Below, piece after piece: positions 1 through 64,000 of a stretch of 64,000 nt of DNA (its first letter is position 1; every line of letters begins with the position of its first letter). The position numbers were made by a program, and so were the translations under genes. The DNA lies in IMG/VR virus record IMGVR_UViG_3300042392_001493, positions 42,189 through 106,188 of that record, one strand, 5' to 3'. The notes under the pieces were generated by a model, which saw only the letters and a list, made by a program, of their open reading frames with translations, was not told the origin of the DNA and did no database searches. Source of the DNA: a virus.

Positions 1-34
1 TTACAGAAATGAGTCTCAATATATTCGCTCTTCT

Positions 35-3000
35 ATGAAAGATTATAAGAAAAAACTAGAAAATCTTTCTGATCAAGACATGATTGATATGTTAAATCTT
101 TATTATGACGAGATGGATGCCATTATTGCTGATCAAAACGAGCGAAAAGAAAGAAGTCGCAAGCTGGCTGATGCTCGTGCTAGAAAACGTAAAGAGCGTG
201 AAGACAAACTTCTCGAAGAATCTGAAGATAAGCCTGAAGAAACTTCAACCGAAGAAGAGACTCCAAAAGTAGCTGAAGAAAAACCAACTCCTCTTTCCGT
301 TAAAGATAAAGAAGTTCTTAAAGCACTTGTTGACAGACGTCGCAAAATACAAAGAAAGATTGATAGAGCAGATCTTTCCGAAGAAACAACTCCAGCTCAG
401 AAAAAAGCTCTTAAAGATGAGCTAGATGAAGTTACCAGAATAATTGATGAAATTGTTCTTGGTGAGAGACCAGCAGAGTCAGTAGAGGTTCCTACTGAAG
501 AAACTTCTACAACTGAAGAAGTAACTCCAGAAGCTTCAAAGCCAATTAAGACCTCAGTTCGTGGCGCAGATCTTCAACCAGGCGATGTAACTGTCAATGA
601 TTTCTTCACAATTACAAATGTTGAAGGTGGGTATAAGAAGACAGTTAAAGGCGTAGAAGTACCAGCATCAATTGTTAGCGGCTACTACCCAGGATCTGTT
701 GAACAATCAAGCAAGCTTTGGGCAGATGACACATTGTTTGATGTTTATCGTGGTGCAACTCCTCCAGAAAAGGGAGACTTACCAGAACTTCGTCAACCAA
801 AGCGTGAAGATTTTAGAGGGGATAGCCCAGGCTACAATGAAGCAAGAGCCAAATACGATGAAGAGTTGGATCGTCGTAAATCAACATGGACTCCTCCAAC
901 AGACGTCGAGTCTGTATCTACTGCTCAAGCTCCTAGAGCTTCTATTGTTTCGGTTAAAGCTAGGGACCTTAAACCAGGAGATATTACATTTAGCGTAAAT
1001 GAAAAAACTAAAGAATTAGAACGTTTCTTTGTTGTAACAGAAGTTCTTGAAGAAACGAGAGAATATGTAAGACCAGACAATGGCGAAGTAGAAATAAAAG
1101 CAATTGTTCGTGGTTACTATCCTGGACATACAATCCAAGAGAATGATTGGAATGAAGGAGCAATAATTAGCGCTATCAGAGGAGAGTCTGAAGCTAATAT
1201 GCCAAAATCTGGTGACAAACCAGAAATTGAAAGAATTCCAAATGGAACTTTAAAGGGCAAAGAATATTTTGAAAAGAGAGCTGAAATTGAAGAAGCCCGC
1301 AGAGAAGCAGGTAAGGATTACAAACCATCAGTATCTCCTGCTTTAAGCAAGCCTGATCGTCCAAACAGACCAGCATTTTTCGGGTCAGCTGAAAAACTAA
1401 CAAAACTAAAAGATGGCGCTGCTATTTGGGAAGCTCTTAAAGACGAAAGAGTTGTTTACTTTGACTTTGAAACGGTAGGCACTGGTCGTTTTGATTATGA
1501 TGATCCAGATGCACCTATTCAACTTGCTGCATCTTTATATGAAAAAGGTAAAAAAGTTGGCGAAATAGATCTCTTTATGAATCCTGGACAACCTCTAGAT
1601 GACTACTACTACACAAAAGAACGGTATGTAGGAAAAACTAGAATAGTAGAGCCTTACCTTGATGAAAATGGCAATAGAGCTCTAAATCCAGAAAAAGTTA
1701 TTGACAATAAAGGTGTAAAAGTTGATGACGAGTGGTTATCTACTCAACCAAGCATTGAAGATCAGCTTCGTAAATTTGCAGAATTTATTGGAAAAGACGC
1801 AATTTTAGTTGCTCATAACGCAGAATTTGATACAAACACTTTTGAAAAGTGGGCCAAAAAATTTGGAATTGAGTATTCTTTCGGTGGAGTTATTGACACT
1901 ATTGAAATAGATGCTGCTAATAAAGGTGTTGCTAGAGGTAGTTCTCTTGTAACTGTTGCAAAGAAGGCTGGAGTTGATGCAAAAGATAAGCAGTGGCACA
2001 ATGCCGTGACAGATTCTGAAGTTCTTCCAATAGTTTTAGAAGATCTTCTTAAGAAAATGAAACCAGAAAATAGAGAATTTGAGCCAGAACTGCGTAAGGC
2101 AGAATATGAAAGTAAACTTGAACAATATGAAAAAGATTTAGCTGACTTTAAAGCCCAAGGAGATCAACCTGAAGCTGTTTCACCATCAACCTTTGGTTCA
2201 GATGGACCTACAGATAAAGTAACAGATTACGCTCACGTTTCTATATTCGGAGACATTATTAACGAAGCTTGGGCACTTGATGATGAGAATACCTATGCAG
2301 TTAATGGTGGAGGATCTGTTGTAGTTGACGAACTACAAATTGGAGATATTCTTGAAGGTACATCAGGATTAGTTGAAGTTGTAGATATTCAAATTGACCC
2401 AGAAAACTCTGACAAACTTATTATTTATCGCAAGAGATTAAGAGATGGAAAACCTTTTTCAGAACGTGTAGAACCTTCTTCAACTCCAGGAGTTGGTTGG
2501 GCTAGAGGAAAAGTACTTAGAGGAGTAGTTCGTCGTAGATCTTCTATTGGCAAAATTAAACCTGAAGATATTAAAGACATTCTGCCAAAACCAATACCAA
2601 GCGACCCTACTCCAAAAATTTCAGAAAAACAAAAGCCAGTCAAGGGTCAAGAGGTTACAGACCCTCAAGCGGCTTCAGTTGTTGCAGATGCTATTGAAAC
2701 TATTACATCTGGAGCTAAGTCTGGTAAAAAAGTTAAAGAAGCAATTAAGGATCTTAATATTGACGAAACAATTAAAGATCAGGTTATTGCACGAGAAGGC
2801 TCTTCTAAGTTCCACATAGACGCTAACAACGTAGCCATAAAAGCTGGAGATAGAGTTAGAAACGTTAAAAATGGAAGAACTGGAACAGTGTCGGTTTTCT
2901 GGGAAGAGTACGGAAAAAATAAATACAAAAATTATCTCAAGGTCAGATATGATGACACTAAGAGAAGAGAAAATGTTAGTGCTAGCAGCTTAGAAGTATT

Positions 3001-6000
3001 TAACCTTGATGATGGAGATAACATCCTTTCTTCTGGTGTGGAAGATATGGGAATGGGAATGTCTATTCCAGAAGGTCCTACTACCAGAGGTTTAGTTTCA
3101 TCAATAGTTGATGCAAAGGATCTTAAGCCTGGAGACAAGCTAGACCCTAGTGGAAAAACTACGATTCATAAGATGATGATTAGAGACGACAAAGTTTATA
3201 CTGGCAAAAAAACTAGAGGTTCTAGAGGAGGCGGCGGCGACGTTTACCTTTTAACAGATAAGGTAAAGGTTTGGAGAAAACCTGAAGATACTCCAGAAAC
3301 TCCAATGGGTATGGCACTTCCAGACATGGGAGCTGAAGTTTATGACATGGCACCGCTTTCTGAAGAAGGTTCAGCTGTTCCTAACGCTCTTCCAGAAGAT
3401 AACTACGAATATGCAGGAGAAAAATTCCCTCCTACAGCCGAGCAACGAAATGTAGTTACAGCAATTATGACTGGTGATAACGTCGTTGTTCGTGCCTTAG
3501 CTGGTACAGGTAAAACAAGCACACTCACACTTGCTGCTCGTCGACTTCTTGAGGAACAACCTAAGAAAAAGATTGTTTATATTGCATTTAACAAAACAGT
3601 ACAGATGGAAGCAGAAGGCAAGATGCCTAAAAATGTTGAATCACGCACAGGTGATTCAATTGCTTTCCAAGGTGTAAGCAACGATATTCGTCAAAAATTT
3701 TTAAACCAAAAGGGTAAAACTGCAAATATGAAGCTTCGTGCTGAAGATATTGCAGACGAGCTTGGAATCAAACCAACTGGTGTAAAACTTAAGGGTGTAG
3801 AAGTAAGTCTTTCTTCACGAGAAATCCCAGCAATAATTAAGCAAGCAGTTAATAACTTTTCAATTAGCGCAGACGATGAGCTTGGTGCTAAACATTTTAC
3901 AGAAGAGCTTGATGAAGTTCCTCGCTCATTTGTAGAGTATGCCAATGCTTATTGGGACGATCTAAACAGTCCTGCAGGAGTATTTGGTATCAACAATGCT
4001 CACATTACAAAAATTTGGGCGTTAAGCAATCCAGATTTAGGTTCTATTGGCTCTGGAATGAAAACTCCAGCAGATGTAATCTTTTTTGATGAAGCTCAAG
4101 ACATTAACCCAGTTATTGCAAAGGTTATTGCCGATCAAACTATTCAAAAAGTTTATGTTGGCGATGGAAACCAAGCAATCTATGCATTCCGTGGAGCAGA
4201 AGACCAGTTAGATAGGACAACAGCTAAATGGGATCTTCCACTAACTCAATCTTTCCGTTTTGGCCCTGAAATTGCTGGAATGGCAAATCGCTTCCTTACT
4301 CAACTTGATTCTAAGTACCGCGTTGAAGGTTCTGGGTCAAAAGGTGAAGTAGTAGATGGAATGGAAGATCCAGATGTTGTAATCACCCGTACTAACTCTG
4401 GTGGATTCCGAGCAATGATTGAACTTCTTGATGCTGGCAAGGTTGTTGGAATTACAAAAGGAACAAAAGACGAATTAGAAAGCCTTGTTCTTAGTGCTTC
4501 ATGGCTTATAGGAGACCAGACAAAGTTTAAAAAGCCAACAATGCACCCAGATCTTGCAGAATTTAAAAATTGGTCTGAGGTAAAAGAAGCTGTTGAAAAG
4601 GGCGAAGGTAGAAAAGTAAAAGCCCTATACGATTTAGTTGTACAAAATGGAATTGGATCTATTAAAGATATTCTTAGCAGAGTAAAGGTTGCTACACCTG
4701 AGTCTGAAAAGAAAGACCTAAAACCATCATCTGATTTTAAGAAGATTACTTTAGATCAAGCTGAAGATGGAGCTAAGGGTTCTATTGGAGAAGGTATTAA
4801 TTATGAAGTTAAAGATAAAGCAATTCGTCTTTCTGGTAATGGAACATTTAAAGGTAAGGACAAAATTAAAGATCAAAATTTCCGTTGGGATGCGACAGGT
4901 AAGCAGTGGTTTAAAGAAGTTGAAGACGATTTAGATCGTCAAAAAGCTATTAATGACCTACGCAGAGGTGTAGGAGGTTTTGCACCTGATGCAGGTGAAG
5001 AAGAAGATGAAATTGATGTAATTGTAACCACTGCACATAAGTCAAAGGGCTTACAGTGGAACAACGTTCGTATTTTTGATGACTTCTGGGGTCCTCGTAC
5101 AAACAAAAAAACTGGCGAACTTGAAATGCCAGTAGACGAGGAACTTCGTCTTGCATATGTTGCACTTACTCGTGCACAGAAAAAGTTAGATCCAGGTCCA
5201 CTTAATTGGATTAAAGAATACACTGAAGATGAAGACGAGTCTCCAAAGAAGCCAACTGCCGTAGAAACAGCTATGGGAATGGCTCTTCCTACTGAAAAAG
5301 TAACTGAAGATGAGTTTAATGAAAGCACTGTTAAAACAGCTGAAAAAATTGATCCAGCTGTTGAAAAAGTTGCTAATGCAATTATTGAAGCAATCGAAAG
5401 AGGAACTGTCCCATGGCAAAAGCCTTGGACTGGTGGAGGATTCCTTCCAACTAGCGTTGCTACAGGTAAAACTTATGAAGGATCAAACATCCTTGTTTTA
5501 TGGGCAGCTATGGAAAAGAATGGCTGGACAGACAACAGATTCCTTACATACAATAAAGCAGAAAAACTTGGCGGAAATATTCGTCGTGGTGAAAAGGGAA
5601 CTCAAGTTATCCACTGGCCACAAATATTTAAAGAGGTTGAAAAGCCAGACGGTACAAAAGAAAAAGTTCGTGTCTATCGACCACCTACAATTCGTACAGT
5701 CTTTAACGTAGAGCAAGCTGAGAATATTGATCTTCCAGCAATTGTAAAGGGAGAACCAATTCCAGTTACAGAAGGCGAAACAGCAATTCTTGAAGCATAC
5801 AAAGACAAGCCAGAAATTCTATTTGTAGCTCAAGATCAAGCTTTCTATAGCCCTATAGATGACATTATTAAGCTTCCACAACGTGAGCAGTTCAAGTCTG
5901 AGCAATCATTCTTTGAAACTCTTGTTCACGAATTAGCGCATAGCACTGGTCATAGGTCACGTTTGGATAGAACAGAACTTCTGGACAATTATGGAAAGCA

Positions 6001-6337
6001 CTTAGAAAGCCGTGGTGAAGAAGAGCTTATTGCAGAAATTACCGTTGCACTTGTTGCAGGTCGTCTTGGTGTAAAAATTGACTTCGAAAACGTTGCAGCA
6101 TATGCCAAGTCTTGGCTACCAGCTGTAAAAAATAATCCACAGATGATCGTTAAAGCAGCAAAACAAGCTCAAAGAGCAGTTGACCATATGCTTGGAAAGC
6201 AAGAAGAGCCAGAAGGTCCTGTCGATGAAGACGGCAATCCAATTGGCAGCGGAGTTGGAAGTGAAGGTAAAACTGGAGAAGAGATTGCTGCAGAGAAAAA
6301 AGCTGAACCTGAAAACAAAGATGAAAGGACTGTATAA
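35..6337 (+). CDS. Giant fusion: DEDDh exonuclease, UvrD-like helicase, ArdC-like metallopeptidase
   Basis: A 2100-residue multidomain protein. Residues 1-160 are highly charged and probably coiled coil. A DnaQ-type 3'-5' exonuclease follows: VYFDFETVG near 473, AHNAEFD near 593 and HNAVTD near 655 give the DEDDh set. An SF1 UvrD-like helicase spans about 1130-1720: Walker A ALAGTGKT near 1155, FFDEAQD near 1350, QAIYAFRGAED near 1381, TTAHKSKGLQW near 1665 and YVALTRAQ near 1708. The C-terminus resembles ArdC antirestriction proteins: an N-terminal ssDNA-binding-like part from 1776 (GTVPWQKPW), then a zincin motif HELAH at 1965 and EELIAE near 1995. Small 'DLKPGD' modules are interspersed. 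The frame is open leftwards to base 2 and no Shine-Dalgarno precedes the ATG at 35, so the true start may lie outside the window. Its place before the capsid genes suggests, as inference, a virion protein injected with the DNA. DarB of phage P1 is a functional analogy only. Confidence 0.85.
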   Translation: MKDYKKKLENLSDQDMIDMLNLYYDEMDAIIADQNERKERSRKLADARARKRKEREDKLLEESEDKPEETSTEEETPKVAEEKPTPLSVKDKEVLKALVDRRRKIQRKIDRADLSEETTPAQKKALKDELDEVTRIIDEIVLGERPAESVEVPTEETSTTEEVTPEASKPIKTSVRGADLQPGDVTVNDFFTITNVEGGYKKTVKGVEVPASIVSGYYPGSVEQSSKLWADDTLFDVYRGATPPEKGDLPELRQPKREDFRGDSPGYNEARAKYDEELDRRKSTWTPPTDVESVSTAQAPRASIVSVKARDLKPGDITFSVNEKTKELERFFVVTEVLEETREYVRPDNGEVEIKAIVRGYYPGHTIQENDWNEGAIISAIRGESEANMPKSGDKPEIERIPNGTLKGKEYFEKRAEIEEARREAGKDYKPSVSPALSKPDRPNRPAFFGSAEKLTKLKDGAAIWEALKDERVVYFDFETVGTGRFDYDDPDAPIQLAASLYEKGKKVGEIDLFMNPGQPLDDYYYTKERYVGKTRIVEPYLDENGNRALNPEKVIDNKGVKVDDEWLSTQPSIEDQLRKFAEFIGKDAILVAHNAEFDTNTFEKWAKKFGIEYSFGGVIDTIEIDAANKGVARGSSLVTVAKKAGVDAKDKQWHNAVTDSEVLPIVLEDLLKKMKPENREFEPELRKAEYESKLEQYEKDLADFKAQGDQPEAVSPSTFGSDGPTDKVTDYAHVSIFGDIINEAWALDDENTYAVNGGGSVVVDELQIGDILEGTSGLVEVVDIQIDPENSDKLIIYRKRLRDGKPFSERVEPSSTPGVGWARGKVLRGVVRRRSSIGKIKPEDIKDILPKPIPSDPTPKISEKQKPVKGQEVTDPQAASVVADAIETITSGAKSGKKVKEAIKDLNIDETIKDQVIAREGSSKFHIDANNVAIKAGDRVRNVKNGRTGTVSVFWEEYGKNKYKNYLKVRYDDTKRRENVSASSLEVFNLDDGDNILSSGVEDMGMGMSIPEGPTTRGLVSSIVDAKDLKPGDKLDPSGKTTIHKMMIRDDKVYTGKKTRGSRGGGGDVYLLTDKVKVWRKPEDTPETPMGMALPDMGAEVYDMAPLSEEGSAVPNALPEDNYEYAGEKFPPTAEQRNVVTAIMTGDNVVVRALAGTGKTSTLTLAARRLLEEQPKKKIVYIAFNKTVQMEAEGKMPKNVESRTGDSIAFQGVSNDIRQKFLNQKGKTANMKLRAEDIADELGIKPTGVKLKGVEVSLSSREIPAIIKQAVNNFSISADDELGAKHFTEELDEVPRSFVEYANAYWDDLNSPAGVFGINNAHITKIWALSNPDLGSIGSGMKTPADVIFFDEAQDINPVIAKVIADQTIQKVYVGDGNQAIYAFRGAEDQLDRTTAKWDLPLTQSFRFGPEIAGMANRFLTQLDSKYRVEGSGSKGEVVDGMEDPDVVITRTNSGGFRAMIELLDAGKVVGITKGTKDELESLVLSASWLIGDQTKFKKPTMHPDLAEFKNWSEVKEAVEKGEGRKVKALYDLVVQNGIGSIKDILSRVKVATPESEKKDLKPSSDFKKITLDQAEDGAKGSIGEGINYEVKDKAIRLSGNGTFKGKDKIKDQNFRWDATGKQWFKEVEDDLDRQKAINDLRRGVGGFAPDAGEEEDEIDVIVTTAHKSKGLQWNNVRIFDDFWGPRTNKKTGELEMPVDEELRLAYVALTRAQKKLDPGPLNWIKEYTEDEDESPKKPTAVETAMGMALPTEKVTEDEFNESTVKTAEKIDPAVEKVANAIIEAIERGTVPWQKPWTGGGFLPTSVATGKTYEGSNILVLWAAMEKNGWTDNRFLTYNKAEKLGGNIRRGEKGTQVIHWPQIFKEVEKPDGTKEKVRVYRPPTIRTVFNVEQAENIDLPAIVKGEPIPVTEGETAILEAYKDKPEILFVAQDQAFYSPIDDIIKLPQREQFKSEQSFFETLVHELAHSTGHRSRLDRTELLDNYGKHLESRGEEELIAEITVALVAGRLGVKIDFENVAAYAKSWLPAVKNNPQMIVKAAKQAQRAVDHMLGKQEEPEGPVDEDGNPIGSGVGSEGKTGEEIAAEKKAEPENKDERTV

Positions 6338-6465
6338 TGGTTACTAAGTCAGATAAAGAAAAGTATGCTGAGCTCGTTGCCGCAGCTTATAAAAAGTTGA
6401 TGGATATTGCCGAGTCAGACCCTAACGCTGTCGAGGCAGATGAAGACGAAATGGAGGAACTATGA
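6337..6465 (+). CDS. Small acidic hypothetical protein, 42 aa
   Basis: This short gene begins at an ATG sharing its A with the TAA stop of the preceding giant gene (TAATG). It ends with a TGA that overlaps the next ATG (ATGA). An AAAGGA motif lies just upstream. The 42-residue product starts MVTKSDKEKYAELV and ends in an acidic stretch (EADEDEMEEL), so it is probably helical. The tight overlaps on both sides argue that it is translated as part of the head operon. I recognise no family. It could be a small head or scaffold accessory, but nothing in the sequence shows that. Confidence 0.6.
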   Translation: MVTKSDKEKYAELVAAAYKKLMDIAESDPNAVEADEDEMEEL

Positions 6466-7172
6466 AGATCTCTTCCGCTAAAGAGTACCCTAAAGAGGGT
6501 GTCTCATTAGTCTACTCAAATGGTGACAACATTATTCTTCAACAAATTTTTTATACAGAAGATTACGGAATTTTTACTCGAATAAACAATCAATGGGAAC
6601 TGCTATCCGAAGACGATGAGAGTTTGGAAAATATGTCTATTATGGACATTCTCCCAGAAGACTACAAAATAGTTACAGAAATGTTTGATAATGCCAGTGC
6701 TACTAAAACTCCTTTAACATATGACAATGTTAAAAAGTATGAAGTAGCTTATTCTATCGAAGGTAGATCGATGACAGCAGCTGTTGAGACATCTGAAGGA
6801 TGCCCTCCAGCTACTCAAGATATTGGCATTAATCTTGATAACCGTAAAAACGCTATTGACACCGCTATGTATGGACCCCTTAATCCTCTAGAACCAAACG
6901 ATGAGTATTGGGAAGCAATTGCAGATGAATGGTCTGTCGATAAAGAGACTGCAAAGAAACAACTTTGCGGCAATTGTGCCGTGTTTATTCAGACCCCAAG
7001 GATGCTGGATTGTATTGCTTCTGGGCTTGGAAATGAAGAAGGAAATGATGCTTGGGGCTCAATCGAAGCTGGAGATTTAGGGTATTGTGAAGCATTCGAC
7101 TTTAAATGCGCTGCATCCCGCACATGTCGTGCATGGGTCGCTGGTGGACCAGTTACAGAGGAGAGCAAATAA
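6462..7172 (+). CDS. Six-cysteine head-region protein of unknown function
   Basis: A 236-residue protein preceded by a good GGAGG motif and overlapping its neighbours on both sides. The N-terminal 100 residues are acidic with no recognised domain. The last 75 residues hold a cysteine cluster: CGNC, then DC about 11 residues later, GYC, FKC and RTCRAW, ending near a GGP. The spacing of CxxC and the final C-x2-W recalls small iron-sulfur proteins such as HiPIP, but two extra cysteines are present, so a zinc site is equally possible. It lies between the giant exonuclease-helicase fusion and the capsid protease, so a virion or capsid-assembly role is inferred from context only. Confidence 0.7.
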   Translation: MKISSAKEYPKEGVSLVYSNGDNIILQQIFYTEDYGIFTRINNQWELLSEDDESLENMSIMDILPEDYKIVTEMFDNASATKTPLTYDNVKKYEVAYSIEGRSMTAAVETSEGCPPATQDIGINLDNRKNAIDTAMYGPLNPLEPNDEYWEAIADEWSVDKETAKKQLCGNCAVFIQTPRMLDCIASGLGNEEGNDAWGSIEAGDLGYCEAFDFKCAASRTCRAWVAGGPVTEESK

Positions 7173-10100
7173 TGGATTACGTTGGTCGTAACGGCTCTAG
7201 ATTTCTCTTCATATCTGAAACTTTTGGTGCTGTAGTAGACGAGTCAAAAAACCTTGTTGTTGCTTTAGACGTTAAAGAGCCTCTTATTGCAGCAGTTAAT
7301 TGGGATTCAGAAAATAACCGTCCAAGTGGAGCATCTGTAGAACTTGCAGCAGCAGCTCTTACAAATTTAGATATTAAAGTTTTTTCAAATAATGATCGTA
7401 TGTATACGATTCCTGACTCAGTAGTTGCTGAGGCAAAGCGCGGCCTTGAGTGGCGCAAAGAAGAAGATAGAGGAGGAACATCAGTTGGGCTTAATACCGC
7501 TCGCACGCTTGCTCGGGGTGGCCAAATCGGAATTAGAAAAGTCCGACACATTGCCAAATACTTCCCACGTCATGAAGTAGATAAAAAGGGAACTGGCTAC
7601 AAGCCGGGACAAAAGAATTACCCATCAAATGGCCGCATCGCTTGGGCTCTTTGGGGTGGGGATGCGGCTAAGTCTTGGGCTACTGCAATTGTAAACCGTG
7701 AAAATAAAAAGGCTAAATCAAATTCAATTACTGCTGGCGGATTAGATCCTATGGATTTTGAAATGCCAAAAAGAATTAATTACGATTCTTTTATTGTTTC
7801 AAAGACAATGCCTGAAGACAATGTTATTGAGTTTTTTGCTCGTATTCGCTTAGACGGATCTGGCATTGATCGCTTATATCGAATTGAACCAGCAGGGCAC
7901 ATTTATGTGTGGGACGATGGCGACTGGGAAGATATGGGTATGCCAGACGCTGATATGTCTATGTACGACAAAATTCTTGATAACCCTAACGATAAAACAC
8001 CTTGTGGACACGTTCCAGTAGATACAGAAACTGCACTTTTTATTGCAGCACTTATCGACAACGAACCATTTATTGCACATAAGGTAGAAAAGCTATACCC
8101 AGAAGAAAGCAAAATTTATCAAGAAGCCTACCCAGATATTGATATGGATTTGTTAGATGATCTAGCTTTTCAAGATGAAATGTCTGATTCATGGGACTCC
8201 TTTGATGACAGCTTAACTGCTGCAGGAGAGACTCCAAGTTCTGGTGAAGGTGATGGTATTTATACTCCAGAAGAACGCTCTCAAAAAGCATCTGCTCAGT
8301 TAAGGGATAAAACAGGTAAGTTTGCAAAGATGGGTGGCCGTGTAATTATCGGTGGCCGTCCTGAATATCAAGGAAACATTCGTGCTCTTGACGCTAAAAC
8401 ACAAACTGCTCAAGTAGAACTTGATAACGGAAATTTAATTAGTATTGCTGCAAATATGACGGAACCAGCAGAGTCATACGTTCCTATTCCTACTTCAGTT
8501 GCAGAAGGAGAATTAGATACATCTGGAATTCTTGGTGAGCCTCGTACTCCTATGGATTCACCTATCCGTATGCCAGGAACTCTTCCTTCACTAAACGCAC
8601 AAAATTTAAATTTAATGCTAACTAATTATCCTCAATGGGTTTCAGATCAAAGACTGTCTCCAGATCCACAACCAACTCAAGCACCTGCAAGTTCTAATTT
8701 AAGAGCTACTCCTCAAACTGCAGTTCCTCAACAACCTCAAAACGTAGAAAAAGAAGTTTCTAAAGACAATCCTTTATACAAGTATTACCCAGAAAAGTTT
8801 ACTAATTGGACTAAGGAAGTAAATGCATACAACCTTCCTATACTTAAGCCTTGGCTTGAATCTGGACCAGATACTCGTCGTAAATATAATCCTTTTGTAG
8901 ATCCAGAAAAAACAAAAAAAATTACTGAAGAACGAGGAATTAAATCTCCTAAACTTGACTCTAAAGGTCGTCCTCTAAAAGCTTCTGCTGGAGAAGAAAA
9001 AGCAATGACTCCTGAAACTTCAGATGTGCCTATTCTTCATATGGCAATAGTTTCACCAGATGACCCGCAAGCTGTTATGGATTTAGTTGCTCTTGTACCT
9101 GCATCTAATAAAACAATTGAACCAGCTACCTACACTCGTAAAGATGGTAAATGGATACTTGATTCCCAGATATTAAATGATCTTCGTAGTGCAACACCTC
9201 CACCAGTGGTTGTCTTAGATGACAAAACTCTTGTTGACGTTTTAGAGCAAGTAGACAACAAAGGCGAGTCAATGACTGCTGCTGGAGGACTAGATCGTAA
9301 CCGCGGTCAAGCAGAAAAGCTTCGTCGTTATTGGTTATACGGTAAAGGTGCAGCAAAAATTCGTTGGAGAACTCCAGGAGACTGGACCCGTTGCTATCGT
9401 CAATTAGCTAAATACATGGGACCTCGTGCAAAGGGCTACTGCGCTCTTCGTCATAAAGAAGCAAATGGTTACTGGCCAGGCGATAAAAAGAATCGTGAAA
9501 TGACATCATTTAGTGTCGATACTTTGCATAATTATGATGAACTTTTGAGCACTTTTATTATGCGTGCTAGAGCAGCAGATGCTAAAGCTAGAGTTATGAC
9601 CGCTGGTGGCGACATGGATTATGACCAAGGGTCAGAGTTCTATATTCCTCTAGTTATCCCAGAAGAAGTCGAGTCTGGAGATGGCAGAGTTATTGTTAAA
9701 GATGCTCTTTCTATAAGAGATCTTCCACTGCCTCTTTTATGGCAAATTCAAACAGGAGAAGGCCATAATGGGTCGGTTGTAGTTGGAAAAATTGTTGTAA
9801 TGGAAAGAGTAGATGGCGGAATAGGAAATGCTAAAGGCTACTTTGATAAAGGCGCATATGGACAAGAAGCTGAACGACTAGTTCGTGGTGGCTTTATTCG
9901 TGGAGTTTCGGCAGATCTCGATCAATTTGAGGGTGACGAAGAGGTTCAAGAGGTTAAAGAAACTTCTGACACCAAGGTAGAAAGCGGTAAAATAAAGATC
10001 AAGAAAGCACGAGTCATGGCTGTGACTTTGGTGCCGAAGCCAGCTTTCCAAGAATGCTCAATTCAACTCGCCGATGAGCTCGGCGGAGAAGAGGAAGAAG

Positions 10101-11944
10101 TGAATATCCCTGACGGCGTATATGTCGAAGGAGTAAACCCTCTCGATGCTTCGGCTCTTGTTGCTTGCGGAATGATCGCAGGTGCAATTCCAGTTAATCC
10201 ACCAAAAGAGTGGTTTAACGATCCAAAATTAACAACTGCAACACCACTCACTGTTGATGATGATGGTCGTGTATTCGGTCATATCGCAGCTTGGAATGTT
10301 GATCATATCGGCATGAGTATGGGAACCAAGCCTCCACGCAGTCGTAGCAAGTATGCATATTTTCACACAGGTGTAGTTCGTACAGATGATGGTACAGATG
10401 TACCAGTAGGGCAATTAACTCTTGCGGGGGGACACGCATCACTAGAAGCATCAGCCTCTGAAGCAGTTCGTCACTACGACGACACAGCGTCTGCAATTGC
10501 AGATGTACATGCTGGAGAAGATGCCTATGGTATTTGGGTAGCTGGATCAGTTCGTCCAGGATCTACACCAGAACAAATTCGTGCACTTCGTGCATCAGCA
10601 CCATCTGGTGACTGGCGCCCAATTAAAAATTCTTTAGAACTAGTTGCTGTATGTCAGGTAAATGTTCCAGGATTCCCAATTGCTCGTGCTCGTGTTGCAT
10701 CAGGATCTGTTATGGCTCTTGTTGCTGCTGGAGCAAGTGTTCTTGCACAACTAAAAAGCGATCCACTTTTAGAAATGAAGGGTCGTCTTGAAGCTTTAGA
10801 GCGTCCACAAAAAGAAGCTTTAGTTGCTTCAGCAAATGATGCTCGTTCTCGTATTCAAGCTTTTCAAAATGCACAATTATCAGAGCAAAAAGCTTTAATT
10901 GCTGCAAAAGTTTCAAAAATAAAAGTAGACTCGGATCTCGATTATGACTATATGACCGAGATGTTCGATGATGACCCAGAAAATGAAATGGGAGTTATCT
11001 CTCGTAAGACTCGTATGCGTCTTGCTGAAGAAGGAAAAGCACTTCCAGATGGATCCTTTCCTATCCGCAATCCTCAGGATTTAAAAAATGCTATCCGTGC
11101 TTATGGTCGCTCAAGGCCAGGAAGCCGTGGCAAGGTAAAACGTCATATCATGAAACGTGCTATTGGTCTTAATAGAGAAGAAATCATTCCAGAAAGTTGG
11201 AAAGGTGCAGCCTCTAATTTAGATGAAATTGTCGAGACTATGAAAACTCGAGCAACTTTTGCAGCAGCTTCTATGAATTCAGAAGCAGTTTTTTCAACAC
11301 AAGAATTTGCTGAAGATCCTATAGAAGAAGAGATTGCTGACCTTACAGATGAAGAAATTGAAGCATTAAAAACTGAAGCAAAAGCTCGTAAAGATCAAGA
11401 AAATGATGGTATCTCTCGTGATGAAGATGGCCGTGCTAAATACACCCCTGAAACTCAACCTCGTGATGCCTCAGGCAAGTTCCGTCAGGTATTAGCCCGT
11501 ATCAAGCAGGATCTTGGAACATCTGGTTTAGACCGTGTCCTAGATAAAATTGCAGAAGCTGAAAACTTTGATAGCACTGGCGATTACGCTGGAGCAGCTA
11601 AAGCAGCAGGAGATTTACTCGGAATTATTGACCGATTGGACTCTGGAGCACTAAATGCTGAAGCTTTAGAGAACGTTCGAATTAGCGCTGGAGAGCTTGG
11701 AAAGGTTATTGCTAACCTACCTTTTGCCTTCGGTGAAGATGCAGAAAAGATTCGCTTCTCAGACGTTCCTCCAGCTCTTAGAGACCTCATGAAAGACATG
11801 ATTACTCGTGTAGAGGACAAGATTGGTCAAGAAGATGCTGACGAAGCAACAGAGGGTTTGAAGAAGTTTATTTCAGGTAGCGATCTCTATAATCAATCAG
11901 AAATATCTTCCCAGATGGCAAAGCTTCTTCGCTTACTTACCTAA
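7172..11944 (+). CDS. Capsid maturation protease polyprotein
   Basis: A 1590-residue protein. I chose the ATG at 7172, which shares its A with the previous TAA and follows GAGGAG, over an in-frame upstream ATG at 7106 that lies inside the previous gene. Recognisable parts in order: a block near 101-173 (GRIAWALWGG); a block near 707-773 (RGQAEKLRRYW, GYCALRHKEANGYWPG) of the kind found in actinophage head proteases; and a prohead-protease-like core near 820-970 with His865 in GEGHNGS and Ser913 in RGVSADLD as candidate catalytic residues. A domain follows near 990-1187 (GRVFGHIAAWNVDHIG), then a block near 1293-1335 (DGSFPIRNPQDLKNAI). Low-complexity Ser/Pro/Glu linkers join the parts. It should process the capsid and scaffold encoded next. 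The size is far above that of typical 200-300-residue prohead proteases, so several accessory virion functions are probably fused here. Confidence 0.8.
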   Translation: MDYVGRNGSRFLFISETFGAVVDESKNLVVALDVKEPLIAAVNWDSENNRPSGASVELAAAALTNLDIKVFSNNDRMYTIPDSVVAEAKRGLEWRKEEDRGGTSVGLNTARTLARGGQIGIRKVRHIAKYFPRHEVDKKGTGYKPGQKNYPSNGRIAWALWGGDAAKSWATAIVNRENKKAKSNSITAGGLDPMDFEMPKRINYDSFIVSKTMPEDNVIEFFARIRLDGSGIDRLYRIEPAGHIYVWDDGDWEDMGMPDADMSMYDKILDNPNDKTPCGHVPVDTETALFIAALIDNEPFIAHKVEKLYPEESKIYQEAYPDIDMDLLDDLAFQDEMSDSWDSFDDSLTAAGETPSSGEGDGIYTPEERSQKASAQLRDKTGKFAKMGGRVIIGGRPEYQGNIRALDAKTQTAQVELDNGNLISIAANMTEPAESYVPIPTSVAEGELDTSGILGEPRTPMDSPIRMPGTLPSLNAQNLNLMLTNYPQWVSDQRLSPDPQPTQAPASSNLRATPQTAVPQQPQNVEKEVSKDNPLYKYYPEKFTNWTKEVNAYNLPILKPWLESGPDTRRKYNPFVDPEKTKKITEERGIKSPKLDSKGRPLKASAGEEKAMTPETSDVPILHMAIVSPDDPQAVMDLVALVPASNKTIEPATYTRKDGKWILDSQILNDLRSATPPPVVVLDDKTLVDVLEQVDNKGESMTAAGGLDRNRGQAEKLRRYWLYGKGAAKIRWRTPGDWTRCYRQLAKYMGPRAKGYCALRHKEANGYWPGDKKNREMTSFSVDTLHNYDELLSTFIMRARAADAKARVMTAGGDMDYDQGSEFYIPLVIPEEVESGDGRVIVKDALSIRDLPLPLLWQIQTGEGHNGSVVVGKIVVMERVDGGIGNAKGYFDKGAYGQEAERLVRGGFIRGVSADLDQFEGDEEVQEVKETSDTKVESGKIKIKKARVMAVTLVPKPAFQECSIQLADELGGEEEEVNIPDGVYVEGVNPLDASALVACGMIAGAIPVNPPKEWFNDPKLTTATPLTVDDDGRVFGHIAAWNVDHIGMSMGTKPPRSRSKYAYFHTGVVRTDDGTDVPVGQLTLAGGHASLEASASEAVRHYDDTASAIADVHAGEDAYGIWVAGSVRPGSTPEQIRALRASAPSGDWRPIKNSLELVAVCQVNVPGFPIARARVASGSVMALVAAGASVLAQLKSDPLLEMKGRLEALERPQKEALVASANDARSRIQAFQNAQLSEQKALIAAKVSKIKVDSDLDYDYMTEMFDDDPENEMGVISRKTRMRLAEEGKALPDGSFPIRNPQDLKNAIRAYGRSRPGSRGKVKRHIMKRAIGLNREEIIPESWKGAASNLDEIVETMKTRATFAAASMNSEAVFSTQEFAEDPIEEEIADLTDEEIEALKTEAKARKDQENDGISRDEDGRAKYTPETQPRDASGKFRQVLARIKQDLGTSGLDRVLDKIAEAENFDSTGDYAGAAKAAGDLLGIIDRLDSGALNAEALENVRISAGELGKVIANLPFAFGEDAEKIRFSDVPPALRDLMKDMITRVEDKIGQEDADEATEGLKKFISGSDLYNQSEISSQMAKLLRLLT

Positions 11945-12112
11945 GTAGAAGATAATCGTACAAATAACCATATAAAAAATAATGTACTATATAAATCAGG
12001 TGGAGTGCCTCCACGCATCTAATGCGTCTGTGAGTCCCTCGGCCTCGACTGATAAGCGAGACGAGAAGCCTTAACACCTTCTTGTCGTAACTGGCCCGGA
12101 AAAGGAACAGTA
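11945..12112 (+). promoter_or_regulatory. AT-rich promoter-like stretch and structured leader of the capsid gene
   Basis: The first 50 bases are AT-rich, with candidate -10 elements such as TACTAT at 11985, but no convincing -35. The rest is GC-richer and rich in inverted repeats. GTGGAG 12000-12005 pairs with CTCCAC 12009-12014. ACGCAT 12013-12018 pairs with ATGCGT 12022-12027 and shares two bases with the first stem. A nested stem has CTCG 12038-12041 with CGAG 12062-12065 outside CTCG 12044-12047 with CGAG 12057-12060, around a 9-base loop. An AAGGA motif precedes the capsid ATG. I infer a structured 5' leader on the most highly expressed message. It does not look like a tRNA, and I recognise no riboswitch class. 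Confidence 0.5.
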
Positions 12113-14197
12113 ATGGACCAAATTAAAGAATCATTTGATTCACTAGCTGAACTCACTGACGATCAAGTTACTGAGTTACAGAACAAGATAATCAAAGAAT
12201 TTGAGTCTGTAGAAAAAGATGACCTTACTCCGCAATCAGTTGACGCAATGTCGTCATTAGCCGACATGCTTGGCACCGTTCAAGGTGAATTCAAGCGACG
12301 CGAGGCCGCGGTTCAAGAGCTCGCACAGCGGGCAGCAGAAGCAGCCTCTCGTGTGTACGGCGAAGACAAAGAAAAGGATATGGAATCCGATTCCTCAGAG
12401 GAAAAGAAAGAAGAGATGACTTCTGAATCTGAAGCTGCAATGGCTGAAGATAAAAAAGAAGAAGACATGCCTTCTGAAGAAGTTCCTGCAGCCGAAGCTC
12501 CTATGGCAGAAGAAATGCCAATGGAAGAAGAAGCACCAACTCCAGTGATGGATGAGGAAAAGAAAAAGGAAGAGGAAAAAATGTCCGAAGCGTCAATCGA
12601 TGCAGATAAGACCGTCGAACTTTCGACAGAATCAAACGAAGTTGTTACCGAAGCAGCTGCCGCTGTAGAGGCAACCGCTGTTGTTGCAGATGGTGCAGAA
12701 GATGCTCCAGCCGCAGAAGCAGCACCTGTTGAAGCAGCAGAAGCTGTTGAAGCAGTTGTAACAGAAGCAGAAGTAGTTGTTGAAGATGCAGCAGTTGTTG
12801 CAGATTCAGAAGCTGCAGTTGCAGAAGTTACAGAAGATGCAGAAGCATCAATCCAAACACAAACAGAACCTACAGAGGTTCAAGAAAAGATGGAGGCACC
12901 TGTGACCGCCGCTGCTGATAATGCAGATAACCTCAATATCGAGGTCCCGGCTGACCGTCGCCCTGTTGCACAGGCATCTGTAGCTCCCGTGGCAATCACT
13001 GCGGGTGCTGACATTCCTGGCTACACAGCTGGCAGCCCAATGAACAACATGATCGATGTTGCTTCAGCGTTCGAAAAGCGTATCCACGCTCTACGTCGCG
13101 TAAATGGTGGAGATGGAGAGCAACACATCGTTGCATCTATCGCTACTCAATACCCAGAAGCTCGCACTCTGACAACAGATGCTGAGTCAAACTGGGCAAA
13201 GGTTCAGGCCGTAACTGGTCCTGAAGCACTTGTTGCATCTGGTGGACATTCAACACCATTCGAAGTTAAGTACGACATCTTTGGTCTTGGTACCACTGCT
13301 CGTCCACTTCGTGATGCACTTCCAAAATTCCAGGCTGACCGTGGCGGTATCCGCTTCGTAACTCCACCAGTACTTAGCTCATACGCTAACGCTGTTGGAA
13401 TCTGGACCGCAGCAAACGACTCAGCAGAAACACCAAACCCAGCTGCAAAGCTTAGTTTGACTGTAACTGCTGCTGGTGAAAACACTGTTGCTACTGATGC
13501 TGTAACACTACAGCTACAATTCGGTAACTTGATGACTCGTGCATATCCTGAATTGATCGCTCGCCACAATGAGCTTGGTCTTATTCAGCACGCTCGTGAA
13601 GCAGAAGGACAAATCCTTACTCGCTTGACAGCACTGTCAACAGCTGTTACATCAACATCACTAATCGGTGTAGCTCGTGACTTCCTAGTACAACTAGGTC
13701 GCGCAGCAGCTAACTACCGTGGTCGCCATCGCCTAGAGGCAGATGCTCCACTTCGCGTCATTGCTCCATATTGGATCAAGGATGCAATGGTTGCAGATCT
13801 TGCTATCGCAGCTCCTGGTGACAACACCCTTAATGCAGCCGCAGAGATCGATGGTTACATCGCATCTCGCAACATCAACATCACCTACCACATCGATGAT
13901 TTCACCGATGCACAAGGTGCTGCTGCAATGAACGAGTTCGCAGACACATTCGTCTGGTACATGTTCGCAGAAGGAACATTCTTGTTCCTAGATGGCGGTA
14001 CATTGGATCTCGGAGTTATCCGTGATTCTACCCTTGTTGGAACCAACGACTACAAGATGTTCGTTGAAACCTTCGAAGGTGTAGCAAAGGTTGGCGTTGA
14101 GTCACTCAAGGTCACATCAACCATCTCAGTGAACGGTGTAGCAGCAGCTCTCCGTGACACAACAGGTGGCGCAACCGCTGCGGCAATCGAATACTAA
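12113..14197 (+). CDS. Major capsid protein with fused scaffold-like N-terminal region
   Basis: A 694-residue protein. Residues 1-85 are helical and charged. Residues 85-280 are a low-complexity Glu/Ala/Val stretch resembling a scaffold or delta domain. From about 290 (ADIPGYTAGSPMNN) to the end it looks like an HK97-fold capsid protein, with a long helical core and segments such as REAEGQILTRL and NEFADTFVWYMFAEG. The protease encoded just upstream probably removes the N-terminal half during maturation. The capsid-coding part uses many C-ending codons (ttc, atc, aac), unlike the AT-rich codon use of its neighbours, as expected for a very highly expressed gene. An AAGGA motif and a structured leader precede it. 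Confidence 0.82.
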   Translation: MDQIKESFDSLAELTDDQVTELQNKIIKEFESVEKDDLTPQSVDAMSSLADMLGTVQGEFKRREAAVQELAQRAAEAASRVYGEDKEKDMESDSSEEKKEEMTSESEAAMAEDKKEEDMPSEEVPAAEAPMAEEMPMEEEAPTPVMDEEKKKEEEKMSEASIDADKTVELSTESNEVVTEAAAAVEATAVVADGAEDAPAAEAAPVEAAEAVEAVVTEAEVVVEDAAVVADSEAAVAEVTEDAEASIQTQTEPTEVQEKMEAPVTAAADNADNLNIEVPADRRPVAQASVAPVAITAGADIPGYTAGSPMNNMIDVASAFEKRIHALRRVNGGDGEQHIVASIATQYPEARTLTTDAESNWAKVQAVTGPEALVASGGHSTPFEVKYDIFGLGTTARPLRDALPKFQADRGGIRFVTPPVLSSYANAVGIWTAANDSAETPNPAAKLSLTVTAAGENTVATDAVTLQLQFGNLMTRAYPELIARHNELGLIQHAREAEGQILTRLTALSTAVTSTSLIGVARDFLVQLGRAAANYRGRHRLEADAPLRVIAPYWIKDAMVADLAIAAPGDNTLNAAAEIDGYIASRNINITYHIDDFTDAQGAAAMNEFADTFVWYMFAEGTFLFLDGGTLDLGVIRDSTLVGTNDYKMFVETFEGVAKVGVESLKVTSTISVNGVAAALRDTTGGATAAAIEY

Positions 14198-14268
14198 AAT
14201 TCGGTAGCCTAAAGTAATTAAGTCAAAACCCGAGCAGACACTTAGAAAGAAACAGGAGAAAACTAGAA

Positions 14269-15147
14269 ATGGCGTTTAGAGGAATCTATCCAGCACCAGA
14301 TTTGGTTCAGGCACCTTGCGGACTTCTAAGTGTCGCTCGGGTTATGACTCATACCACCGCAAATTACGATGAGCGTTGGGTTCGTGGCTTTAGCTACGAG
14401 TTTGATTCACAACCAGAAGTAGAAATATTTACAGTAAATGACGCAGCTGCTAGTGCAGTTGTAGGAACATCAACTCTTCCACAATTCAAAGAGTACGAAC
14501 CTTTCTTTATTCAAGTAACAGATACTCGTTCATATTTTGGTATTAATGGTGAAGATCGTTTTGCAATCGCTAGAAAGCAGTTAGAAGCAGCAACACAAAA
14601 AGCAGTAGAGCTTGAGTTTTGGGAAGGCAAAGCTTCAATTGCTGAAACAAATGGGAATGATTTTTTAAGGGAAACAGGAGTAGCAACCGTAGTAAATAGC
14701 GGTGCTCTAGCTCCAGCAACAGCACTTATGCTGTTGGAACAAGCAATTTCTTCATCGCCAGCAGGAACAAACGGAGTCATTCACATGACCCGCGATGTTG
14801 CTTCGATCCTAGGATCTCGCATCATCTACCTACCAGCAGATGGAGGAAAAACAGGTAAAGCAATGACTCGCTTAGGAACAGATGTTGTCATTGGATCTGG
14901 TTACACAGGTGCTGGGCGTTTAGAAGATGCCAACACCACTGCTTCTGCTTCAAATAAGTGGATGTTTGCAACTGGCCCTGTTGATATACACCTAAGTAAA
15001 GTTGAAATTGTAAATGAGAACCTAGGTCAAGGTGCAACTGTAAGTACGAATACAAATGACTTAACAGTCAGAGCGGTTCGTTCAGCTGCGGTATACTTTG
15101 ATCCAAGTATCTTTTACACAATTCGTCTAGCACTACCCACAACCTAG
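14269..15147 (+). CDS. Second capsid-family-like virion protein
   Basis: A 292-residue protein preceded by AGGAG and lying just after the major capsid gene. It has no signal peptide or membrane segment. Segments such as FAIARKQLEAATQKAVELEFW, GVIHMTRDVASILG and DVVIGSGYTGAG, with a C-terminal VRAVRSAAVYFDPS, resemble the core and A-domain layout of encapsulin and HK97-like shell proteins. I therefore infer a minor capsid, vertex or pentamer protein, comparable in role to a second capsid paralogue in other large phages. Another minor head protein remains possible. The assignment rests on position and pattern, not on a firm family match. Confidence 0.5.
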   Translation: MAFRGIYPAPDLVQAPCGLLSVARVMTHTTANYDERWVRGFSYEFDSQPEVEIFTVNDAAASAVVGTSTLPQFKEYEPFFIQVTDTRSYFGINGEDRFAIARKQLEAATQKAVELEFWEGKASIAETNGNDFLRETGVATVVNSGALAPATALMLLEQAISSSPAGTNGVIHMTRDVASILGSRIIYLPADGGKTGKAMTRLGTDVVIGSGYTGAGRLEDANTTASASNKWMFATGPVDIHLSKVEIVNENLGQGATVSTNTNDLTVRAVRSAAVYFDPSIFYTIRLALPTT

Positions 15148-15175
15148 TAAGAAATAAACAAAGGAGAACACTGGA

Positions 15176-16222
15176 ATGGCCACTCAGGACTATGCGGCTA
15201 GCGTCCAAGGTGTGGCGATCCGAGTCACAAGACTGGACGCCGCTGGCAATTTGCTCAATGGAGCAGGAGACAGCTACACAACCTCGGCGTTCCTCCGCAC
15301 ATCTTTCACCCCTGAATATGAAGAGGGTGACGAAATCGTTGAGAAGTCAGCAGACGGCACTGTATGCGTGTCATACAAAGCCCCTGACACACTTAAGCGA
15401 ATTACAATGGAACTCGCAATTTGCGAACCAGATACAGAACTTTCACAACTAATCTCTGGCGGTTTGTTGCTTCGTAAGAACTTCGGTTCTTTTGCATCAC
15501 CACAGAATAAGTCAGTCGGTTGGGCCGCACCTTCCGTTGGCGATGACCCTTCAGGCAACGGTGTTGCTCTTGAATGCTGGTCTTTTGCTGTCGCAGATGG
15601 CCGCCGTGCTTCAACTAACCCATACTTCCACTGGGTATTCCCATACGCAAAGCTTCGCCAAAGCGGAGACCGCGTAATTGAAAATGGAATGCTTGCCACA
15701 ACCTTTGAAGGTTATGGACTTGGAAATGTTAACTTTGGTTCAGGTCTAGATGGCCGTTGGGAGTATCCAGTAGCTACTGAGCGTTCATACTCATATGCTC
15801 GTACTTCATACTCACCTACAGGTCTAAAAGGCTTCTACCGCTGGTTTAATAACTCAACAAAGACAGTTTCAAACAAAGCTTTAACATCAAACATTGCAAC
15901 GCTTACAACAGGTGCTGCACATGGGTTTGAAGTTGGTCAGAGCGTGACTGTAAGCGGCGTTGATTCAACATTTAACGGTACTTACACAATCACAGCAGTT
16001 CCAACCACAACAACCTTCCGCTATGCAAAGACTGCATCAGATGTTGCATCTACAGCAGTTAGCCCAGTTGGTTCAGTACTTCGTAACCGTGGATACCTTG
16101 CAGTGACAGATTTTGACTCACAAGGCTCAACATCTTCATTCAACGTTCCAGGTAGCGAAGAATACAACGCGGATCTACCAGTTGACTTCATTATTGCGTC
16201 AACCGAGGATCCAACCGCTTAA
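15176..16222 (+). CDS. Major tail (tube) protein with an appended beta-module
   Basis: A 348-residue protein with a strong AAAGGAGAA upstream. The first 220 residues (FTPEYEEGDEIVEKSADG, APDTLKRITMELAICEPD, FHWVFPYAKLRQSGDRVIENG) fit the pattern of actinophage major tail proteins that build the tail tube. Residues about 233-285 form a small beta-module (AHGFEVGQSVTVSGV, then FNGTYTITAVPTTTTF) that recurs in Dit, the hub and the giant minus-strand adhesin, and probably projects from the tube surface. The gene sits before the connector genes rather than between the tail terminator and chaperones. Codon use is capsid-like, and a large hairpin follows. A head decoration role is a less likely alternative. 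Confidence 0.65.
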   Translation: MATQDYAASVQGVAIRVTRLDAAGNLLNGAGDSYTTSAFLRTSFTPEYEEGDEIVEKSADGTVCVSYKAPDTLKRITMELAICEPDTELSQLISGGLLLRKNFGSFASPQNKSVGWAAPSVGDDPSGNGVALECWSFAVADGRRASTNPYFHWVFPYAKLRQSGDRVIENGMLATTFEGYGLGNVNFGSGLDGRWEYPVATERSYSYARTSYSPTGLKGFYRWFNNSTKTVSNKALTSNIATLTTGAAHGFEVGQSVTVSGVDSTFNGTYTITAVPTTTTFRYAKTASDVASTAVSPVGSVLRNRGYLAVTDFDSQGSTSSFNVPGSEEYNADLPVDFIIASTEDPTA

Positions 16223-16232
16223 TTCATTAGGA

Positions 16233-16282
16233 AAGGCGGGCATCGAGCCGATGGTTTTTAAACTACGGTTTGTGCCCGCCTT
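16233..16282 (+). terminator. Large composite hairpin after the tail tube gene
   Basis: AAGGCGGGCA at 16233-16242 pairs perfectly with TGCCCGCCTT at 16273-16282. The 30-base interior can fold again: CCG 16248-16250 with CGG 16266-16268, and GTTT 16254-16257 with AAAC 16260-16263. Only a weak U-tract (TTCTTACTT) follows. It may be a partial terminator or an RNA-stabilising 3' end that keeps tail tube expression above that of the connector genes downstream. Confidence 0.55.
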
Positions 16283-16306
16283 CTTACTTAGAGACGAGGT
16301 GAGAGT

Positions 16307-17446
16307 GTGAGTAATCTTTGGGTAACACCAGAAGAGTTAGGTACATACACTAACTCTGATTACGCCTACGAAGCTTGTAAAACAGCCTCTTATCTTCTTT
16401 GGGGAATGTCAGGCCGTAAATTTAGCGGTGTAACAACAGTAACAGAGAGATATGTATCTTCTTACGATCCTTATCTTCGCTCAGGCGGATCAAGCCTTAC
16501 CTACACTCCAGTTTTAGTAGATGGCAACATTGTAAATATTGCATCTGGCGGATTTAATCGCTACGCAGATGATGACTTCCAAGGTGATGGAACCTCTGCA
16601 AACTCTCGTGTACGTCTTCGTGGTCGCAAGGTAATTAAAGTGCATACCCTTCGTGATCTTGATGGAAACATTATCGAGCCAAACAAATATTATTTATCTG
16701 ACCACTCAACAATTCTTGGAGTACCCGGAGCAGGTTGGTCACCATCTCAAGTAGAAGTTACTTATACCTACGGAACACCAGCGCCTACTGCAGGTCGTGC
16801 TGCTGCCCGTGTTCTTGCTACAGAGCTTGTAAAGCTTTATGAAAATGATGACACCTGTGCTCTTCCACAACGAGTTACATCTATCTCTCGTCAAGGTGTT
16901 TCATATACCCTTCTTGACAGCCAAGATTTTATTGATGAACTTCGCACTGGTATATATGCAATTGATCTTTTTCTTAAAACAGCTAACCCAGACAAAGCTC
17001 GCGCCCGCGCTCGTGTCTTTAGCCCTGATCAACCTCGTGCTCGTCGTATTACTGGAGCATCTCCTCTCTATCCACTTAGCGCATTTGATCTCTATGTAAC
17101 AGCCGATGGCGCAGCTAATCTTTATTATTTCTCAGAAATTAATGGAGACTTCTTAGATTCTGACAATAACTGGACCATACAAATTGATTTTTCTGACATT
17201 AATAACCTCACAACTACAACAATTGCTAACGCAGCTGCAGTTGATAGAGTAGAAAATACAATAAGAATTAGTACAACTTATAAAGATGTATTAGATGTAC
17301 TAGGTCCTCGTGACCCAGGAATTTTAGATATGTACGCTGTTCGCCCAAGTCTTGCAAATCCAGCTGTCGACGAGATTGTTCCGCTAATTTCTAGTAACAT
17401 TATTATGCAATTAGGCGAACGAACAATTCCAATTTATACCGTATAA
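16307..17446 (+). CDS. Head-tail connector (adaptor-like) protein with C-terminal extension
   Basis: A 379-residue protein starting at GTG after GAGGTGAG. The N-terminal 190 residues (WVTPEELGTYTNSDYAYEA, SGRKFSGVTTVTERYV, QVEVTYTYGTPAPTAGRAAA) resemble gp6/gp15-type head-completion adaptors, which sit between portal and tail. The remaining half (from about 235, ASPLYPLSAFDLYVTADG) is a beta-rich segment of unknown fold that such adaptors usually lack. Position before two further small connector genes supports a neck role. The extension may contribute a neck decoration. Confidence 0.6.
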   Translation: MSNLWVTPEELGTYTNSDYAYEACKTASYLLWGMSGRKFSGVTTVTERYVSSYDPYLRSGGSSLTYTPVLVDGNIVNIASGGFNRYADDDFQGDGTSANSRVRLRGRKVIKVHTLRDLDGNIIEPNKYYLSDHSTILGVPGAGWSPSQVEVTYTYGTPAPTAGRAAARVLATELVKLYENDDTCALPQRVTSISRQGVSYTLLDSQDFIDELRTGIYAIDLFLKTANPDKARARARVFSPDQPRARRITGASPLYPLSAFDLYVTADGAANLYYFSEINGDFLDSDNNWTIQIDFSDINNLTTTTIANAAAVDRVENTIRISTTYKDVLDVLGPRDPGILDMYAVRPSLANPAVDEIVPLISSNIIMQLGERTIPIYTV

Positions 17447-17474
17447 CTAAAGAAACTAAAGGACAAGAGGACAT

Positions 17475-17981
17475 ATGGGACTAGATGTGAACCCAGCTAC
17501 AGTATCTAACGATGCTAAGAATTTAGCTGTTCTTATGCAAAACGTTCTTAATGCTGTAATAAATACATATACTTCTTACACGATGCCACTTCCTGGTCGT
17601 CGCTATTGGACATTAGGTACACCAGCTGTTGATTGCGAGCAGGTAGTTGTTTCTATGTTGCAAATGTACATTGGATCTCCAGGAGATGAAGCAACCTCTC
17701 CACGCAGATGCAATGATCCTCGCTCAGTAACTCTTTTAGTTCAAGTTTCTCGTGAAGTTCCTACAGTAGGAACAAATGGCAGAGCACCATCTGGAGATGC
17801 AATTCAAGATGGTTCAGAAATTTCTGCATACGACGCATGGATTCTGTTGGATAGCTCAAGACTGTTGGATCAATGGGATCCAGCAAACTTTGGTCTTGGA
17901 GTTATTGCAACAGTAGAAACTAGCTCTCCTGAGGGTGGGTTTCAAACAGTAAGTATGACTATAACTATGGCGGTTCCATAA
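17475..17981 (+). CDS. Neck / tail-completion protein candidate
   Basis: A 168-residue protein between the adaptor-like protein and an HK97 gp10-like protein. It overlaps the next ATG (TAATG) and has AAAGGAC upstream. It has mixed alpha/beta content with no low complexity: an N-terminal helix (DAKNLAVLMQNVLNAVI), a central CEQVVVSMLQMYIG segment and a C-terminal QTVSMTITMAVP strand. Gene order suggests a head-closure or tail-terminator protein. No diagnostic motif is visible, so the exact neck role is open. Confidence 0.5.
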   Translation: MGLDVNPATVSNDAKNLAVLMQNVLNAVINTYTSYTMPLPGRRYWTLGTPAVDCEQVVVSMLQMYIGSPGDEATSPRRCNDPRSVTLLVQVSREVPTVGTNGRAPSGDAIQDGSEISAYDAWILLDSSRLLDQWDPANFGLGVIATVETSSPEGGFQTVSMTITMAVP

Positions 17982-18364
17982 TGGCTAGAGTTAAGTTTTA
18001 CGATACAGTTTTAGATAACTTTCTTAACAATCCTAACGGAGAAGTAGGTCGGTTTCTAAATAATAAAGGAAAAGAAATAATTACAGCTGCCAGAGCAATG
18101 GTAGGTGTAAGAACTGGAAATCTTCGTAGCTCTATCCATATGAGACACATGAGAGATCCACGAGGTCAACGTATCTGGGTTGGGTCAACCTTAAATTACG
18201 CACTAGCACATCATGAAGGAACTGCTCCTAGAGTAATAACCCCAAAAAGCGGAAAAATGCTTAGGTTTGTTTCAAGAGGACAGATTGTTTATGCACATTC
18301 AGTTCAGCATCCAGGAACTAAAGCTAATCGTTATTTAAGTAATGCTCTTAAAGCCAAGATATAA
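17981..18364 (+). CDS. HK97 gp10-like neck / tail-completion protein
   Basis: A 127-residue basic protein. The pattern KGKEIITAARAMVGVRTGNL, then SSIH, YALAHHEGTAPR and ANRYLSNALKAKI, is typical of the HK97 gp10 family: a helix, an RTGxLRxSI segment, a Y-x-x-x-H/E-x-G loop and a C-terminal helix. These proteins act at the head-tail joint or in tail completion. The start codon overlaps the stop of the preceding gene, so the two are probably translationally coupled. Confidence 0.7.
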   Translation: MARVKFYDTVLDNFLNNPNGEVGRFLNNKGKEIITAARAMVGVRTGNLRSSIHMRHMRDPRGQRIWVGSTLNYALAHHEGTAPRVITPKSGKMLRFVSRGQIVYAHSVQHPGTKANRYLSNALKAKI

Positions 18365-18393
18365 TTAACACAACGACAGAAAAGGAAAAACTG

Positions 18394-18744
18394 ATGACAA
18401 CACGATTTAAAGATTTTGGAGATGGTGGAGCTCAAAACACCGATCCAATCTCATTTAAACTTCATGGTGAAGACTTCGAGTGCGTAAAAAACCTACAAGG
18501 TAATGCGCTTTTAAGTCTTGTTGCAAAAGCTGGTAGTGGAAACGCTACAGATGCAGCAGATACCATTAAAGATATCTTTTCAAGAGCTCTTCTAGCAGAA
18601 AGCTATGAAAGATTTGAAAAGCTTATTGATGATAAGGACAAGATTGTAACTGTAGAAACACTAGGCGAAATTACCGCTTGGCTAGTAGAACAGTATTCAG
18701 GCCGCCCTACGTCGGGGCCAGAGCAATCACAGAGTGGGCAGTAG
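18394..18744 (+). CDS. Tail assembly chaperone, short form (gpG-like)
   Basis: A 116-residue protein with an AAAAGGAAAA motif upstream. It lies immediately before the tape measure gene with a second frame overlapping its 3' end, the classic gpG/gpGT layout of long-tailed phages. The product is mostly helical (GNALLSLVAKAGSGNATDAA, SYERFEKLIDDKD) and ends in a hydrophilic tail rich in Ser, Gly and Gln. It should bind the tape measure during tail assembly and be absent from the mature virion. Confidence 0.72.
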   Translation: MTTRFKDFGDGGAQNTDPISFKLHGEDFECVKNLQGNALLSLVAKAGSGNATDAADTIKDIFSRALLAESYERFEKLIDDKDKIVTVETLGEITAWLVEQYSGRPTSGPEQSQSGQ

Positions 18745-19112
18745 ACCTCTGGCCTTATGTAAATGGTAAAGCCTTAACTAACGGATTAAAATTGGAGAGT
18801 ATGGATATGTCAGACATGTTAGATGTCCTTCATTACTATATGGAAACCGATTTTAATACATCGAGTGCAGAACAAGCAGAAGCTCGTGATAAAGCTAGAG
18901 GCATTATCTATAAAAGTCTATACAACAAAGATTATAGATTTAAATCTAACAGTAATACTTATTCTCAAACATCAGCAAATGGTTTTGAGGAAGATATATC
19001 TGTTTTTGATCCTGAAAAAGGACCAACGAAGTCTTATGTCCCACCGACGGACTTCAATCCAGACTCCGAAAATCCTTTCGGAGACATATTAGATGCACCA
19101 TTAGGTAGCTAG
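18394..19112 (+). CDS. Tail assembly chaperone, -1 frameshift long form (gpGT-like)
   Basis: The second frame is open from 18636 to 19112 and is -1 relative to the short form. It has no ATG or good ribosome site near its beginning. A slip at the run of four G (18714-18717) would join ...RPTSG to ARAITEWAVDLW..., giving about 239 residues. The downstream part has two helical segments (MSDMLDVLHYYMETDF, EARDKARGIIYKSLY) and an acidic Pro-rich end. A -1 frameshift product at this locus is well established for lambda-like tails. The exact slip site is inferred. Confidence 0.6.
18714..18720 (+). other. Candidate -1 frameshift site (GGGG CCA)
   Basis: In the short-form frame the codons read TCG GGG CCA. 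The P-site GGG can re-pair on the preceding G without mismatch, which moves reading into the -1 frame that runs on to 19112. It is not a full XXXYYYZ heptamer, because the A-site tRNA would mispair on GCC. I saw no better slippery heptamer between 18636 and 18744. Confidence 0.45.
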
Positions 19113-19123
19113 GAGGTGATGGC

Positions 19124-22100
19124 ATGGCAGTTGTAGGTGAAGCATCCGTAATTGTTCGTGCCGTCACCACTGGCGTAAAAAACGATATTCAACGTGCATT
19201 TGATGGTATTGATAGAGTTGGAGAACGTGCTGGTGCAGACGCTGGTGCAAGTTTTAGTAGAGGTTTTAGAAGTAAATCAAGTGGAGATATAGGTTATTTA
19301 TTTGGTAAATCTTTATCTCAAGCTGATGTAGACAGGTTTACTACGGCTAGAGAAAGATTTTTATCTCTCGCTAGAACTGGTTATATAGTAGTTACAGCCT
19401 TAACTGCTCTTGGTGGAGTTTTAGGTTCAGTAATAGGTGGTTTAGGTGTTTTAATTTCAATAACAGCCGCTGCTACTCCTGCTTTATTAGGACTTTCTGG
19501 CGCATTTTTAGCTGTTGCCGCTGGAGCTGGAGTATTAAGAGCTGCTTTTGGTGGAGTAGGCGAAGCAATAAGTGCTGGAGCTAAAATTGGATCAAATGCT
19601 GCCCAAGACGCAGACAGACTTACTGAAGCAAATTTAAGATTATCAGATGCATATTACAATTTAGATGACACAATTCGTCAAAACAATAAAAGAAAAGCAG
19701 ATGCAGTAGAAGCAGAATCAGATGCATCTATTGCAGTTGCAGATGCAGCTATTGCAGTAGAAAGAGCTGAAAGAGCTTATCAAGGTGCTGTTAGAAATAC
19801 TGAAAAAGCCCTTGAAGCAGTTACAGAAGCTCGTGAAGAAGCTAAAGAAGCAATCCAGCAACTTCGTTTTGAACTTGAAGGCGGAGTTATTTCTGAAAAG
19901 AAAGCACGTCTTGAGTTTGAAAAAGCTCGTGACTCTCTGCAACGTGTTCAAGATCTTCCACCAAATTCTCGTGCTCGCCGTGAGGCAGAACTTGCATTTG
20001 CTGAAGCAGATCTCAATCTTCGACGTGCAATTGATAAAAACAACGACTTGCGTAAATCAACAGCTAAAGCAAATCGTGAAGGTGTAGATGGCAATAAATT
20101 AGTAATTGCTGCACAAGAAAAACTTGCAGACTCTAAACAAGCAGAAAGCGATGCTCAAATAGATGCTGCACGATCAACTATTTCTTATAGAGAAGCTTTA
20201 GAAGATCTTAAAAAAGCACAAGACGCAGTAACAGCTGGTGGAGAAGTAGATCGTCAAAATCTTCGTGCTTTAGAGCTTGCTAATAGAGAAGTTGAAGCTG
20301 CAATTAAGGCTCAAGCTGCGGCTGCTAAAGGATCTGGTTTTGATGAGTATAAGGCTGCTCTAGATAAACTATCCCCAGCTGCTCAAGATTTTGTTAAGTA
20401 TATTATTAGTTTAAAAGAAGCCTTTGAAGAGCTTCGTAAAAAACTACAAGAAGCATTTTTTCCTAAGTTTACAGAAGCAGTAAAACTTCTTTACGACACA
20501 TACTTAAACCCGAACTCCCCTTCTAGCTTAGAAGGAGCTTTAGTAAGAATTGCAGGAAAACTTGGAGAGCTATCTCTTGAATTTGCAGAAGTATTTACAT
20601 CAGCTAGAAAACAAAAAGAAATAAACGATTTATTTGATTCCTTTACCCCTATTCTTGATGCTTTGGGTGGAGCATTTATTGATCTTGCTTCAGCTTTTGT
20701 AACTCTTCAAGCTGCTTTTATCCCATACACAATAGAATTTTCCCAGTTTATTGAAAAGAAAGCAGAAGCTTTTAGAAAAACTGTGGAGCTTAAAGATGCA
20801 ACTGGCGAGCTTAATGAGATATTTAAGACAGCTACAGATATAGTAAAAAAGCTAGGAGAAGGTTTTGGAAATGCTTTTAGCGCTTTTGGAACTATTATTT
20901 CTGCAACAGTTGCTCCAGGTGGAGCAGCAGATACGTTTTTACAGTGGTTTATAGATGTAACAGAGAGTTGGGAAAAAACAACTAAAGCATTAAATGAAGA
21001 AGGAAAACTTGCGCCATTCCTTACAAACTTAACCATAGGGGCTCAAGGAGTGTTAGAAGTTATTGGATTAATAGCTTTAGGGTTTTTACAAATAGCCGCT
21101 TCTCCAGGATATTTATCTTTTATTGAATCTTTAAAAAATGTAACTAGAACTTTTAATGAAGTAGGTCTTGAAATATCTAAGCCAGGTGGGGCACTTGAAT
21201 CTTTTGGCAAGTTTTTAGAAGAAATTGCAAAATTTGTTTTAATAGTTACAGAATCAGAATCTATAAATATTTTCTTTAAAACTTTAACTGGCATTTTAAA
21301 AGTTTTAAATACAGTTCTTGGGTCAGAGCTTGGACAAGCTTTCTTGTTGGTTAGTGGTAGTTTGCTTGCATTTACTGCTGCAATAAATATATCTAAAATA
21401 GCTTTTACTTTTTATGCAAACTCACTTAAAGGTGCCATGATAGGAATTATGAACGGTATTATGGCTTTACCTAGTGCAATTCCTGGAGTTAAAAGATTAA
21501 AGCAAGAAGTTGCTTTTCTAACTTATGGTGTTGGTTTTCTTAGTGCAAAATTTGTACTTATAGGAATTGCAATTGCAGCAGTTGTAGGAGTATTTATCTT
21601 AGCATATAAGAATAGTGAAAAACTAAGAGAAGCTCTTAAAGATATGTTTGAAAATGTTCTAAAGGCTTTAAAAGAAGCTTGGGACGAAATAAGTGAAGCT
21701 TTGAATGAACTTCTAGAGCCACTTGGTGGAGTTTCTGGTGTCTTTGAAAAAATAGGAGACTTTTTATCTGTAACTTTGGTTCCTCTTCTTGAGTTTATTC
21801 TTGTTGGTGCAATTAACATAGTTAAAGACGTTATTTTAGGGATTATAGGAACTATTCAAAGATGGGTAGATAGATTAATTGGATTTAAAAACGAAGTAGT
21901 AGGGTTTTACGATAAAGTTAAAGAAATATTCGGTAAAATAGGTGAGTTAAAAATTGGTGATATTTGGGCAGGAATAAAAACTAGTTTTAAATCTGCTCTT
22001 AATTGGGTAATTGAAAGATGGAATAATTTATCATTTAAACTGCCAAGTTTTGAAGGACTTAAAATTGCTGGTAAAACTGTTATTCCTGCTTTTGAAGGTC

Positions 22101-22387
22101 CAACTCTTAGACTTCCATATGTAACTCCACTGGCAGAAGGTGGAATAGTTCCAGCTACACCTGGAGGAATGCTTGCTCGTATTGGAGAGGCTGGCCGTCC
22201 AGAGCGTGTAGAGCCTCTTGACCCAGATGGTTTATCAAAACGTGATAAGGCAATGATTGAAATGATTGCTGGAGAGTCACGAGGAATTCAAATAACAGTT
22301 AATCCATCTCCAGGAATGGATGAACGTGAACTTGCTTCTCTTGTCTCCCGTCAACTTGCTTTCCAACTTCGTAAAGGTGCTGCATAA
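19124..22387 (+). CDS. Tape measure protein
   Basis: A 1087-residue protein with a strong GGAGGTGA ribosome site. It opens with an Ala/Gly-rich helical segment. Hydrophobic stretches lie at about 85-146, 736-759 and 809-828, and a long Ala/Glu/Lys coiled coil spans roughly 190-400. The C-terminal segment (GGIVPATPGGMLARIGEAG, then DERELASLVSRQ) is typical of siphophage tape measures. Its length sets tail length: at about 0.15 nm per residue, a tail near 160 nm is expected. The membrane-like stretches may form the channel for DNA passage. The chaperone pair precedes it, and Dit follows with a one-base overlap. Confidence 0.9.
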   Translation: MAVVGEASVIVRAVTTGVKNDIQRAFDGIDRVGERAGADAGASFSRGFRSKSSGDIGYLFGKSLSQADVDRFTTARERFLSLARTGYIVVTALTALGGVLGSVIGGLGVLISITAAATPALLGLSGAFLAVAAGAGVLRAAFGGVGEAISAGAKIGSNAAQDADRLTEANLRLSDAYYNLDDTIRQNNKRKADAVEAESDASIAVADAAIAVERAERAYQGAVRNTEKALEAVTEAREEAKEAIQQLRFELEGGVISEKKARLEFEKARDSLQRVQDLPPNSRARREAELAFAEADLNLRRAIDKNNDLRKSTAKANREGVDGNKLVIAAQEKLADSKQAESDAQIDAARSTISYREALEDLKKAQDAVTAGGEVDRQNLRALELANREVEAAIKAQAAAAKGSGFDEYKAALDKLSPAAQDFVKYIISLKEAFEELRKKLQEAFFPKFTEAVKLLYDTYLNPNSPSSLEGALVRIAGKLGELSLEFAEVFTSARKQKEINDLFDSFTPILDALGGAFIDLASAFVTLQAAFIPYTIEFSQFIEKKAEAFRKTVELKDATGELNEIFKTATDIVKKLGEGFGNAFSAFGTIISATVAPGGAADTFLQWFIDVTESWEKTTKALNEEGKLAPFLTNLTIGAQGVLEVIGLIALGFLQIAASPGYLSFIESLKNVTRTFNEVGLEISKPGGALESFGKFLEEIAKFVLIVTESESINIFFKTLTGILKVLNTVLGSELGQAFLLVSGSLLAFTAAINISKIAFTFYANSLKGAMIGIMNGIMALPSAIPGVKRLKQEVAFLTYGVGFLSAKFVLIGIAIAAVVGVFILAYKNSEKLREALKDMFENVLKALKEAWDEISEALNELLEPLGGVSGVFEKIGDFLSVTLVPLLEFILVGAINIVKDVILGIIGTIQRWVDRLIGFKNEVVGFYDKVKEIFGKIGELKIGDIWAGIKTSFKSALNWVIERWNNLSFKLPSFEGLKIAGKTVIPAFEGPTLRLPYVTPLAEGGIVPATPGGMLARIGEAGRPERVEPLDPDGLSKRDKAMIEMIAGESRGIQITVNPSPGMDERELASLVSRQLAFQLRKGAA

Positions 22388-25008
22388 TGGCTGAAGTATT
22401 TAATCAAAGAGAAGAAAACAGCATTGTAGATCGTTCTTTAACGCCTCTTCCACAGCCGCATTTAACTGGAATGAAGCTACAAGGCGATATTGCCTTGGGA
22501 GAATTTCTTTTTAACACTATTGATGAGTATGGTGTTGTTTGGGTAATTACAGAAATTGATGGATGGTGGCAACATCCAGAGCCAGATATGCCAGATATTC
22601 CTCGTGGTTTTGGTGACGGTTCCTACGACATTAAAGGTCGCTACCAAGCAAGAATTTTGACTCTTAGTGGAAGCTTTTTAACTCCTGACCCATCTTTAGT
22701 AGAAGCAGCTCGTGACCGTCTCATTGACGCAACAAACCTTGTATATCGTGGTGCTTGGCTTAAAACAGGTATTGAATCTGACAACAAACGTTCTTCATTT
22801 GTACGTCTAAGTGGTGGTCCAAGCATTCAAACAACTACTGCACGAGGCAGAACAGATTTTTCAATTGGTCTAAAAGCAGCTGACCCAATTAAGTATGCGT
22901 GGAATGACTCGGATCCAGACGGCTATGAAAGAATTGAAATACCAGCGGTCAATAGAACTACTGGTGCTACAGGAATTGAAACTATTACTAATATTGGAAA
23001 TGTAGAAGTTCCAGTTAATTTTGAAATTTCTGGTCCTATTATTGGACCTGCTCGAATATACAACAGAACTACAGACAAGCTGCTTTATATTGTTTCAGGA
23101 CTTAGAGGACGTTTAACTTCTTCAATTGTTAATAAACAGTTAGATTTTAATGAAGATACCTTGGAAGATATTGTTACTTTAACTACTACAACAGCTCACG
23201 GTCTTTTACAAGGAGATACAGTAGAAATTAGCGGTCTTGCAGAATCTGACCTTAATGGCGAATTTTTTATTACAGAAGTTCCTACATCTACAACATTTAA
23301 ATACAGTCTTTTTCCTTTAAACAGAGCTATCACAAAAACTGTTGTAGCAAAAAAGTTAGTAAATAATGTTGCTACAGTGTTTACAAAAGAAGCTCACGGG
23401 TTTGTTGGCGGTAACACTGTTTTCTTAAAAGACATAGATTCTGTTTTTAGTGGTAGCTACACAATTACTAGTGCAACAGCCACAACTTTTACATTTGCAA
23501 AAGATAGAAGCACATCTAGAACTGTAACTGGAGCTGTTTTAATTTCTAACATTGCAACTCTTACCACTAGCGAAGCACATGGATTTGTTGAAGGTGAAGA
23601 GGTAACTATTGCTGGACTAGATCAAAACTACAACGGAGCTTTTAGAATTATATCTATCCCATCAACCACGACTTTTAGTTACTCTAAAACAAGAACAGAT
23701 GCTAGAGCTATTTCTTCACGTTCAATGGCTAATGATGTTGCCACTATTACAATGAGTTCTACACACGGATTTTCTGTTAACGAAGTTGTTGCTGTATCTG
23801 GCATGGAAAGAACTGCTAATCAAGTTGCCCTTGACTTTGAAAATCCATTTAATGGAACTTTTATAATTAAATCTCTTCCAACTACTTCATCTTTTACTTA
23901 TGATGTACCTAGACTTTACTCTTCTTCTATAACAACAACTTCTAGATCTTCAAATCAAGCTTCTATTACAGTAGCTGAAAGCATTCAAGCTAGCGTTGGA
24001 GATACTATAGTTATTGAAGATGTAGCTAACACTTCATACAATGGGACATTTACTGTTACTGCGGTTTTAAGCAGCACAACGTATGCTTTTGCTTCTGTTG
24101 GGGCTAATGAAGCTCCTATTGGGGTTACAACTGGAAAAGTTACTTTGCTTTCTATTAGACCTTTTTCTGCTGTAGTAGCTGCTGGTGTTTTTGATATTAT
24201 TTTTGGTGGAACTCATAGCTTTATTGTTGGAGAAAGCGTTACAATTTCTGGTTTGGGAGCTGCATATAATGGAACTTATACTGTTTTAGATACTCCACAA
24301 TTTAACGTAATCCGTCTTGATGGCACAGGAAAACCTGCAATTGATGCGAGCATAGTTACACCTCCTATTTCAATTAGGGCTAGGACTGGAAACACTGTAA
24401 CAATTACTACATCTGTTTCTCATAATTTAGTTAATGGTCAGTATGTAAGAGTAAATGGTCTTGATGCTGTTTTAAATGGAATTTGGATTGCAACAGTTAC
24501 AGGGGCAAACACATTTACCTATACAACTCCCAGCTCTGGAACTATTGACCCTGCAGCACCTAGTGGCACTGCATCTATTTCAGGAGCTTTAGTAAGACGT
24601 TCTAGATCTGTTCCAAACACTAATGATGTTGGCGAAGCTAGAGTAAGTGGGGGACTTCCGTTTGCTGCATATGCTAGTGGAACTGCAAATATTAATGGAA
24701 ATATTGTTAATGGAGATGGAAGTGAAGTAGAGGCTTCTGGCATTGCAGTTAAAAAAGCTAATATACCTTTTACTCCAGGTTTAAGTGGTGCACTAGTAGA
24801 CTTTGGCCCAGACATTTTAGAGGTAGACACTCTTACAAGAGATGTTGCTTTAAATGGCAACTATGAAGGTGCTAGAGCAAAGCTCGATGTACTTACTGAT
24901 TTTTTCTTTCTACAACCTGGAGATAATGAGATAGAGTTTGCCGATGATAAAAACTCTGTAAGTACTGGACTGCTTAAGGTATTTTATAGGTCTGGTTGGC
25001 TAGGTTAA
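22387..25008 (+). CDS. Distal tail protein (Dit-like) with a chain of beta-modules
   Basis: An 873-residue protein whose ATG overlaps the tape measure stop. Residues 1-200 match the siphovirus distal tail protein pattern (DIKGRYQARILTLSGSF, ARDRLIDATNLVYRGAW, GRTDFSIGLKAADPIKYAW), which forms the hexameric ring at the tail tip. From about 250 to 730 it carries at least seven copies of a 55-65-residue beta-module, for example AHGFVEGEEVTIAGL then YNGAFRIISIPSTTTF. The end (from about 800) returns to a Dit-like galectin-type C-terminus (GDNEIEFADDKNSVSTG). Ordinary Dit proteins are 250-500 residues, so the modules are a large insertion, probably exposed and possibly adhesive. Confidence 0.78.
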   Translation: MAEVFNQREENSIVDRSLTPLPQPHLTGMKLQGDIALGEFLFNTIDEYGVVWVITEIDGWWQHPEPDMPDIPRGFGDGSYDIKGRYQARILTLSGSFLTPDPSLVEAARDRLIDATNLVYRGAWLKTGIESDNKRSSFVRLSGGPSIQTTTARGRTDFSIGLKAADPIKYAWNDSDPDGYERIEIPAVNRTTGATGIETITNIGNVEVPVNFEISGPIIGPARIYNRTTDKLLYIVSGLRGRLTSSIVNKQLDFNEDTLEDIVTLTTTTAHGLLQGDTVEISGLAESDLNGEFFITEVPTSTTFKYSLFPLNRAITKTVVAKKLVNNVATVFTKEAHGFVGGNTVFLKDIDSVFSGSYTITSATATTFTFAKDRSTSRTVTGAVLISNIATLTTSEAHGFVEGEEVTIAGLDQNYNGAFRIISIPSTTTFSYSKTRTDARAISSRSMANDVATITMSSTHGFSVNEVVAVSGMERTANQVALDFENPFNGTFIIKSLPTTSSFTYDVPRLYSSSITTTSRSSNQASITVAESIQASVGDTIVIEDVANTSYNGTFTVTAVLSSTTYAFASVGANEAPIGVTTGKVTLLSIRPFSAVVAAGVFDIIFGGTHSFIVGESVTISGLGAAYNGTYTVLDTPQFNVIRLDGTGKPAIDASIVTPPISIRARTGNTVTITTSVSHNLVNGQYVRVNGLDAVLNGIWIATVTGANTFTYTTPSSGTIDPAAPSGTASISGALVRRSRSVPNTNDVGEARVSGGLPFAAYASGTANINGNIVNGDGSEVEASGIAVKKANIPFTPGLSGALVDFGPDILEVDTLTRDVALNGNYEGARAKLDVLTDFFFLQPGDNEIEFADDKNSVSTGLLKVFYRSGWLG

Positions 25009-25020
25009 AAAAGGATAAAA

Positions 25021-27084
25021 ATGACATCAATCGACACGACACTGACAGATGTAAATTATAGGTATTTCTTAACTGACCTCGTTTCTAATGAGGTTTTAGC
25101 AGAAGTTCCTTTTTCTGGTGTTAGCTACGAAAGACAGCTTCGTAAAGCTGGATCTTTTTCTGGAACTATTCCTGTAATTGCTTCTACTAGTAAATTAAAC
25201 CTTTACGAGTCAACTATGCCTGGTCGTACAGGCTTATATGTTATGCGTAATGATGTTTGCGTATGGGGTGGAATAGTTTGGGCAAGAAGTTATAATGAAA
25301 GTAGCAAAACTCTTTCTGTTGATGCTTCTGAATTTATTAGCTACTTTTATCATAGACACATCTGGCAAACTCTTGTTTATGGGTCAGAGTTTATTGGAGT
25401 TTCTTCTTTTTCTGTGACAGATGGAACAGCCACAATCGTTACAGAAGAAGCTCACGGATTTAAGCAAAACAACTTTGTAAAAGTAACTTTTACAAACCCT
25501 TCCGTAGACGGAACGCATAAAATTGTATCTGTACCATCTCCTACAAGCTTTACCTATGTTGTAGCAGCACCTAACGTTGGGTCTACTTTAATTACTAGCG
25601 GTGCTGTAAGAAAACTTATAGACACCTACGATTTTGTTAGAGACCTTCTTTTTCAAGTTGCTACAGACATTTCAGTTACTACCGATGCACGTCCAGGTTT
25701 TTTTGCTAATGATGTAATAGAGCCTGGTAATACTATAGAAGTCTCTGTCGTCTCTAAGAAAAGAGATGAGGGAAGAGTAATTTTAAAAACTTTAGAAGAT
25801 CACGAATTAGTTCCTGGACAAGAGTTTGAGCTTGTTGAAGTAGATACCAGCTTTAATGGGTATCACACGGTGGTAGAGGTTCCAGACACTAAAACGGTTG
25901 TATTTGAGGACAGAGGCGCAAATATAGCTTTAACTACCTTGCCGGGTGTAAGAAGTTTTTACATAACAAATAAAGCTCTTACTAACAACGTAGCAACAGT
26001 TACTACTCACATCCCTCACGGTGTTGGCATTGGTCAAAGAATAACTTTGTCTGGAGTAGATTCTTTTTTTAGTGAAAGATTAGATGAAAATTTTGATGGA
26101 AACTTTACTATTACAGCTACTACTTCTAACACTATTAGTTACGATCTACCTAACGTTAGAAATATACCCTCTACTACAGTATCTGGAGGGTTGCTGACCA
26201 CAGGAAGTAAATTAGTCTATGGGACTTATGGACCGTATTCTTCTAACTCTGATATAGGAATAGTTGTAGGAACAAACGAAACTAGCAATCTTTATCAAGA
26301 TACTCAATATCTACGAGGCTACGAACTTAAGAGCGTTGGAGAGATTTTAGAGGACTACTCAAATGATATTAACGGCTTCGAGTACCGAATTGATTGCGAC
26401 TATGATTTTACTACAGCATCATTTACAAGAACTTTTGTTCTCCTTAATATTGAAAACCCTAACCCTTTAGAAGATACCTCTAGAGATTTAACAGATGCAG
26501 AACGTCTTGGGTTTAATCAAGTTGTATTTGAATATCCAGGTAGCATTTCTACTTTTACAGTAGAAGAGAGTGCAGAAGATTCTGCAACTCGTTTCTTTGT
26601 AGAAGGAAATATTTCTGACTTATCCGATGCAGCTAGTCAGCCATACGCTGCTGCTGCTGATATTTCATTACTTAATAATCCTTTTGGTAGAAGCTGGCCT
26701 CTACTAGATTTAGTTGAGGTAGTAAATAACACAGGGGATGAAGAAGTTTTATATGAATACGCTAAAGAGTATCTTTACGAGTCAAAGCCTCCTATTGGAG
26801 AGTTTAAATTAACTGTGAATGGATCTTTAACTCCTGTAATTGGAAGCTACGCTCCAGGAGATTGGTGCTCATTAATCATTGACGACCCATTTGTTTTAGC
26901 TCGTCTTGCAGATGATCAAGAACCAAGAGATGACATTATTGTTAGAAAGATTGCAGCATATAAAGTTTCAGTTCCAGACAATCCTGCTTTTCCAGAGACT
27001 GTAGATCTAGAACTTATTACAGATTGGAAAGTAGATAGAGCTGGAGAAGAAGCTGGTCTTACTAGAAATATAGAAGGAGACTAA
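25021..27084 (+). CDS. Tail hub / minor tail protein (ReqiPepy6 Gp37-like)
   Basis: A 687-residue protein with AAAGGA upstream. The first 120 residues (VPFSGVSYERQLRKAGSFSG, GLYVMRNDVCVWGGIVWARS, LSVDASEFISYFYHR) and the last 300 (DINGFEYRIDCDYDF, PFGRSWPLLDLVEV, GSYAPGDWCSLIIDDPF) fit the Gp37-like minor tail protein of actinophages, the hub or Tal equivalent below Dit. Residues roughly 130-390 are an insertion of three beta-modules of the same family as in Dit (EEAHGFKQNNFVKVTF; DHELVPGQEFELVEV; PHGVGIGQRITLSGV). No peptidase motif was seen. Confidence 0.72.
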   Translation: MTSIDTTLTDVNYRYFLTDLVSNEVLAEVPFSGVSYERQLRKAGSFSGTIPVIASTSKLNLYESTMPGRTGLYVMRNDVCVWGGIVWARSYNESSKTLSVDASEFISYFYHRHIWQTLVYGSEFIGVSSFSVTDGTATIVTEEAHGFKQNNFVKVTFTNPSVDGTHKIVSVPSPTSFTYVVAAPNVGSTLITSGAVRKLIDTYDFVRDLLFQVATDISVTTDARPGFFANDVIEPGNTIEVSVVSKKRDEGRVILKTLEDHELVPGQEFELVEVDTSFNGYHTVVEVPDTKTVVFEDRGANIALTTLPGVRSFYITNKALTNNVATVTTHIPHGVGIGQRITLSGVDSFFSERLDENFDGNFTITATTSNTISYDLPNVRNIPSTTVSGGLLTTGSKLVYGTYGPYSSNSDIGIVVGTNETSNLYQDTQYLRGYELKSVGEILEDYSNDINGFEYRIDCDYDFTTASFTRTFVLLNIENPNPLEDTSRDLTDAERLGFNQVVFEYPGSISTFTVEESAEDSATRFFVEGNISDLSDAASQPYAAAADISLLNNPFGRSWPLLDLVEVVNNTGDEEVLYEYAKEYLYESKPPIGEFKLTVNGSLTPVIGSYAPGDWCSLIIDDPFVLARLADDQEPRDDIIVRKIAAYKVSVPDNPAFPETVDLELITDWKVDRAGEEAGLTRNIEGD

Positions 27085-27086
27085 CT

Positions 27087-28586
27087 GTGGCAACCCGTCG
27101 TAGATCCCGCAGAAAGACTATTTCTGGAAATCTTACAGATATTCAAAAAAGAGTTAGATATCTAGAAACACGACCATCTGCTACTCGCCTTGCTTCTAAA
27201 GCTGTATCGACTCGAAACTTAGCTCTTCGTGCTGTAGAAGAAAATATCGTTGCCGACAATGCCATTGTAAGACGATCTATTGCAGCCTCAGCAGTTGGTA
27301 CTGCACAAATAGAACAAGACTCCATCACAAATTCGCTTCTTGCTACTAACTCAGTAAATGCTGATTCAATTGCCTCTGGTGCTGTTGAAACGATAGCTCT
27401 TGCAGATAATGCTGTAATTAATTCAAAAATTGCTACAGATGCTGTAAATGCCGATTCTATAGCTGCAGGTGCCGTAGGTAATTCAGAGCTTGCTGGCGGT
27501 ATAACAGATGACAAAATATCTGGAATGTCTTCTTCAAAATTAATTGGACAAGTACAAGATAGCCAAATTAGTTCTCTATCTGCATCTAAAGTTTCAGGAA
27601 CTCTTTCTACCGCTAACATTCCAAATTTAGATACTTCCAAAATAACTTCTGGCGTCTTTGATGTCGCAAGAATTCCAGCAATTACAGCTGATAGAGTTCC
27701 AAGCTTAGATGCTTCTAAAATAACAACTGGTATATTTAGTCTTGCAAGAATTCCGAACTTAGATGCTTCTAAAGTTATAAGTGGTACCTTTGGTGCAGCT
27801 CGTATTCCAGGTTTAGATGCTTCTAAATTTATAAGTGGAATTGTAGACCTTGCAAGACTTCCACAGCTTCCAGAAAGTAAAATAGCACCAAATGCTATTT
27901 CTAATACTAAAATACAAGATGGATCTATAACTTCAGCAAAGATAGCTAGTTCAGCTTTTGCATCAATTGTTTCTAGTGGATTAGTAGTTAATACTCCTTT
28001 AAATAAAACAGGAGCCACTGTTTTTGTTAATACTGGACCTGGCGCAACTCAAGTTGCTATAGGTAACCATGTTCATGGTCAAGGCGGTTACTCTAATGCT
28101 AGTGCCACTGGAGTTGCTCAGCACACTCACCCTGTTTCTATTTCTTCTAGCGTAGGTGGTGGTGGCCACAGTGGCCACTCGGGAGGTAATACTGGAGCGC
28201 ATTCACACACAGTTACAGTTTCAGGAACTACCCAATTCAATAGCTCCACATTAAAACTAAAAAAAGAAATTTCAAATTACGAAATTGAAGATGTAAAGAA
28301 AATACTAAATCTTAAACTTAAAAGATATAAATATAAAAATCAAGTAAGACATTTACAAGACAGCATTAATCGGGAATGGATGTATGGCTATATAGCTGAA
28401 GAGGTTCTTGAGACTGGCATTGAAGAAATTGTTGGATATGATGAAAATAAAGAGCCTAACAGTCTTAACTACGGACTTTTATCAACTCTTGTTTTAGAGT
28501 TAGTTAAAGAGCAGCAAAAAGAAATAGATTCTTTAAAAGAAGAGTTACGACAATTAGAAGAGCTTGAGCATGGCAACCCGTCGTAG
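27087..28586 (+). CDS. Tail fiber with S74 intramolecular chaperone, copy 1
   Basis: A 499-residue protein starting at GTG, 3 bases after the hub gene. It has a basic N-terminus (MATRRRSRRK) and a coiled segment (LTDIQKRVRYLETRPSA). A long run of repeats follows of the type LDASKITSGVFDVARIP, which form beta-helical trimeric shafts in other fibers. Next comes a Gly/His-rich stretch (GNHVHGQGGYS, HTHPVS, GGGHSGHSGG), which may bind metal along the trimer axis. The C-terminal 110 residues are a peptidase S74-type domain. Ser387 and the lysine five residues on (STLKLKKEI) match the Ser/Lys autocleavage dyad, followed by WMYGYIAEEV and LNYGLLSTLVLELVKEQQ. The domain should trimerise the fiber and then cut itself off. 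Confidence 0.82.
   Translation: MATRRRSRRKTISGNLTDIQKRVRYLETRPSATRLASKAVSTRNLALRAVEENIVADNAIVRRSIAASAVGTAQIEQDSITNSLLATNSVNADSIASGAVETIALADNAVINSKIATDAVNADSIAAGAVGNSELAGGITDDKISGMSSSKLIGQVQDSQISSLSASKVSGTLSTANIPNLDTSKITSGVFDVARIPAITADRVPSLDASKITTGIFSLARIPNLDASKVISGTFGAARIPGLDASKFISGIVDLARLPQLPESKIAPNAISNTKIQDGSITSAKIASSAFASIVSSGLVVNTPLNKTGATVFVNTGPGATQVAIGNHVHGQGGYSNASATGVAQHTHPVSISSSVGGGGHSGHSGGNTGAHSHTVTVSGTTQFNSSTLKLKKEISNYEIEDVKKILNLKLKRYKYKNQVRHLQDSINREWMYGYIAEEVLETGIEEIVGYDENKEPNSLNYGLLSTLVLELVKEQQKEIDSLKEELRQLEELEHGNPS
27088..27181 (+). repeat. 94-bp direct repeat, left copy (right copy 28571-28664)
   Basis: These 94 bases are identical to 28571-28664 and encode the shared N-terminus of the two fibers. 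A second identical 80-base block (27513-27592 and 28996-29075) has the same 1483-base offset. The two genes are therefore collinear tandem copies over at least their first 500 bases. The second gene starts inside the last codons of the first. Confidence 0.95.
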
Positions 28587-30135
28587 ATCCCGCAGAAAGA
28601 CTATTTCTGGAAATCTTACAGATATTCAAAAAAGAGTTAGATATCTAGAAACACGACCATCTGCCTCGCGTCTTGCTTCAAAAGCTGTAGCAAGTAAAAA
28701 TTTGTCTTTAAGATCTGTAGAAGAAGATATAGTTGCTGATAATGCAATTGTTAGAAGAACCATTGCAGCAAATGCAATAGGTACTACACAAATAGAGCAA
28801 GATTCAATAACAAATGCTCTTATTGCTAGTAATGCAGTTAATGCTGACTCATTTGCGCCTGGTTCGGTAGGTACCGCTGAGCTACGAGATGATTCAGTAA
28901 CTAATGACAAAATTGCCACTAATGCAGTAGATTCTCGTACTATACTCGCAGGTGCTGTAGGTAATAGTGAACTTGAAGGAAATATTCAAGATTCTAAAAT
29001 ATCTGGAATGTCTTCTTCAAAATTAATTGGACAAGTACAAGATAGCCAAATTAGTTCTCTATCTGCATCTAAAGTAAGCGGAATCCTAAGTACAGATAAT
29101 ATACCTAACTTAAACACTTCCAAAATAACTTCTGGAGTTTTTAATCTTGCAAGAATTCCATCAATTACAGCTGATAAAATTCCAGATTTAGATGCTTCTA
29201 AAATAACCACTGGTATCTTTGATGTAGCTCGTATTCCAAGTTTAGATGCTTCTGCATTTACAACTGGTACCTTTGATGCAGCTCGTATTCCAAATCTTTC
29301 TACTCAAAAACTAACGACTGGAGTTTTAGCTGTTGCTAGAATGCCTGTATTTCCAGAAGCAGAGATATCTACTAATGCTGTATCTACAGAAAAATTTGCT
29401 ACAGGAGCAGTTACTGACGCCAAAATAAGCTCATTGCGATCAGTTCGTGGTGGAATTGTTAATAGTGGATTATCTGTTGGCTTTCCTATGACTAAAACAT
29501 TAGTTACTGGGGGTGGAGGAAGTGGTTTAGTTGCTTTAGGTTTATCAGTTAGTTCTGCAGGTTTTAATGCTGCAGCAGGTAATCACGTTCACGGCCAAGG
29601 CGGTTACTCAAATATAAGTACTACTGGAGTTGCTCAGCACACTCACCCTATGTCTTTTGGTAGTCCAGCTTTCCCTACTCAATTAAGCAATGGGCAGTTT
29701 GGTGATTCTTCTGCTCATACTGGGCATACTTCAGCTAATGGAAGTCACGTCCATTTTTATTCAGTTATATCAGGTAGTAGTGGACAAAACGCCTCCACAC
29801 TAAAAGTTAAAAAAGACATATCTGACTATCAAGTTCCAGAAATAAAAAAACTTTTAAATTTACAATTAAAAAGATATAAATACAAAAACCAAGTTAGGTA
29901 TTTGCAAGAAAGCCTTCATAGAGAATGGATGTACGGATACATTGCTGAAGAGGTAGAAGATCTTGGTTTCAAAGAATTAGTTGGATATAATGAAAAGGGA
30001 GAACCTGCTTCTTTAAATTATGGTCTTTTATCAACCTTAGTCCTTGAACTAGTCAAGGTACAACAAACTGAGATAAGCTTAATCAAAGAAAAGATTAAGA
30101 GACGGAGAGAAAAATATGATAAATTATCAAGCTAG
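28570..30135 (+). CDS. Tail fiber with S74 intramolecular chaperone, copy 2
   Basis: A 521-residue paralogue of the preceding fiber. I chose the ATG at 28570, aligned with the GTG of copy 1, over a TTG six bases upstream. It overlaps copy 1 by 17 bases. The layout is the same: basic start, LDASKITTGIF-type shaft repeats, a Gly/His-rich neck (GNHVHGQGGYS, SAHTGHTSANGSHVHFYS) and an S74-type end with STLKVKKDI and WMYGYIAEEV. The shaft and the tip before the S74 domain have diverged, with an extra GGGGSGLVALGL segment. The pair may form a heteromeric fiber or offer alternative receptor specificities. Confidence 0.82.
   Translation: MATRRRSRRKTISGNLTDIQKRVRYLETRPSASRLASKAVASKNLSLRSVEEDIVADNAIVRRTIAANAIGTTQIEQDSITNALIASNAVNADSFAPGSVGTAELRDDSVTNDKIATNAVDSRTILAGAVGNSELEGNIQDSKISGMSSSKLIGQVQDSQISSLSASKVSGILSTDNIPNLNTSKITSGVFNLARIPSITADKIPDLDASKITTGIFDVARIPSLDASAFTTGTFDAARIPNLSTQKLTTGVLAVARMPVFPEAEISTNAVSTEKFATGAVTDAKISSLRSVRGGIVNSGLSVGFPMTKTLVTGGGGSGLVALGLSVSSAGFNAAAGNHVHGQGGYSNISTTGVAQHTHPMSFGSPAFPTQLSNGQFGDSSAHTGHTSANGSHVHFYSVISGSSGQNASTLKVKKDISDYQVPEIKKLLNLQLKRYKYKNQVRYLQESLHREWMYGYIAEEVEDLGFKELVGYNEKGEPASLNYGLLSTLVLELVKVQQTEISLIKEKIKRRREKYDKLSS
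28571..28664 (+). repeat. 94-bp direct repeat, right copy
   Basis: Identical to 27088-27181. The stop codon of the first fiber gene (TAG ending at 28586) falls within this copy, so the duplication junction lies at the very end of copy 1. Confidence 0.95.
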
Positions 30136-30538
30136 CTATGAAGTAGGTTCACGACCTGCTATTAAAAAAATTTTTACTGCATCTTCTGGTGAAGAATTTA
30201 GTATGGGCATAAACTTTGAAAACACCGAAGATAAAGAAGCCGTTTCAGCAGAATTAATATATGCACATATGAACAATTGCATACAATATATTCAAGATAA
30301 ATCTGAAACATTAAGACTTATTGCATTAGATGAACCTGTAGGTTCTGAAGCTTGGCCAGCTATCGGTTGGTTTGAACTTTTATGGGCAAACAATGAAATT
30401 AATCTTTGGTGGAACTATATTTATTTTAAAAATGAACAACCAAATGCAACTATGGAAATATCTGAAGGTCATTCCCATGGTGAAGATTCAGATCATACTC
30501 ACGATCCTGAAACAGGGGAAGAAGTCCCTAATGCATGA
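30116..30538 (+). CDS. Hypothetical tail-region protein with His/Asp-rich end
   Basis: A 140-residue protein overlapping the second fiber by 20 bases. It is aromatic-rich in the middle (WPAIGWFELLWANNEINLWW). The C-terminal 30 residues alternate His, Asp and Glu (EGHSHGEDSDHTHDPETGEE), suggesting metal binding or an electrostatic tail. I recognise no family. Its place right after the fibers suggests a fiber assembly factor or a tip protein, by context only. Confidence 0.6.
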   Translation: MINYQASYEVGSRPAIKKIFTASSGEEFSMGINFENTEDKEAVSAELIYAHMNNCIQYIQDKSETLRLIALDEPVGSEAWPAIGWFELLWANNEINLWWNYIYFKNEQPNATMEISEGHSHGEDSDHTHDPETGEEVPNA

Positions 30539-31001
30539 GGTTAAAGATGGCTCAAGAACTCTTCAGTTTAACGGGCGTTTGCTAGGGGAGTCAACCTCGT
30601 GGCGCCGTGGCTCGACACGCTGGATCGAGTTCAAGCTTTACAAAACTGAAAATGGGTCCTATATTCTTTCTCGTATAGGTGTCTCTACAGTCTTTCATTC
30701 ACCCACCTGTTCTTTAGTTAAGCGTTATGGTTTAAAGGAAGGAATTGTTGATGATCTAAGAGACGATGCTATTCCTTGTGAGGAGTGCAATCCTAGCTTT
30801 GATATGCCTATTATATTTCCAGAAACAGATAGAAATTGGGCCCAAGTAAGCGAAGACCCAGAACCAGTATTAGATGCACTTTACAAATACGACTCTGGTG
30901 GTGCAAGATACCTTACTAACGTTGCACAAAGGTTGCTTGAAAGAGCAGCCCTGAATGATGAAAAAATAGATTCTATCTATAGAATCGAGATGATCCCTTA
31001 A
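30531..31001 (+). CDS. Small protein with Ada-like zinc-binding pattern
   Basis: A 156-residue protein. The ATG at 30531 overlaps the previous stop by 8 bases, and I preferred it to an in-frame ATG at 30372 deep inside that gene. Residues about 57-90 (VFHSPTCSLVKRYG, then DAIPCEECNPSF) match the layout of Ada-type metal-binding folds: His-x3-Cys, a helix, then P-C-x2-C-x-P. In Ada proteins this fold binds zinc and contacts DNA phosphates. I infer a zinc-stabilised DNA-binding or structural protein. No alkyltransferase domain is present. It lies 15 bases upstream of the DNA polymerase gene and is probably co-expressed with it. Confidence 0.6.
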   Translation: MHEVKDGSRTLQFNGRLLGESTSWRRGSTRWIEFKLYKTENGSYILSRIGVSTVFHSPTCSLVKRYGLKEGIVDDLRDDAIPCEECNPSFDMPIIFPETDRNWAQVSEDPEPVLDALYKYDSGGARYLTNVAQRLLERAALNDEKIDSIYRIEMIP

Positions 31002-31015
31002 GAAGTTAGGAACAA

Positions 31016-32854
31016 ATGAGCGACAACCAAGTGACGAACGGACTGGGAAACGTAAAACTGCACCTTGTAGATTCTGCAGAAAAAGCGCAGCAATTTATCT
31101 CATGGTTAAGTGAAAAAAGACCACACAACGCAATTGCAATTGACACTGAAACAGGTGAATTGCCTGGCGGTAAAAGAGAGCATGCATTGTCTCCTTGGCA
31201 TGGAAAATTACGCCTTGTTCAAGTAGGAGACGGTATGACTGGCTGGTCTATTCCTTGGGATGAGTGGGGCGGTGTTTTCTATGAAGCAATGAGTAAATTT
31301 GATGGACCTGTTGTTTGTCACAACATTGCATTTGAAGCCCGTTGGTTTGATATTCAATCTCGATGGAAGATTCCATGGGAGCGTGCTCATGACACGATGA
31401 TTATGGCTCACATTATTAATCCTTTAGGTTCTGGTGCGCTAAAGCCTCTCTCTGCTCTTTATGTAGATGGAAAGGCTGTTGCAATGCAAGAAAGTCTTGA
31501 CCAAGGACTAATTGAGAATGGTTGGACTTGGGGAACTGTTCCAACTAACTACGAGCCTTACTGGGTCTACGGTGCTCTAGATACAGTTTTGACAATGCGT
31601 CTTTGGGAACAGTTCTACCAGAAGTGTGGTCCACAAGGACCATACAATCGTGCTTACGAGCTAGAGATGGCAACACGCAAAATTGTTACTCGTATGGAGC
31701 TAAATGGTGCTCGCATTGATTTAAATTACTCTAAAAAGAAATTTGATGAACTTATTCAATATTCAGATTCCGTAAAAAATTGGGCATCAAGTACATACAA
31801 TGGAGTAAGCATTACAAGTAACATTCAACTAGTTCGTCTACTTGAAGGTCTTGGCGCAGATATTACAGAAACAACTCCATCTGGAGCTAAATCTGCTAGC
31901 AAAGACCAGCTTCAGCTTTTAATGATTAATGGCAACAGCGATGTTAAAAACCTTGCAGAAAATGTTCTTAAGCAACGCAAGGCTGACAAACTGGCTAACA
32001 CCTACTTTTCTAACTTTATGGAAAAGTCTATTGATGGCATAGTTCATCCTTCTGTAAAAACATTAGGCGCTCGCACATCTCGTATGTCTATTACAGATCC
32101 AGCCTTACAGACTCTTCCTAAAGGAGATGACACTGTTCGCACAGCTTTTATTCCTAGAGAAGAAGGCAATGTAATTATTACCTCTGACTTAGATCAAGTT
32201 GAGTTTCGTATGTTTGCATCTTTATCTGAAGATGAAAATCTTATTTCGCTATTTCACAAAGCAGATGCAACTGGTTCTGATCCGTTTACTGAAATTGGTC
32301 GTCAGGTTTATCAAGAACCAGATATGCAAAAGTCAGATAAGCGTCGTAACCTAATCAAGGGTGTTGTTTATGGACGACTCTATGGAGCAGGTGTTGCTAA
32401 GCAAGCTCTTACTGCTGGAGTTCCAGAGGCGCAAATGCGTTCTGTCTCTGATTCATTTGATGCTAATTATCCAGGTATGGCAGTTTTTCAAAGACAAATT
32501 GATAACATAGGACAAACTAGACTTCGCAATGAGGGTCAAGGATATGTCCATACTTGGACTGGTCGTCGCATTCCTTGCGATGAAGACCGCACTTACACTC
32601 TTGTTAACTATTTAATCCAAGGTGGAGCAGCAGAAGTTTTTAAATCTAATCTTGTAAAACTTGATCAAGCAGATTTAACAGATCATCTAATTGTTCCAGT
32701 ACACGATGAAATTGTTCTTGAAGCTCCACGCAAGGATGCTGAAGAGATTAAGCATTTAGTTCGTCAATGTATGACTACAACTGAAGGATGGGCAGTTCCA
32801 TTAACAGCAGATGTTGACGGTCCACTAGAAAACTGGGGGCAAAAGTACCGATGA
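31016..32854 (+). CDS. polA: DNA polymerase I (family A) with 3'-5' exonuclease
   Basis: A 612-residue replicative family A polymerase. The N-terminal proofreading domain has AIDTETGELPGG near 42 and VVCHNIAFEARWFD near 98. The polymerase domain has motif A SDLDQVEFRMFASL near 391, the O-helix RRNLIKGVVYGRLYG near 443-457 and motif C VPVHDEIV near 560. No 5'-3' exonuclease domain is present, as is usual in phages. Tyr452, four residues after the O-helix lysine, corresponds to E. coli Pol I Phe762. Viral ecology studies associate tyrosine there with virulent phages. The gene starts the DNA metabolism block and overlaps the RuvC-like gene by four bases. Confidence 0.93.
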   Translation: MSDNQVTNGLGNVKLHLVDSAEKAQQFISWLSEKRPHNAIAIDTETGELPGGKREHALSPWHGKLRLVQVGDGMTGWSIPWDEWGGVFYEAMSKFDGPVVCHNIAFEARWFDIQSRWKIPWERAHDTMIMAHIINPLGSGALKPLSALYVDGKAVAMQESLDQGLIENGWTWGTVPTNYEPYWVYGALDTVLTMRLWEQFYQKCGPQGPYNRAYELEMATRKIVTRMELNGARIDLNYSKKKFDELIQYSDSVKNWASSTYNGVSITSNIQLVRLLEGLGADITETTPSGAKSASKDQLQLLMINGNSDVKNLAENVLKQRKADKLANTYFSNFMEKSIDGIVHPSVKTLGARTSRMSITDPALQTLPKGDDTVRTAFIPREEGNVIITSDLDQVEFRMFASLSEDENLISLFHKADATGSDPFTEIGRQVYQEPDMQKSDKRRNLIKGVVYGRLYGAGVAKQALTAGVPEAQMRSVSDSFDANYPGMAVFQRQIDNIGQTRLRNEGQGYVHTWTGRRIPCDEDRTYTLVNYLIQGGAAEVFKSNLVKLDQADLTDHLIVPVHDEIVLEAPRKDAEEIKHLVRQCMTTTEGWAVPLTADVDGPLENWGQKYR

Positions 32855-33315
32855 AACATGTATTAGCAGTAGATCCAGGCAAAGCAAGCGGAATTATTTT
32901 TATGTCTTTAGCTGGACCTGAAGAAACTCCAACAATTATTTATTCTAGTGAATCTCAGCCTGAAGAGTATGGACTGGCATTAAATACATTTATGAATGGT
33001 TGGAACCTTTTTGACGACTTTACTGTTGTCTGTGAAAGATTTACCATCAATGCTCAAACTGTTCGTAATTCTCAAGCGCCCTACAGCCTTGAACAAATAG
33101 GGGTTTTAAAACATATTTGTAGAGAACACGGATATAACCCAGAAAAGATTGCTATGCAGTCCCCAGCAGATGCCAAAGCAATGTTTCCTAACGAAGCCCT
33201 CAAAAAAGTAGGGACTTGGTACGTTGGGGGAGAAGGGCATGCAAATGATGCAATACGACACGCTTTACTTAGGCTGGTTAAAACTGGCTGGAAACCAAGA
33301 GTTCTGCTAGACTAA
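32851..33315 (+). CDS. RuvC-like Holliday junction resolvase
   Basis: A 154-residue RNase H-fold nuclease. It has the N-terminal AVDPGKASGI with the first catalytic Asp, VVCERFTIN with a catalytic Glu, and the C-terminal HANDAIRHALLRL with the last Asp pair, in RuvC order. The length is close to that of RuvC (about 170). It should cut branched DNA during recombination-dependent replication or before packaging. The ATG overlaps the polymerase stop (ATGA), so the two are coupled. Confidence 0.78.
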   Translation: MKHVLAVDPGKASGIIFMSLAGPEETPTIIYSSESQPEEYGLALNTFMNGWNLFDDFTVVCERFTINAQTVRNSQAPYSLEQIGVLKHICREHGYNPEKIAMQSPADAKAMFPNEALKKVGTWYVGGEGHANDAIRHALLRLVKTGWKPRVLLD

Positions 33316-33316
33316 T

Positions 33317-33359
33317 ATGCGGTAAGATAAACATCTTCAAAAAAGTTTTAGAACCGCAT
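33317..33359 (+). other. Inverted repeat between resolvase and helicase genes
   Basis: ATGCGGT 33317-33323 pairs with ACCGCAT 33353-33359. Inside, AAGAT 33324-33328 pairs with ATCTT 33333-33337. The rest of the 74-base gap holds CATAAT and the ribosome site AGGGAAAAGAGGG. It may be an operator or a weak attenuator. No U-tract follows the outer stem. Confidence 0.4.
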
Positions 33360-33389
33360 GTGACATAATGACAGGGAAAAGAGGGTAAG

Positions 33390-35192
33390 TTGTCTGTAAT
33401 AGCCGAAGTGGATGCCGATAAAAAGCACATCCTTCTAACTACCGACTGGCGCTATAAAGAGCTCTGTAAGAGCCTTCCAGGGGCTTCCTGGAGCCCTAAG
33501 GACCAAGTCTGGAGAGCTCCACTTAGTTGGACTACTTGTCTTGCTTTACGCTCTACATTTAGAGATGGATTGACTATTGGTCCTAACCTTACTGAGTGGG
33601 CTACTAATGAGTTAAACACCCGTATTACCCCCTCAAACGCCCTCAGAGAGCTTGAAAGCGCCGACGGGGACGAAGATCTATTTCCTCATCAAAGAGCAGG
33701 GGTTCAGTTCCTTAAAACGGCTCGTAGGGCTCTATTGGCAGATGAGCCGGGCTTAGGAAAAACCGCTCAAGCCATTCGTGCTCTTAAGGCTTTACAAGAG
33801 TCTGGAGAAGACGTATTTCCAGCCCTAATTGTTTGCCCTAACACTCTTAAAAAGAACTGGGCTAGAGAGTTTGCTAGATGGTGGCCCGGAGGAGTTAAGA
33901 CTCAAGTAATTAAGGGAAGCTCGGCTCAACGTAAAAAACAATTTGATTCAGATGCAGATGTTTATATTATTAATTGGGAATCTTTACGCTCTCACTCAAG
34001 GCTTTCTGGATACGGCTCTATTGCTCTAGTTCACTGCAAAGCTTGTGGCGGTCTTAATGAGGCTGTCACCGAAACTCGTTGCGAAGTGCATCCAAGAGAG
34101 TTAAATGCAATTGATTTTAAGGCTGTAGTTGCCGATGAAATTCATAGATCTAAAGATCCTAAATCAAAACAAAGTCGTGCTTTGTGGTCCGCAACAGGTG
34201 ATGCTGAAATTCGTTTTGCTTTAACTGGTACTCCAATTGCTAACAATGTTGTAGACCTTTGGTCTATTCTTCACTGGCTATCACCTAAAGATTGGCCATC
34301 TAAGACAAAATGGATTGATCGAATGATTGACATAATGCTCAATGCTTTTGGTGGAATGATGGTTATTGGCGTTAAACCAATGATGCAAGACGAATTTTAT
34401 AAATCTGTAAACCCTGTTATGCGTCGTATGCTTAAAAAGGTTGTGCTTCCACATTTACCTCCAGTTATAAATGAACGCAGAGATGTAGAAATGTCTCCTA
34501 AGCAAAGAAAAGCTTATGAGCAGATGCGTGACACAATGATTGCTGAGCTTGAGTCTGGTGATGCGCTAACCGCTCCAAGTATTTTAACTCAAACAACTCG
34601 ATTGCTACAGTTTGCCAGTTCTTACGCCGATATGGTTGTTGATGAATCAAGTGGTGAGTTGAAAACGGTTTTGACAGAACCTTCCTGTAAAGTCGATTCA
34701 CTGATGGATGACATCAGCAATGGGGACTTTGGAGATGACTCAGTTGCAGTTTGCGCCGTATCTAGACAGCTTATTGAAATTTTAAGTGCTGCCATGACAA
34801 AGGCAAAAATCCCTCACGGACTTATTACTGGTGCTCAAAATGAAGATGAGCGTCAAAAGGCAGTAGATGATTTTCAAGAAGGTCGTATTAAGTGGATTCT
34901 GTTTACGGCACAGGCTGGTGGAGTAGGTATTACCTTGACTGCAGCCCGACGTTTAGTTATGCTTCAACGACCTTGGTCACTAGTTGACCATAAACAAGCA
35001 CTAGATCGTGTGCATCGTATTGGAAGTGAAATTCACGACTCAATATTTATTATGGATTATGTAACAGAAGGAACAATTGAAGAAAGAGTTTTACAAGTAC
35101 TAGAGACAAAATCAGATAACTTCGAACAAATCGTTCGAGACAAAGATCAACTAATGAAGTTGCTCAAGGATGATAAGGCAGGGGCGCTATGA
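33390..35192 (+). CDS. SNF2-family DNA helicase/translocase
   Basis: A 600-residue SF2 protein with a TTG start placed just after GAGGG. Residues 1-80 are a HARP-like module (LPGASWSPKDQVWRAPL). The helicase core follows: LFPHQRAGVQFL near 93, Walker A DEPGLGKT near 118, DEIHRSKD near 248, FALTGTPIANNV near 279, TAQAGGVGITLT near 509 and QALDRVHRIG near 537. A CxxC pair with a further Cys (CKACGG, RCEVH) around 216-236 suggests a zinc knuckle insert. SNF2 proteins of this SMARCAL1-like layout remodel forks or anneal strands. It is coupled to the nuclease gene by overlap. Confidence 0.88.
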   Translation: MSVIAEVDADKKHILLTTDWRYKELCKSLPGASWSPKDQVWRAPLSWTTCLALRSTFRDGLTIGPNLTEWATNELNTRITPSNALRELESADGDEDLFPHQRAGVQFLKTARRALLADEPGLGKTAQAIRALKALQESGEDVFPALIVCPNTLKKNWAREFARWWPGGVKTQVIKGSSAQRKKQFDSDADVYIINWESLRSHSRLSGYGSIALVHCKACGGLNEAVTETRCEVHPRELNAIDFKAVVADEIHRSKDPKSKQSRALWSATGDAEIRFALTGTPIANNVVDLWSILHWLSPKDWPSKTKWIDRMIDIMLNAFGGMMVIGVKPMMQDEFYKSVNPVMRRMLKKVVLPHLPPVINERRDVEMSPKQRKAYEQMRDTMIAELESGDALTAPSILTQTTRLLQFASSYADMVVDESSGELKTVLTEPSCKVDSLMDDISNGDFGDDSVAVCAVSRQLIEILSAAMTKAKIPHGLITGAQNEDERQKAVDDFQEGRIKWILFTAQAGGVGITLTAARRLVMLQRPWSLVDHKQALDRVHRIGSEIHDSIFIMDYVTEGTIEERVLQVLETKSDNFEQIVRDKDQLMKLLKDDKAGAL

Positions 35193-36118
35193 GCGATGTA
35201 GTAAGACTTTCAAATTCTGAACTACAAACATTTAAAGATTGTCGCCGTAAATGGTGGCTTGCGTATTACCGCCGTTTGCAACCAAAGTACAGAGATATGA
35301 CTGGCGCATTAGCTTTTGGTAGTCGTATCCACGCAGCACTCGATGCTCACTACGCTCAAGGTCTTCCACTTATTCAAGCACACGCAGACTTAGTTGAGAC
35401 AGATCGTCAACTACTTCTTGTTGATTTTCAAGACACTTATCAATTAGAGCAAGAAGCAGAGATGGGTCGCATCATGCTTGAAGGCTATGAGCAGTGGGTT
35501 GAAGAAAATGGAATTGATGCAGAACTTGAAATGATTTCTACAGAAGAAACAATTATTGCTCCACTGTTTAATGGAGAAGTTGAGCTACAGGGAAAGCTTG
35601 ATATGCGAGTTCGTCGCAAAGGCGATGGTGTTCGTATGTTTCGTGACTTTAAAACAGTAGGTGGCTCTCTTAGTGACTTTGCAAACTTAGCTCATATGAA
35701 TGAGCAAGTAATGACATATATGCTTCTTGAATCAACTAAGGCTGATGAGGCAGAGCGTTCTGAAGGTGGCATTTTTACAATGCTAAAGAAAGTAAAGCGC
35801 ACAGCAAATGCTCGTCCACCTTTCTACGATCAAGTAGAAATTCGCCATAACATTTTTACAATGCGTTCTTTTTGGAATCGAATCCACGGAACCATCGCTG
35901 ATCTTATGAATGTTCGTAAAGCTCTTGATACAGGAGCAGAACATACATATGTTGCATATCCACGACCAACTCGTGATTGCAAATGGAAATGCCAATTCTT
36001 CGCTATTTGCCCAATGTTTGACGACGGAAGCGCCGCCGAACAAGCAATTAGCGATGCATATGAGGTCGCAGACCCATATGCTTATTACGATACAACTGAC
36101 AAAAAAGGAAGCGAGTGA
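35189..36118 (+). CDS. Cas4/RecB-like PD-(D/E)XK nuclease
   Basis: A 309-residue nuclease. It has SNSELQTFKDCRRKWW at the N-terminus, a conserved FGSRIHAALDAHY, the catalytic stretch LQGKLDMRV then FRDFKTVGG (Asp ... Asp-x-Lys), and DCKWKCQFFAIC near 263-274. Cys18 plus the three C-terminal cysteines match the four ligands of the iron-sulfur cluster in Cas4 and AddB-type nucleases. It probably processes DNA ends to single strands for the Sak4-like protein encoded next. There are no CRISPR genes nearby, so it is a phage recombination nuclease, not an adaptation protein. Confidence 0.82.
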   Translation: MSDVVRLSNSELQTFKDCRRKWWLAYYRRLQPKYRDMTGALAFGSRIHAALDAHYAQGLPLIQAHADLVETDRQLLLVDFQDTYQLEQEAEMGRIMLEGYEQWVEENGIDAELEMISTEETIIAPLFNGEVELQGKLDMRVRRKGDGVRMFRDFKTVGGSLSDFANLAHMNEQVMTYMLLESTKADEAERSEGGIFTMLKKVKRTANARPPFYDQVEIRHNIFTMRSFWNRIHGTIADLMNVRKALDTGAEHTYVAYPRPTRDCKWKCQFFAICPMFDDGSAAEQAISDAYEVADPYAYYDTTDKKGSE

Positions 36119-36120
36119 CG

Positions 36121-36903
36121 ATGAGCGAAATTCAACGCTCTCTTACTGTAATGGTGTATGGAGAGAGCAAGGTTGGTAAATCAAGTCTTGCTGTTACCGC
36201 ACCTTACCCACGACTCATGCTTGACGTAGAAGGCGGTCACAGATTTTTGCCTATCGTCGTCAAGTATTGGGACCCACTGCGTGAGGAACCACCTCTAGCA
36301 GATGGAACATGGGACACTGTTGTAGTCACAGTTCGTGATTACGATACTGTTCTAAAAACATACCAATGGCTTCAACTTGGTAAGCATCATTTCAAGAGTC
36401 TTATTATTGACTCTGTATCTGAGCTTCAAGTGAAGTGCTTGGAAAACATTGCTGGTGTTAATCAAATGACACAGCAGCAATGGGGAGAGTTGCTTCGTCA
36501 TATGGGCGGTCTTTTACGAGACCTCCGTGACTTAACAATGCATCCATCAAATCCGTTAGAAGCGGTTGTATTGACTGCAATGGCTCGTCTTGATAAAGAT
36601 GGTCGTTATCGTCCATACCTACAAGGTCAGCTTGCAATTCAAGCTCCTTACTTCTACGACATTCTGGGAGCGATTACCGTTGAAGAACGTCATAACCCAG
36701 ATCCAACTCAACTTCCATACAAAGTTCGTCGTATGTATGTTGAACGCACTAATCAATACGAAGCTGGCGAGCGTGTCCAAGGACGCCTTGGCAAAGTCGT
36801 AGAACAAGAAAACATGTCAATTGAAAAAATGCTAGACATTGTTTTTGGACCAAAACAAGCAGCGGCAGCTGAAACAACTACAAAGGAAGAAGGCACTCAG
36901 TGA
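36121..36903 (+). CDS. Sak4-type RecA-like ATPase (single-strand annealing)
   Basis: A 260-residue protein with Walker A YGESKVGKSSLA near 14, an acidic LMLDVEGGH segment, Walker B SLIIDSVSEL near 99 and a basic end rich in Gln/Ala. This is the Sak4 (AAA_24) pattern of phage RecA-like proteins that promote strand annealing with a cognate SSB. The ATG at 36121 is 11 bases after an AAGGAAG motif. A GTG at 36115 overlapping the previous stop is an alternative. It is coupled to the ssDNA-binding candidate downstream. Confidence 0.8.
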   Translation: MSEIQRSLTVMVYGESKVGKSSLAVTAPYPRLMLDVEGGHRFLPIVVKYWDPLREEPPLADGTWDTVVVTVRDYDTVLKTYQWLQLGKHHFKSLIIDSVSELQVKCLENIAGVNQMTQQQWGELLRHMGGLLRDLRDLTMHPSNPLEAVVLTAMARLDKDGRYRPYLQGQLAIQAPYFYDILGAITVEERHNPDPTQLPYKVRRMYVERTNQYEAGERVQGRLGKVVEQENMSIEKMLDIVFGPKQAAAAETTTKEEGTQ

Positions 36904-37433
36904 GTTCACGCAATTGGGCAGACCTCATTAAAGACGCTGGTGATTCGGGTAATTACGAACCTCTACCAGACGGCGACTACGATCTCGTAGTCGTGGAAGC
37001 CACTGCGACAACATCGCAATCTGGCAAAACCATGTTCAAAGTAAAGGCGCAGGTTGAGGGCGGAGCCCATAACAAGCGTCTTGTATGGGACAACTTAGTT
37101 GTCTCACCAGATTCTCCAGCAGCGCTGGGAATCTTGTTTAAGAAGTTCCACGCCATGGGAATTGGTCGTGGCTACTTCGACAACAACCCAACAAATGCTC
37201 AAATCGAAGCTGCAATTCTAGGTCGACGATTCCGTGCACAGATTGGTAGTCGTCTTTATAACGGCGCTAAGAAGAACGAAATCAAGAACTATTATCCAAG
37301 TGCACAGACAGTTGCTGCAATGAATGGCGAGACAGCCGCTCCAGCACCTGTTGCATCTGCTCCAGCTCCTGCTCCAGCGCCAGCTCCTGCTGCCGCTCCA
37401 GCACCTGCTGCAGCTCCAGTCTCACCGTTCTAA
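36900..37433 (+). CDS. ssDNA-binding-like protein (DUF669-like)
   Basis: A 177-residue protein whose GTG start overlaps the Sak4-like stop (GTGA). The core (YEPLPDGDYDLVVVEA, SGKTMFKVKAQVEGG, NKRLVWDNLVVSPDSP) resembles DUF669-type proteins, which accompany phage annealases and are thought to bind ssDNA. The C-terminal 35 residues are almost only Ala and Pro and end in PVSPF. This recalls the flexible tail and terminal Pro-Phe of SSB, though the acidic residues are missing. It is the last gene before a strong terminator hairpin. Confidence 0.7.
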   Translation: MSSRNWADLIKDAGDSGNYEPLPDGDYDLVVVEATATTSQSGKTMFKVKAQVEGGAHNKRLVWDNLVVSPDSPAALGILFKKFHAMGIGRGYFDNNPTNAQIEAAILGRRFRAQIGSRLYNGAKKNEIKNYYPSAQTVAAMNGETAAPAPVASAPAPAPAPAPAAAPAPAAAPVSPF

Positions 37434-37448
37434 GCTGGTTTTGCTAGG

Positions 37449-37479
37449 TTGCTACCCAACGGTTTTTGTTGGGTAGCAA
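37449..37479 (+). terminator. Rho-independent-type terminator
   Basis: A perfect 12-bp stem (TTGCTACCCAAC 37449-37460 with GTTGGGTAGCAA 37468-37479) around a 7-base loop GGTTTTT, starting 15 bases after the SSB-like stop. The downstream tract (TTTAGTAAT) is only partly U. It is the cleanest terminator-like structure in the window and marks the end of the recombination operon. Confidence 0.8.
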
Positions 37480-37504
37480 TTTAGTAATCCAAGATAAGGA
37501 AATT

Positions 37505-38533
37505 ATGAAAATATTAGTAACTGGATGTACAGCATCTCAGTCATCTCTTAACGCCATAAGTCGTTATCCGACCTTTACTGGTCTTCTTCATAATGCTTTT
37601 ATTGAATTAGGACATGAAGTTGTTCTTACAAAGCCACACTTTACATACACAAAAGAACATTTAAATCAATACGATGCTATTTTTGTAGGGCTAGCATCTC
37701 CATCAAACATATCAGCTCACTACGCACACGGAGCTTTTGCTTTGGCAAATAAGGCAAAGGAGATTGGGAAGCTTCGTTTAATTGTAGATATGCCAGAGCC
37801 ACAAAAGATTAAAACAACTGTAAGAGATTTTTACACAGGGACAGATGATTTTTATAAAGATTTTTACTCAAAGAGACTTCAATACGACAATGCAGTAAAG
37901 CCAGAAAATAAAGAGCAAATTTCTTCTTTTATAGATTACTTACACAATAATAAGTGGGATCAAACATATGTGCCTAGTATGCCTTGGTTTTCTAAGAAAA
38001 CAGTTGTTGATAGTATTCCTAATTTAGATGAAGAAAACATAGTATCTCTTTGCTTTGATAGAGTTCTAATAGATGCTTCTGAAGACAGAGTTAGCCCTGT
38101 ACATAAAACTTATTGGTGCGCTGACAACCCTAAATCAGCGTGGACTAAAAAAGTATCTGCAAATTTAAATGTTCCTATTGAATCTATTAGATACAATAAT
38201 TACACTAAAAAAGATGTAGTTCAAGAAAAAATGCAAAGATCTATCGGTACTTTAATAAGTACCTATCAAGGTGGAGATCCTTGGTGGTCTGTTGCAATCT
38301 CACAATCACTTGTAGCAGGTGTTCCTGTTGTTACTGAATGGCGTCATACCGCCGAGCTAGGAGCAGAATGGGCGTATTTACCTTCGACAGTAGAGGAAAT
38401 GAGTCCAGAGGAAAGAATGCTAATGGCTCAAGCACAGAAAGATTTTTACAGAGAGGCAGTGCCTTCATACGCGGACTCTCTGGAAAAAACAGCGAGAGCT
38501 CTGGACAACCAGAGCCAGTTGTCGTTAGTCTAG
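37505..38533 (+). CDS. GT-B-like glycosyltransferase candidate
   Basis: A 342-residue protein. The ATG at 37505 follows AAGGAAAT, and I preferred it to a TTG at 37466 that lies in the terminator. The layout is a Rossmann start (MKILVTGCTASQ), an ELGHEVVLTKP strand-helix, a YDAIFVGLAS strand, then a C-terminal half with LISTYQGGDPWWSVAISQ and SLVAGVPVVTEWRH. This is the double-Rossmann order of GT-B enzymes, and the C-terminal Gly-Val-Pro-Val motif is where nucleotide-sugar is usually bound. T4 beta-glucosyltransferase has a similar overall order, so DNA glycosylation is a possibility but is not shown. Protein or host-surface glycosylation is the alternative. Confidence 0.6.
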   Translation: MKILVTGCTASQSSLNAISRYPTFTGLLHNAFIELGHEVVLTKPHFTYTKEHLNQYDAIFVGLASPSNISAHYAHGAFALANKAKEIGKLRLIVDMPEPQKIKTTVRDFYTGTDDFYKDFYSKRLQYDNAVKPENKEQISSFIDYLHNNKWDQTYVPSMPWFSKKTVVDSIPNLDEENIVSLCFDRVLIDASEDRVSPVHKTYWCADNPKSAWTKKVSANLNVPIESIRYNNYTKKDVVQEKMQRSIGTLISTYQGGDPWWSVAISQSLVAGVPVVTEWRHTAELGAEWAYLPSTVEEMSPEERMLMAQAQKDFYREAVPSYADSLEKTARALDNQSQLSLV

Positions 38534-38559
38534 GCAAAACTGTACGAAAGGACAGCGAG

Positions 38560-39000
38560 ATGGCAAAAGTAAATATGCCGTGGGTCAAAGAACAATTGAC
38601 CAACAACCGCACTAAAAGGGTTGTTGGCGATCATGTTATTGCCCTACTAGAAAAGTGGGAGGATCTAAAAAACACGGATCCAGACCCAGTTAAGAATGAA
38701 GCAAACCTAAGTCAGATTGTTGAACTGTTTGGCAAACTAGCTTTAGGGCATGCAATCATTGCAGAAAACAAAAATGAACGATGGGTGCCAGCGCAATCTG
38801 GTCAGATCGTTGTTGCTGATGAAGTCAGAGTCAAGTGGAATGCATTTGATGGCGACATGGGTAAACTACATAATGGACGTCGTGGCAAAGTAGTAAGTAT
38901 TCGCTACGGAGACATTATTGTAAAAACAACTGATGGCAAAGAGCCTGTACTTGAGGGCTACCACTACACGCCTCAGCAGCTTGAGAAACGAGTTCCATAG
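38560..39000 (+). CDS. Hypothetical protein with SH3/KOW-like C-terminal domain
   Basis: A 146-residue protein. The ATG at 38560 follows GAAAGGAC, and I preferred it to a TTG at 38338 inside the preceding gene. Residues 1-75 are helical (VVGDHVIALLEKWEDLK, SQIVELFGKLALGHAI). Residues 85-146 are a beta-barrel-like segment (EVRVKWNAFDG, GRRGKVVSIRYGDIIVKTTD) of the SH3/KOW type that often contacts nucleic acid or protein. The function is unknown. It precedes small accessory genes in the same operon. Confidence 0.62.
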   Translation: MAKVNMPWVKEQLTNNRTKRVVGDHVIALLEKWEDLKNTDPDPVKNEANLSQIVELFGKLALGHAIIAENKNERWVPAQSGQIVVADEVRVKWNAFDGDMGKLHNGRRGKVVSIRYGDIIVKTTDGKEPVLEGYHYTPQQLEKRVP

Positions 39001-39212
39001 TGAACTCAGCAGTTTTTAAGTTTAGAGTTGATGGTAGTGATTATCAAAACATACAAGAAAAAGCTAAAAAAGAACTATGTAATTTTATAGAAGTAGATCT
39101 TGAAGAGCTTAGCAAGTATGTTAGCTATGAATTAGAAATAGAACCAAACACAAAAACAACTAGTACCTACTCATATACCGCTTTAGTGACTGCGAGGTTG
39201 AAAAATGTCTGA
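39000..39212 (+). CDS. Small hypothetical protein, 70 aa
   Basis: It starts at a GTG overlapping the previous TAG and ends within the next gene, so it is sandwiched by coupling. The product alternates strand, helix and strands (FKFRVDGSDYQNIQ, EKAKKELCNFIE, YTALVTARLKNV), a beta-alpha-beta-beta order like dodecins or small RNA-binding folds. I do not recognise a family. Confidence 0.5.
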   Translation: MNSAVFKFRVDGSDYQNIQEKAKKELCNFIEVDLEELSKYVSYELEIEPNTKTTSTYSYTALVTARLKNV

Positions 39213-39555
39213 CAATATAAATAGCACAGTTCCCCCTGTTAATGAATATATGAAACAGACTTCTGATACCCCGCATCGAGTAGAGGCGCTTCGTGAAGCT
39301 GCTCGAATTACTACACAGGATAGAAACGCTAATTATGGCGGACCAGAGGAAAACTTTACAAGAACTGCAAAAATCTGGTCTGTAATTCTTGGACAAGAGA
39401 TTACAAATGAGCAGGTTGCAATGATGATGGTTGGTTTAAAGATGGCACGCTTTGCTCATGGATCTGGCTTCCAACCAGACACTTGGATAGATATTGCTGG
39501 CTACGCAGGATGCGGATATGAAGTAGGAAAAATAGAGTCAGAAAAACTTAAATAG
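39205..39555 (+). CDS. DUF6378-like phage protein
   Basis: A 116-residue protein with GAGG upstream. The pattern ITTQDRNANYGGPEENF, then IWSVILGQEITNEQVAMMMV, KMARFAHG and DTWIDIAGYAGCGYE fits a widespread phage family (DUF6378) of small all-helical proteins. The ExxK/D-like helix arrangement hints at a MazG-like relative, but this copy lacks an obvious ExxE metal motif. Its role is unknown. It is usually found among phage nucleotide-metabolism or accessory genes, as here. Confidence 0.72.
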   Translation: MSDNINSTVPPVNEYMKQTSDTPHRVEALREAARITTQDRNANYGGPEENFTRTAKIWSVILGQEITNEQVAMMMVGLKMARFAHGSGFQPDTWIDIAGYAGCGYEVGKIESEKLK

Positions 39556-39571
39556 TTTCTTGGAGGGGAAC

Positions 39572-39862
39572 ATGTCAGAGCTTGTACCACCATGGATGTA
39601 TAAACAACCTCTCTGCGCTGAAATAGGCGCAGAGCTGTTTTATATTGAAGATAAAGATGAAGAAGTTGTAGGACAAAGACTTAATGGATATATAGAAGCC
39701 AAGAAAATTTGTTCCAAATGTGTCCACATATCTGAGTGTGGCGAATGGGCTATAAAGAATGAAAAGCATGGTTTTTGGGGTGGATACTCTCCAGAAGAAA
39801 GAAAGCAAATGCGAGGTAAGCTAAATATAATACTTACAGAAGATATCTCCTTTGCTTCATAA
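39572..39862 (+). CDS. WhiB-like transcription regulator
   Basis: A 96-residue protein. The ATG at 39572 follows GGAGGGGAA, and I preferred it to an in-frame TTG at 39560 inside that ribosome site. Cys15 and the C-x2-C-x5-C cluster (ICSKCVHISEC) supply the four ligands of the 4Fe-4S cluster, followed by the GFWGG turn and a basic end (EERKQMRGK). WhiB proteins bind the host sigma factor region 4 in Actinobacteria. Phage copies can repress host whiB genes. This is the best single clue to the host phylum. Confidence 0.88.
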   Translation: MSELVPPWMYKQPLCAEIGAELFYIEDKDEEVVGQRLNGYIEAKKICSKCVHISECGEWAIKNEKHGFWGGYSPEERKQMRGKLNIILTEDISFAS

Positions 39863-39900
39863 GAGTAGAATATTGTCTTAACTTACTGAAAGTTGGATAC

Positions 39901-40194
39901 ATGGCTGCTGAACCAGTTATTAATCCTTTTCCTATTTGCGAAGCTTGCTGGATGGGTGAGCATGCAAAATGGGAGCCTGAGAGTATGGATAAGAGTGGAC
40001 GCATATTAATGCGTCTAAAGGGCGTAGAGGTCCCTAACAAAGTCAACAATGGTGCGGTAGAGGTATGCGCTATGTGCGGCTCAATAACAATAGCTGGAAT
40101 TTATGAATTAAAACTAACCAGTGAAGTGTATTTTTCAGAGCAGCGGGATCCTGATTTTGAAGTTAATATTAATCCTGATGAAGACTTTAATTAG
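39901..40194 (+). CDS. Zinc-ribbon-like small protein
   Basis: A 97-residue acidic protein with two CxxC knuckles (ICEAC near 13-17 and VCAMC near 56-60) that could hold one zinc. The preceding 38-base gap has a TAGAAT-like -10 but only a weak ribosome site (GGAT). The function is unknown. The position between two WhiB genes suggests a regulatory accessory role by context. Confidence 0.6.
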   Translation: MAAEPVINPFPICEACWMGEHAKWEPESMDKSGRILMRLKGVEVPNKVNNGAVEVCAMCGSITIAGIYELKLTSEVYFSEQRDPDFEVNINPDEDFN

Positions 40195-40203
40195 GAGTAA
40201 TAA

Positions 40204-40539
40204 GTGAAAGACTCTAGACCAGGCGACTTTCTTTGGGAAGAATGGGAAGGTTCTGGGTACGACGCTCAGGTAGATTGTTCAGTTATCTATTACACCTTTG
40301 ATCATATAGATTTAGAAAATGATTTAGTAAGAAGAGCTTTAGCCTCAGCGTTACAAAGAGATGGGGTAGCTATTTCTTTAGGAGACGGATATAACTTAAT
40401 AGATAAATGCTTTCCTAATTATGGCTGGACTGGAATAATAGAAGATGAAGAAGATTATGTAGTTTGTGATGAATTAGGTGAAACAGAGTATGGAGAGTTT
40501 GTAGATTCCGTCCTTCCTGCAACTTGGATAGAAATATAA
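40204..40539 (+). CDS. Hypothetical acidic protein, 111 aa
   Basis: It starts at GTG, ten bases after the previous stop, behind TTAGGAG. The sequence is acidic and aromatic-rich (FLWEEWEGSGYD, EDYVVCDELGETEYGEF) with one central helix (LVRRALASALQRDG). There are no known motifs, signal peptide or membrane segment. An AT-rich gap with repeated TATAGT follows. Confidence 0.6.
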   Translation: MKDSRPGDFLWEEWEGSGYDAQVDCSVIYYTFDHIDLENDLVRRALASALQRDGVAISLGDGYNLIDKCFPNYGWTGIIEDEEDYVVCDELGETEYGEFVDSVLPATWIEI

Positions 40540-40599
40540 TTTTTAATAAATATAGTGTTATAGACGATATTTTTATAGTTTATAGTCTAATATAGTAGT
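40540..40599 (+). promoter_or_regulatory. AT-rich promoter region with repeated TATAGT
   Basis: TATAGT occurs at 40551-40556, 40574-40579, 40581-40586 and 40591-40596, with TATAGA at 40559-40564. The last copy ends 3 bases before the ATG of the second WhiB-like gene, and there is no Shine-Dalgarno. One copy can serve as a -10 box for a leaderless transcript, which is common in Actinobacteria. The others may be binding sites or further -10 boxes. Confidence 0.5.
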
Positions 40600-41091
40600 A
40601 TGTGGAAACCAGCAGAAAATCTTAATTGGCAGTCAGAAGCCACCTGTGCAAAGCCTTCTAATAGGTACGCCTTAGATTGGTTCTTTTCTAAAGACTTTAA
40701 AGAAAAATATGCAGCTAAAAACATGTGCTTTACATGTCCAGTTAGATCAGAGTGCTTGCAATGGGCGCTAGAGCATCGGCAAATTTGGGGAATTTGGGGT
40801 GGAAAAGATGAAGTTGATATTCGCAGAACACTATCTGTTTCTTATAACGGAGAAGAGACAAGACGCCGTAGATTCCCAAACTGCCCTTATTGCACAGCTA
40901 GGCCATCTAAGCTTGAAACATCTATAGAAGAACTACCTAATGGTGGTCGTTGGACAACAGCAAAGGTTGTTACTTGCACAGAATGTGGTTTTGCTTGGAG
41001 AAGCCGTACTAGCGCAAATGCTGTAGAAGCTTACAAACAAGAAAAGTCAGAAATAAAAAAGACTAAAAAGAAGAAAAAACCTTCTAACTAG
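40600..41091 (+). CDS. WhiB-like protein with extra zinc ribbon
   Basis: A 163-residue protein. The WhiB part has Cys16 and C-x2-C-x5-C (MCFTCPVRSEC), then GIWGG and a basic DIRR. An additional ribbon with two CxxC pairs (NCPYC and CTECG) and a very basic end (KKTKKKKK) follow. Ordinary WhiB proteins are 80-110 residues and end soon after the Gly-Trp turn, so this is a fusion that may add its own DNA or RNA binding. It is the last plus-strand gene and overlaps the first minus-strand gene tail to tail by 8 bases. Confidence 0.85.
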   Translation: MWKPAENLNWQSEATCAKPSNRYALDWFFSKDFKEKYAAKNMCFTCPVRSECLQWALEHRQIWGIWGGKDEVDIRRTLSVSYNGEETRRRRFPNCPYCTARPSKLETSIEELPNGGRWTTAKVVTCTECGFAWRSRTSANAVEAYKQEKSEIKKTKKKKKPSN

Positions 41092-41098
41092 TTTTTTC
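41073..41098. terminator. Bidirectional terminator candidate at the convergence point
   Basis: GAAAAAAC 41073-41080 pairs with GTTTTTTC 41091-41098 around a 10-base loop. The A and T runs give a U-tract on either strand, as needed where two operons meet. The stem is AT-only except at its ends, so it is weak. Confidence 0.5.
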
Positions 41099-42157
41099 GT
41101 CTACAACAGCTTTGGCACACCAATTGTAGTTTTCTTTTAATCTTTCATTGCTTGGGTCTTTAGCAAAAGCTTCTTCAGCGTGTTCTAAAGCTTCACTAAA
41201 TTTACCTAATCTATAGCAAGCTATAGAAGCATAATCATGTGGAGCTGCTCCCCAAGCCTCTGCTTCACAAAGATACTCTAGAGGTTTTTCTTTTATTTCT
41301 ATAGCTTCTTTAGCATAATATAAAGAATTTTCCCACTCTTGCCTTGTGTAGTAATACTTAGCAAGATCGACTAAAGCTTCTCTTCTTCCAGGCGCTTGCT
41401 CTACAGCTTTTTTAAACCAAATATCTGATTCACTTGGAAGAGATTTTCCAATAAATCTCATGGCTGCCGCTCTTTCTGGTGCCCAAGTTGCAGTAGGAAG
41501 GTCTAAATATCTTTTTAATTCTTTTGCTGCTTCTTCATTTTTTCCATAAAAATGTAGCTCTCTTCCATAGTAAAAAGCATTTCTATCGTTATATGGATCT
41601 TCTTTAACAGACATAGCTAACAAAGGCAGATATTGAGACCTACTTTTTGTTGGATCTGGATGATGATGAGTTTCAATTTCATCGATCCATCCTTCTATTT
41701 GATCTCTTCCATAAACATATAAACATTCATGTACTGGGTGCTTCCAACGATAGTTTTTGCGAGAGTGAATATGGTCGTAACTAAACTCTAATCCAGGACT
41801 TCCATCATCATTCCAAGACCAAACATGCTTGTATCTAGGACGAGTAATTCCTTGCTCCCATGCTTTTTGAAGAGGCTCTCTCCAGTTAGGAGTTATTACT
41901 TCATCCATATCAAGAGAAATACACATATCAATATCTAGTGGAAGTGCAGCTAAAGCAGCATTTCTTGCGTCGTCAAATCTCCAAGGAGATACTCTAATCT
42001 CTACAACATTAATACCGAGCTCTTTTGCTTTTTCTATTGTCCCATCAGTTGAACCAGTGTCTGCAATAAGTAAGTAGTCTGCATCTTTAGCAGAGTTGTA
42101 CCATTTTTCTACAAACTGAAGTTCGTTTAAAGCTATAGTGTAGATAGCAACCTTCAT
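41084..42157 (-). CDS. GT2 glycosyltransferase with TPR-like C-terminal repeats
   Basis: A 357-residue protein. I chose the ATG at 42157, just after GAGGGGAAAA, over one 24 bases upstream. The GT-A fold is clear: YTIALNELQFVEKWY, LLIADTGSTDGTIEKA and the acidic SLDMDEVI in place of a DxD. From about 190 helical TPR-like repeats follow (NAFYYGRELHFYGKNEEAA, ALVDLAKYYYTRQEWENS, ASIACYRLGKFSEALEHA). It probably transfers a sugar to a phage or host surface target. It is the most 3' gene of the adhesin block, beside a methyltransferase, so glycan decoration of tail fibers is a reasonable inference. Confidence 0.78.
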   Translation of the reverse strand: MKVAIYTIALNELQFVEKWYNSAKDADYLLIADTGSTDGTIEKAKELGINVVEIRVSPWRFDDARNAALAALPLDIDMCISLDMDEVITPNWREPLQKAWEQGITRPRYKHVWSWNDDGSPGLEFSYDHIHSRKNYRWKHPVHECLYVYGRDQIEGWIDEIETHHHPDPTKSRSQYLPLLAMSVKEDPYNDRNAFYYGRELHFYGKNEEAAKELKRYLDLPTATWAPERAAAMRFIGKSLPSESDIWFKKAVEQAPGRREALVDLAKYYYTRQEWENSLYYAKEAIEIKEKPLEYLCEAEAWGAAPHDYASIACYRLGKFSEALEHAEEAFAKDPSNERLKENYNWCAKAVVDEKTS

Positions 42158-42184
42158 TGTTTTCCCCTCTTTGTCGCTCATATC

Positions 42185-42763
42185 CTAGCGTACCTTTCTA
42201 TACCAAGCTTGGTAATCTTTAAACATAATATCTATTCTATCTTGATACACATGAAAAAAACTATCTATCGCAGCTTTAGGTTCTTTTAAAGGCCCTAAAT
42301 TAGCTGACCATCTGTAGTCATCAAAAGCCACAATGCCGTTTATAGACAGGCATTCGTAAGAATTTATTGCATCTTTTAAAACTCCGTAAGAAGTGTGGTC
42401 ACCGTCTATATAGATAAAATCAAATACTTCCTCGTTAGTTTTAAAAAATTCGTCGCTAGTTCCTTTAAATTTTTTTATTTTACCTAATTCTTTATATTCT
42501 TTAGTTTTTTCATCATATATATTTTCTACAGATTTCCAATCCATACTTTTATGTAGTGGCTCATCTGATCCTTCCCATGTATCTACATCTACTAAAAAAG
42601 ATTTTTCGTGGGTATTTGTTATATTTTTACTAATCCACTCTGAAGCATCTCCTGAATAAGCACCTATTTGAAGAATTTTTGTTTCTTTATTGATAAACCT
42701 TGGAAGATAAAAAGAAAAGTTTTTTATTGCATCATTTATAAACCAATTTGGTATTTCCGTCAT
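42185..42763 (-). CDS. SAM-dependent class I methyltransferase
   Basis: A 192-residue protein with AGGAGAGA upstream. Motif I is ILQIGAYSGDASEW near 30, an acidic strand end is FLVDVDTWEG near 57, motif IV is FIYIDGDHTSYG near 115 and a late strand is GIVAFDDYRW. This is the Methyltransf_24-like pattern used on sugars and small molecules. It is transcribed just before the GT2-TPR gene, suggesting that the two build or cap one glycan. A DNA methylase is unlikely because there are no target-recognition or NPPY-type motifs. Confidence 0.75.
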   Translation of the reverse strand: MTEIPNWFINDAIKNFSFYLPRFINKETKILQIGAYSGDASEWISKNITNTHEKSFLVDVDTWEGSDEPLHKSMDWKSVENIYDEKTKEYKELGKIKKFKGTSDEFFKTNEEVFDFIYIDGDHTSYGVLKDAINSYECLSINGIVAFDDYRWSANLGPLKEPKAAIDSFFHVYQDRIDIMFKDYQAWYRKVR

Positions 42764-42784
42764 TAGTCTCTCCTAATATAATAA

Positions 42785-43435
42785 CTAGTAAGGTGTCGTA
42801 CCGCTAATACTAGCGTTTATTTCTCCTCCCCAAAAGGCTCCTAGGGAGTTTCCATCAAAATAATCATTCAAAGTAGAAGATTTTTCAAACAATACATTGT
42901 CTATATATAAAATATCTCCTGCAGATGGTGCTGTAGTGGTTCTATCAATTGTCAGGGTTACGGCAGCAATGCCTGGATCTGTAAGTGTAGGGGCAAAAGA
43001 TAGTCTAGTCCACTCTGAATCTGGCTGCACTTCTACAGCTGTCGATGCTGGGTTTGCAATAGTGCTGCCCCCACTTACTGCGGTAAAAGTTCTAGTTCTT
43101 AGTCTGTAACTAGCAACTGCGTTGTCTGGACCTGTTTTTATGTAAAGACTAAACCTATAAGACTGACTTGGTGTTATGGGGATTCTATTAGAACCTCCGT
43201 AAACAGCTCCAGTAAATGAAGCAGTGTCTAGGGTAACTTTTAAAGAGCTAGTTCCAGAAAAAAATTCTTCTGAAGTTTTTTCTATAGAAACCCCAGCTCC
43301 GTTTTGATTCCAGTACAAAGTTGATGTTTCAAAATTTGGATTAGCGCATAAATTTATACGATATCCAAGCTCGACAGCATTAGCTGGGTTTTTTAGCCCG
43401 CTAGCAGCGCTCATCATTCCAGCGGTAATAGGCAT
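42785..43435 (-). CDS. Carbohydrate-binding-module-like tail protein
   Basis: A 216-residue protein whose ATG overlaps the stop of the upstream collagen-like gene (TAATG). Residues 30-190 follow the CBM4/9-like jelly-roll pattern: NLCANPNFETSTLYWNQNG, SLKVTLDTASF, SYRFSLYIKTG, SEWTRLSFAPTLTD and GDILYIDNVLFEKS. It probably forms a tail spike tip or decoration that binds host surface glycans. Two collagen-like or tail-end paralogues precede it in the operon. Confidence 0.65.
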   Translation of the reverse strand: MPITAGMMSAASGLKNPANAVELGYRINLCANPNFETSTLYWNQNGAGVSIEKTSEEFFSGTSSLKVTLDTASFTGAVYGGSNRIPITPSQSYRFSLYIKTGPDNAVASYRLRTRTFTAVSGGSTIANPASTAVEVQPDSEWTRLSFAPTLTDPGIAAVTLTIDRTTTAPSAGDILYIDNVLFEKSSTLNDYFDGNSLGAFWGGEINASISGTTPY

Positions 43436-45372
43436 TAGCTAAGCGCCAAATCTCCAGCAAGAACCCACTCATTAGTAGCTATTTTTACAAGGACAGCAGT
43501 TGAGTATTGAGTTCTAAGTTTTGATGTAGGTGTTGATCTTACAGTAACTCCTGTATCACCAGTAACTGTTACTTGACCAGCTCCATACTGAATTATGTTT
43601 ACTTGCTGACCTACACCAAAAGATTGTGCGGATTCGGTTGGTATAGTTAAAGTTAAACCAGTAGATTTTGTAAGTTTTATTAACTTACCTGCGTCGGAAA
43701 CAATTACAGTGTAGCTATCTGTTTCTTCCTTAACAGTTTGAGAGCTTGACCAATCACCTTGTGGTCCAGTTGGGCCTGTAACAGTAGATGCAGCACCTGT
43801 TGGGCCAGCAGGACCTGTATCACCAGCAGGACCTGTAGGTCCACTAGCACCTGTTGGGCCAGCAGGACCTGTTGCACCAGTAGCACCTGTAGGTCCACTC
43901 GGTCCATTTATTGGACCTAAATTATCCCAGTTAGATCCATCCCAGAAATAAAGATCTCCAGTGTCCAATGATATGTAAGTGTCTTCTGTAGTAGCACCTG
44001 TTGGGAGTGCACCAGTATTGGCAACGCTTCCTAAAAGATTAACATTTGTTGTAGCTGGCCCCGTTGGGCCAGTTCCGCCAGTAGCTCCTGTGGCACCTGT
44101 TGCCCCTGCAGCACCAGTAGGTCCAGTTACAGTTGATGCAGGACCTGTTGGTCCAGTTTCTCCAGCATTTCCAGTTCTAGAAAACTCAAAATTATAATTA
44201 CTAGATGCTAATGGAATAGATCCAGAAATTAAAGAAATAGGTATTTTGTAGTAGTTATCAGACAGAACAACATCTGAAGTAACAGAAAGAATAGTTCTTA
44301 CAGCTCCAGCAGACGTAAAAAGAGTTATAACTCCACCGACAGGTGATGTTGAATCATCCCATGTTTCTATCCAACTAGAAAAATCAAATCCGTAAACAAA
44401 ATCTAATTTATTTACATACAGCTGAGTAGCAGATCCGATAGTTCCACTATTAAGTCTAAATTGTCCATTTCCTGGATCTGAGTCAGTTGTTGTAGAGCTA
44501 AATCTCCATACAGGAGCTGATCTAGGACCAGTAGGGCCTGTTACACCTGTCGCACCTGTCGCACCTGTTGCACCAGCTGCTCCAGAGACACCAGTAGGGC
44601 CAGTAGGACCCCCCTCTGGGCCAGTAGGTCCTGTCGGTCCTGTATTTCCTGCAGACCCTGTTGCACCTGTTACACCAGCTACACCTGTAGCTCCTGTAGG
44701 GCCAACAAATGGACCAGCGTCGTACCACTCTTGGTTTAGATCAGACCAAATGTAAAGATCATTTTGAACAATATACGAATCTCCAATATTTCCTACAGGA
44801 TTATCAGCTTCTAAAAGTTCTACAGTTGAGTATGTTCCTAAAACTTGAACTCCAGATCCTTGAGGACCAGTGGGGCCAACAATACCTTGAGGTCCTGTAG
44901 AACCTGTAGCACCTGTTGGTCCAAGACCTATATAAGCAAGTTGCTCCCAAGTAGATCCATCAAAAAAGTAAACTTCTCCATTACTTGGCTTTACCCACAT
45001 GTAACCTACTTCAGGAAAGCTTGGTTGGCTTTCTTGATAAACTACATTTGTTTTTCCTTCAGTTTCATAAACTAAAGTCAAAGAAGAAGATACAGAAGAT
45101 GTTGTACTTTGTACCCAACCTACATCTCCAACTGAAAGAGCAAATCTAAATGTTTCAAAAGATTGACCCACTCCAATTTCTAAATTTGAACAAAGAAATA
45201 CTCTATCTGTTGACGATACCGTTCCAGACGGTTGTATATATATAGTAGTTAAAGCTGGTGTATTTCCTGTATTAGCTGCTATAATAGAAGCAACACCGCT
45301 TAGTGTTGAAGCAGGAAATGATCCAGCAACATTTGCTAATGGATTTACAATACCAACTCTTCTAACAGCCAT
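43435..45372 (-). CDS. Collagen-like tail fiber protein
   Basis: A 645-residue protein. The ATG at 45372 shares its A with the upstream stop, so I preferred it to one 27 bases earlier. Residues 1-110 are paralogous to the preceding 174-residue protein ([14 protein letters not shown]). Then come several Gly-Pro-Thr collagen-like tracts interrupted by short globular modules ([37 protein letters not shown]). The C-terminal 70 residues ([32 protein letters not shown]) share their fold pattern with the end of the 58971-60857 protein. The GXT tracts should form triple helices, giving a thin trimeric fiber with a beta-rich tip. Confidence 0.78.
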
Positions 45373-45896
45373 TATTCGGTTACCGTCACTCTCTTCCAAC
45401 CATTAGTAGTTCTAACCTCTAGGGTATCGTACTCTATATTAAAACGAACATAACCTACCTCAGCGGCAGGATTTCTTTGCCCGCTAGTACCTTTGTCTAC
45501 ATATAAAGTGTTACTTACCCCTCTTATAACTTTATTGGTAAATGTTTGAGGTAAATCTCCTTGACCTACAACATCATCTTGAAGAATACCAAATACGCTA
45601 AAAGCTAAAGTATCTGTAGAAGGTCTTACAGTTAGAACATCTCCCGCGTTTACAGCAAACCTAAATGTTTCAAATGAAGTACCAAAACCAACAATTAAAT
45701 TGTTGCATATATAAGAATATGATGTTTCAGTTATAGCTCCAGCTGGTACAACGTATATAGCACATTTTGGTATAGGAGTGGAGGTAGCAGCAACATTAGC
45801 CACAATTACCGATATTAAATAACTTTCAGAAAAAGTATAAATACCAGTAGCTTGGTTAGCATTGGGCCTAGCTGTCCCCAACCGAGTGATAGCCAT
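45372..45896 (-). CDS. Tail fiber-associated protein, paralogue of next gene's N-terminus
   Basis: A 174-residue protein with AAGGGG upstream. The first 110 residues ([31 protein letters not shown]) align with the start of the collagen-like protein encoded just downstream. The last 50 ([30 protein letters not shown]) are a small beta-domain common at the ends of virion proteins. I infer a tail attachment or capping subunit. It lacks any collagen tract. Confidence 0.6.
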
Positions 45897-45905
45897 ATTG
45901 ACCCC

Positions 45906-48900
45906 TTATGCCTGAGCTTCAGCCCATGATAGTTTTGCAGATGCCAGGGTCTCGTTACCTGTTAAACGAGCTACCGCAACAGTAAGGATATCAGGTCCGT
46001 CTGGGAAGGCTGAGTTACCTCCAAGAATAGAATTTGAAAGCTCAAATAGCTCGCTTACGTCAACCAAGGTAGTTTGCTCGGCTCCAGCTGCACCGTTAGC
46101 TCTAAAAGCATATACCTGAACTCCACCAGAAATAGTGTCGTTAGATGTATGGGTAATAATTTGAACGAGTGATGGGTTGTCGATTGCTTGGAAGTTTAGG
46201 TTATTTAAACGACCATTTAAAAGAACCTTAACATCAATTAACTGGTTAGTTTGTATACCAATTTCATTTAAACGAAGCTGCATTCGGTTAATAACATCTC
46301 GATCACCAAGAGCACCAGTTAAACCTTCAGATACCGATGGGCTAAGACGTAAAGAGATTAGAGGTTGATAATTTGCTCCAGAAGTGTTGTTTAATGACCC
46401 GGCTGGGGTTAAGCTGTAGGTAGCTGTTGAATTTCCTGGACTTAAAAAGTTAACAGCGTTCTTTGTAGCTATTGAACCAGCGGGAGCAGATTGTGAACCT
46501 GTAGTAAAGATACCGCCTTGGAATCCATTAACGTAAGTAAATGTTGTTGCACCTGTTACTGTAATTGTGTGAACACCGTTGTAGCCAGCGGCTAGTGTAT
46601 CTGAAGAAGGTAAGTTTATAAAAATAGAATCGTTGTTAGAAAAACCGTGAGAAGCAGATGTTGTTATAGTTACAGTGCCATTAGTTTTTTGACGAGTTGC
46701 AATAGTTAAAGGAGTTGCTTGAGCTGCTGCTTGAGTGTAAAACAAAATTATATTATTAGCATTAAACACTCTAATAAAGTAAATTGTTTCATTTCTTAAA
46801 TTAGCATTAGTGTTTACACCAACAATAGTTTGAATTTGTGGGTTTTGATCGTTGGTTTGTGGACGGCCAGTAGATCCAGTTCCTAAGAAGCTAACTGCGT
46901 CTCCAGTAGCAAAACCATGGGAAGGAATAGTTATAATATCGTTTAATGAGTTTGGAGTTGAACCAAACGGAGTAATGTTAATCGCGGTAGAGCCAAACTG
47001 CTTTGCAGTTGTTCCACCAATATTTAGCGATGGACTTGACTTAGAGAACAAGTAAGCGCGATCATCATCAAACTTACCGTCCATCATAACCGAGGTGCCC
47101 CAGTGGAATAGTGATGGGATGTAAGTTGGACCAGCAAAAGTAGCTACTTCGTAACGAGCTGGCAAGTTACCAGAACGGAAGTATGACTCGTACTTTTGGT
47201 TATTATGTACATACTCGTGTACATAACGAACTTGACCATCTACAGTTTTGAATCCATAACGAATCTTACCTGCACCATACCAAGAGTAGTCCATGTAAAT
47301 CATCTGAATTTTAGATAAATCTAGGTTATACCCAGTAACACCTTGACCGTCGCAAACATCGATAGACCATTCTTCTTGAGGAGTTCTAGTGTCTACGGTA
47401 AGAGTTGCAATAATACCAGTCTTGGCTGGAGTAAATGAATGCGGTGTTCCAGTTCCTGCGCTAGATATAGTTATGTTTTGAGTTGCAGTTGGTGAAGCTT
47501 TTAGTCTAAATGTGTTGTTGTCAACAACATTTACATAATATGTACGACCATTAATAAGACCACCTATTGGGCTTCCGTCAATAGCATTATATTGAAGTGG
47601 AAGATTTTGACTAAATCCGTGACTTAAAATTACGAATGAGTCGTTAGCTGTTCTAACAACTCCAGTACTTCCATCTCCTGGAACGAACTCTCTTTCGTTT
47701 CCAGAGTTACCTTTAAATTCTGGTTTAATAGTCAAACGAGTATCACTGTCAATTGAACCGACTTTATAGGTTTGACCTCTTAATACAATAGAATCACCAA
47801 CAGTTAATTGCTTACTAAACGATGTATTTGTTCCGAACAAAAATTCTGATCCTTGTAGAGCAGCACATGTTCCAGCAATCTGTTGAGTAGAAGAACGACG
47901 AACAGCGTAAAGTTTTTGACCATCAAACTCAAAGAACATACCGTTTTGATCATCAAACATACCAGCTCGGAGAGCTCCATTAACCCATCCAGTCACATGT
48001 AGACGTGGGAATCCATATGCTGTATTTTCTACAATTGTAGCTGTAGCTATAAATGTAAAGTTAAAAGAATCAATTACTGTTACTTGGAATGTTCCGTTAT
48101 AAACGGTGCTAAGAACTCCTTGTGATGTCTCAGCATCATCAATACGAGCTGATAATCCACTAATAAGACCATGAGGTCTGCGTGTTCTTACAGACACAAC
48201 TTGTGATGAGCCAATTCTTGCCATGTTTTCGATATCAATCGAAGGCTTAAAGTTTATACCAGCAGATGTCTGGATACCCTTACCTGACTGATAACGGAAA
48301 TACTTACGAGTCTGGCGAATAATCGAACCATACCAAGTACCAAAACCTGTTGACATCTCAACGCCGCCGTCAAACGGACGATGCAATGAGTATCCTTGTG
48401 GACGAACATAAACGAAAGTCGGATAAGAAAAGTTAACTCCAGCATAAGTAGTGTTGTATGGACGGTCTACTGTAATCTGAGTATCAGAACCAATAGCAGT
48501 AATTCTTCTAATAATAGGAGTAGATGGGACTGTTTTTGTTAGAACCATTGCAGAACCACTGCCTTGAGTGGTTAGATCTACTGCGTTACTGCCAGCTTCT
48601 GCTTCGCTCTTAAGAACGTGGAGTGTTAGTGAGTTACTTGTTGTAGGAGTTAATGTTCCACCTATTACAGGTGTTCCAAGAGCAATATCTCCAGCTACTG
48701 GAACATTTACAGTTACTACAGTAGCTGAAGTTACTTGATGAACTGTCCAAGCTCCATTAAATACTTCTGGATTAACTCCGCCAATTCCAGATACTGTGAA
48801 TGTGTTACCAGCTCTTAAGTTGTGGTTTGCTGAAGTAGTAAACTCAAGATATGTAAAACCATTTAAAGTAAATCTTCTTCTGTTAGATACGGTTGCAGTT

Positions 48901-51900
48901 GTTGTAAATGGAATAGATCTTACGAAATAGTAGTAATTAGAGACTAGAGGGTTAGGTGCAACACCACCAGCTCCTGTTGTTTGTACAGTTCCAGAAGTTT
49001 GATACTCGTTTGTAATAGCGCTAGCAATAGATACTGGATGAGTATATGTGAATGTAAAAGTATCAGACACAGTTATTGTGTAAGTACCATTAAATTCTGA
49101 TGCGGCGCTGGCATTACTTAAACCAGAAATAGTTGCAGTATTTGATGTTGAATATCCGTGAGGTTCACGAGTTACAATTGTCACTGTTTGACCAGACTTG
49201 CTGATACGGAAAATTTGACGAATAGGTCCGCCAGTTCCTGGATTAAATGAAACGGCATCTCCAGTAACAAAAGGATGGGCAGCAACAGTTATATTTTCAG
49301 TTGAAGTGTTTATATCTGTAGAAGCAAAATATGCTGGAGTTGTTGTATCTGTTGGGAATAGACGGAGTCTATCTCCCACCTTAAGAATCTTAGAAAATGA
49401 AGTTCCAGAACCGTTAACGAGTACTGAACCAGATGTAGTAGTTACAGTTCCAGTTCCAGTAATCTGTCCATTAATTTGAACGCTGGTAAGTGTGTGAGCA
49501 AGTCCAGCACCAAAACTTGATAAGGTTAAAACTACACCAGAACTAGCATCTTCTTCTGTTTCAGCTAAACGAATCCAGTCTTTATTAACAACAATTACAT
49601 AATAGTGAGTGTCATCTACAAGACCTTGAATGTCTGTACCGCCACCATTTGAGTAAGTAACTTCTGTACCTGTATTAAAGCCATGAGAAACAACTTTTAT
49701 AATGTTCTGTGTAATATCTAAAGATGTTCTTGGGTTGAATATTTTTACAATTTCTGGGACAGTTCCAGCTGCAGTAACTTCAAATGTATTAGCATCTACA
49801 ATATCACTAATTACATAAGTTCCGTCTGGTGTTCTAATTAAAGACTTAAGTTTTTGTCTTCCAACTGGTGCAGGGGAATCTACAAGATCTATAGCAACAT
49901 TGTTTTCAGCATTTGATGATGATGTTGCAAGTTTAAATGTGTTTCCGTTTACAGGAATAATATAGTATGGAGTACCGCTAGTTAATCCGCTAATAACAGT
50001 TTGACCTACGCTGTCATACTCGACAAGCTCGCCAAGGCTAAATCCGTTGTTAGGAATAGTTATAGTGTTGTCATTAAAATTAACTGAGAAGGTTACTAGA
50101 GCATGGGTACCAATACCTACGGAAGAAATATTTGTAGAGCTTAATAAAGTTATGTCATTAAATAATCTAACTGTATTTGCATCTACTCTTTGAATATAAT
50201 AAATTCTTTGATTCTCTAAGCCACTAATCTTAGTGTCAGTTACAAGTTCTCCAACTAATGCAGAAGCAGGAACTTCTCTAAGCTTAAGATTTCCTGCTGT
50301 AGCGTTTACTCTAGGAATAGTGTTTAAAGTTACTGTTCCAGATACGTTTTCTGAAACTAGTTGCTCTATAAGCATGTTTCCAGTAACTGAAGCGGAAGTA
50401 ATATTTGCAGAAGCTAAAGTAAAGAACTCAAATACTGTAGCACTTATTACAGTAGAAACTGTATGAGTTCCGTTAAATTGATCGGCATCTGCACCAGTAA
50501 TGCTGTTGATGCTAATAATATCTCCAGCTTTTAAAGTGTGGCTAGCTGATGTAGTTATACGAGCAACATTTAAAGTTCTTTGACGAGTTGTAATGCTAAA
50601 TGTTGTAACACCTGCTTGTTGAGGTCTAGTTACAGTAAATGTTCTAGCTGTTGGAGTTGATGCAATTACCCATGTTCCGTTGAACACTGACTGTTGATTT
50701 CCAGATATTGAAGAAATAGTTACAGTTGTGCCTGGAGATAGATAGTGATCAAAAGTTGTAGTAAAGCTAGCAACTGTATTAGAAATTAGCTGTCTTGCAG
50801 ATAAAGTTCTTGTATATGTAGGACCTGTATAGCGAATCTGATTTACAGCAACAATAGTTCCAGATGCTACAGCAGCAGTTATTGTTCCAGTAGTAGCAGT
50901 TGTAAAAGTAAATCTGTTAGCAGCTGGAACTCCAGTAATAACAAAATCACCAATAAATTCTGGTTGAAGAACTCCTCCTACAGTAACGTTATCTAGTCTT
51001 ACAGTTTCTCCAACAAGTAAATCGTGGTTTGCAGAAGTTGTTATATCTGCAACGGTTCCAACTCTACTTCTGTTAGAAACAGAGAAAGCTGGGACTGTAG
51101 CTATAGGAAATGCTTTTTCAGAAACTCCAGTTATAGTTAAAAGTGCAGTATTTAAAGCATTAACAGCAGTGTATGTGAATTGTGTAGTGGTTGGGATAGA
51201 TGCAACGGTGTACTCTCCTATGAAATCGCTAGCATTGTCTCCTGTTACATTAGAAATCTTTATACGATCTCCAACTGAATAAAAGTGTGGATTGTCTGTG
51301 TTAATAGTTCTAGTTGTAGACGTACTTTCACGACTAATAATGTTTACTTTATTATTCCAGTAAGTTGCATTAAATCCATTTGAATCGCTATTGTTATTCT
51401 CTAGATACACAAAATTACCAGCAATAAAATCGTGCGGTGTAGTTAGATTAATAATATTATTTGTACTTCCTGTAAGTCTTCTATCTAAAATATTTACAGT
51501 TTTAATCTCTGGTGTATAAAGTAGTGTTGTTCCACTTGAACCAGTTAGAGCTCTGTAAGTTCCATGGAACACATCTTGGTTAGCGTTAGTTCCACCAACT
51601 AATGTCTGTACAGTAAATCTATCTCCTACAGCTAAATCATGATTAACATCTGTGGTAATTGATGCAATATTAGAAGTTTCTCCAAACCTGCTAACACCAA
51701 GATTTCTGTTATTTATTCTTACGCCAATCTTTGAAACACGGCCAATAGCTGTTTCTGGGCCAAAAGTTAAGCTTGATGACGGCATTGAGTATTGAAGCTG
51801 TGTAGAGCTTACTGAAGTAACAATTTGTTCTCTATAAACAGTTCCTGAAGCATTAACCCCAAGAGTTCCCACAGGAATAGTTGTAAAGGTAATGCTTGGC

Positions 51901-54596
51901 TGTAGATTTGAAGGAGTTCCTTCATGAGAAGCTACATATGAGAACTGGTTTGTTCCACTTGTAGCGCTAATAGCAAATACTCCATTAAAGTACTCACCAA
52001 TGTCATCTTGAATGCCAGATACGTTTCCAGAAATTCCTTGAATCCAAACAAACTGACCTGTTGAGTAGTAGTGTGGTTCGTTTGTAATAATAGTTCTGGT
52101 TGTTCCAGAAGAAGCAATAGATCTAACATTAAGTATTCTTGTATGCTCAAGCATTTCTAGATCAGGACGACGAACAATAGTAAAGTTTCCAGTAACTGCT
52201 CCATCAGTGATAGATACGCTTTCTTCTGCAGTATAAGAAAGAGTGTTTCCGCTAGCTACAGTAAGAATATAAATTCCATTAAATCTAGTTGCATTAGTTC
52301 CAGTAAATCCTGAAATCTGAACATACATACCAGCTGAATAACTGTGATTACTTGCAAGAGTTAAAGATCTAGTTTGACCAGAGCTGGCAGTTCTTGTAAT
52401 AGTAATAGGAGTAACTGCAGTTGCGTTAGGACGAGCAAAGCCGTCTAAAGTTACTCTTGATCCTACTTGAATTCCGTGCGGCTCGGATGTGTTTATAATT
52501 CTAGTAGTTGTAGAAGAAGAAATTGTTGTTATTACAAAATCTCTTGATTTTTGATATCTAACTGTTTGACCTGACACATATCCATGTGTAGGAATATATA
52601 AAGAGTCTTCAAGATCATTAACAACTGTAAGAATAAAGCTGTGGTTAGTTCCAGTTCCTACAGAAGTAAAATCTATTACAGGTCCTTGCAGAGATTGAGA
52701 AAGTGTAAATCTATTTGCATCTAATACTTCTTTAATATAGTAAGTAGAGTTGTTTTGTAGTGGAGTAATGGTGTTTCCAGAACCAGAAGAATATCTTACT
52801 GGCTGATCTACAAGAAAACCGTGGTTATTAATTGTAATAACATTTGTTGCAGTATTTACAATAACTCTACTTAAACCTTGATTTGTAGCATTAGCTTCAG
52901 TAGTTAAATTTATTTCAGTAAAATTAGGATCTGGAGTTAAACTTAGTTTGTAACTGTAGTCATCAATACGATCTACATAATAAACATCTGTATTATTTAA
53001 GCCGCCTAGCGCTGTTCCAGTAAAGAAGTATTGAACAGCTTCTCCTTCAAGAAGTCCATGAGGGGTTAGAGTGTTTACTTTATTAAGCTCGAAATCTACT
53101 CTTAAAGGTACTAATGCATGGTATTGAGAACCAGCTGGAGCGATTGCAATTGGATCTGTATCTGATTCTGCGTTTGAAGGTGTTGCATAGATTTTAAAAC
53201 CGAATACTGAACGCTCTACTAAAGTTACAGAAACTGAACCTTCAACATCTCCAGTATTAAATTGAGCTAAGTTTGAAATACTTTGCCCGAGAATAGTTGC
53301 AGATCCGTTATATAAACCATTTGATGTACCAATATTTGTAGCAGTAGCAAATATAAATGAACCACCACCGCCACCTACAGTATTAGCAGTGTTAGTATTA
53401 GCAGCTCCGCCTGAATAACCTCCAGCACCGCCAGAAGAACCAGTAGAGTTATTACCTCCACCGCCGCCACCAAAACCACCATTACCAGAAGCAGTACTGT
53501 CTTGACTTCTAAGACCACCAGCTAGACCAGATGGGAAACCAATACCGCCGCCTCCTGCATGTGGTCCAGTTACTTGAGTACCGTTTCCACCATTTGATAA
53601 GAAACCTCCACCAGCACCACCAATTGCATTAGATGGGCCACCGTTACCGTTTGTTCCACCAAGCTGACCTGTGCTTGAGGTTCCACCATTTGAAGTAGTT
53701 ACAGCATTTAGTCCTGATGTTGTGTTGCCAGATGAAGAACCTCCACCAGCTACAAATAAAGGAATGTTTCCACTTTTACGGACAACCCATGATGCACCAG
53801 AAGATCCTGGCCAAGTGTTTCCAGATGCAGGAAGCTCTCCTCTTTGTCCAACTACAATAGTAATTGTTTCGCCTTTAATTAAACGAACACGACCTCGAAT
53901 AATTGAGCCACCGCCACCAAGAGCACGACCTTGGCGACCTGGAGCGCCTTTTACGTTAAACTCATAAACACCATCTTCTGGAACTATCCAATCTTGATAG
54001 CCTTGGAATGAACCCTGTGAAAGGTATGTGTTTCTCCAAGCAGCAGAGCTATAAGATGTTCTAAGCTGTTCTATAGTTGGACCAAATCGTCCAGTCACAC
54101 CTGCAGAAGTAAAATCAAAAGTAGTAAATTCATAAAGTGCGCTGCCGCCAAGACCTGTCAACTGATTTTTTACATAATAAACTGATCCAGAAGTTAGACC
54201 TGTAATAGGTGTAGAGTCTGTTAAATACCTTACTGCTTGCTGATTGTCGTACTTAACAGAAGAAATATTAAATGAATTGTCAAAAACATTTGGATAGTTA
54301 AGAGTTACAGAACCGACAGTGTACTCTGTAAGATCTATATTTGATCCACCTTGAGTAGAAGCAAATCCAATTGTGTATGCGTCAGTGTTAGTATAATAAA
54401 CAGTGTTTGTAGTTAAACCTGATATATCTGCAGATCCATCTCTATAGACCCAAGCGCTATCGTCTGTTATATTTGATGGAAAAGCTGTAATAGAGTCTCT
54501 TCTAGCAAAATAAATGTAATCTTCTTCAAGGTTTACATTTACCTTTTGAAGGGTATGGGTACCAGAGCCACCTACGGCGGTTATATTAATTGGCAT
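45906..54596 (-). CDS. Giant repeat adhesin / tail protein, 2896 aa
   Basis: The ATG at 54596 follows AAGGAG. The N-terminal 190 residues hold two GLTSGSVYYVKNQ-type modules. A Gly/Ser/Asn-rich segment spans about 202-422. Then comes a chain to about 2050 of two beta-module types: at least twelve short ones (SHTLKAGDIISINSITG then FNGTHTV) and at least six longer ones (HGF, then YYIIPVNGNTFKLATS). Near 2062-2125 lies QGYSLHRPFDGGVEMSTGFG, and near 2409-2522 MDYSWYGAGKIRYGF and FRSGNLPARYEV, segments I associate with structural proteins of marine T4-like cyanophages. The C-terminus is a small globular domain. No catalytic motif was seen. It is probably a long, flexible host-binding tail fiber, and the largest gene in the window. 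Confidence 0.8.
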   Translation of the reverse strand: MPINITAVGGSGTHTLQKVNVNLEEDYIYFARRDSITAFPSNITDDSAWVYRDGSADISGLTTNTVYYTNTDAYTIGFASTQGGSNIDLTEYTVGSVTLNYPNVFDNSFNISSVKYDNQQAVRYLTDSTPITGLTSGSVYYVKNQLTGLGGSALYEFTTFDFTSAGVTGRFGPTIEQLRTSYSSAAWRNTYLSQGSFQGYQDWIVPEDGVYEFNVKGAPGRQGRALGGGGSIIRGRVRLIKGETITIVVGQRGELPASGNTWPGSSGASWVVRKSGNIPLFVAGGGSSSGNTTSGLNAVTTSNGGTSSTGQLGGTNGNGGPSNAIGGAGGGFLSNGGNGTQVTGPHAGGGGIGFPSGLAGGLRSQDSTASGNGGFGGGGGGNNSTGSSGGAGGYSGGAANTNTANTVGGGGGSFIFATATNIGTSNGLYNGSATILGQSISNLAQFNTGDVEGSVSVTLVERSVFGFKIYATPSNAESDTDPIAIAPAGSQYHALVPLRVDFELNKVNTLTPHGLLEGEAVQYFFTGTALGGLNNTDVYYVDRIDDYSYKLSLTPDPNFTEINLTTEANATNQGLSRVIVNTATNVITINNHGFLVDQPVRYSSGSGNTITPLQNNSTYYIKEVLDANRFTLSQSLQGPVIDFTSVGTGTNHSFILTVVNDLEDSLYIPTHGYVSGQTVRYQKSRDFVITTISSSTTTRIINTSEPHGIQVGSRVTLDGFARPNATAVTPITITRTASSGQTRSLTLASNHSYSAGMYVQISGFTGTNATRFNGIYILTVASGNTLSYTAEESVSITDGAVTGNFTIVRRPDLEMLEHTRILNVRSIASSGTTRTIITNEPHYYSTGQFVWIQGISGNVSGIQDDIGEYFNGVFAISATSGTNQFSYVASHEGTPSNLQPSITFTTIPVGTLGVNASGTVYREQIVTSVSSTQLQYSMPSSSLTFGPETAIGRVSKIGVRINNRNLGVSRFGETSNIASITTDVNHDLAVGDRFTVQTLVGGTNANQDVFHGTYRALTGSSGTTLLYTPEIKTVNILDRRLTGSTNNIINLTTPHDFIAGNFVYLENNNSDSNGFNATYWNNKVNIISRESTSTTRTINTDNPHFYSVGDRIKISNVTGDNASDFIGEYTVASIPTTTQFTYTAVNALNTALLTITGVSEKAFPIATVPAFSVSNRSRVGTVADITTSANHDLLVGETVRLDNVTVGGVLQPEFIGDFVITGVPAANRFTFTTATTGTITAAVASGTIVAVNQIRYTGPTYTRTLSARQLISNTVASFTTTFDHYLSPGTTVTISSISGNQQSVFNGTWVIASTPTARTFTVTRPQQAGVTTFSITTRQRTLNVARITTSASHTLKAGDIISINSITGADADQFNGTHTVSTVISATVFEFFTLASANITSASVTGNMLIEQLVSENVSGTVTLNTIPRVNATAGNLKLREVPASALVGELVTDTKISGLENQRIYYIQRVDANTVRLFNDITLLSSTNISSVGIGTHALVTFSVNFNDNTITIPNNGFSLGELVEYDSVGQTVISGLTSGTPYYIIPVNGNTFKLATSSSNAENNVAIDLVDSPAPVGRQKLKSLIRTPDGTYVISDIVDANTFEVTAAGTVPEIVKIFNPRTSLDITQNIIKVVSHGFNTGTEVTYSNGGGTDIQGLVDDTHYYVIVVNKDWIRLAETEEDASSGVVLTLSSFGAGLAHTLTSVQINGQITGTGTVTTTSGSVLVNGSGTSFSKILKVGDRLRLFPTDTTTPAYFASTDINTSTENITVAAHPFVTGDAVSFNPGTGGPIRQIFRISKSGQTVTIVTREPHGYSTSNTATISGLSNASAASEFNGTYTITVSDTFTFTYTHPVSIASAITNEYQTSGTVQTTGAGGVAPNPLVSNYYYFVRSIPFTTTATVSNRRRFTLNGFTYLEFTTSANHNLRAGNTFTVSGIGGVNPEVFNGAWTVHQVTSATVVTVNVPVAGDIALGTPVIGGTLTPTTSNSLTLHVLKSEAEAGSNAVDLTTQGSGSAMVLTKTVPSTPIIRRITAIGSDTQITVDRPYNTTYAGVNFSYPTFVYVRPQGYSLHRPFDGGVEMSTGFGTWYGSIIRQTRKYFRYQSGKGIQTSAGINFKPSIDIENMARIGSSQVVSVRTRRPHGLISGLSARIDDAETSQGVLSTVYNGTFQVTVIDSFNFTFIATATIVENTAYGFPRLHVTGWVNGALRAGMFDDQNGMFFEFDGQKLYAVRRSSTQQIAGTCAALQGSEFLFGTNTSFSKQLTVGDSIVLRGQTYKVGSIDSDTRLTIKPEFKGNSGNEREFVPGDGSTGVVRTANDSFVILSHGFSQNLPLQYNAIDGSPIGGLINGRTYYVNVVDNNTFRLKASPTATQNITISSAGTGTPHSFTPAKTGIIATLTVDTRTPQEEWSIDVCDGQGVTGYNLDLSKIQMIYMDYSWYGAGKIRYGFKTVDGQVRYVHEYVHNNQKYESYFRSGNLPARYEVATFAGPTYIPSLFHWGTSVMMDGKFDDDRAYLFSKSSPSLNIGGTTAKQFGSTAINITPFGSTPNSLNDIITIPSHGFATGDAVSFLGTGSTGRPQTNDQNPQIQTIVGVNTNANLRNETIYFIRVFNANNIILFYTQAAAQATPLTIATRQKTNGTVTITTSASHGFSNNDSIFINLPSSDTLAAGYNGVHTITVTGATTFTYVNGFQGGIFTTGSQSAPAGSIATKNAVNFLSPGNSTATYSLTPAGSLNNTSGANYQPLISLRLSPSVSEGLTGALGDRDVINRMQLRLNEIGIQTNQLIDVKVLLNGRLNNLNFQAIDNPSLVQIITHTSNDTISGGVQVYAFRANGAAGAEQTTLVDVSELFELSNSILGGNSAFPDGPDILTVAVARLTGNETLASAKLSWAEAQA

Positions 54597-54630
54597 CTAG
54601 TTTCTACTCCTTTTTAGTAATCTAATTTTA

Positions 54631-57105
54631 CTATCTAACGAAAACCGCTAGACCAGTGAAAGTTCTATTGCTTGTACCGCCAGAAGTAGAGGTGTTGTTA
54701 AACACGCCATGACCTCTAAAAGTTAAGTTTCCGCTATATACAAATCCAATTCCTCCACCAAAAGCTGAGGTTGCAGTAGTATTGGTTCCACCAACACCTA
54801 GCATAGCCATTCCATAACCAGTTCTATTTTCTGAAGAAACGTTGCTGTAACCGCCAGTAACGTAAGTATTTAAAGTTCCTGCAGCATAAGTATTTGAATA
54901 ATCTGTTACTACTTTAAATCCAAATCGAGGAGTTCCAGTAACTAAAGTTGCAGTATTAACTGAGGCAACTACTTGAAGTCTTCTATTCCATGCATACTCG
55001 GATGTAGCCACTGATGGGAATAACCATTGGTCACCTAATGTAGATAGATTTGTAGCTCCAGTGACTGTACGCATACTTGGAATAGTAGAGTTGTGGCGCC
55101 ATCCAAGCCTGTTAGCTGTTGCATTTACAGATACAACCATAACATCATTAAATGGAAGTTTGTAGAATAATGGACTAAAAGAATCTATATCAGTAAAATT
55201 AGAGTTATTTACTAACGGGAACAAGGTAGTAAAATCTGTATCATTATTCCACGCCCAGCCGTTCCAGTGAGGGCCAAAAGTAAATCCAGCACCACTTTGA
55301 GGGGCTAAACCAGAAGTAATTGAGTTTGTTTGAAGTGTGGTTGTGGAAAGTTTCATAATTTGTGTCCATCCACCACTCTCCAAAGAGAAATTGCAGTATG
55401 TTAAATATGCTGTAGAAGTTCCAGCTGGCTTAATCCAGTAAGCACCGTCTGCGGCAGATGGATTTATAGTTTTAATTGCTTGTGCGCTTGCAGCAGCTCT
55501 AGCTTCTGTTGTTCCGTCAAGTAAGAAACCTCTTGTTCTACCTAAAGATATATGAGTAGAGTCATAAACTCTTTCTACAAAGAAATAATCATTTGTAGAC
55601 CCGGTTCCAGTAACACCAAATTTTCCATCTACTGGATATTCATATCTAACCATATCGGCTTCTTCAAAATTGTGTCCTGGAATTGCAATAACATCTCTGT
55701 CTAAAGAAACGCTAATTGCTTGAAATGTTTGAGTTCCAGATCCTCCAGAAATTGCTGAAAGAACACCTCCGCCTGGAGAATCAGATATGTTAATAATATT
55801 AGTTTGAGCGTTTAAGGCAACTACCCAATAAGTTGTATTGTTAGTTAAACCAGATGCTGCTGAGCCAGTTGAAGTATATAAAACCATTTGACCAGCTGCC
55901 CAGTTTGTGTTCTGAGTCATCTGAATATTTCCTAAGCCAGAAATAAGTTGAACTGTAAAAGTTGATCCTGCAGAATTATCTCCGTCAAACTCAAATTCTG
56001 TACCTTTTATAAGATTTATACTTGTTTGATTTATAGTATCTAAGTTGTTACCAGCAAAATTTGCTACAAGATCAGCTAATTGAAAGGTTCCTGAAATATT
56101 AGAAGTAATAGGTATAAATGCACCATTAGGTGTGGCACTGACTTGAAAAGTAGAGCTTGATGTTCCTAGTTGAGTATCGCTTTTTAAAAAGACAATGCCT
56201 CTAGGGTTAGTTAAAAAATATCCGTCACCAGCGGTTACTGCATATGTTAAAGGCTGTCCTATTTTTCTACCATTAAAGTTTTCCGTAGTATGACTTACTG
56301 TAATTGTATTATTTACTGTATCCACACCGCTTACAGAACTAGCAACAGTTATAGGACTACTTGTATATGTGTTATTAAAATTTTGAACCACTCTTGAAGA
56401 TGTATTAGATCCATCAAATGTACGAGCAGTAACGTTATTAGAAGCATCAAAAGATTTTGCTTCAGTATTCGTTGAATCAAATTCCTGTGTAATTGTAGAG
56501 TTAAGATTTAGAAAATAAAGAGGAGTATTGGGCCCAAAACCATGAGGACTATCTGTTTGGACAGTCAATGTTGATATAGCTTGATTATCTGTTTCTACAC
56601 CACGAGCGTCAGATATTTTAATTTGAGAGCCTTGAAAAAATTCACCAGTAATAATTGCTGTATAAAGATCTTCAATGTTTTGAGTTTGAGGCTGAGTTTC
56701 TCTAGCTAAATATGTAAAAGCTCTAGTATTAGGAATTGAGTTGATGATATATGAACCATCGGCGGTAATAGCCTTTGAACCGCTAACATTTATAGGAGTT
56801 CCAACCGCAAGCCCGTGGTCCAAAGATGTTCTAACGGTAACCTCTCTAGAACCTGTAATAGTTGTCATAGAGGAAATATTTGGAATAGTGGTATCACCGC
56901 TCTTAGAAAAGAACGATGGGGTGTTATTAATAAGCTCTACTGTTTCCCACTTAGTAGGCTGTAGACCATACTCAAAGTCGGTATCAATGAGGTTTTCAGG
57001 CTCAGATACACGAAGTTTAGTTACTGGGTCAATAAACTCTTTTGGAAAATTAATTTCTCCGCCAGTTGAGCTACCTCCAGAGCTACCACCTAGAAAACCT
57101 GGCAT
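54631..57105 (-). CDS. Tail protein with fibrinogen-like C-terminal domain
   Basis: An 824-residue protein preceded by GAGGT. The N-terminus has a Gly/Ser stretch, then beta-modules of the families seen in the giant adhesin (LDHGLAVGTPINVSGS, SPHGFGPNTPLYFLNL, GHNFEEADMVRYEYP). From about 545 the sequence NPSAADGAYWIKPAG, YLTYCNFSLESGGWTQIMKL and, later, WRHNSTIPSM recalls the fibrinogen-related/intelectin fold (DGxYWI, a YC strand, then GGWT). That fold binds acetylated sugars in animal lectins. I infer a receptor-binding protein with a lectin-like tip. The match is by pattern only, and typical disulfide cysteines are mostly missing. Confidence 0.7.
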   Translation of the reverse strand: MPGFLGGSSGGSSTGGEINFPKEFIDPVTKLRVSEPENLIDTDFEYGLQPTKWETVELINNTPSFFSKSGDTTIPNISSMTTITGSREVTVRTSLDHGLAVGTPINVSGSKAITADGSYIINSIPNTRAFTYLARETQPQTQNIEDLYTAIITGEFFQGSQIKISDARGVETDNQAISTLTVQTDSPHGFGPNTPLYFLNLNSTITQEFDSTNTEAKSFDASNNVTARTFDGSNTSSRVVQNFNNTYTSSPITVASSVSGVDTVNNTITVSHTTENFNGRKIGQPLTYAVTAGDGYFLTNPRGIVFLKSDTQLGTSSSTFQVSATPNGAFIPITSNISGTFQLADLVANFAGNNLDTINQTSINLIKGTEFEFDGDNSAGSTFTVQLISGLGNIQMTQNTNWAAGQMVLYTSTGSAASGLTNNTTYWVVALNAQTNIINISDSPGGGVLSAISGGSGTQTFQAISVSLDRDVIAIPGHNFEEADMVRYEYPVDGKFGVTGTGSTNDYFFVERVYDSTHISLGRTRGFLLDGTTEARAAASAQAIKTINPSAADGAYWIKPAGTSTAYLTYCNFSLESGGWTQIMKLSTTTLQTNSITSGLAPQSGAGFTFGPHWNGWAWNNDTDFTTLFPLVNNSNFTDIDSFSPLFYKLPFNDVMVVSVNATANRLGWRHNSTIPSMRTVTGATNLSTLGDQWLFPSVATSEYAWNRRLQVVASVNTATLVTGTPRFGFKVVTDYSNTYAAGTLNTYVTGGYSNVSSENRTGYGMAMLGVGGTNTTATSAFGGGIGFVYSGNLTFRGHGVFNNTSTSGGTSNRTFTGLAVFVR

Positions 57106-57174
57106 TAGCGAGTACCTCTTTCAAAAACGTAGTGAGTCATAGTTTTTATAAAAACGCTTAGTAACTTTTCTAAA

Positions 57175-57825
57175 TTATACACCAAGCCACCAAGATGTAG
57201 TTATTTTATATGAACCAGCTCCACCTGTAGGGCCAGTGACACCTTGAGATCCGCTAGAAGTTTCAACAAAAACACCTTCGAAAAAAACATAAGTTTTTGC
57301 AGTTTGAGTATCAAACCAAACATCTCCATTAACTGCTGTAAGTAAGCTTGGCTGTTGAGGGCTTGCTTGAAATTTACCTACAGGACCTGTTGGTCCAGTT
57401 GGGCCTGGAACTTCAGACTGTGCTCCTGTTGGTCCAGAAGCTCCTGTTTGACCGCGAGGGCCTGTAGGTCCTTGTGGACCCGGAACACTTGAATCTGCAC
57501 CAGTAGGTCCTGTAGGGCCAGTATCACCTGGATCGCCTTGTATTCCTTGTGGTCCAGTAAGACCTATTACACCTTGTACACCTTGAGGTCCTGTTGGGCC
57601 AGCTACATCTGAAACTGGTCCAGTAGGGCCTTGAATACCTTGTGCACCTGTTGCACCTTGAGCTCCAGTTGCTCCAGTAGGGCCTTGAATACCTTGCGGT
57701 CCAGTAGGGCCAGTAGGTGTGACACGAAGAGCTTCCCAATAAACTCCAGTCCAGACCCAGGTTTGACCGTTAGCCGTATACTCTTCACCTACGACTGCTG
57801 GTGTGGGAAAATCAATTGCTGCCAC
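57175..57825 (-). CDS. Collagen-like tail fiber protein, short
   Basis: A 216-residue protein with a GTG start after AAAGGAC. The N-terminal head ([30 protein letters not shown]) is shared with two other collagen-like proteins of this block and may attach to the tail. About 100 residues of Gly-Pro-Thr/Gln triplets follow, then the spacer module [17 protein letters not shown], and the end is [12 protein letters not shown]. The Pro-Thr content should support a triple helix without hydroxyproline. Confidence 0.78.
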
Positions 57826-57866
57826 TTAGGTCCGTCCTTTCTTTTCCTATTGTACTTCTATAATTA

Positions 57867-58037
57867 TTAATCTAGTTGTGGTTCTACAGCTCCAGAGTTA
57901 AGCTTATTTACATAAGCTGAAGCCCAGTTTGTTGCTGACTCTAAAGATTCCCAAGGGCCACTTTCATCAATTACGTTGTCACTGTAAAAAATTTGAACTA
58001 AAGGTCCATTTTCAGCAATAATTGTATAAGAAAACAT
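57867..58037 (-). CDS. Small hypothetical protein, 56 aa
   Basis: A short gene in a 226-base gap between two tail genes. It has a strong AGGAGAGA ribosome site 6 bases before its ATG, 14 bases from the upstream stop. The product starts MFSYTIIAENGPLVQIFYSD and contains GPWESLESATNWASAYVNKL, a small beta-alpha unit. I do not recognise a family. Good spacing and codon use support a real gene. Confidence 0.6.
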   Translation of the reverse strand: MFSYTIIAENGPLVQIFYSDNVIDESGPWESLESATNWASAYVNKLNSGAVEPQLD

Positions 58038-58051
58038 TATCTATCTCTCCT

Positions 58052-58969
58052 TTACGCCGAGTAACTAATTTTTCCAGATGCGCCTACAGCTAGGGCATTG
58101 TTATTGTCAATAAAGACACCATTAATAATAGAAGTTCCAAACTGGCTATTTCTTTGAATCCACGAAACTCCGTCAGATGAGGTAGCTACTTTACCACTAG
58201 CTCCACCAGCTATATATGTACCATCTGCAGAAACTGAAACAGCTCTAACTGTAGATGATCCAAAACTACTTGTGGGAAATGTTTGAGTCCATGTAATTCC
58301 ATTACTAGACGTTGCAAACTTTCCAACTTCTCCACCAGCAAAAAAGAGTCCATTTTCAGAAGATGTTATAGCAAAAATACTGCTAGTTCCAAAGCTAGAA
58401 GTTCTTTGAGTCCATGTAGTTCCATTACTAGATGTTGCAAGTTTTCCATCATAACCTACCGCTGTAATTAAGCTATTTGATGCGGCAAGTCCATTTATAA
58501 AACTTGTCCCAAAAGAGGAAGCCCTTAAAATCCAATTAATACCATCTACAGATGTAGCTAACTTTCCAGATCCTCCTGCAGCTACCCATAAAGATGCACT
58601 AGGAGAATATGTAATTGCAAGAATAGGTGTTGCTCCAAAACCAGAAGATCTTTGTGTCCAATTTACTCCATCTGGAGAAGTTGCTAATTTTCCAGAGCTT
58701 CCACCAATTATATATTGATTGTTCCCATAAGCAATAGCGTATATACTGCTTTCATTAAAATTAGTTTCTCTTTGAGTCCAATTTTGGGTGTCTAAAGATG
58801 TAGCAAGTTTTCCAGAGTTTCCAGCAGCTAAATATAAATTTTCTGAAGCTGTGTAATGAATTGCATTTATGTTAGTTAAACCAAAAGAAGTTAACTCTAC
58901 TTGCTGCCACCCTGCTGGAGTAAAAGGGAAAAAGAGAGTAGCACTAATTGAATGAAGGGAAATAAGCAC
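58052..58969 (-). CDS. Beta-propeller tail protein
   Basis: A 305-residue protein made almost wholly of six to seven repeats of about 42 residues of the type SGKLATSPDGVNWTQR then FGATPILAITYS, each giving one four-stranded propeller blade (BNR/HCF136-like). The start is a GTG overlapping the upstream stop region, with only a weak ribosome site. Propellers of this kind bind glycans or proteins. No catalytic sialidase residues are evident. It is probably a receptor-binding head used with one of the collagen-like shafts beside it. Confidence 0.75.
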   Translation of the reverse strand: MLISLHSISATLFFPFTPAGWQQVELTSFGLTNINAIHYTASENLYLAAGNSGKLATSLDTQNWTQRETNFNESSIYAIAYGNNQYIIGGSSGKLATSPDGVNWTQRSSGFGATPILAITYSPSASLWVAAGGSGKLATSVDGINWILRASSFGTSFINGLAASNSLITAVGYDGKLATSSNGTTWTQRTSSFGTSSIFAITSSENGLFFAGGEVGKFATSSNGITWTQTFPTSSFGSSTVRAVSVSADGTYIAGGASGKVATSSDGVSWIQRNSQFGTSIINGVFIDNNNALAVGASGKISYSA

Positions 58970-58970
58970 A

Positions 58971-60857
58971 TTACACCGTTAAATTTCCAGTTAAAAGCCA
59001 TTGATTAGTTCCTAGCTTAATTAGTGATGCAGGTGCATATCTAGCTTTAGTTGTAAATCTAGATCCTTCACTTACAATAGAAACTCCTGCTGCTGGAACT
59101 ATATTAACTTGACCTACTCCTAGCTGTACAACAACTATTTGAGTACCAGTTTCAAAAGTATATCCACCACTTCCATCCAAAGGCACCGTTAAAGTCATTA
59201 AACTAGAACTATTCATTCTTACTAAAGTAGCTCTATCTGAAGAACCTAAAGTGGTAGAAGCTAGATATTGAGTACCAGTTAAGTTAAAAAATGCTGGACC
59301 TGTAGGGCCAGTGTCTCCAGTTGAACCAGTAGGACCTTGTAAACCTTGAGGACCCTGAGGACCTGGGACAGATGAATCAGCTCCAGTTGGACCTGCAGGA
59401 CCGACAATAGAGTTACCTTGTGGCCCAGTATCGCCTCTCGGACCTTGAGGGCCAACAATCTGTCCTACACTTGTCCAAGATGATCCTCCCCACACATAAA
59501 GATCGCCATCAGAATCAACAATACGAGCATCATTAACTAAGTTTCCAGCTGTAGGTAGTAGTCCTACAGTTGCAGATGATCCTCTAAATGTTATTGAAGT
59601 ACCTTGAGGACCTGTATCTCCTCTTTGACCTTTTTCACCTGCAAGAGAGAAACGCCATGTGTTATATGTTCCACTACCATTTACAAGATCAATATTTACA
59701 GTTACATCATTTCCTGTAATAGTAATAATTACACCTTCAAGAAAAATTGTTGGAGCTGTAGAGTTAAATATGCGAACTCTGTTTCCAACAATGTATGCAT
59801 TTACAGCGTTAACTGTGAAAAGAATATTTCCAGTACTCATCAAACGAGAAGTTGATGAAGTTGTGTTTGTGTAATTAGCTCCAGTTGGACCTATAGGTCC
59901 AGTAATTCCTTGAGGACCTTGAGGACCTTGAGGACCTGCAACAGTTGAAGCGGGACCTGTAACACCTTGAATACCTTGAGGACCTGTGGGCCCCTGCGGA
60001 CCAGGAACGGTAGATGCAGCACCTTGTTGACCTGTAGGTCCAGTAGCACCACGAAGACCTACATCTCCTTGTGGACCAGTAATTCCTTGTGCACCAGTAG
60101 CACCTGTTGGACCTGTTGGACCACCTGCTGGTCCTTGTGAACCAGTTGCGCCAGTTGGACCTGTAATAGCTGGGCCAGTAGCACCAGTAGAGCCTGGTGC
60201 ACCAGTAGGACCAACGAAACCTCTAGGACCTGTTGGTCCTGTAGGACCAGAAGAACCTTGTAAACCTATAGGACCTGTATCTCCAACCGCACCTTGAGAT
60301 CCAGTCGGTCCTACTGGACCTACAGGACCTGTGGGTCCTCTATCCCCAGTATCACCTTTAAAACCTCTTACACCAGTTGGTCCTTGCGCTCCAGTAGCTC
60401 CCGTTGCACCAGTAACTGAAGCCCCAGTTGGGCCAGTATTGCCTTGAGGACCAGTTGCTCCTGTTGGTCCTGTATTTCCTGTAGGACCTAAAACTGTAGA
60501 GGCTTCTCCTTGTGCACCAGTTGGTCCCGTTGGTCCAGCTGGTCCTATATTTGAAGATGCCGACTCAACCCAATAATCATCGTAATAAACAAAAATTTGA
60601 CCAGTTTCTGAATTAAACCAAGAATCTCCTAGATCTGGTGAAGCTGGTGGAGTTGCAGCTACAGTTGAAAAAATACCTTGTGCACCAGTTGGACCTGTTA
60701 CGTTACTTGCTGCACCAGTAGCGCCCGTGGCACCTGTAGGACCTATAACTGGTGAAATTACTAAATTCCAAGAAGTACCAGTCCAAATCCAAGTTTGAGA
60801 GCCAGAAGTAAACGTGTCGTTTACTTGAGGTGAATTAGGAAAATCTATAGCTGCCAT
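58971..60857 (-). CDS. Collagen-like tail fiber protein, long
   Basis: A 628-residue protein after AAAGGTGAG. It has the head module [16 protein letters not shown] and [15 protein letters not shown], a spacer [20 protein letters not shown], a long collagen-like tract of Gly-Pro-Thr/Gln triplets, and a beta insert near 325-395 ([18 protein letters not shown]). A second spacer ([16 protein letters not shown]), more triplets and a C-terminal tip follow ([29 protein letters not shown]). The tip is paralogous to that of the 43435-45372 protein. A trimeric fiber is inferred. Confidence 0.8.
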
Positions 60858-60871
60858 TTAACTCACCTTTC

Positions 60872-61573
60872 CTATACTGCCGACTCGTACTGAAAATGAA
60901 TAAGAATTTTATCGTTAGCGCTAAACAAAAACGGTGAACTTTCAGTAATTGCAACGCCTTCATCGAAAGTAGCACTTTGAGAGTGAATGTAGAGTTCTAA
61001 TCTGTTATTAATATTATTATTAAAAATTGCAGTTCCAAAATAAGTAATACCTGGACCTTCATCGCGCATAACAACTTGACCAACTGGTTGATAATTTTCG
61101 TATATTCCAGCTGTCGGTAAGCTTACCGTGTATATACCAGAACCTCTATTAAAACCTACAGTTCCAGCAATAACTCTAATTTCTCCAATTACAGTGGCTC
61201 CCAACGTTACATATCTTCCGCTTACGGTTCCATTTCCAATTACAGGATTTGTAACGCTACCAGTTAAATTAGGTGTGTAGTTTTGCCAAGCAGTAAACGC
61301 AAATGCTCCAGTAGCACCCGTAGCACCAGTTGGGCCAGTTACAGTACTAGGTGCACCTTCAGGACCAGTTGGTCCTGTTACACCTATTGGCCCAGTTGGA
61401 CCAGTAGCACCAATAGCAGTTGAATCAAGACCAGGTGCTCCTGTTGGTCCTGTTGGTCCTACAGCGCTAGTACGAACTAGACGCCAAGAAGATCCATTCC
61501 AGCGATATGTTTGAATACCGTTTGTATACTCTTGATTAAGAGTTGGACTACTAGGAAAATCTAATACTGACAT
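60872..61573 (-). CDS. Collagen-like tail fiber protein with beta-rich tip
   Basis: A 233-residue protein with a strong AGGAGG ribosome site. It has the same N-terminal head ([32 protein letters not shown]), only about 50 residues of GPTG triplets, and a 140-residue C-terminal domain ([32 protein letters not shown]). The C-terminal domain resembles in layout the end of the next upstream collagen-like protein. The tip probably carries the host specificity. Confidence 0.75.
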
Positions 61574-61597
61574 GTATACCTCCTTATTCCTCTAGTT

Positions 61598-64000
<2,403 letters not shown>

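Follow-up and report, generated by a model that had tools for sequence, protein, structure and literature searches.

A proposed phage receptor-binding protein with a predicted fibrinogen-related, intelectin-like C-terminal domain

The locus described here raises the question of whether a phage tail protein ends in a fibrinogen-related domain (FReD) and, if so, whether that domain would recognize a ligand on the host surface. The gene is found in a 64,000-nucleotide stretch of DNA (the window), itself part of a 106-kb IMG/VR virus record, and belongs to a minus-strand gene cluster that also encodes collagen-like tail fibers and a baseplate-like protein (Table 1). Its product is probably, with a likelihood of roughly 0.7, a tail-tip or side-fiber receptor-binding protein of a freshwater Actinobacteria phage that carries a FReD-type ligand-binding end.

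Table 1. Coordinates in the window of the tail-region gene, its parts, and neighboring or host-indicating genes.
Feature	Coordinates	Strand	Basis
Tail-region protein, proposed receptor-binding protein	54631..57105	-	Intact 824-aa ORF; same gene, size, and order in DSL-LC01 and IMG/VR relatives
N-terminal part, aa 1-205, conserved; probable virion attachment end	56491..57105	-	Mean pairwise identity 0.84-0.88, 14 homologs
Middle part, aa 206-527, probable beta-repeat shaft	55525..56490	-	Locally similar to repeats of neighboring 2896-aa protein, E 1.8e-5
C-terminal fibrinogen-related, intelectin-like domain (predicted), aa 528-824	54634..55524	-	AlphaFold pTM 0.79; intelectins PDB ranks 1-6; alignments
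FReD head motif, aa 540-582, NF040941 GGGWT_bact	55360..55488	-	E 5.8e-11, 42.2 bits, cut-off 30
2896-aa virion structural / baseplate-like protein	45906..54596	-	PHROG 5838 E 6e-132; PHROG 2885 baseplate wedge E 1.5e-23
Collagen-like tail fiber protein, neighbor	57175..57825	-	Pfam Collagen; PHROG tail fiber
Long collagen-like tail fiber protein, neighbor	58971..60857	-	Pfam Collagen E 5.5e-32; PHROG tail fiber
WhiB-family genes, two in window	39560-39862, 40600-41091	+	Third elsewhere in 106-kb record

Layout and sequence homology of the C-terminal domain

A fibrinogen/intelectin-like lectin end had been proposed in the first-pass annotation from the order of the motifs DGAYWIKPAG, YLTYCNFS, and SGGWTQIMKL. 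This order is confirmed on the minus strand, in the last third of the intact 824-aa open reading frame, and the domain (∼297 aa) does occupy the end of the frame, though its start falls at about position 55,524, slightly upstream of the 55,480 originally given. Residues 24–411 of the same protein match the PHROG 5838 virion structural protein.

Judged by sequence comparison, the quoted motifs exceed chance. The NCBIfam model NF040941 (‘fibrinogen-like YCDxxxxGGGW’) passes its curated cut-off both in the window and in each of the 13 phage records searched, though it spans the 46-residue head alone and holds no information on the other 250 residues. The Pfam model Fibrinogen_C (PF00147) stays below threshold, at 12.3–13.9 bits against a gathering score of 22. 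A fibrillar collagen C-propeptide (COLFI) was considered and rejected at 16–17 bits against a cut-off of 26.2, the GGWT motif suiting a FReD. Human intelectin-1 is the best PDB match in a single-sequence phmmer search (E = 4.9e-5, query residues 24–177), and a profile built from ten relatives again retrieves intelectin-1 (E = 2.3e-6), followed by FIBCD1, XEEL, fibrinogen, and lamprey serum lectin. Aligned by hhalign with three intelectins, a 17-sequence profile scores 64.0 over profile positions 13–154, compared with 12.0 for the reversed target and no more than 29.4 for 30 column-shuffled targets. When this profile is split, the signal is confined to the head (E = 1.8e-10); the middle and C-terminal thirds alone align to intelectins no better than shuffled controls, and past the head the similarity in sequence is at noise level. 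A whole-length intelectin reading therefore depends on predicted structure. Since the head is homologous in sequence, the convergence that had been suggested for this phage protein is unlikely.

Predicted fold and intelectin ligand positions

AlphaFold2 models computed from 10 and 17 sequences reach pTM values of 0.73 and 0.79 and mean pLDDT values of 62 and 71, respectively. In the 17-sequence model the first 60 residues score at least 90, residues 201–290 score mostly 43–68, and nearly half of all residues fall below 70. Searched with Foldseek against the PDB, both models place intelectins at ranks 1–6 with a probability of 1.00 and best E values of 1.5e-6 (10 sequences) and 1.3e-7 (17 sequences) over about 326–341 columns, followed by angiopoietin, ficolin, and fibrinogen domains; for the better model, the best 50 PDB matches listed are all intelectins or fibrinogen-related chains. 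Its TM-scores to intelectins are 0.46–0.50 with an rmsd above 7 Å, the Foldseek match is full-length, and confidence is low in the last third, such that the result is best described as a fold-level match of a model with poor superposition. A predicted fold unrelated to FReDs had been named beforehand as the outcome that would speak against the proposal, and the predicted models point the other way, with intelectins and FReDs as the top PDB matches. The FReD/intelectin-type C-terminal domain on a phage tail-region protein is supported, with the amendment that the predicted fold appears more intelectin-like than fibrinogen-like.

A narrower account holds that only the 45-residue head is fibrinogen-like, that the C-terminal half adopts an unrelated phage-specific fold, and that the whole-length match arises from the head together with a loose β topology. 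It would explain why the middle and C-terminal thirds find no intelectin signal, and it is consistent with the weakness of the model in the C-terminal half and with TM-scores of 0.47–0.50 at rmsd values above 7 Å. Models from two alignments nevertheless both give full-length matches that rank intelectins above every shorter FReD, and the local profile alignment extends to residue 154–156; this account is regarded as rather unlikely.

The intelectins (X-type lectins, represented by human intelectin-1, 4wmq/6usc, XEEL, and lamprey serum lectin, 7e1e) are the best match in both sequence and fold. They share with the phage domain a similar length (275 versus 297 aa), the FReD head, the CxxxxxxxGGW region, and a terminal strand ending in R. 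Unlike intelectins, the phage domain has a single cysteine, is fused to a virion protein, and does not conserve the calcium and glycan ligands. The numbering and roles of these ligands follow in part general background on intelectins and in part published accounts (PMC8185196; PMC9682848). The intelectin sequences used agree letter for letter with the PDB chains. In a joint alignment with intelectins, the phage family does not conserve H86, E87, D98, E262, H263, E274, or D282, and D133 is the sole ligand position aligned in most members. The structural calcium site (HEN...GD, D133, D282) is accordingly matched only at D133, and the glycan-site ligands (E262, H263, E274) and aromatic box (W288, Y/W297) are not conserved in a region of uncertain alignment, where the W288 position is aromatic in most phage members. 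With neither metal nor glycan ligands of intelectins conserved, the sugar-binding tip put forward earlier goes unsupported, and the absence of the glycan-site ligands leaves room for a protein or another kind of glycan as the bound ligand.

These positions also bear on whether the domain is a true intelectin-type lectin, which would chelate through calcium the exocyclic 1,2-diols of galactofuranose-like furanose sugars in the actinobacterial cell wall. Intelectins do rank above all other FReDs in sequence and fold, intelectin-1 binds galactofuranose via calcium and the exocyclic diol (PMC8185196), and the genome of a related phage, DSL-LC01, additionally encodes a UDP-galactopyranose mutase. 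This reading is nonetheless very improbable, given that the phage family does not conserve the ligand positions other than D133 and that the mutase is absent from the window’s record and seven others searched. The galactofuranose hint was dropped, the mutase occurring in DSL-LC01 only among the window’s record and eight others searched.

Relatives and sharing of the domain

Full-length relatives of 822–826 aa are present in IMG/VR contigs, with domain identities of 52–100%. Actinomycetia phage DSL-LC01 encodes an ortholog (WJZ48559.1) of the same length and with the same domain (60% identity); the kinds and order of its neighboring genes agree with those in the window, and its annotation reads only ‘hypothetical protein’. 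More distant full-length domains, at about 30% identity, are found at loci L020, L021, and L058. In L020 the C-terminal domain recurs (E = 2.5e-29) behind an N-terminus that has no detectable similarity, and seven further loci have dissimilar N-termini, with L058 sharing 210 residues and the others the head. A search seeded with L021 added no loci, no homologs were found on plasmids, and a pattern scan of cellular genomes returned a single match, an archaeal pilin-like protein, which points to no donor lineage. This protein, encoded on an archaeal metagenome-assembled contig (L036:1579-3477), joins an archaellin/type IV pilin N-terminus to a GGGWT fibrinogen-like domain, and the head may thus also serve at a cell surface.

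The head is common to cyanophages, and weak, head-only similarity extends to a Pelagibacter phage and to Methylophilales phages. The cyanophage FReD proteins, from Prochlorococcus phages P-HM2 and P-SSM4 and Synechococcus phages S-CAM4, S-CAM8, and S-ShM2, have heads ∼45% identical to that of the window and likewise carry the domain at the C-terminus, though they are mostly short (∼300 aa), have other N-termini, and diverge past the head. Cyanophage proteins are also the best Foldseek matches among viral models, one of them named ‘Fibrinogen C-terminal domain-containing protein’, and the P-HM2 protein has a predicted fold similar to the window domain (E = 7e-9). Within the tail cluster of the window, a 174-aa protein (45372-45896, minus strand) weakly matches the N-terminal part of PHROG 1325. 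The FReD domain matches a later part of that family, and the 174-aa protein may reflect a cyanophage-type architecture that has been split.

Fibrinogen-like proteins have been counted among the host-recognition genes of marine phage variable islands (PMC3909814), and such domains are already annotated in cyanophages, which removes the novelty earlier attached to a FReD tip: the domain type is known in phages, and the window protein is a good further example. No paper centered on a phage receptor-binding protein with a FReD tip came up in the literature searches. Fibrinogen-like heads are scattered among phage proteins, and the window protein adds a case that is intelectin-like over its whole length by predicted fold. 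Intelectins have been proposed to descend from a phage FReD, and the intelectin domain itself has been stated to be absent from bacteriophages (PMC9682848); the fold predicted here hints against the latter claim. That animal intelectins and these phage tips represent two branches of one microbe-glycan-reading domain is a decidedly unlikely proposition. The resemblance offers a connection, open to experiment, from a phage adhesin to a family of animal lectins of innate immunity.

Proposed receptor-binding role, host, and neighboring genes

Across 14 homologs, pairwise identity along the 824-aa protein declines from 0.84–0.88 over residues 1–205 to about 0.60–0.68 beyond, a moderate gradient in which the middle shaft is no less variable than the tip. 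The protein thus combines a place in a tail-fiber cluster, a conserved N-terminus, a variable C-terminus, and a module found on unrelated carriers, and a fixed attachment end with an exchangeable, divergent tip is as expected of a receptor-binding protein. In the proposed arrangement, the conserved N-terminal part would anchor the protein to the virion and be followed by the β-repeat shaft, and the fibrinogen-related, intelectin-like domain at the chain end would bind a host-surface ligand during adsorption, in all likelihood a glycan of the cell wall or capsule. We infer the tail-tip location, the binding of a ligand, and the glycan nature of that ligand, and sugar binding by the domain is suggested by analogy with its fold family.

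The domain might instead be a structural or trimerizing fiber cap, with host recognition left to the adjacent collagen-like fibers. Several more fiber genes do lie in the same cluster, and FReD heads are found in short cyanophage proteins of uncharacterized role, but a domain placed at the chain end and found again behind unrelated N-termini is a better fit to a recognition module. FReDs, moreover, serve mostly as recognition domains, and a cap seems improbable.

Three WhiB-family matches in the window’s record suggest an actinobacterial host. WhiB is present in DSL-LC01-like records and absent from those of L020 and L021, and the DSL-LC01 genome was itself assembled from a metagenome, its predicted host being actinobacterial (PMC10611076). 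The virus probably infects freshwater actinobacteria, and the proposed receptor-binding role would name a likely host-recognition domain for uncultivated freshwater actinophages, for which the best-annotated relative offers only ‘hypothetical’.

Several other genes of the window merit mention. The 2896-aa protein contains repeats and a glycine-rich region, and the DSL-LC01 annotation ‘ALK tyrosine kinase receptor’ evidently arises from the glycine-rich stretch. A 305-aa protein (58052-58969, minus strand) is built of repeated ‘GKLATS.DG..W..R.SSF’ units weakly like β-propeller families; the label of its DSL-LC01 counterpart, ‘photosynthesis system II assembly factor’, appears to be a misnomer given to a tail-cluster protein because of its propeller similarity. 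A glycosyltransferase (41084-42181, minus strand; PHROG 13126, E = 1.8e-114) at the end of the tail-fiber cluster could be a modifier of host-surface or virion glycans. On the plus strand, two unusually long open reading frames are possible fusions: one of 1612 aa (7106-11944) has matches to families of portal proteins and head-maturation proteases, the other of 2100 aa (35-6337) to exonuclease, helicase, and anti-restriction families.
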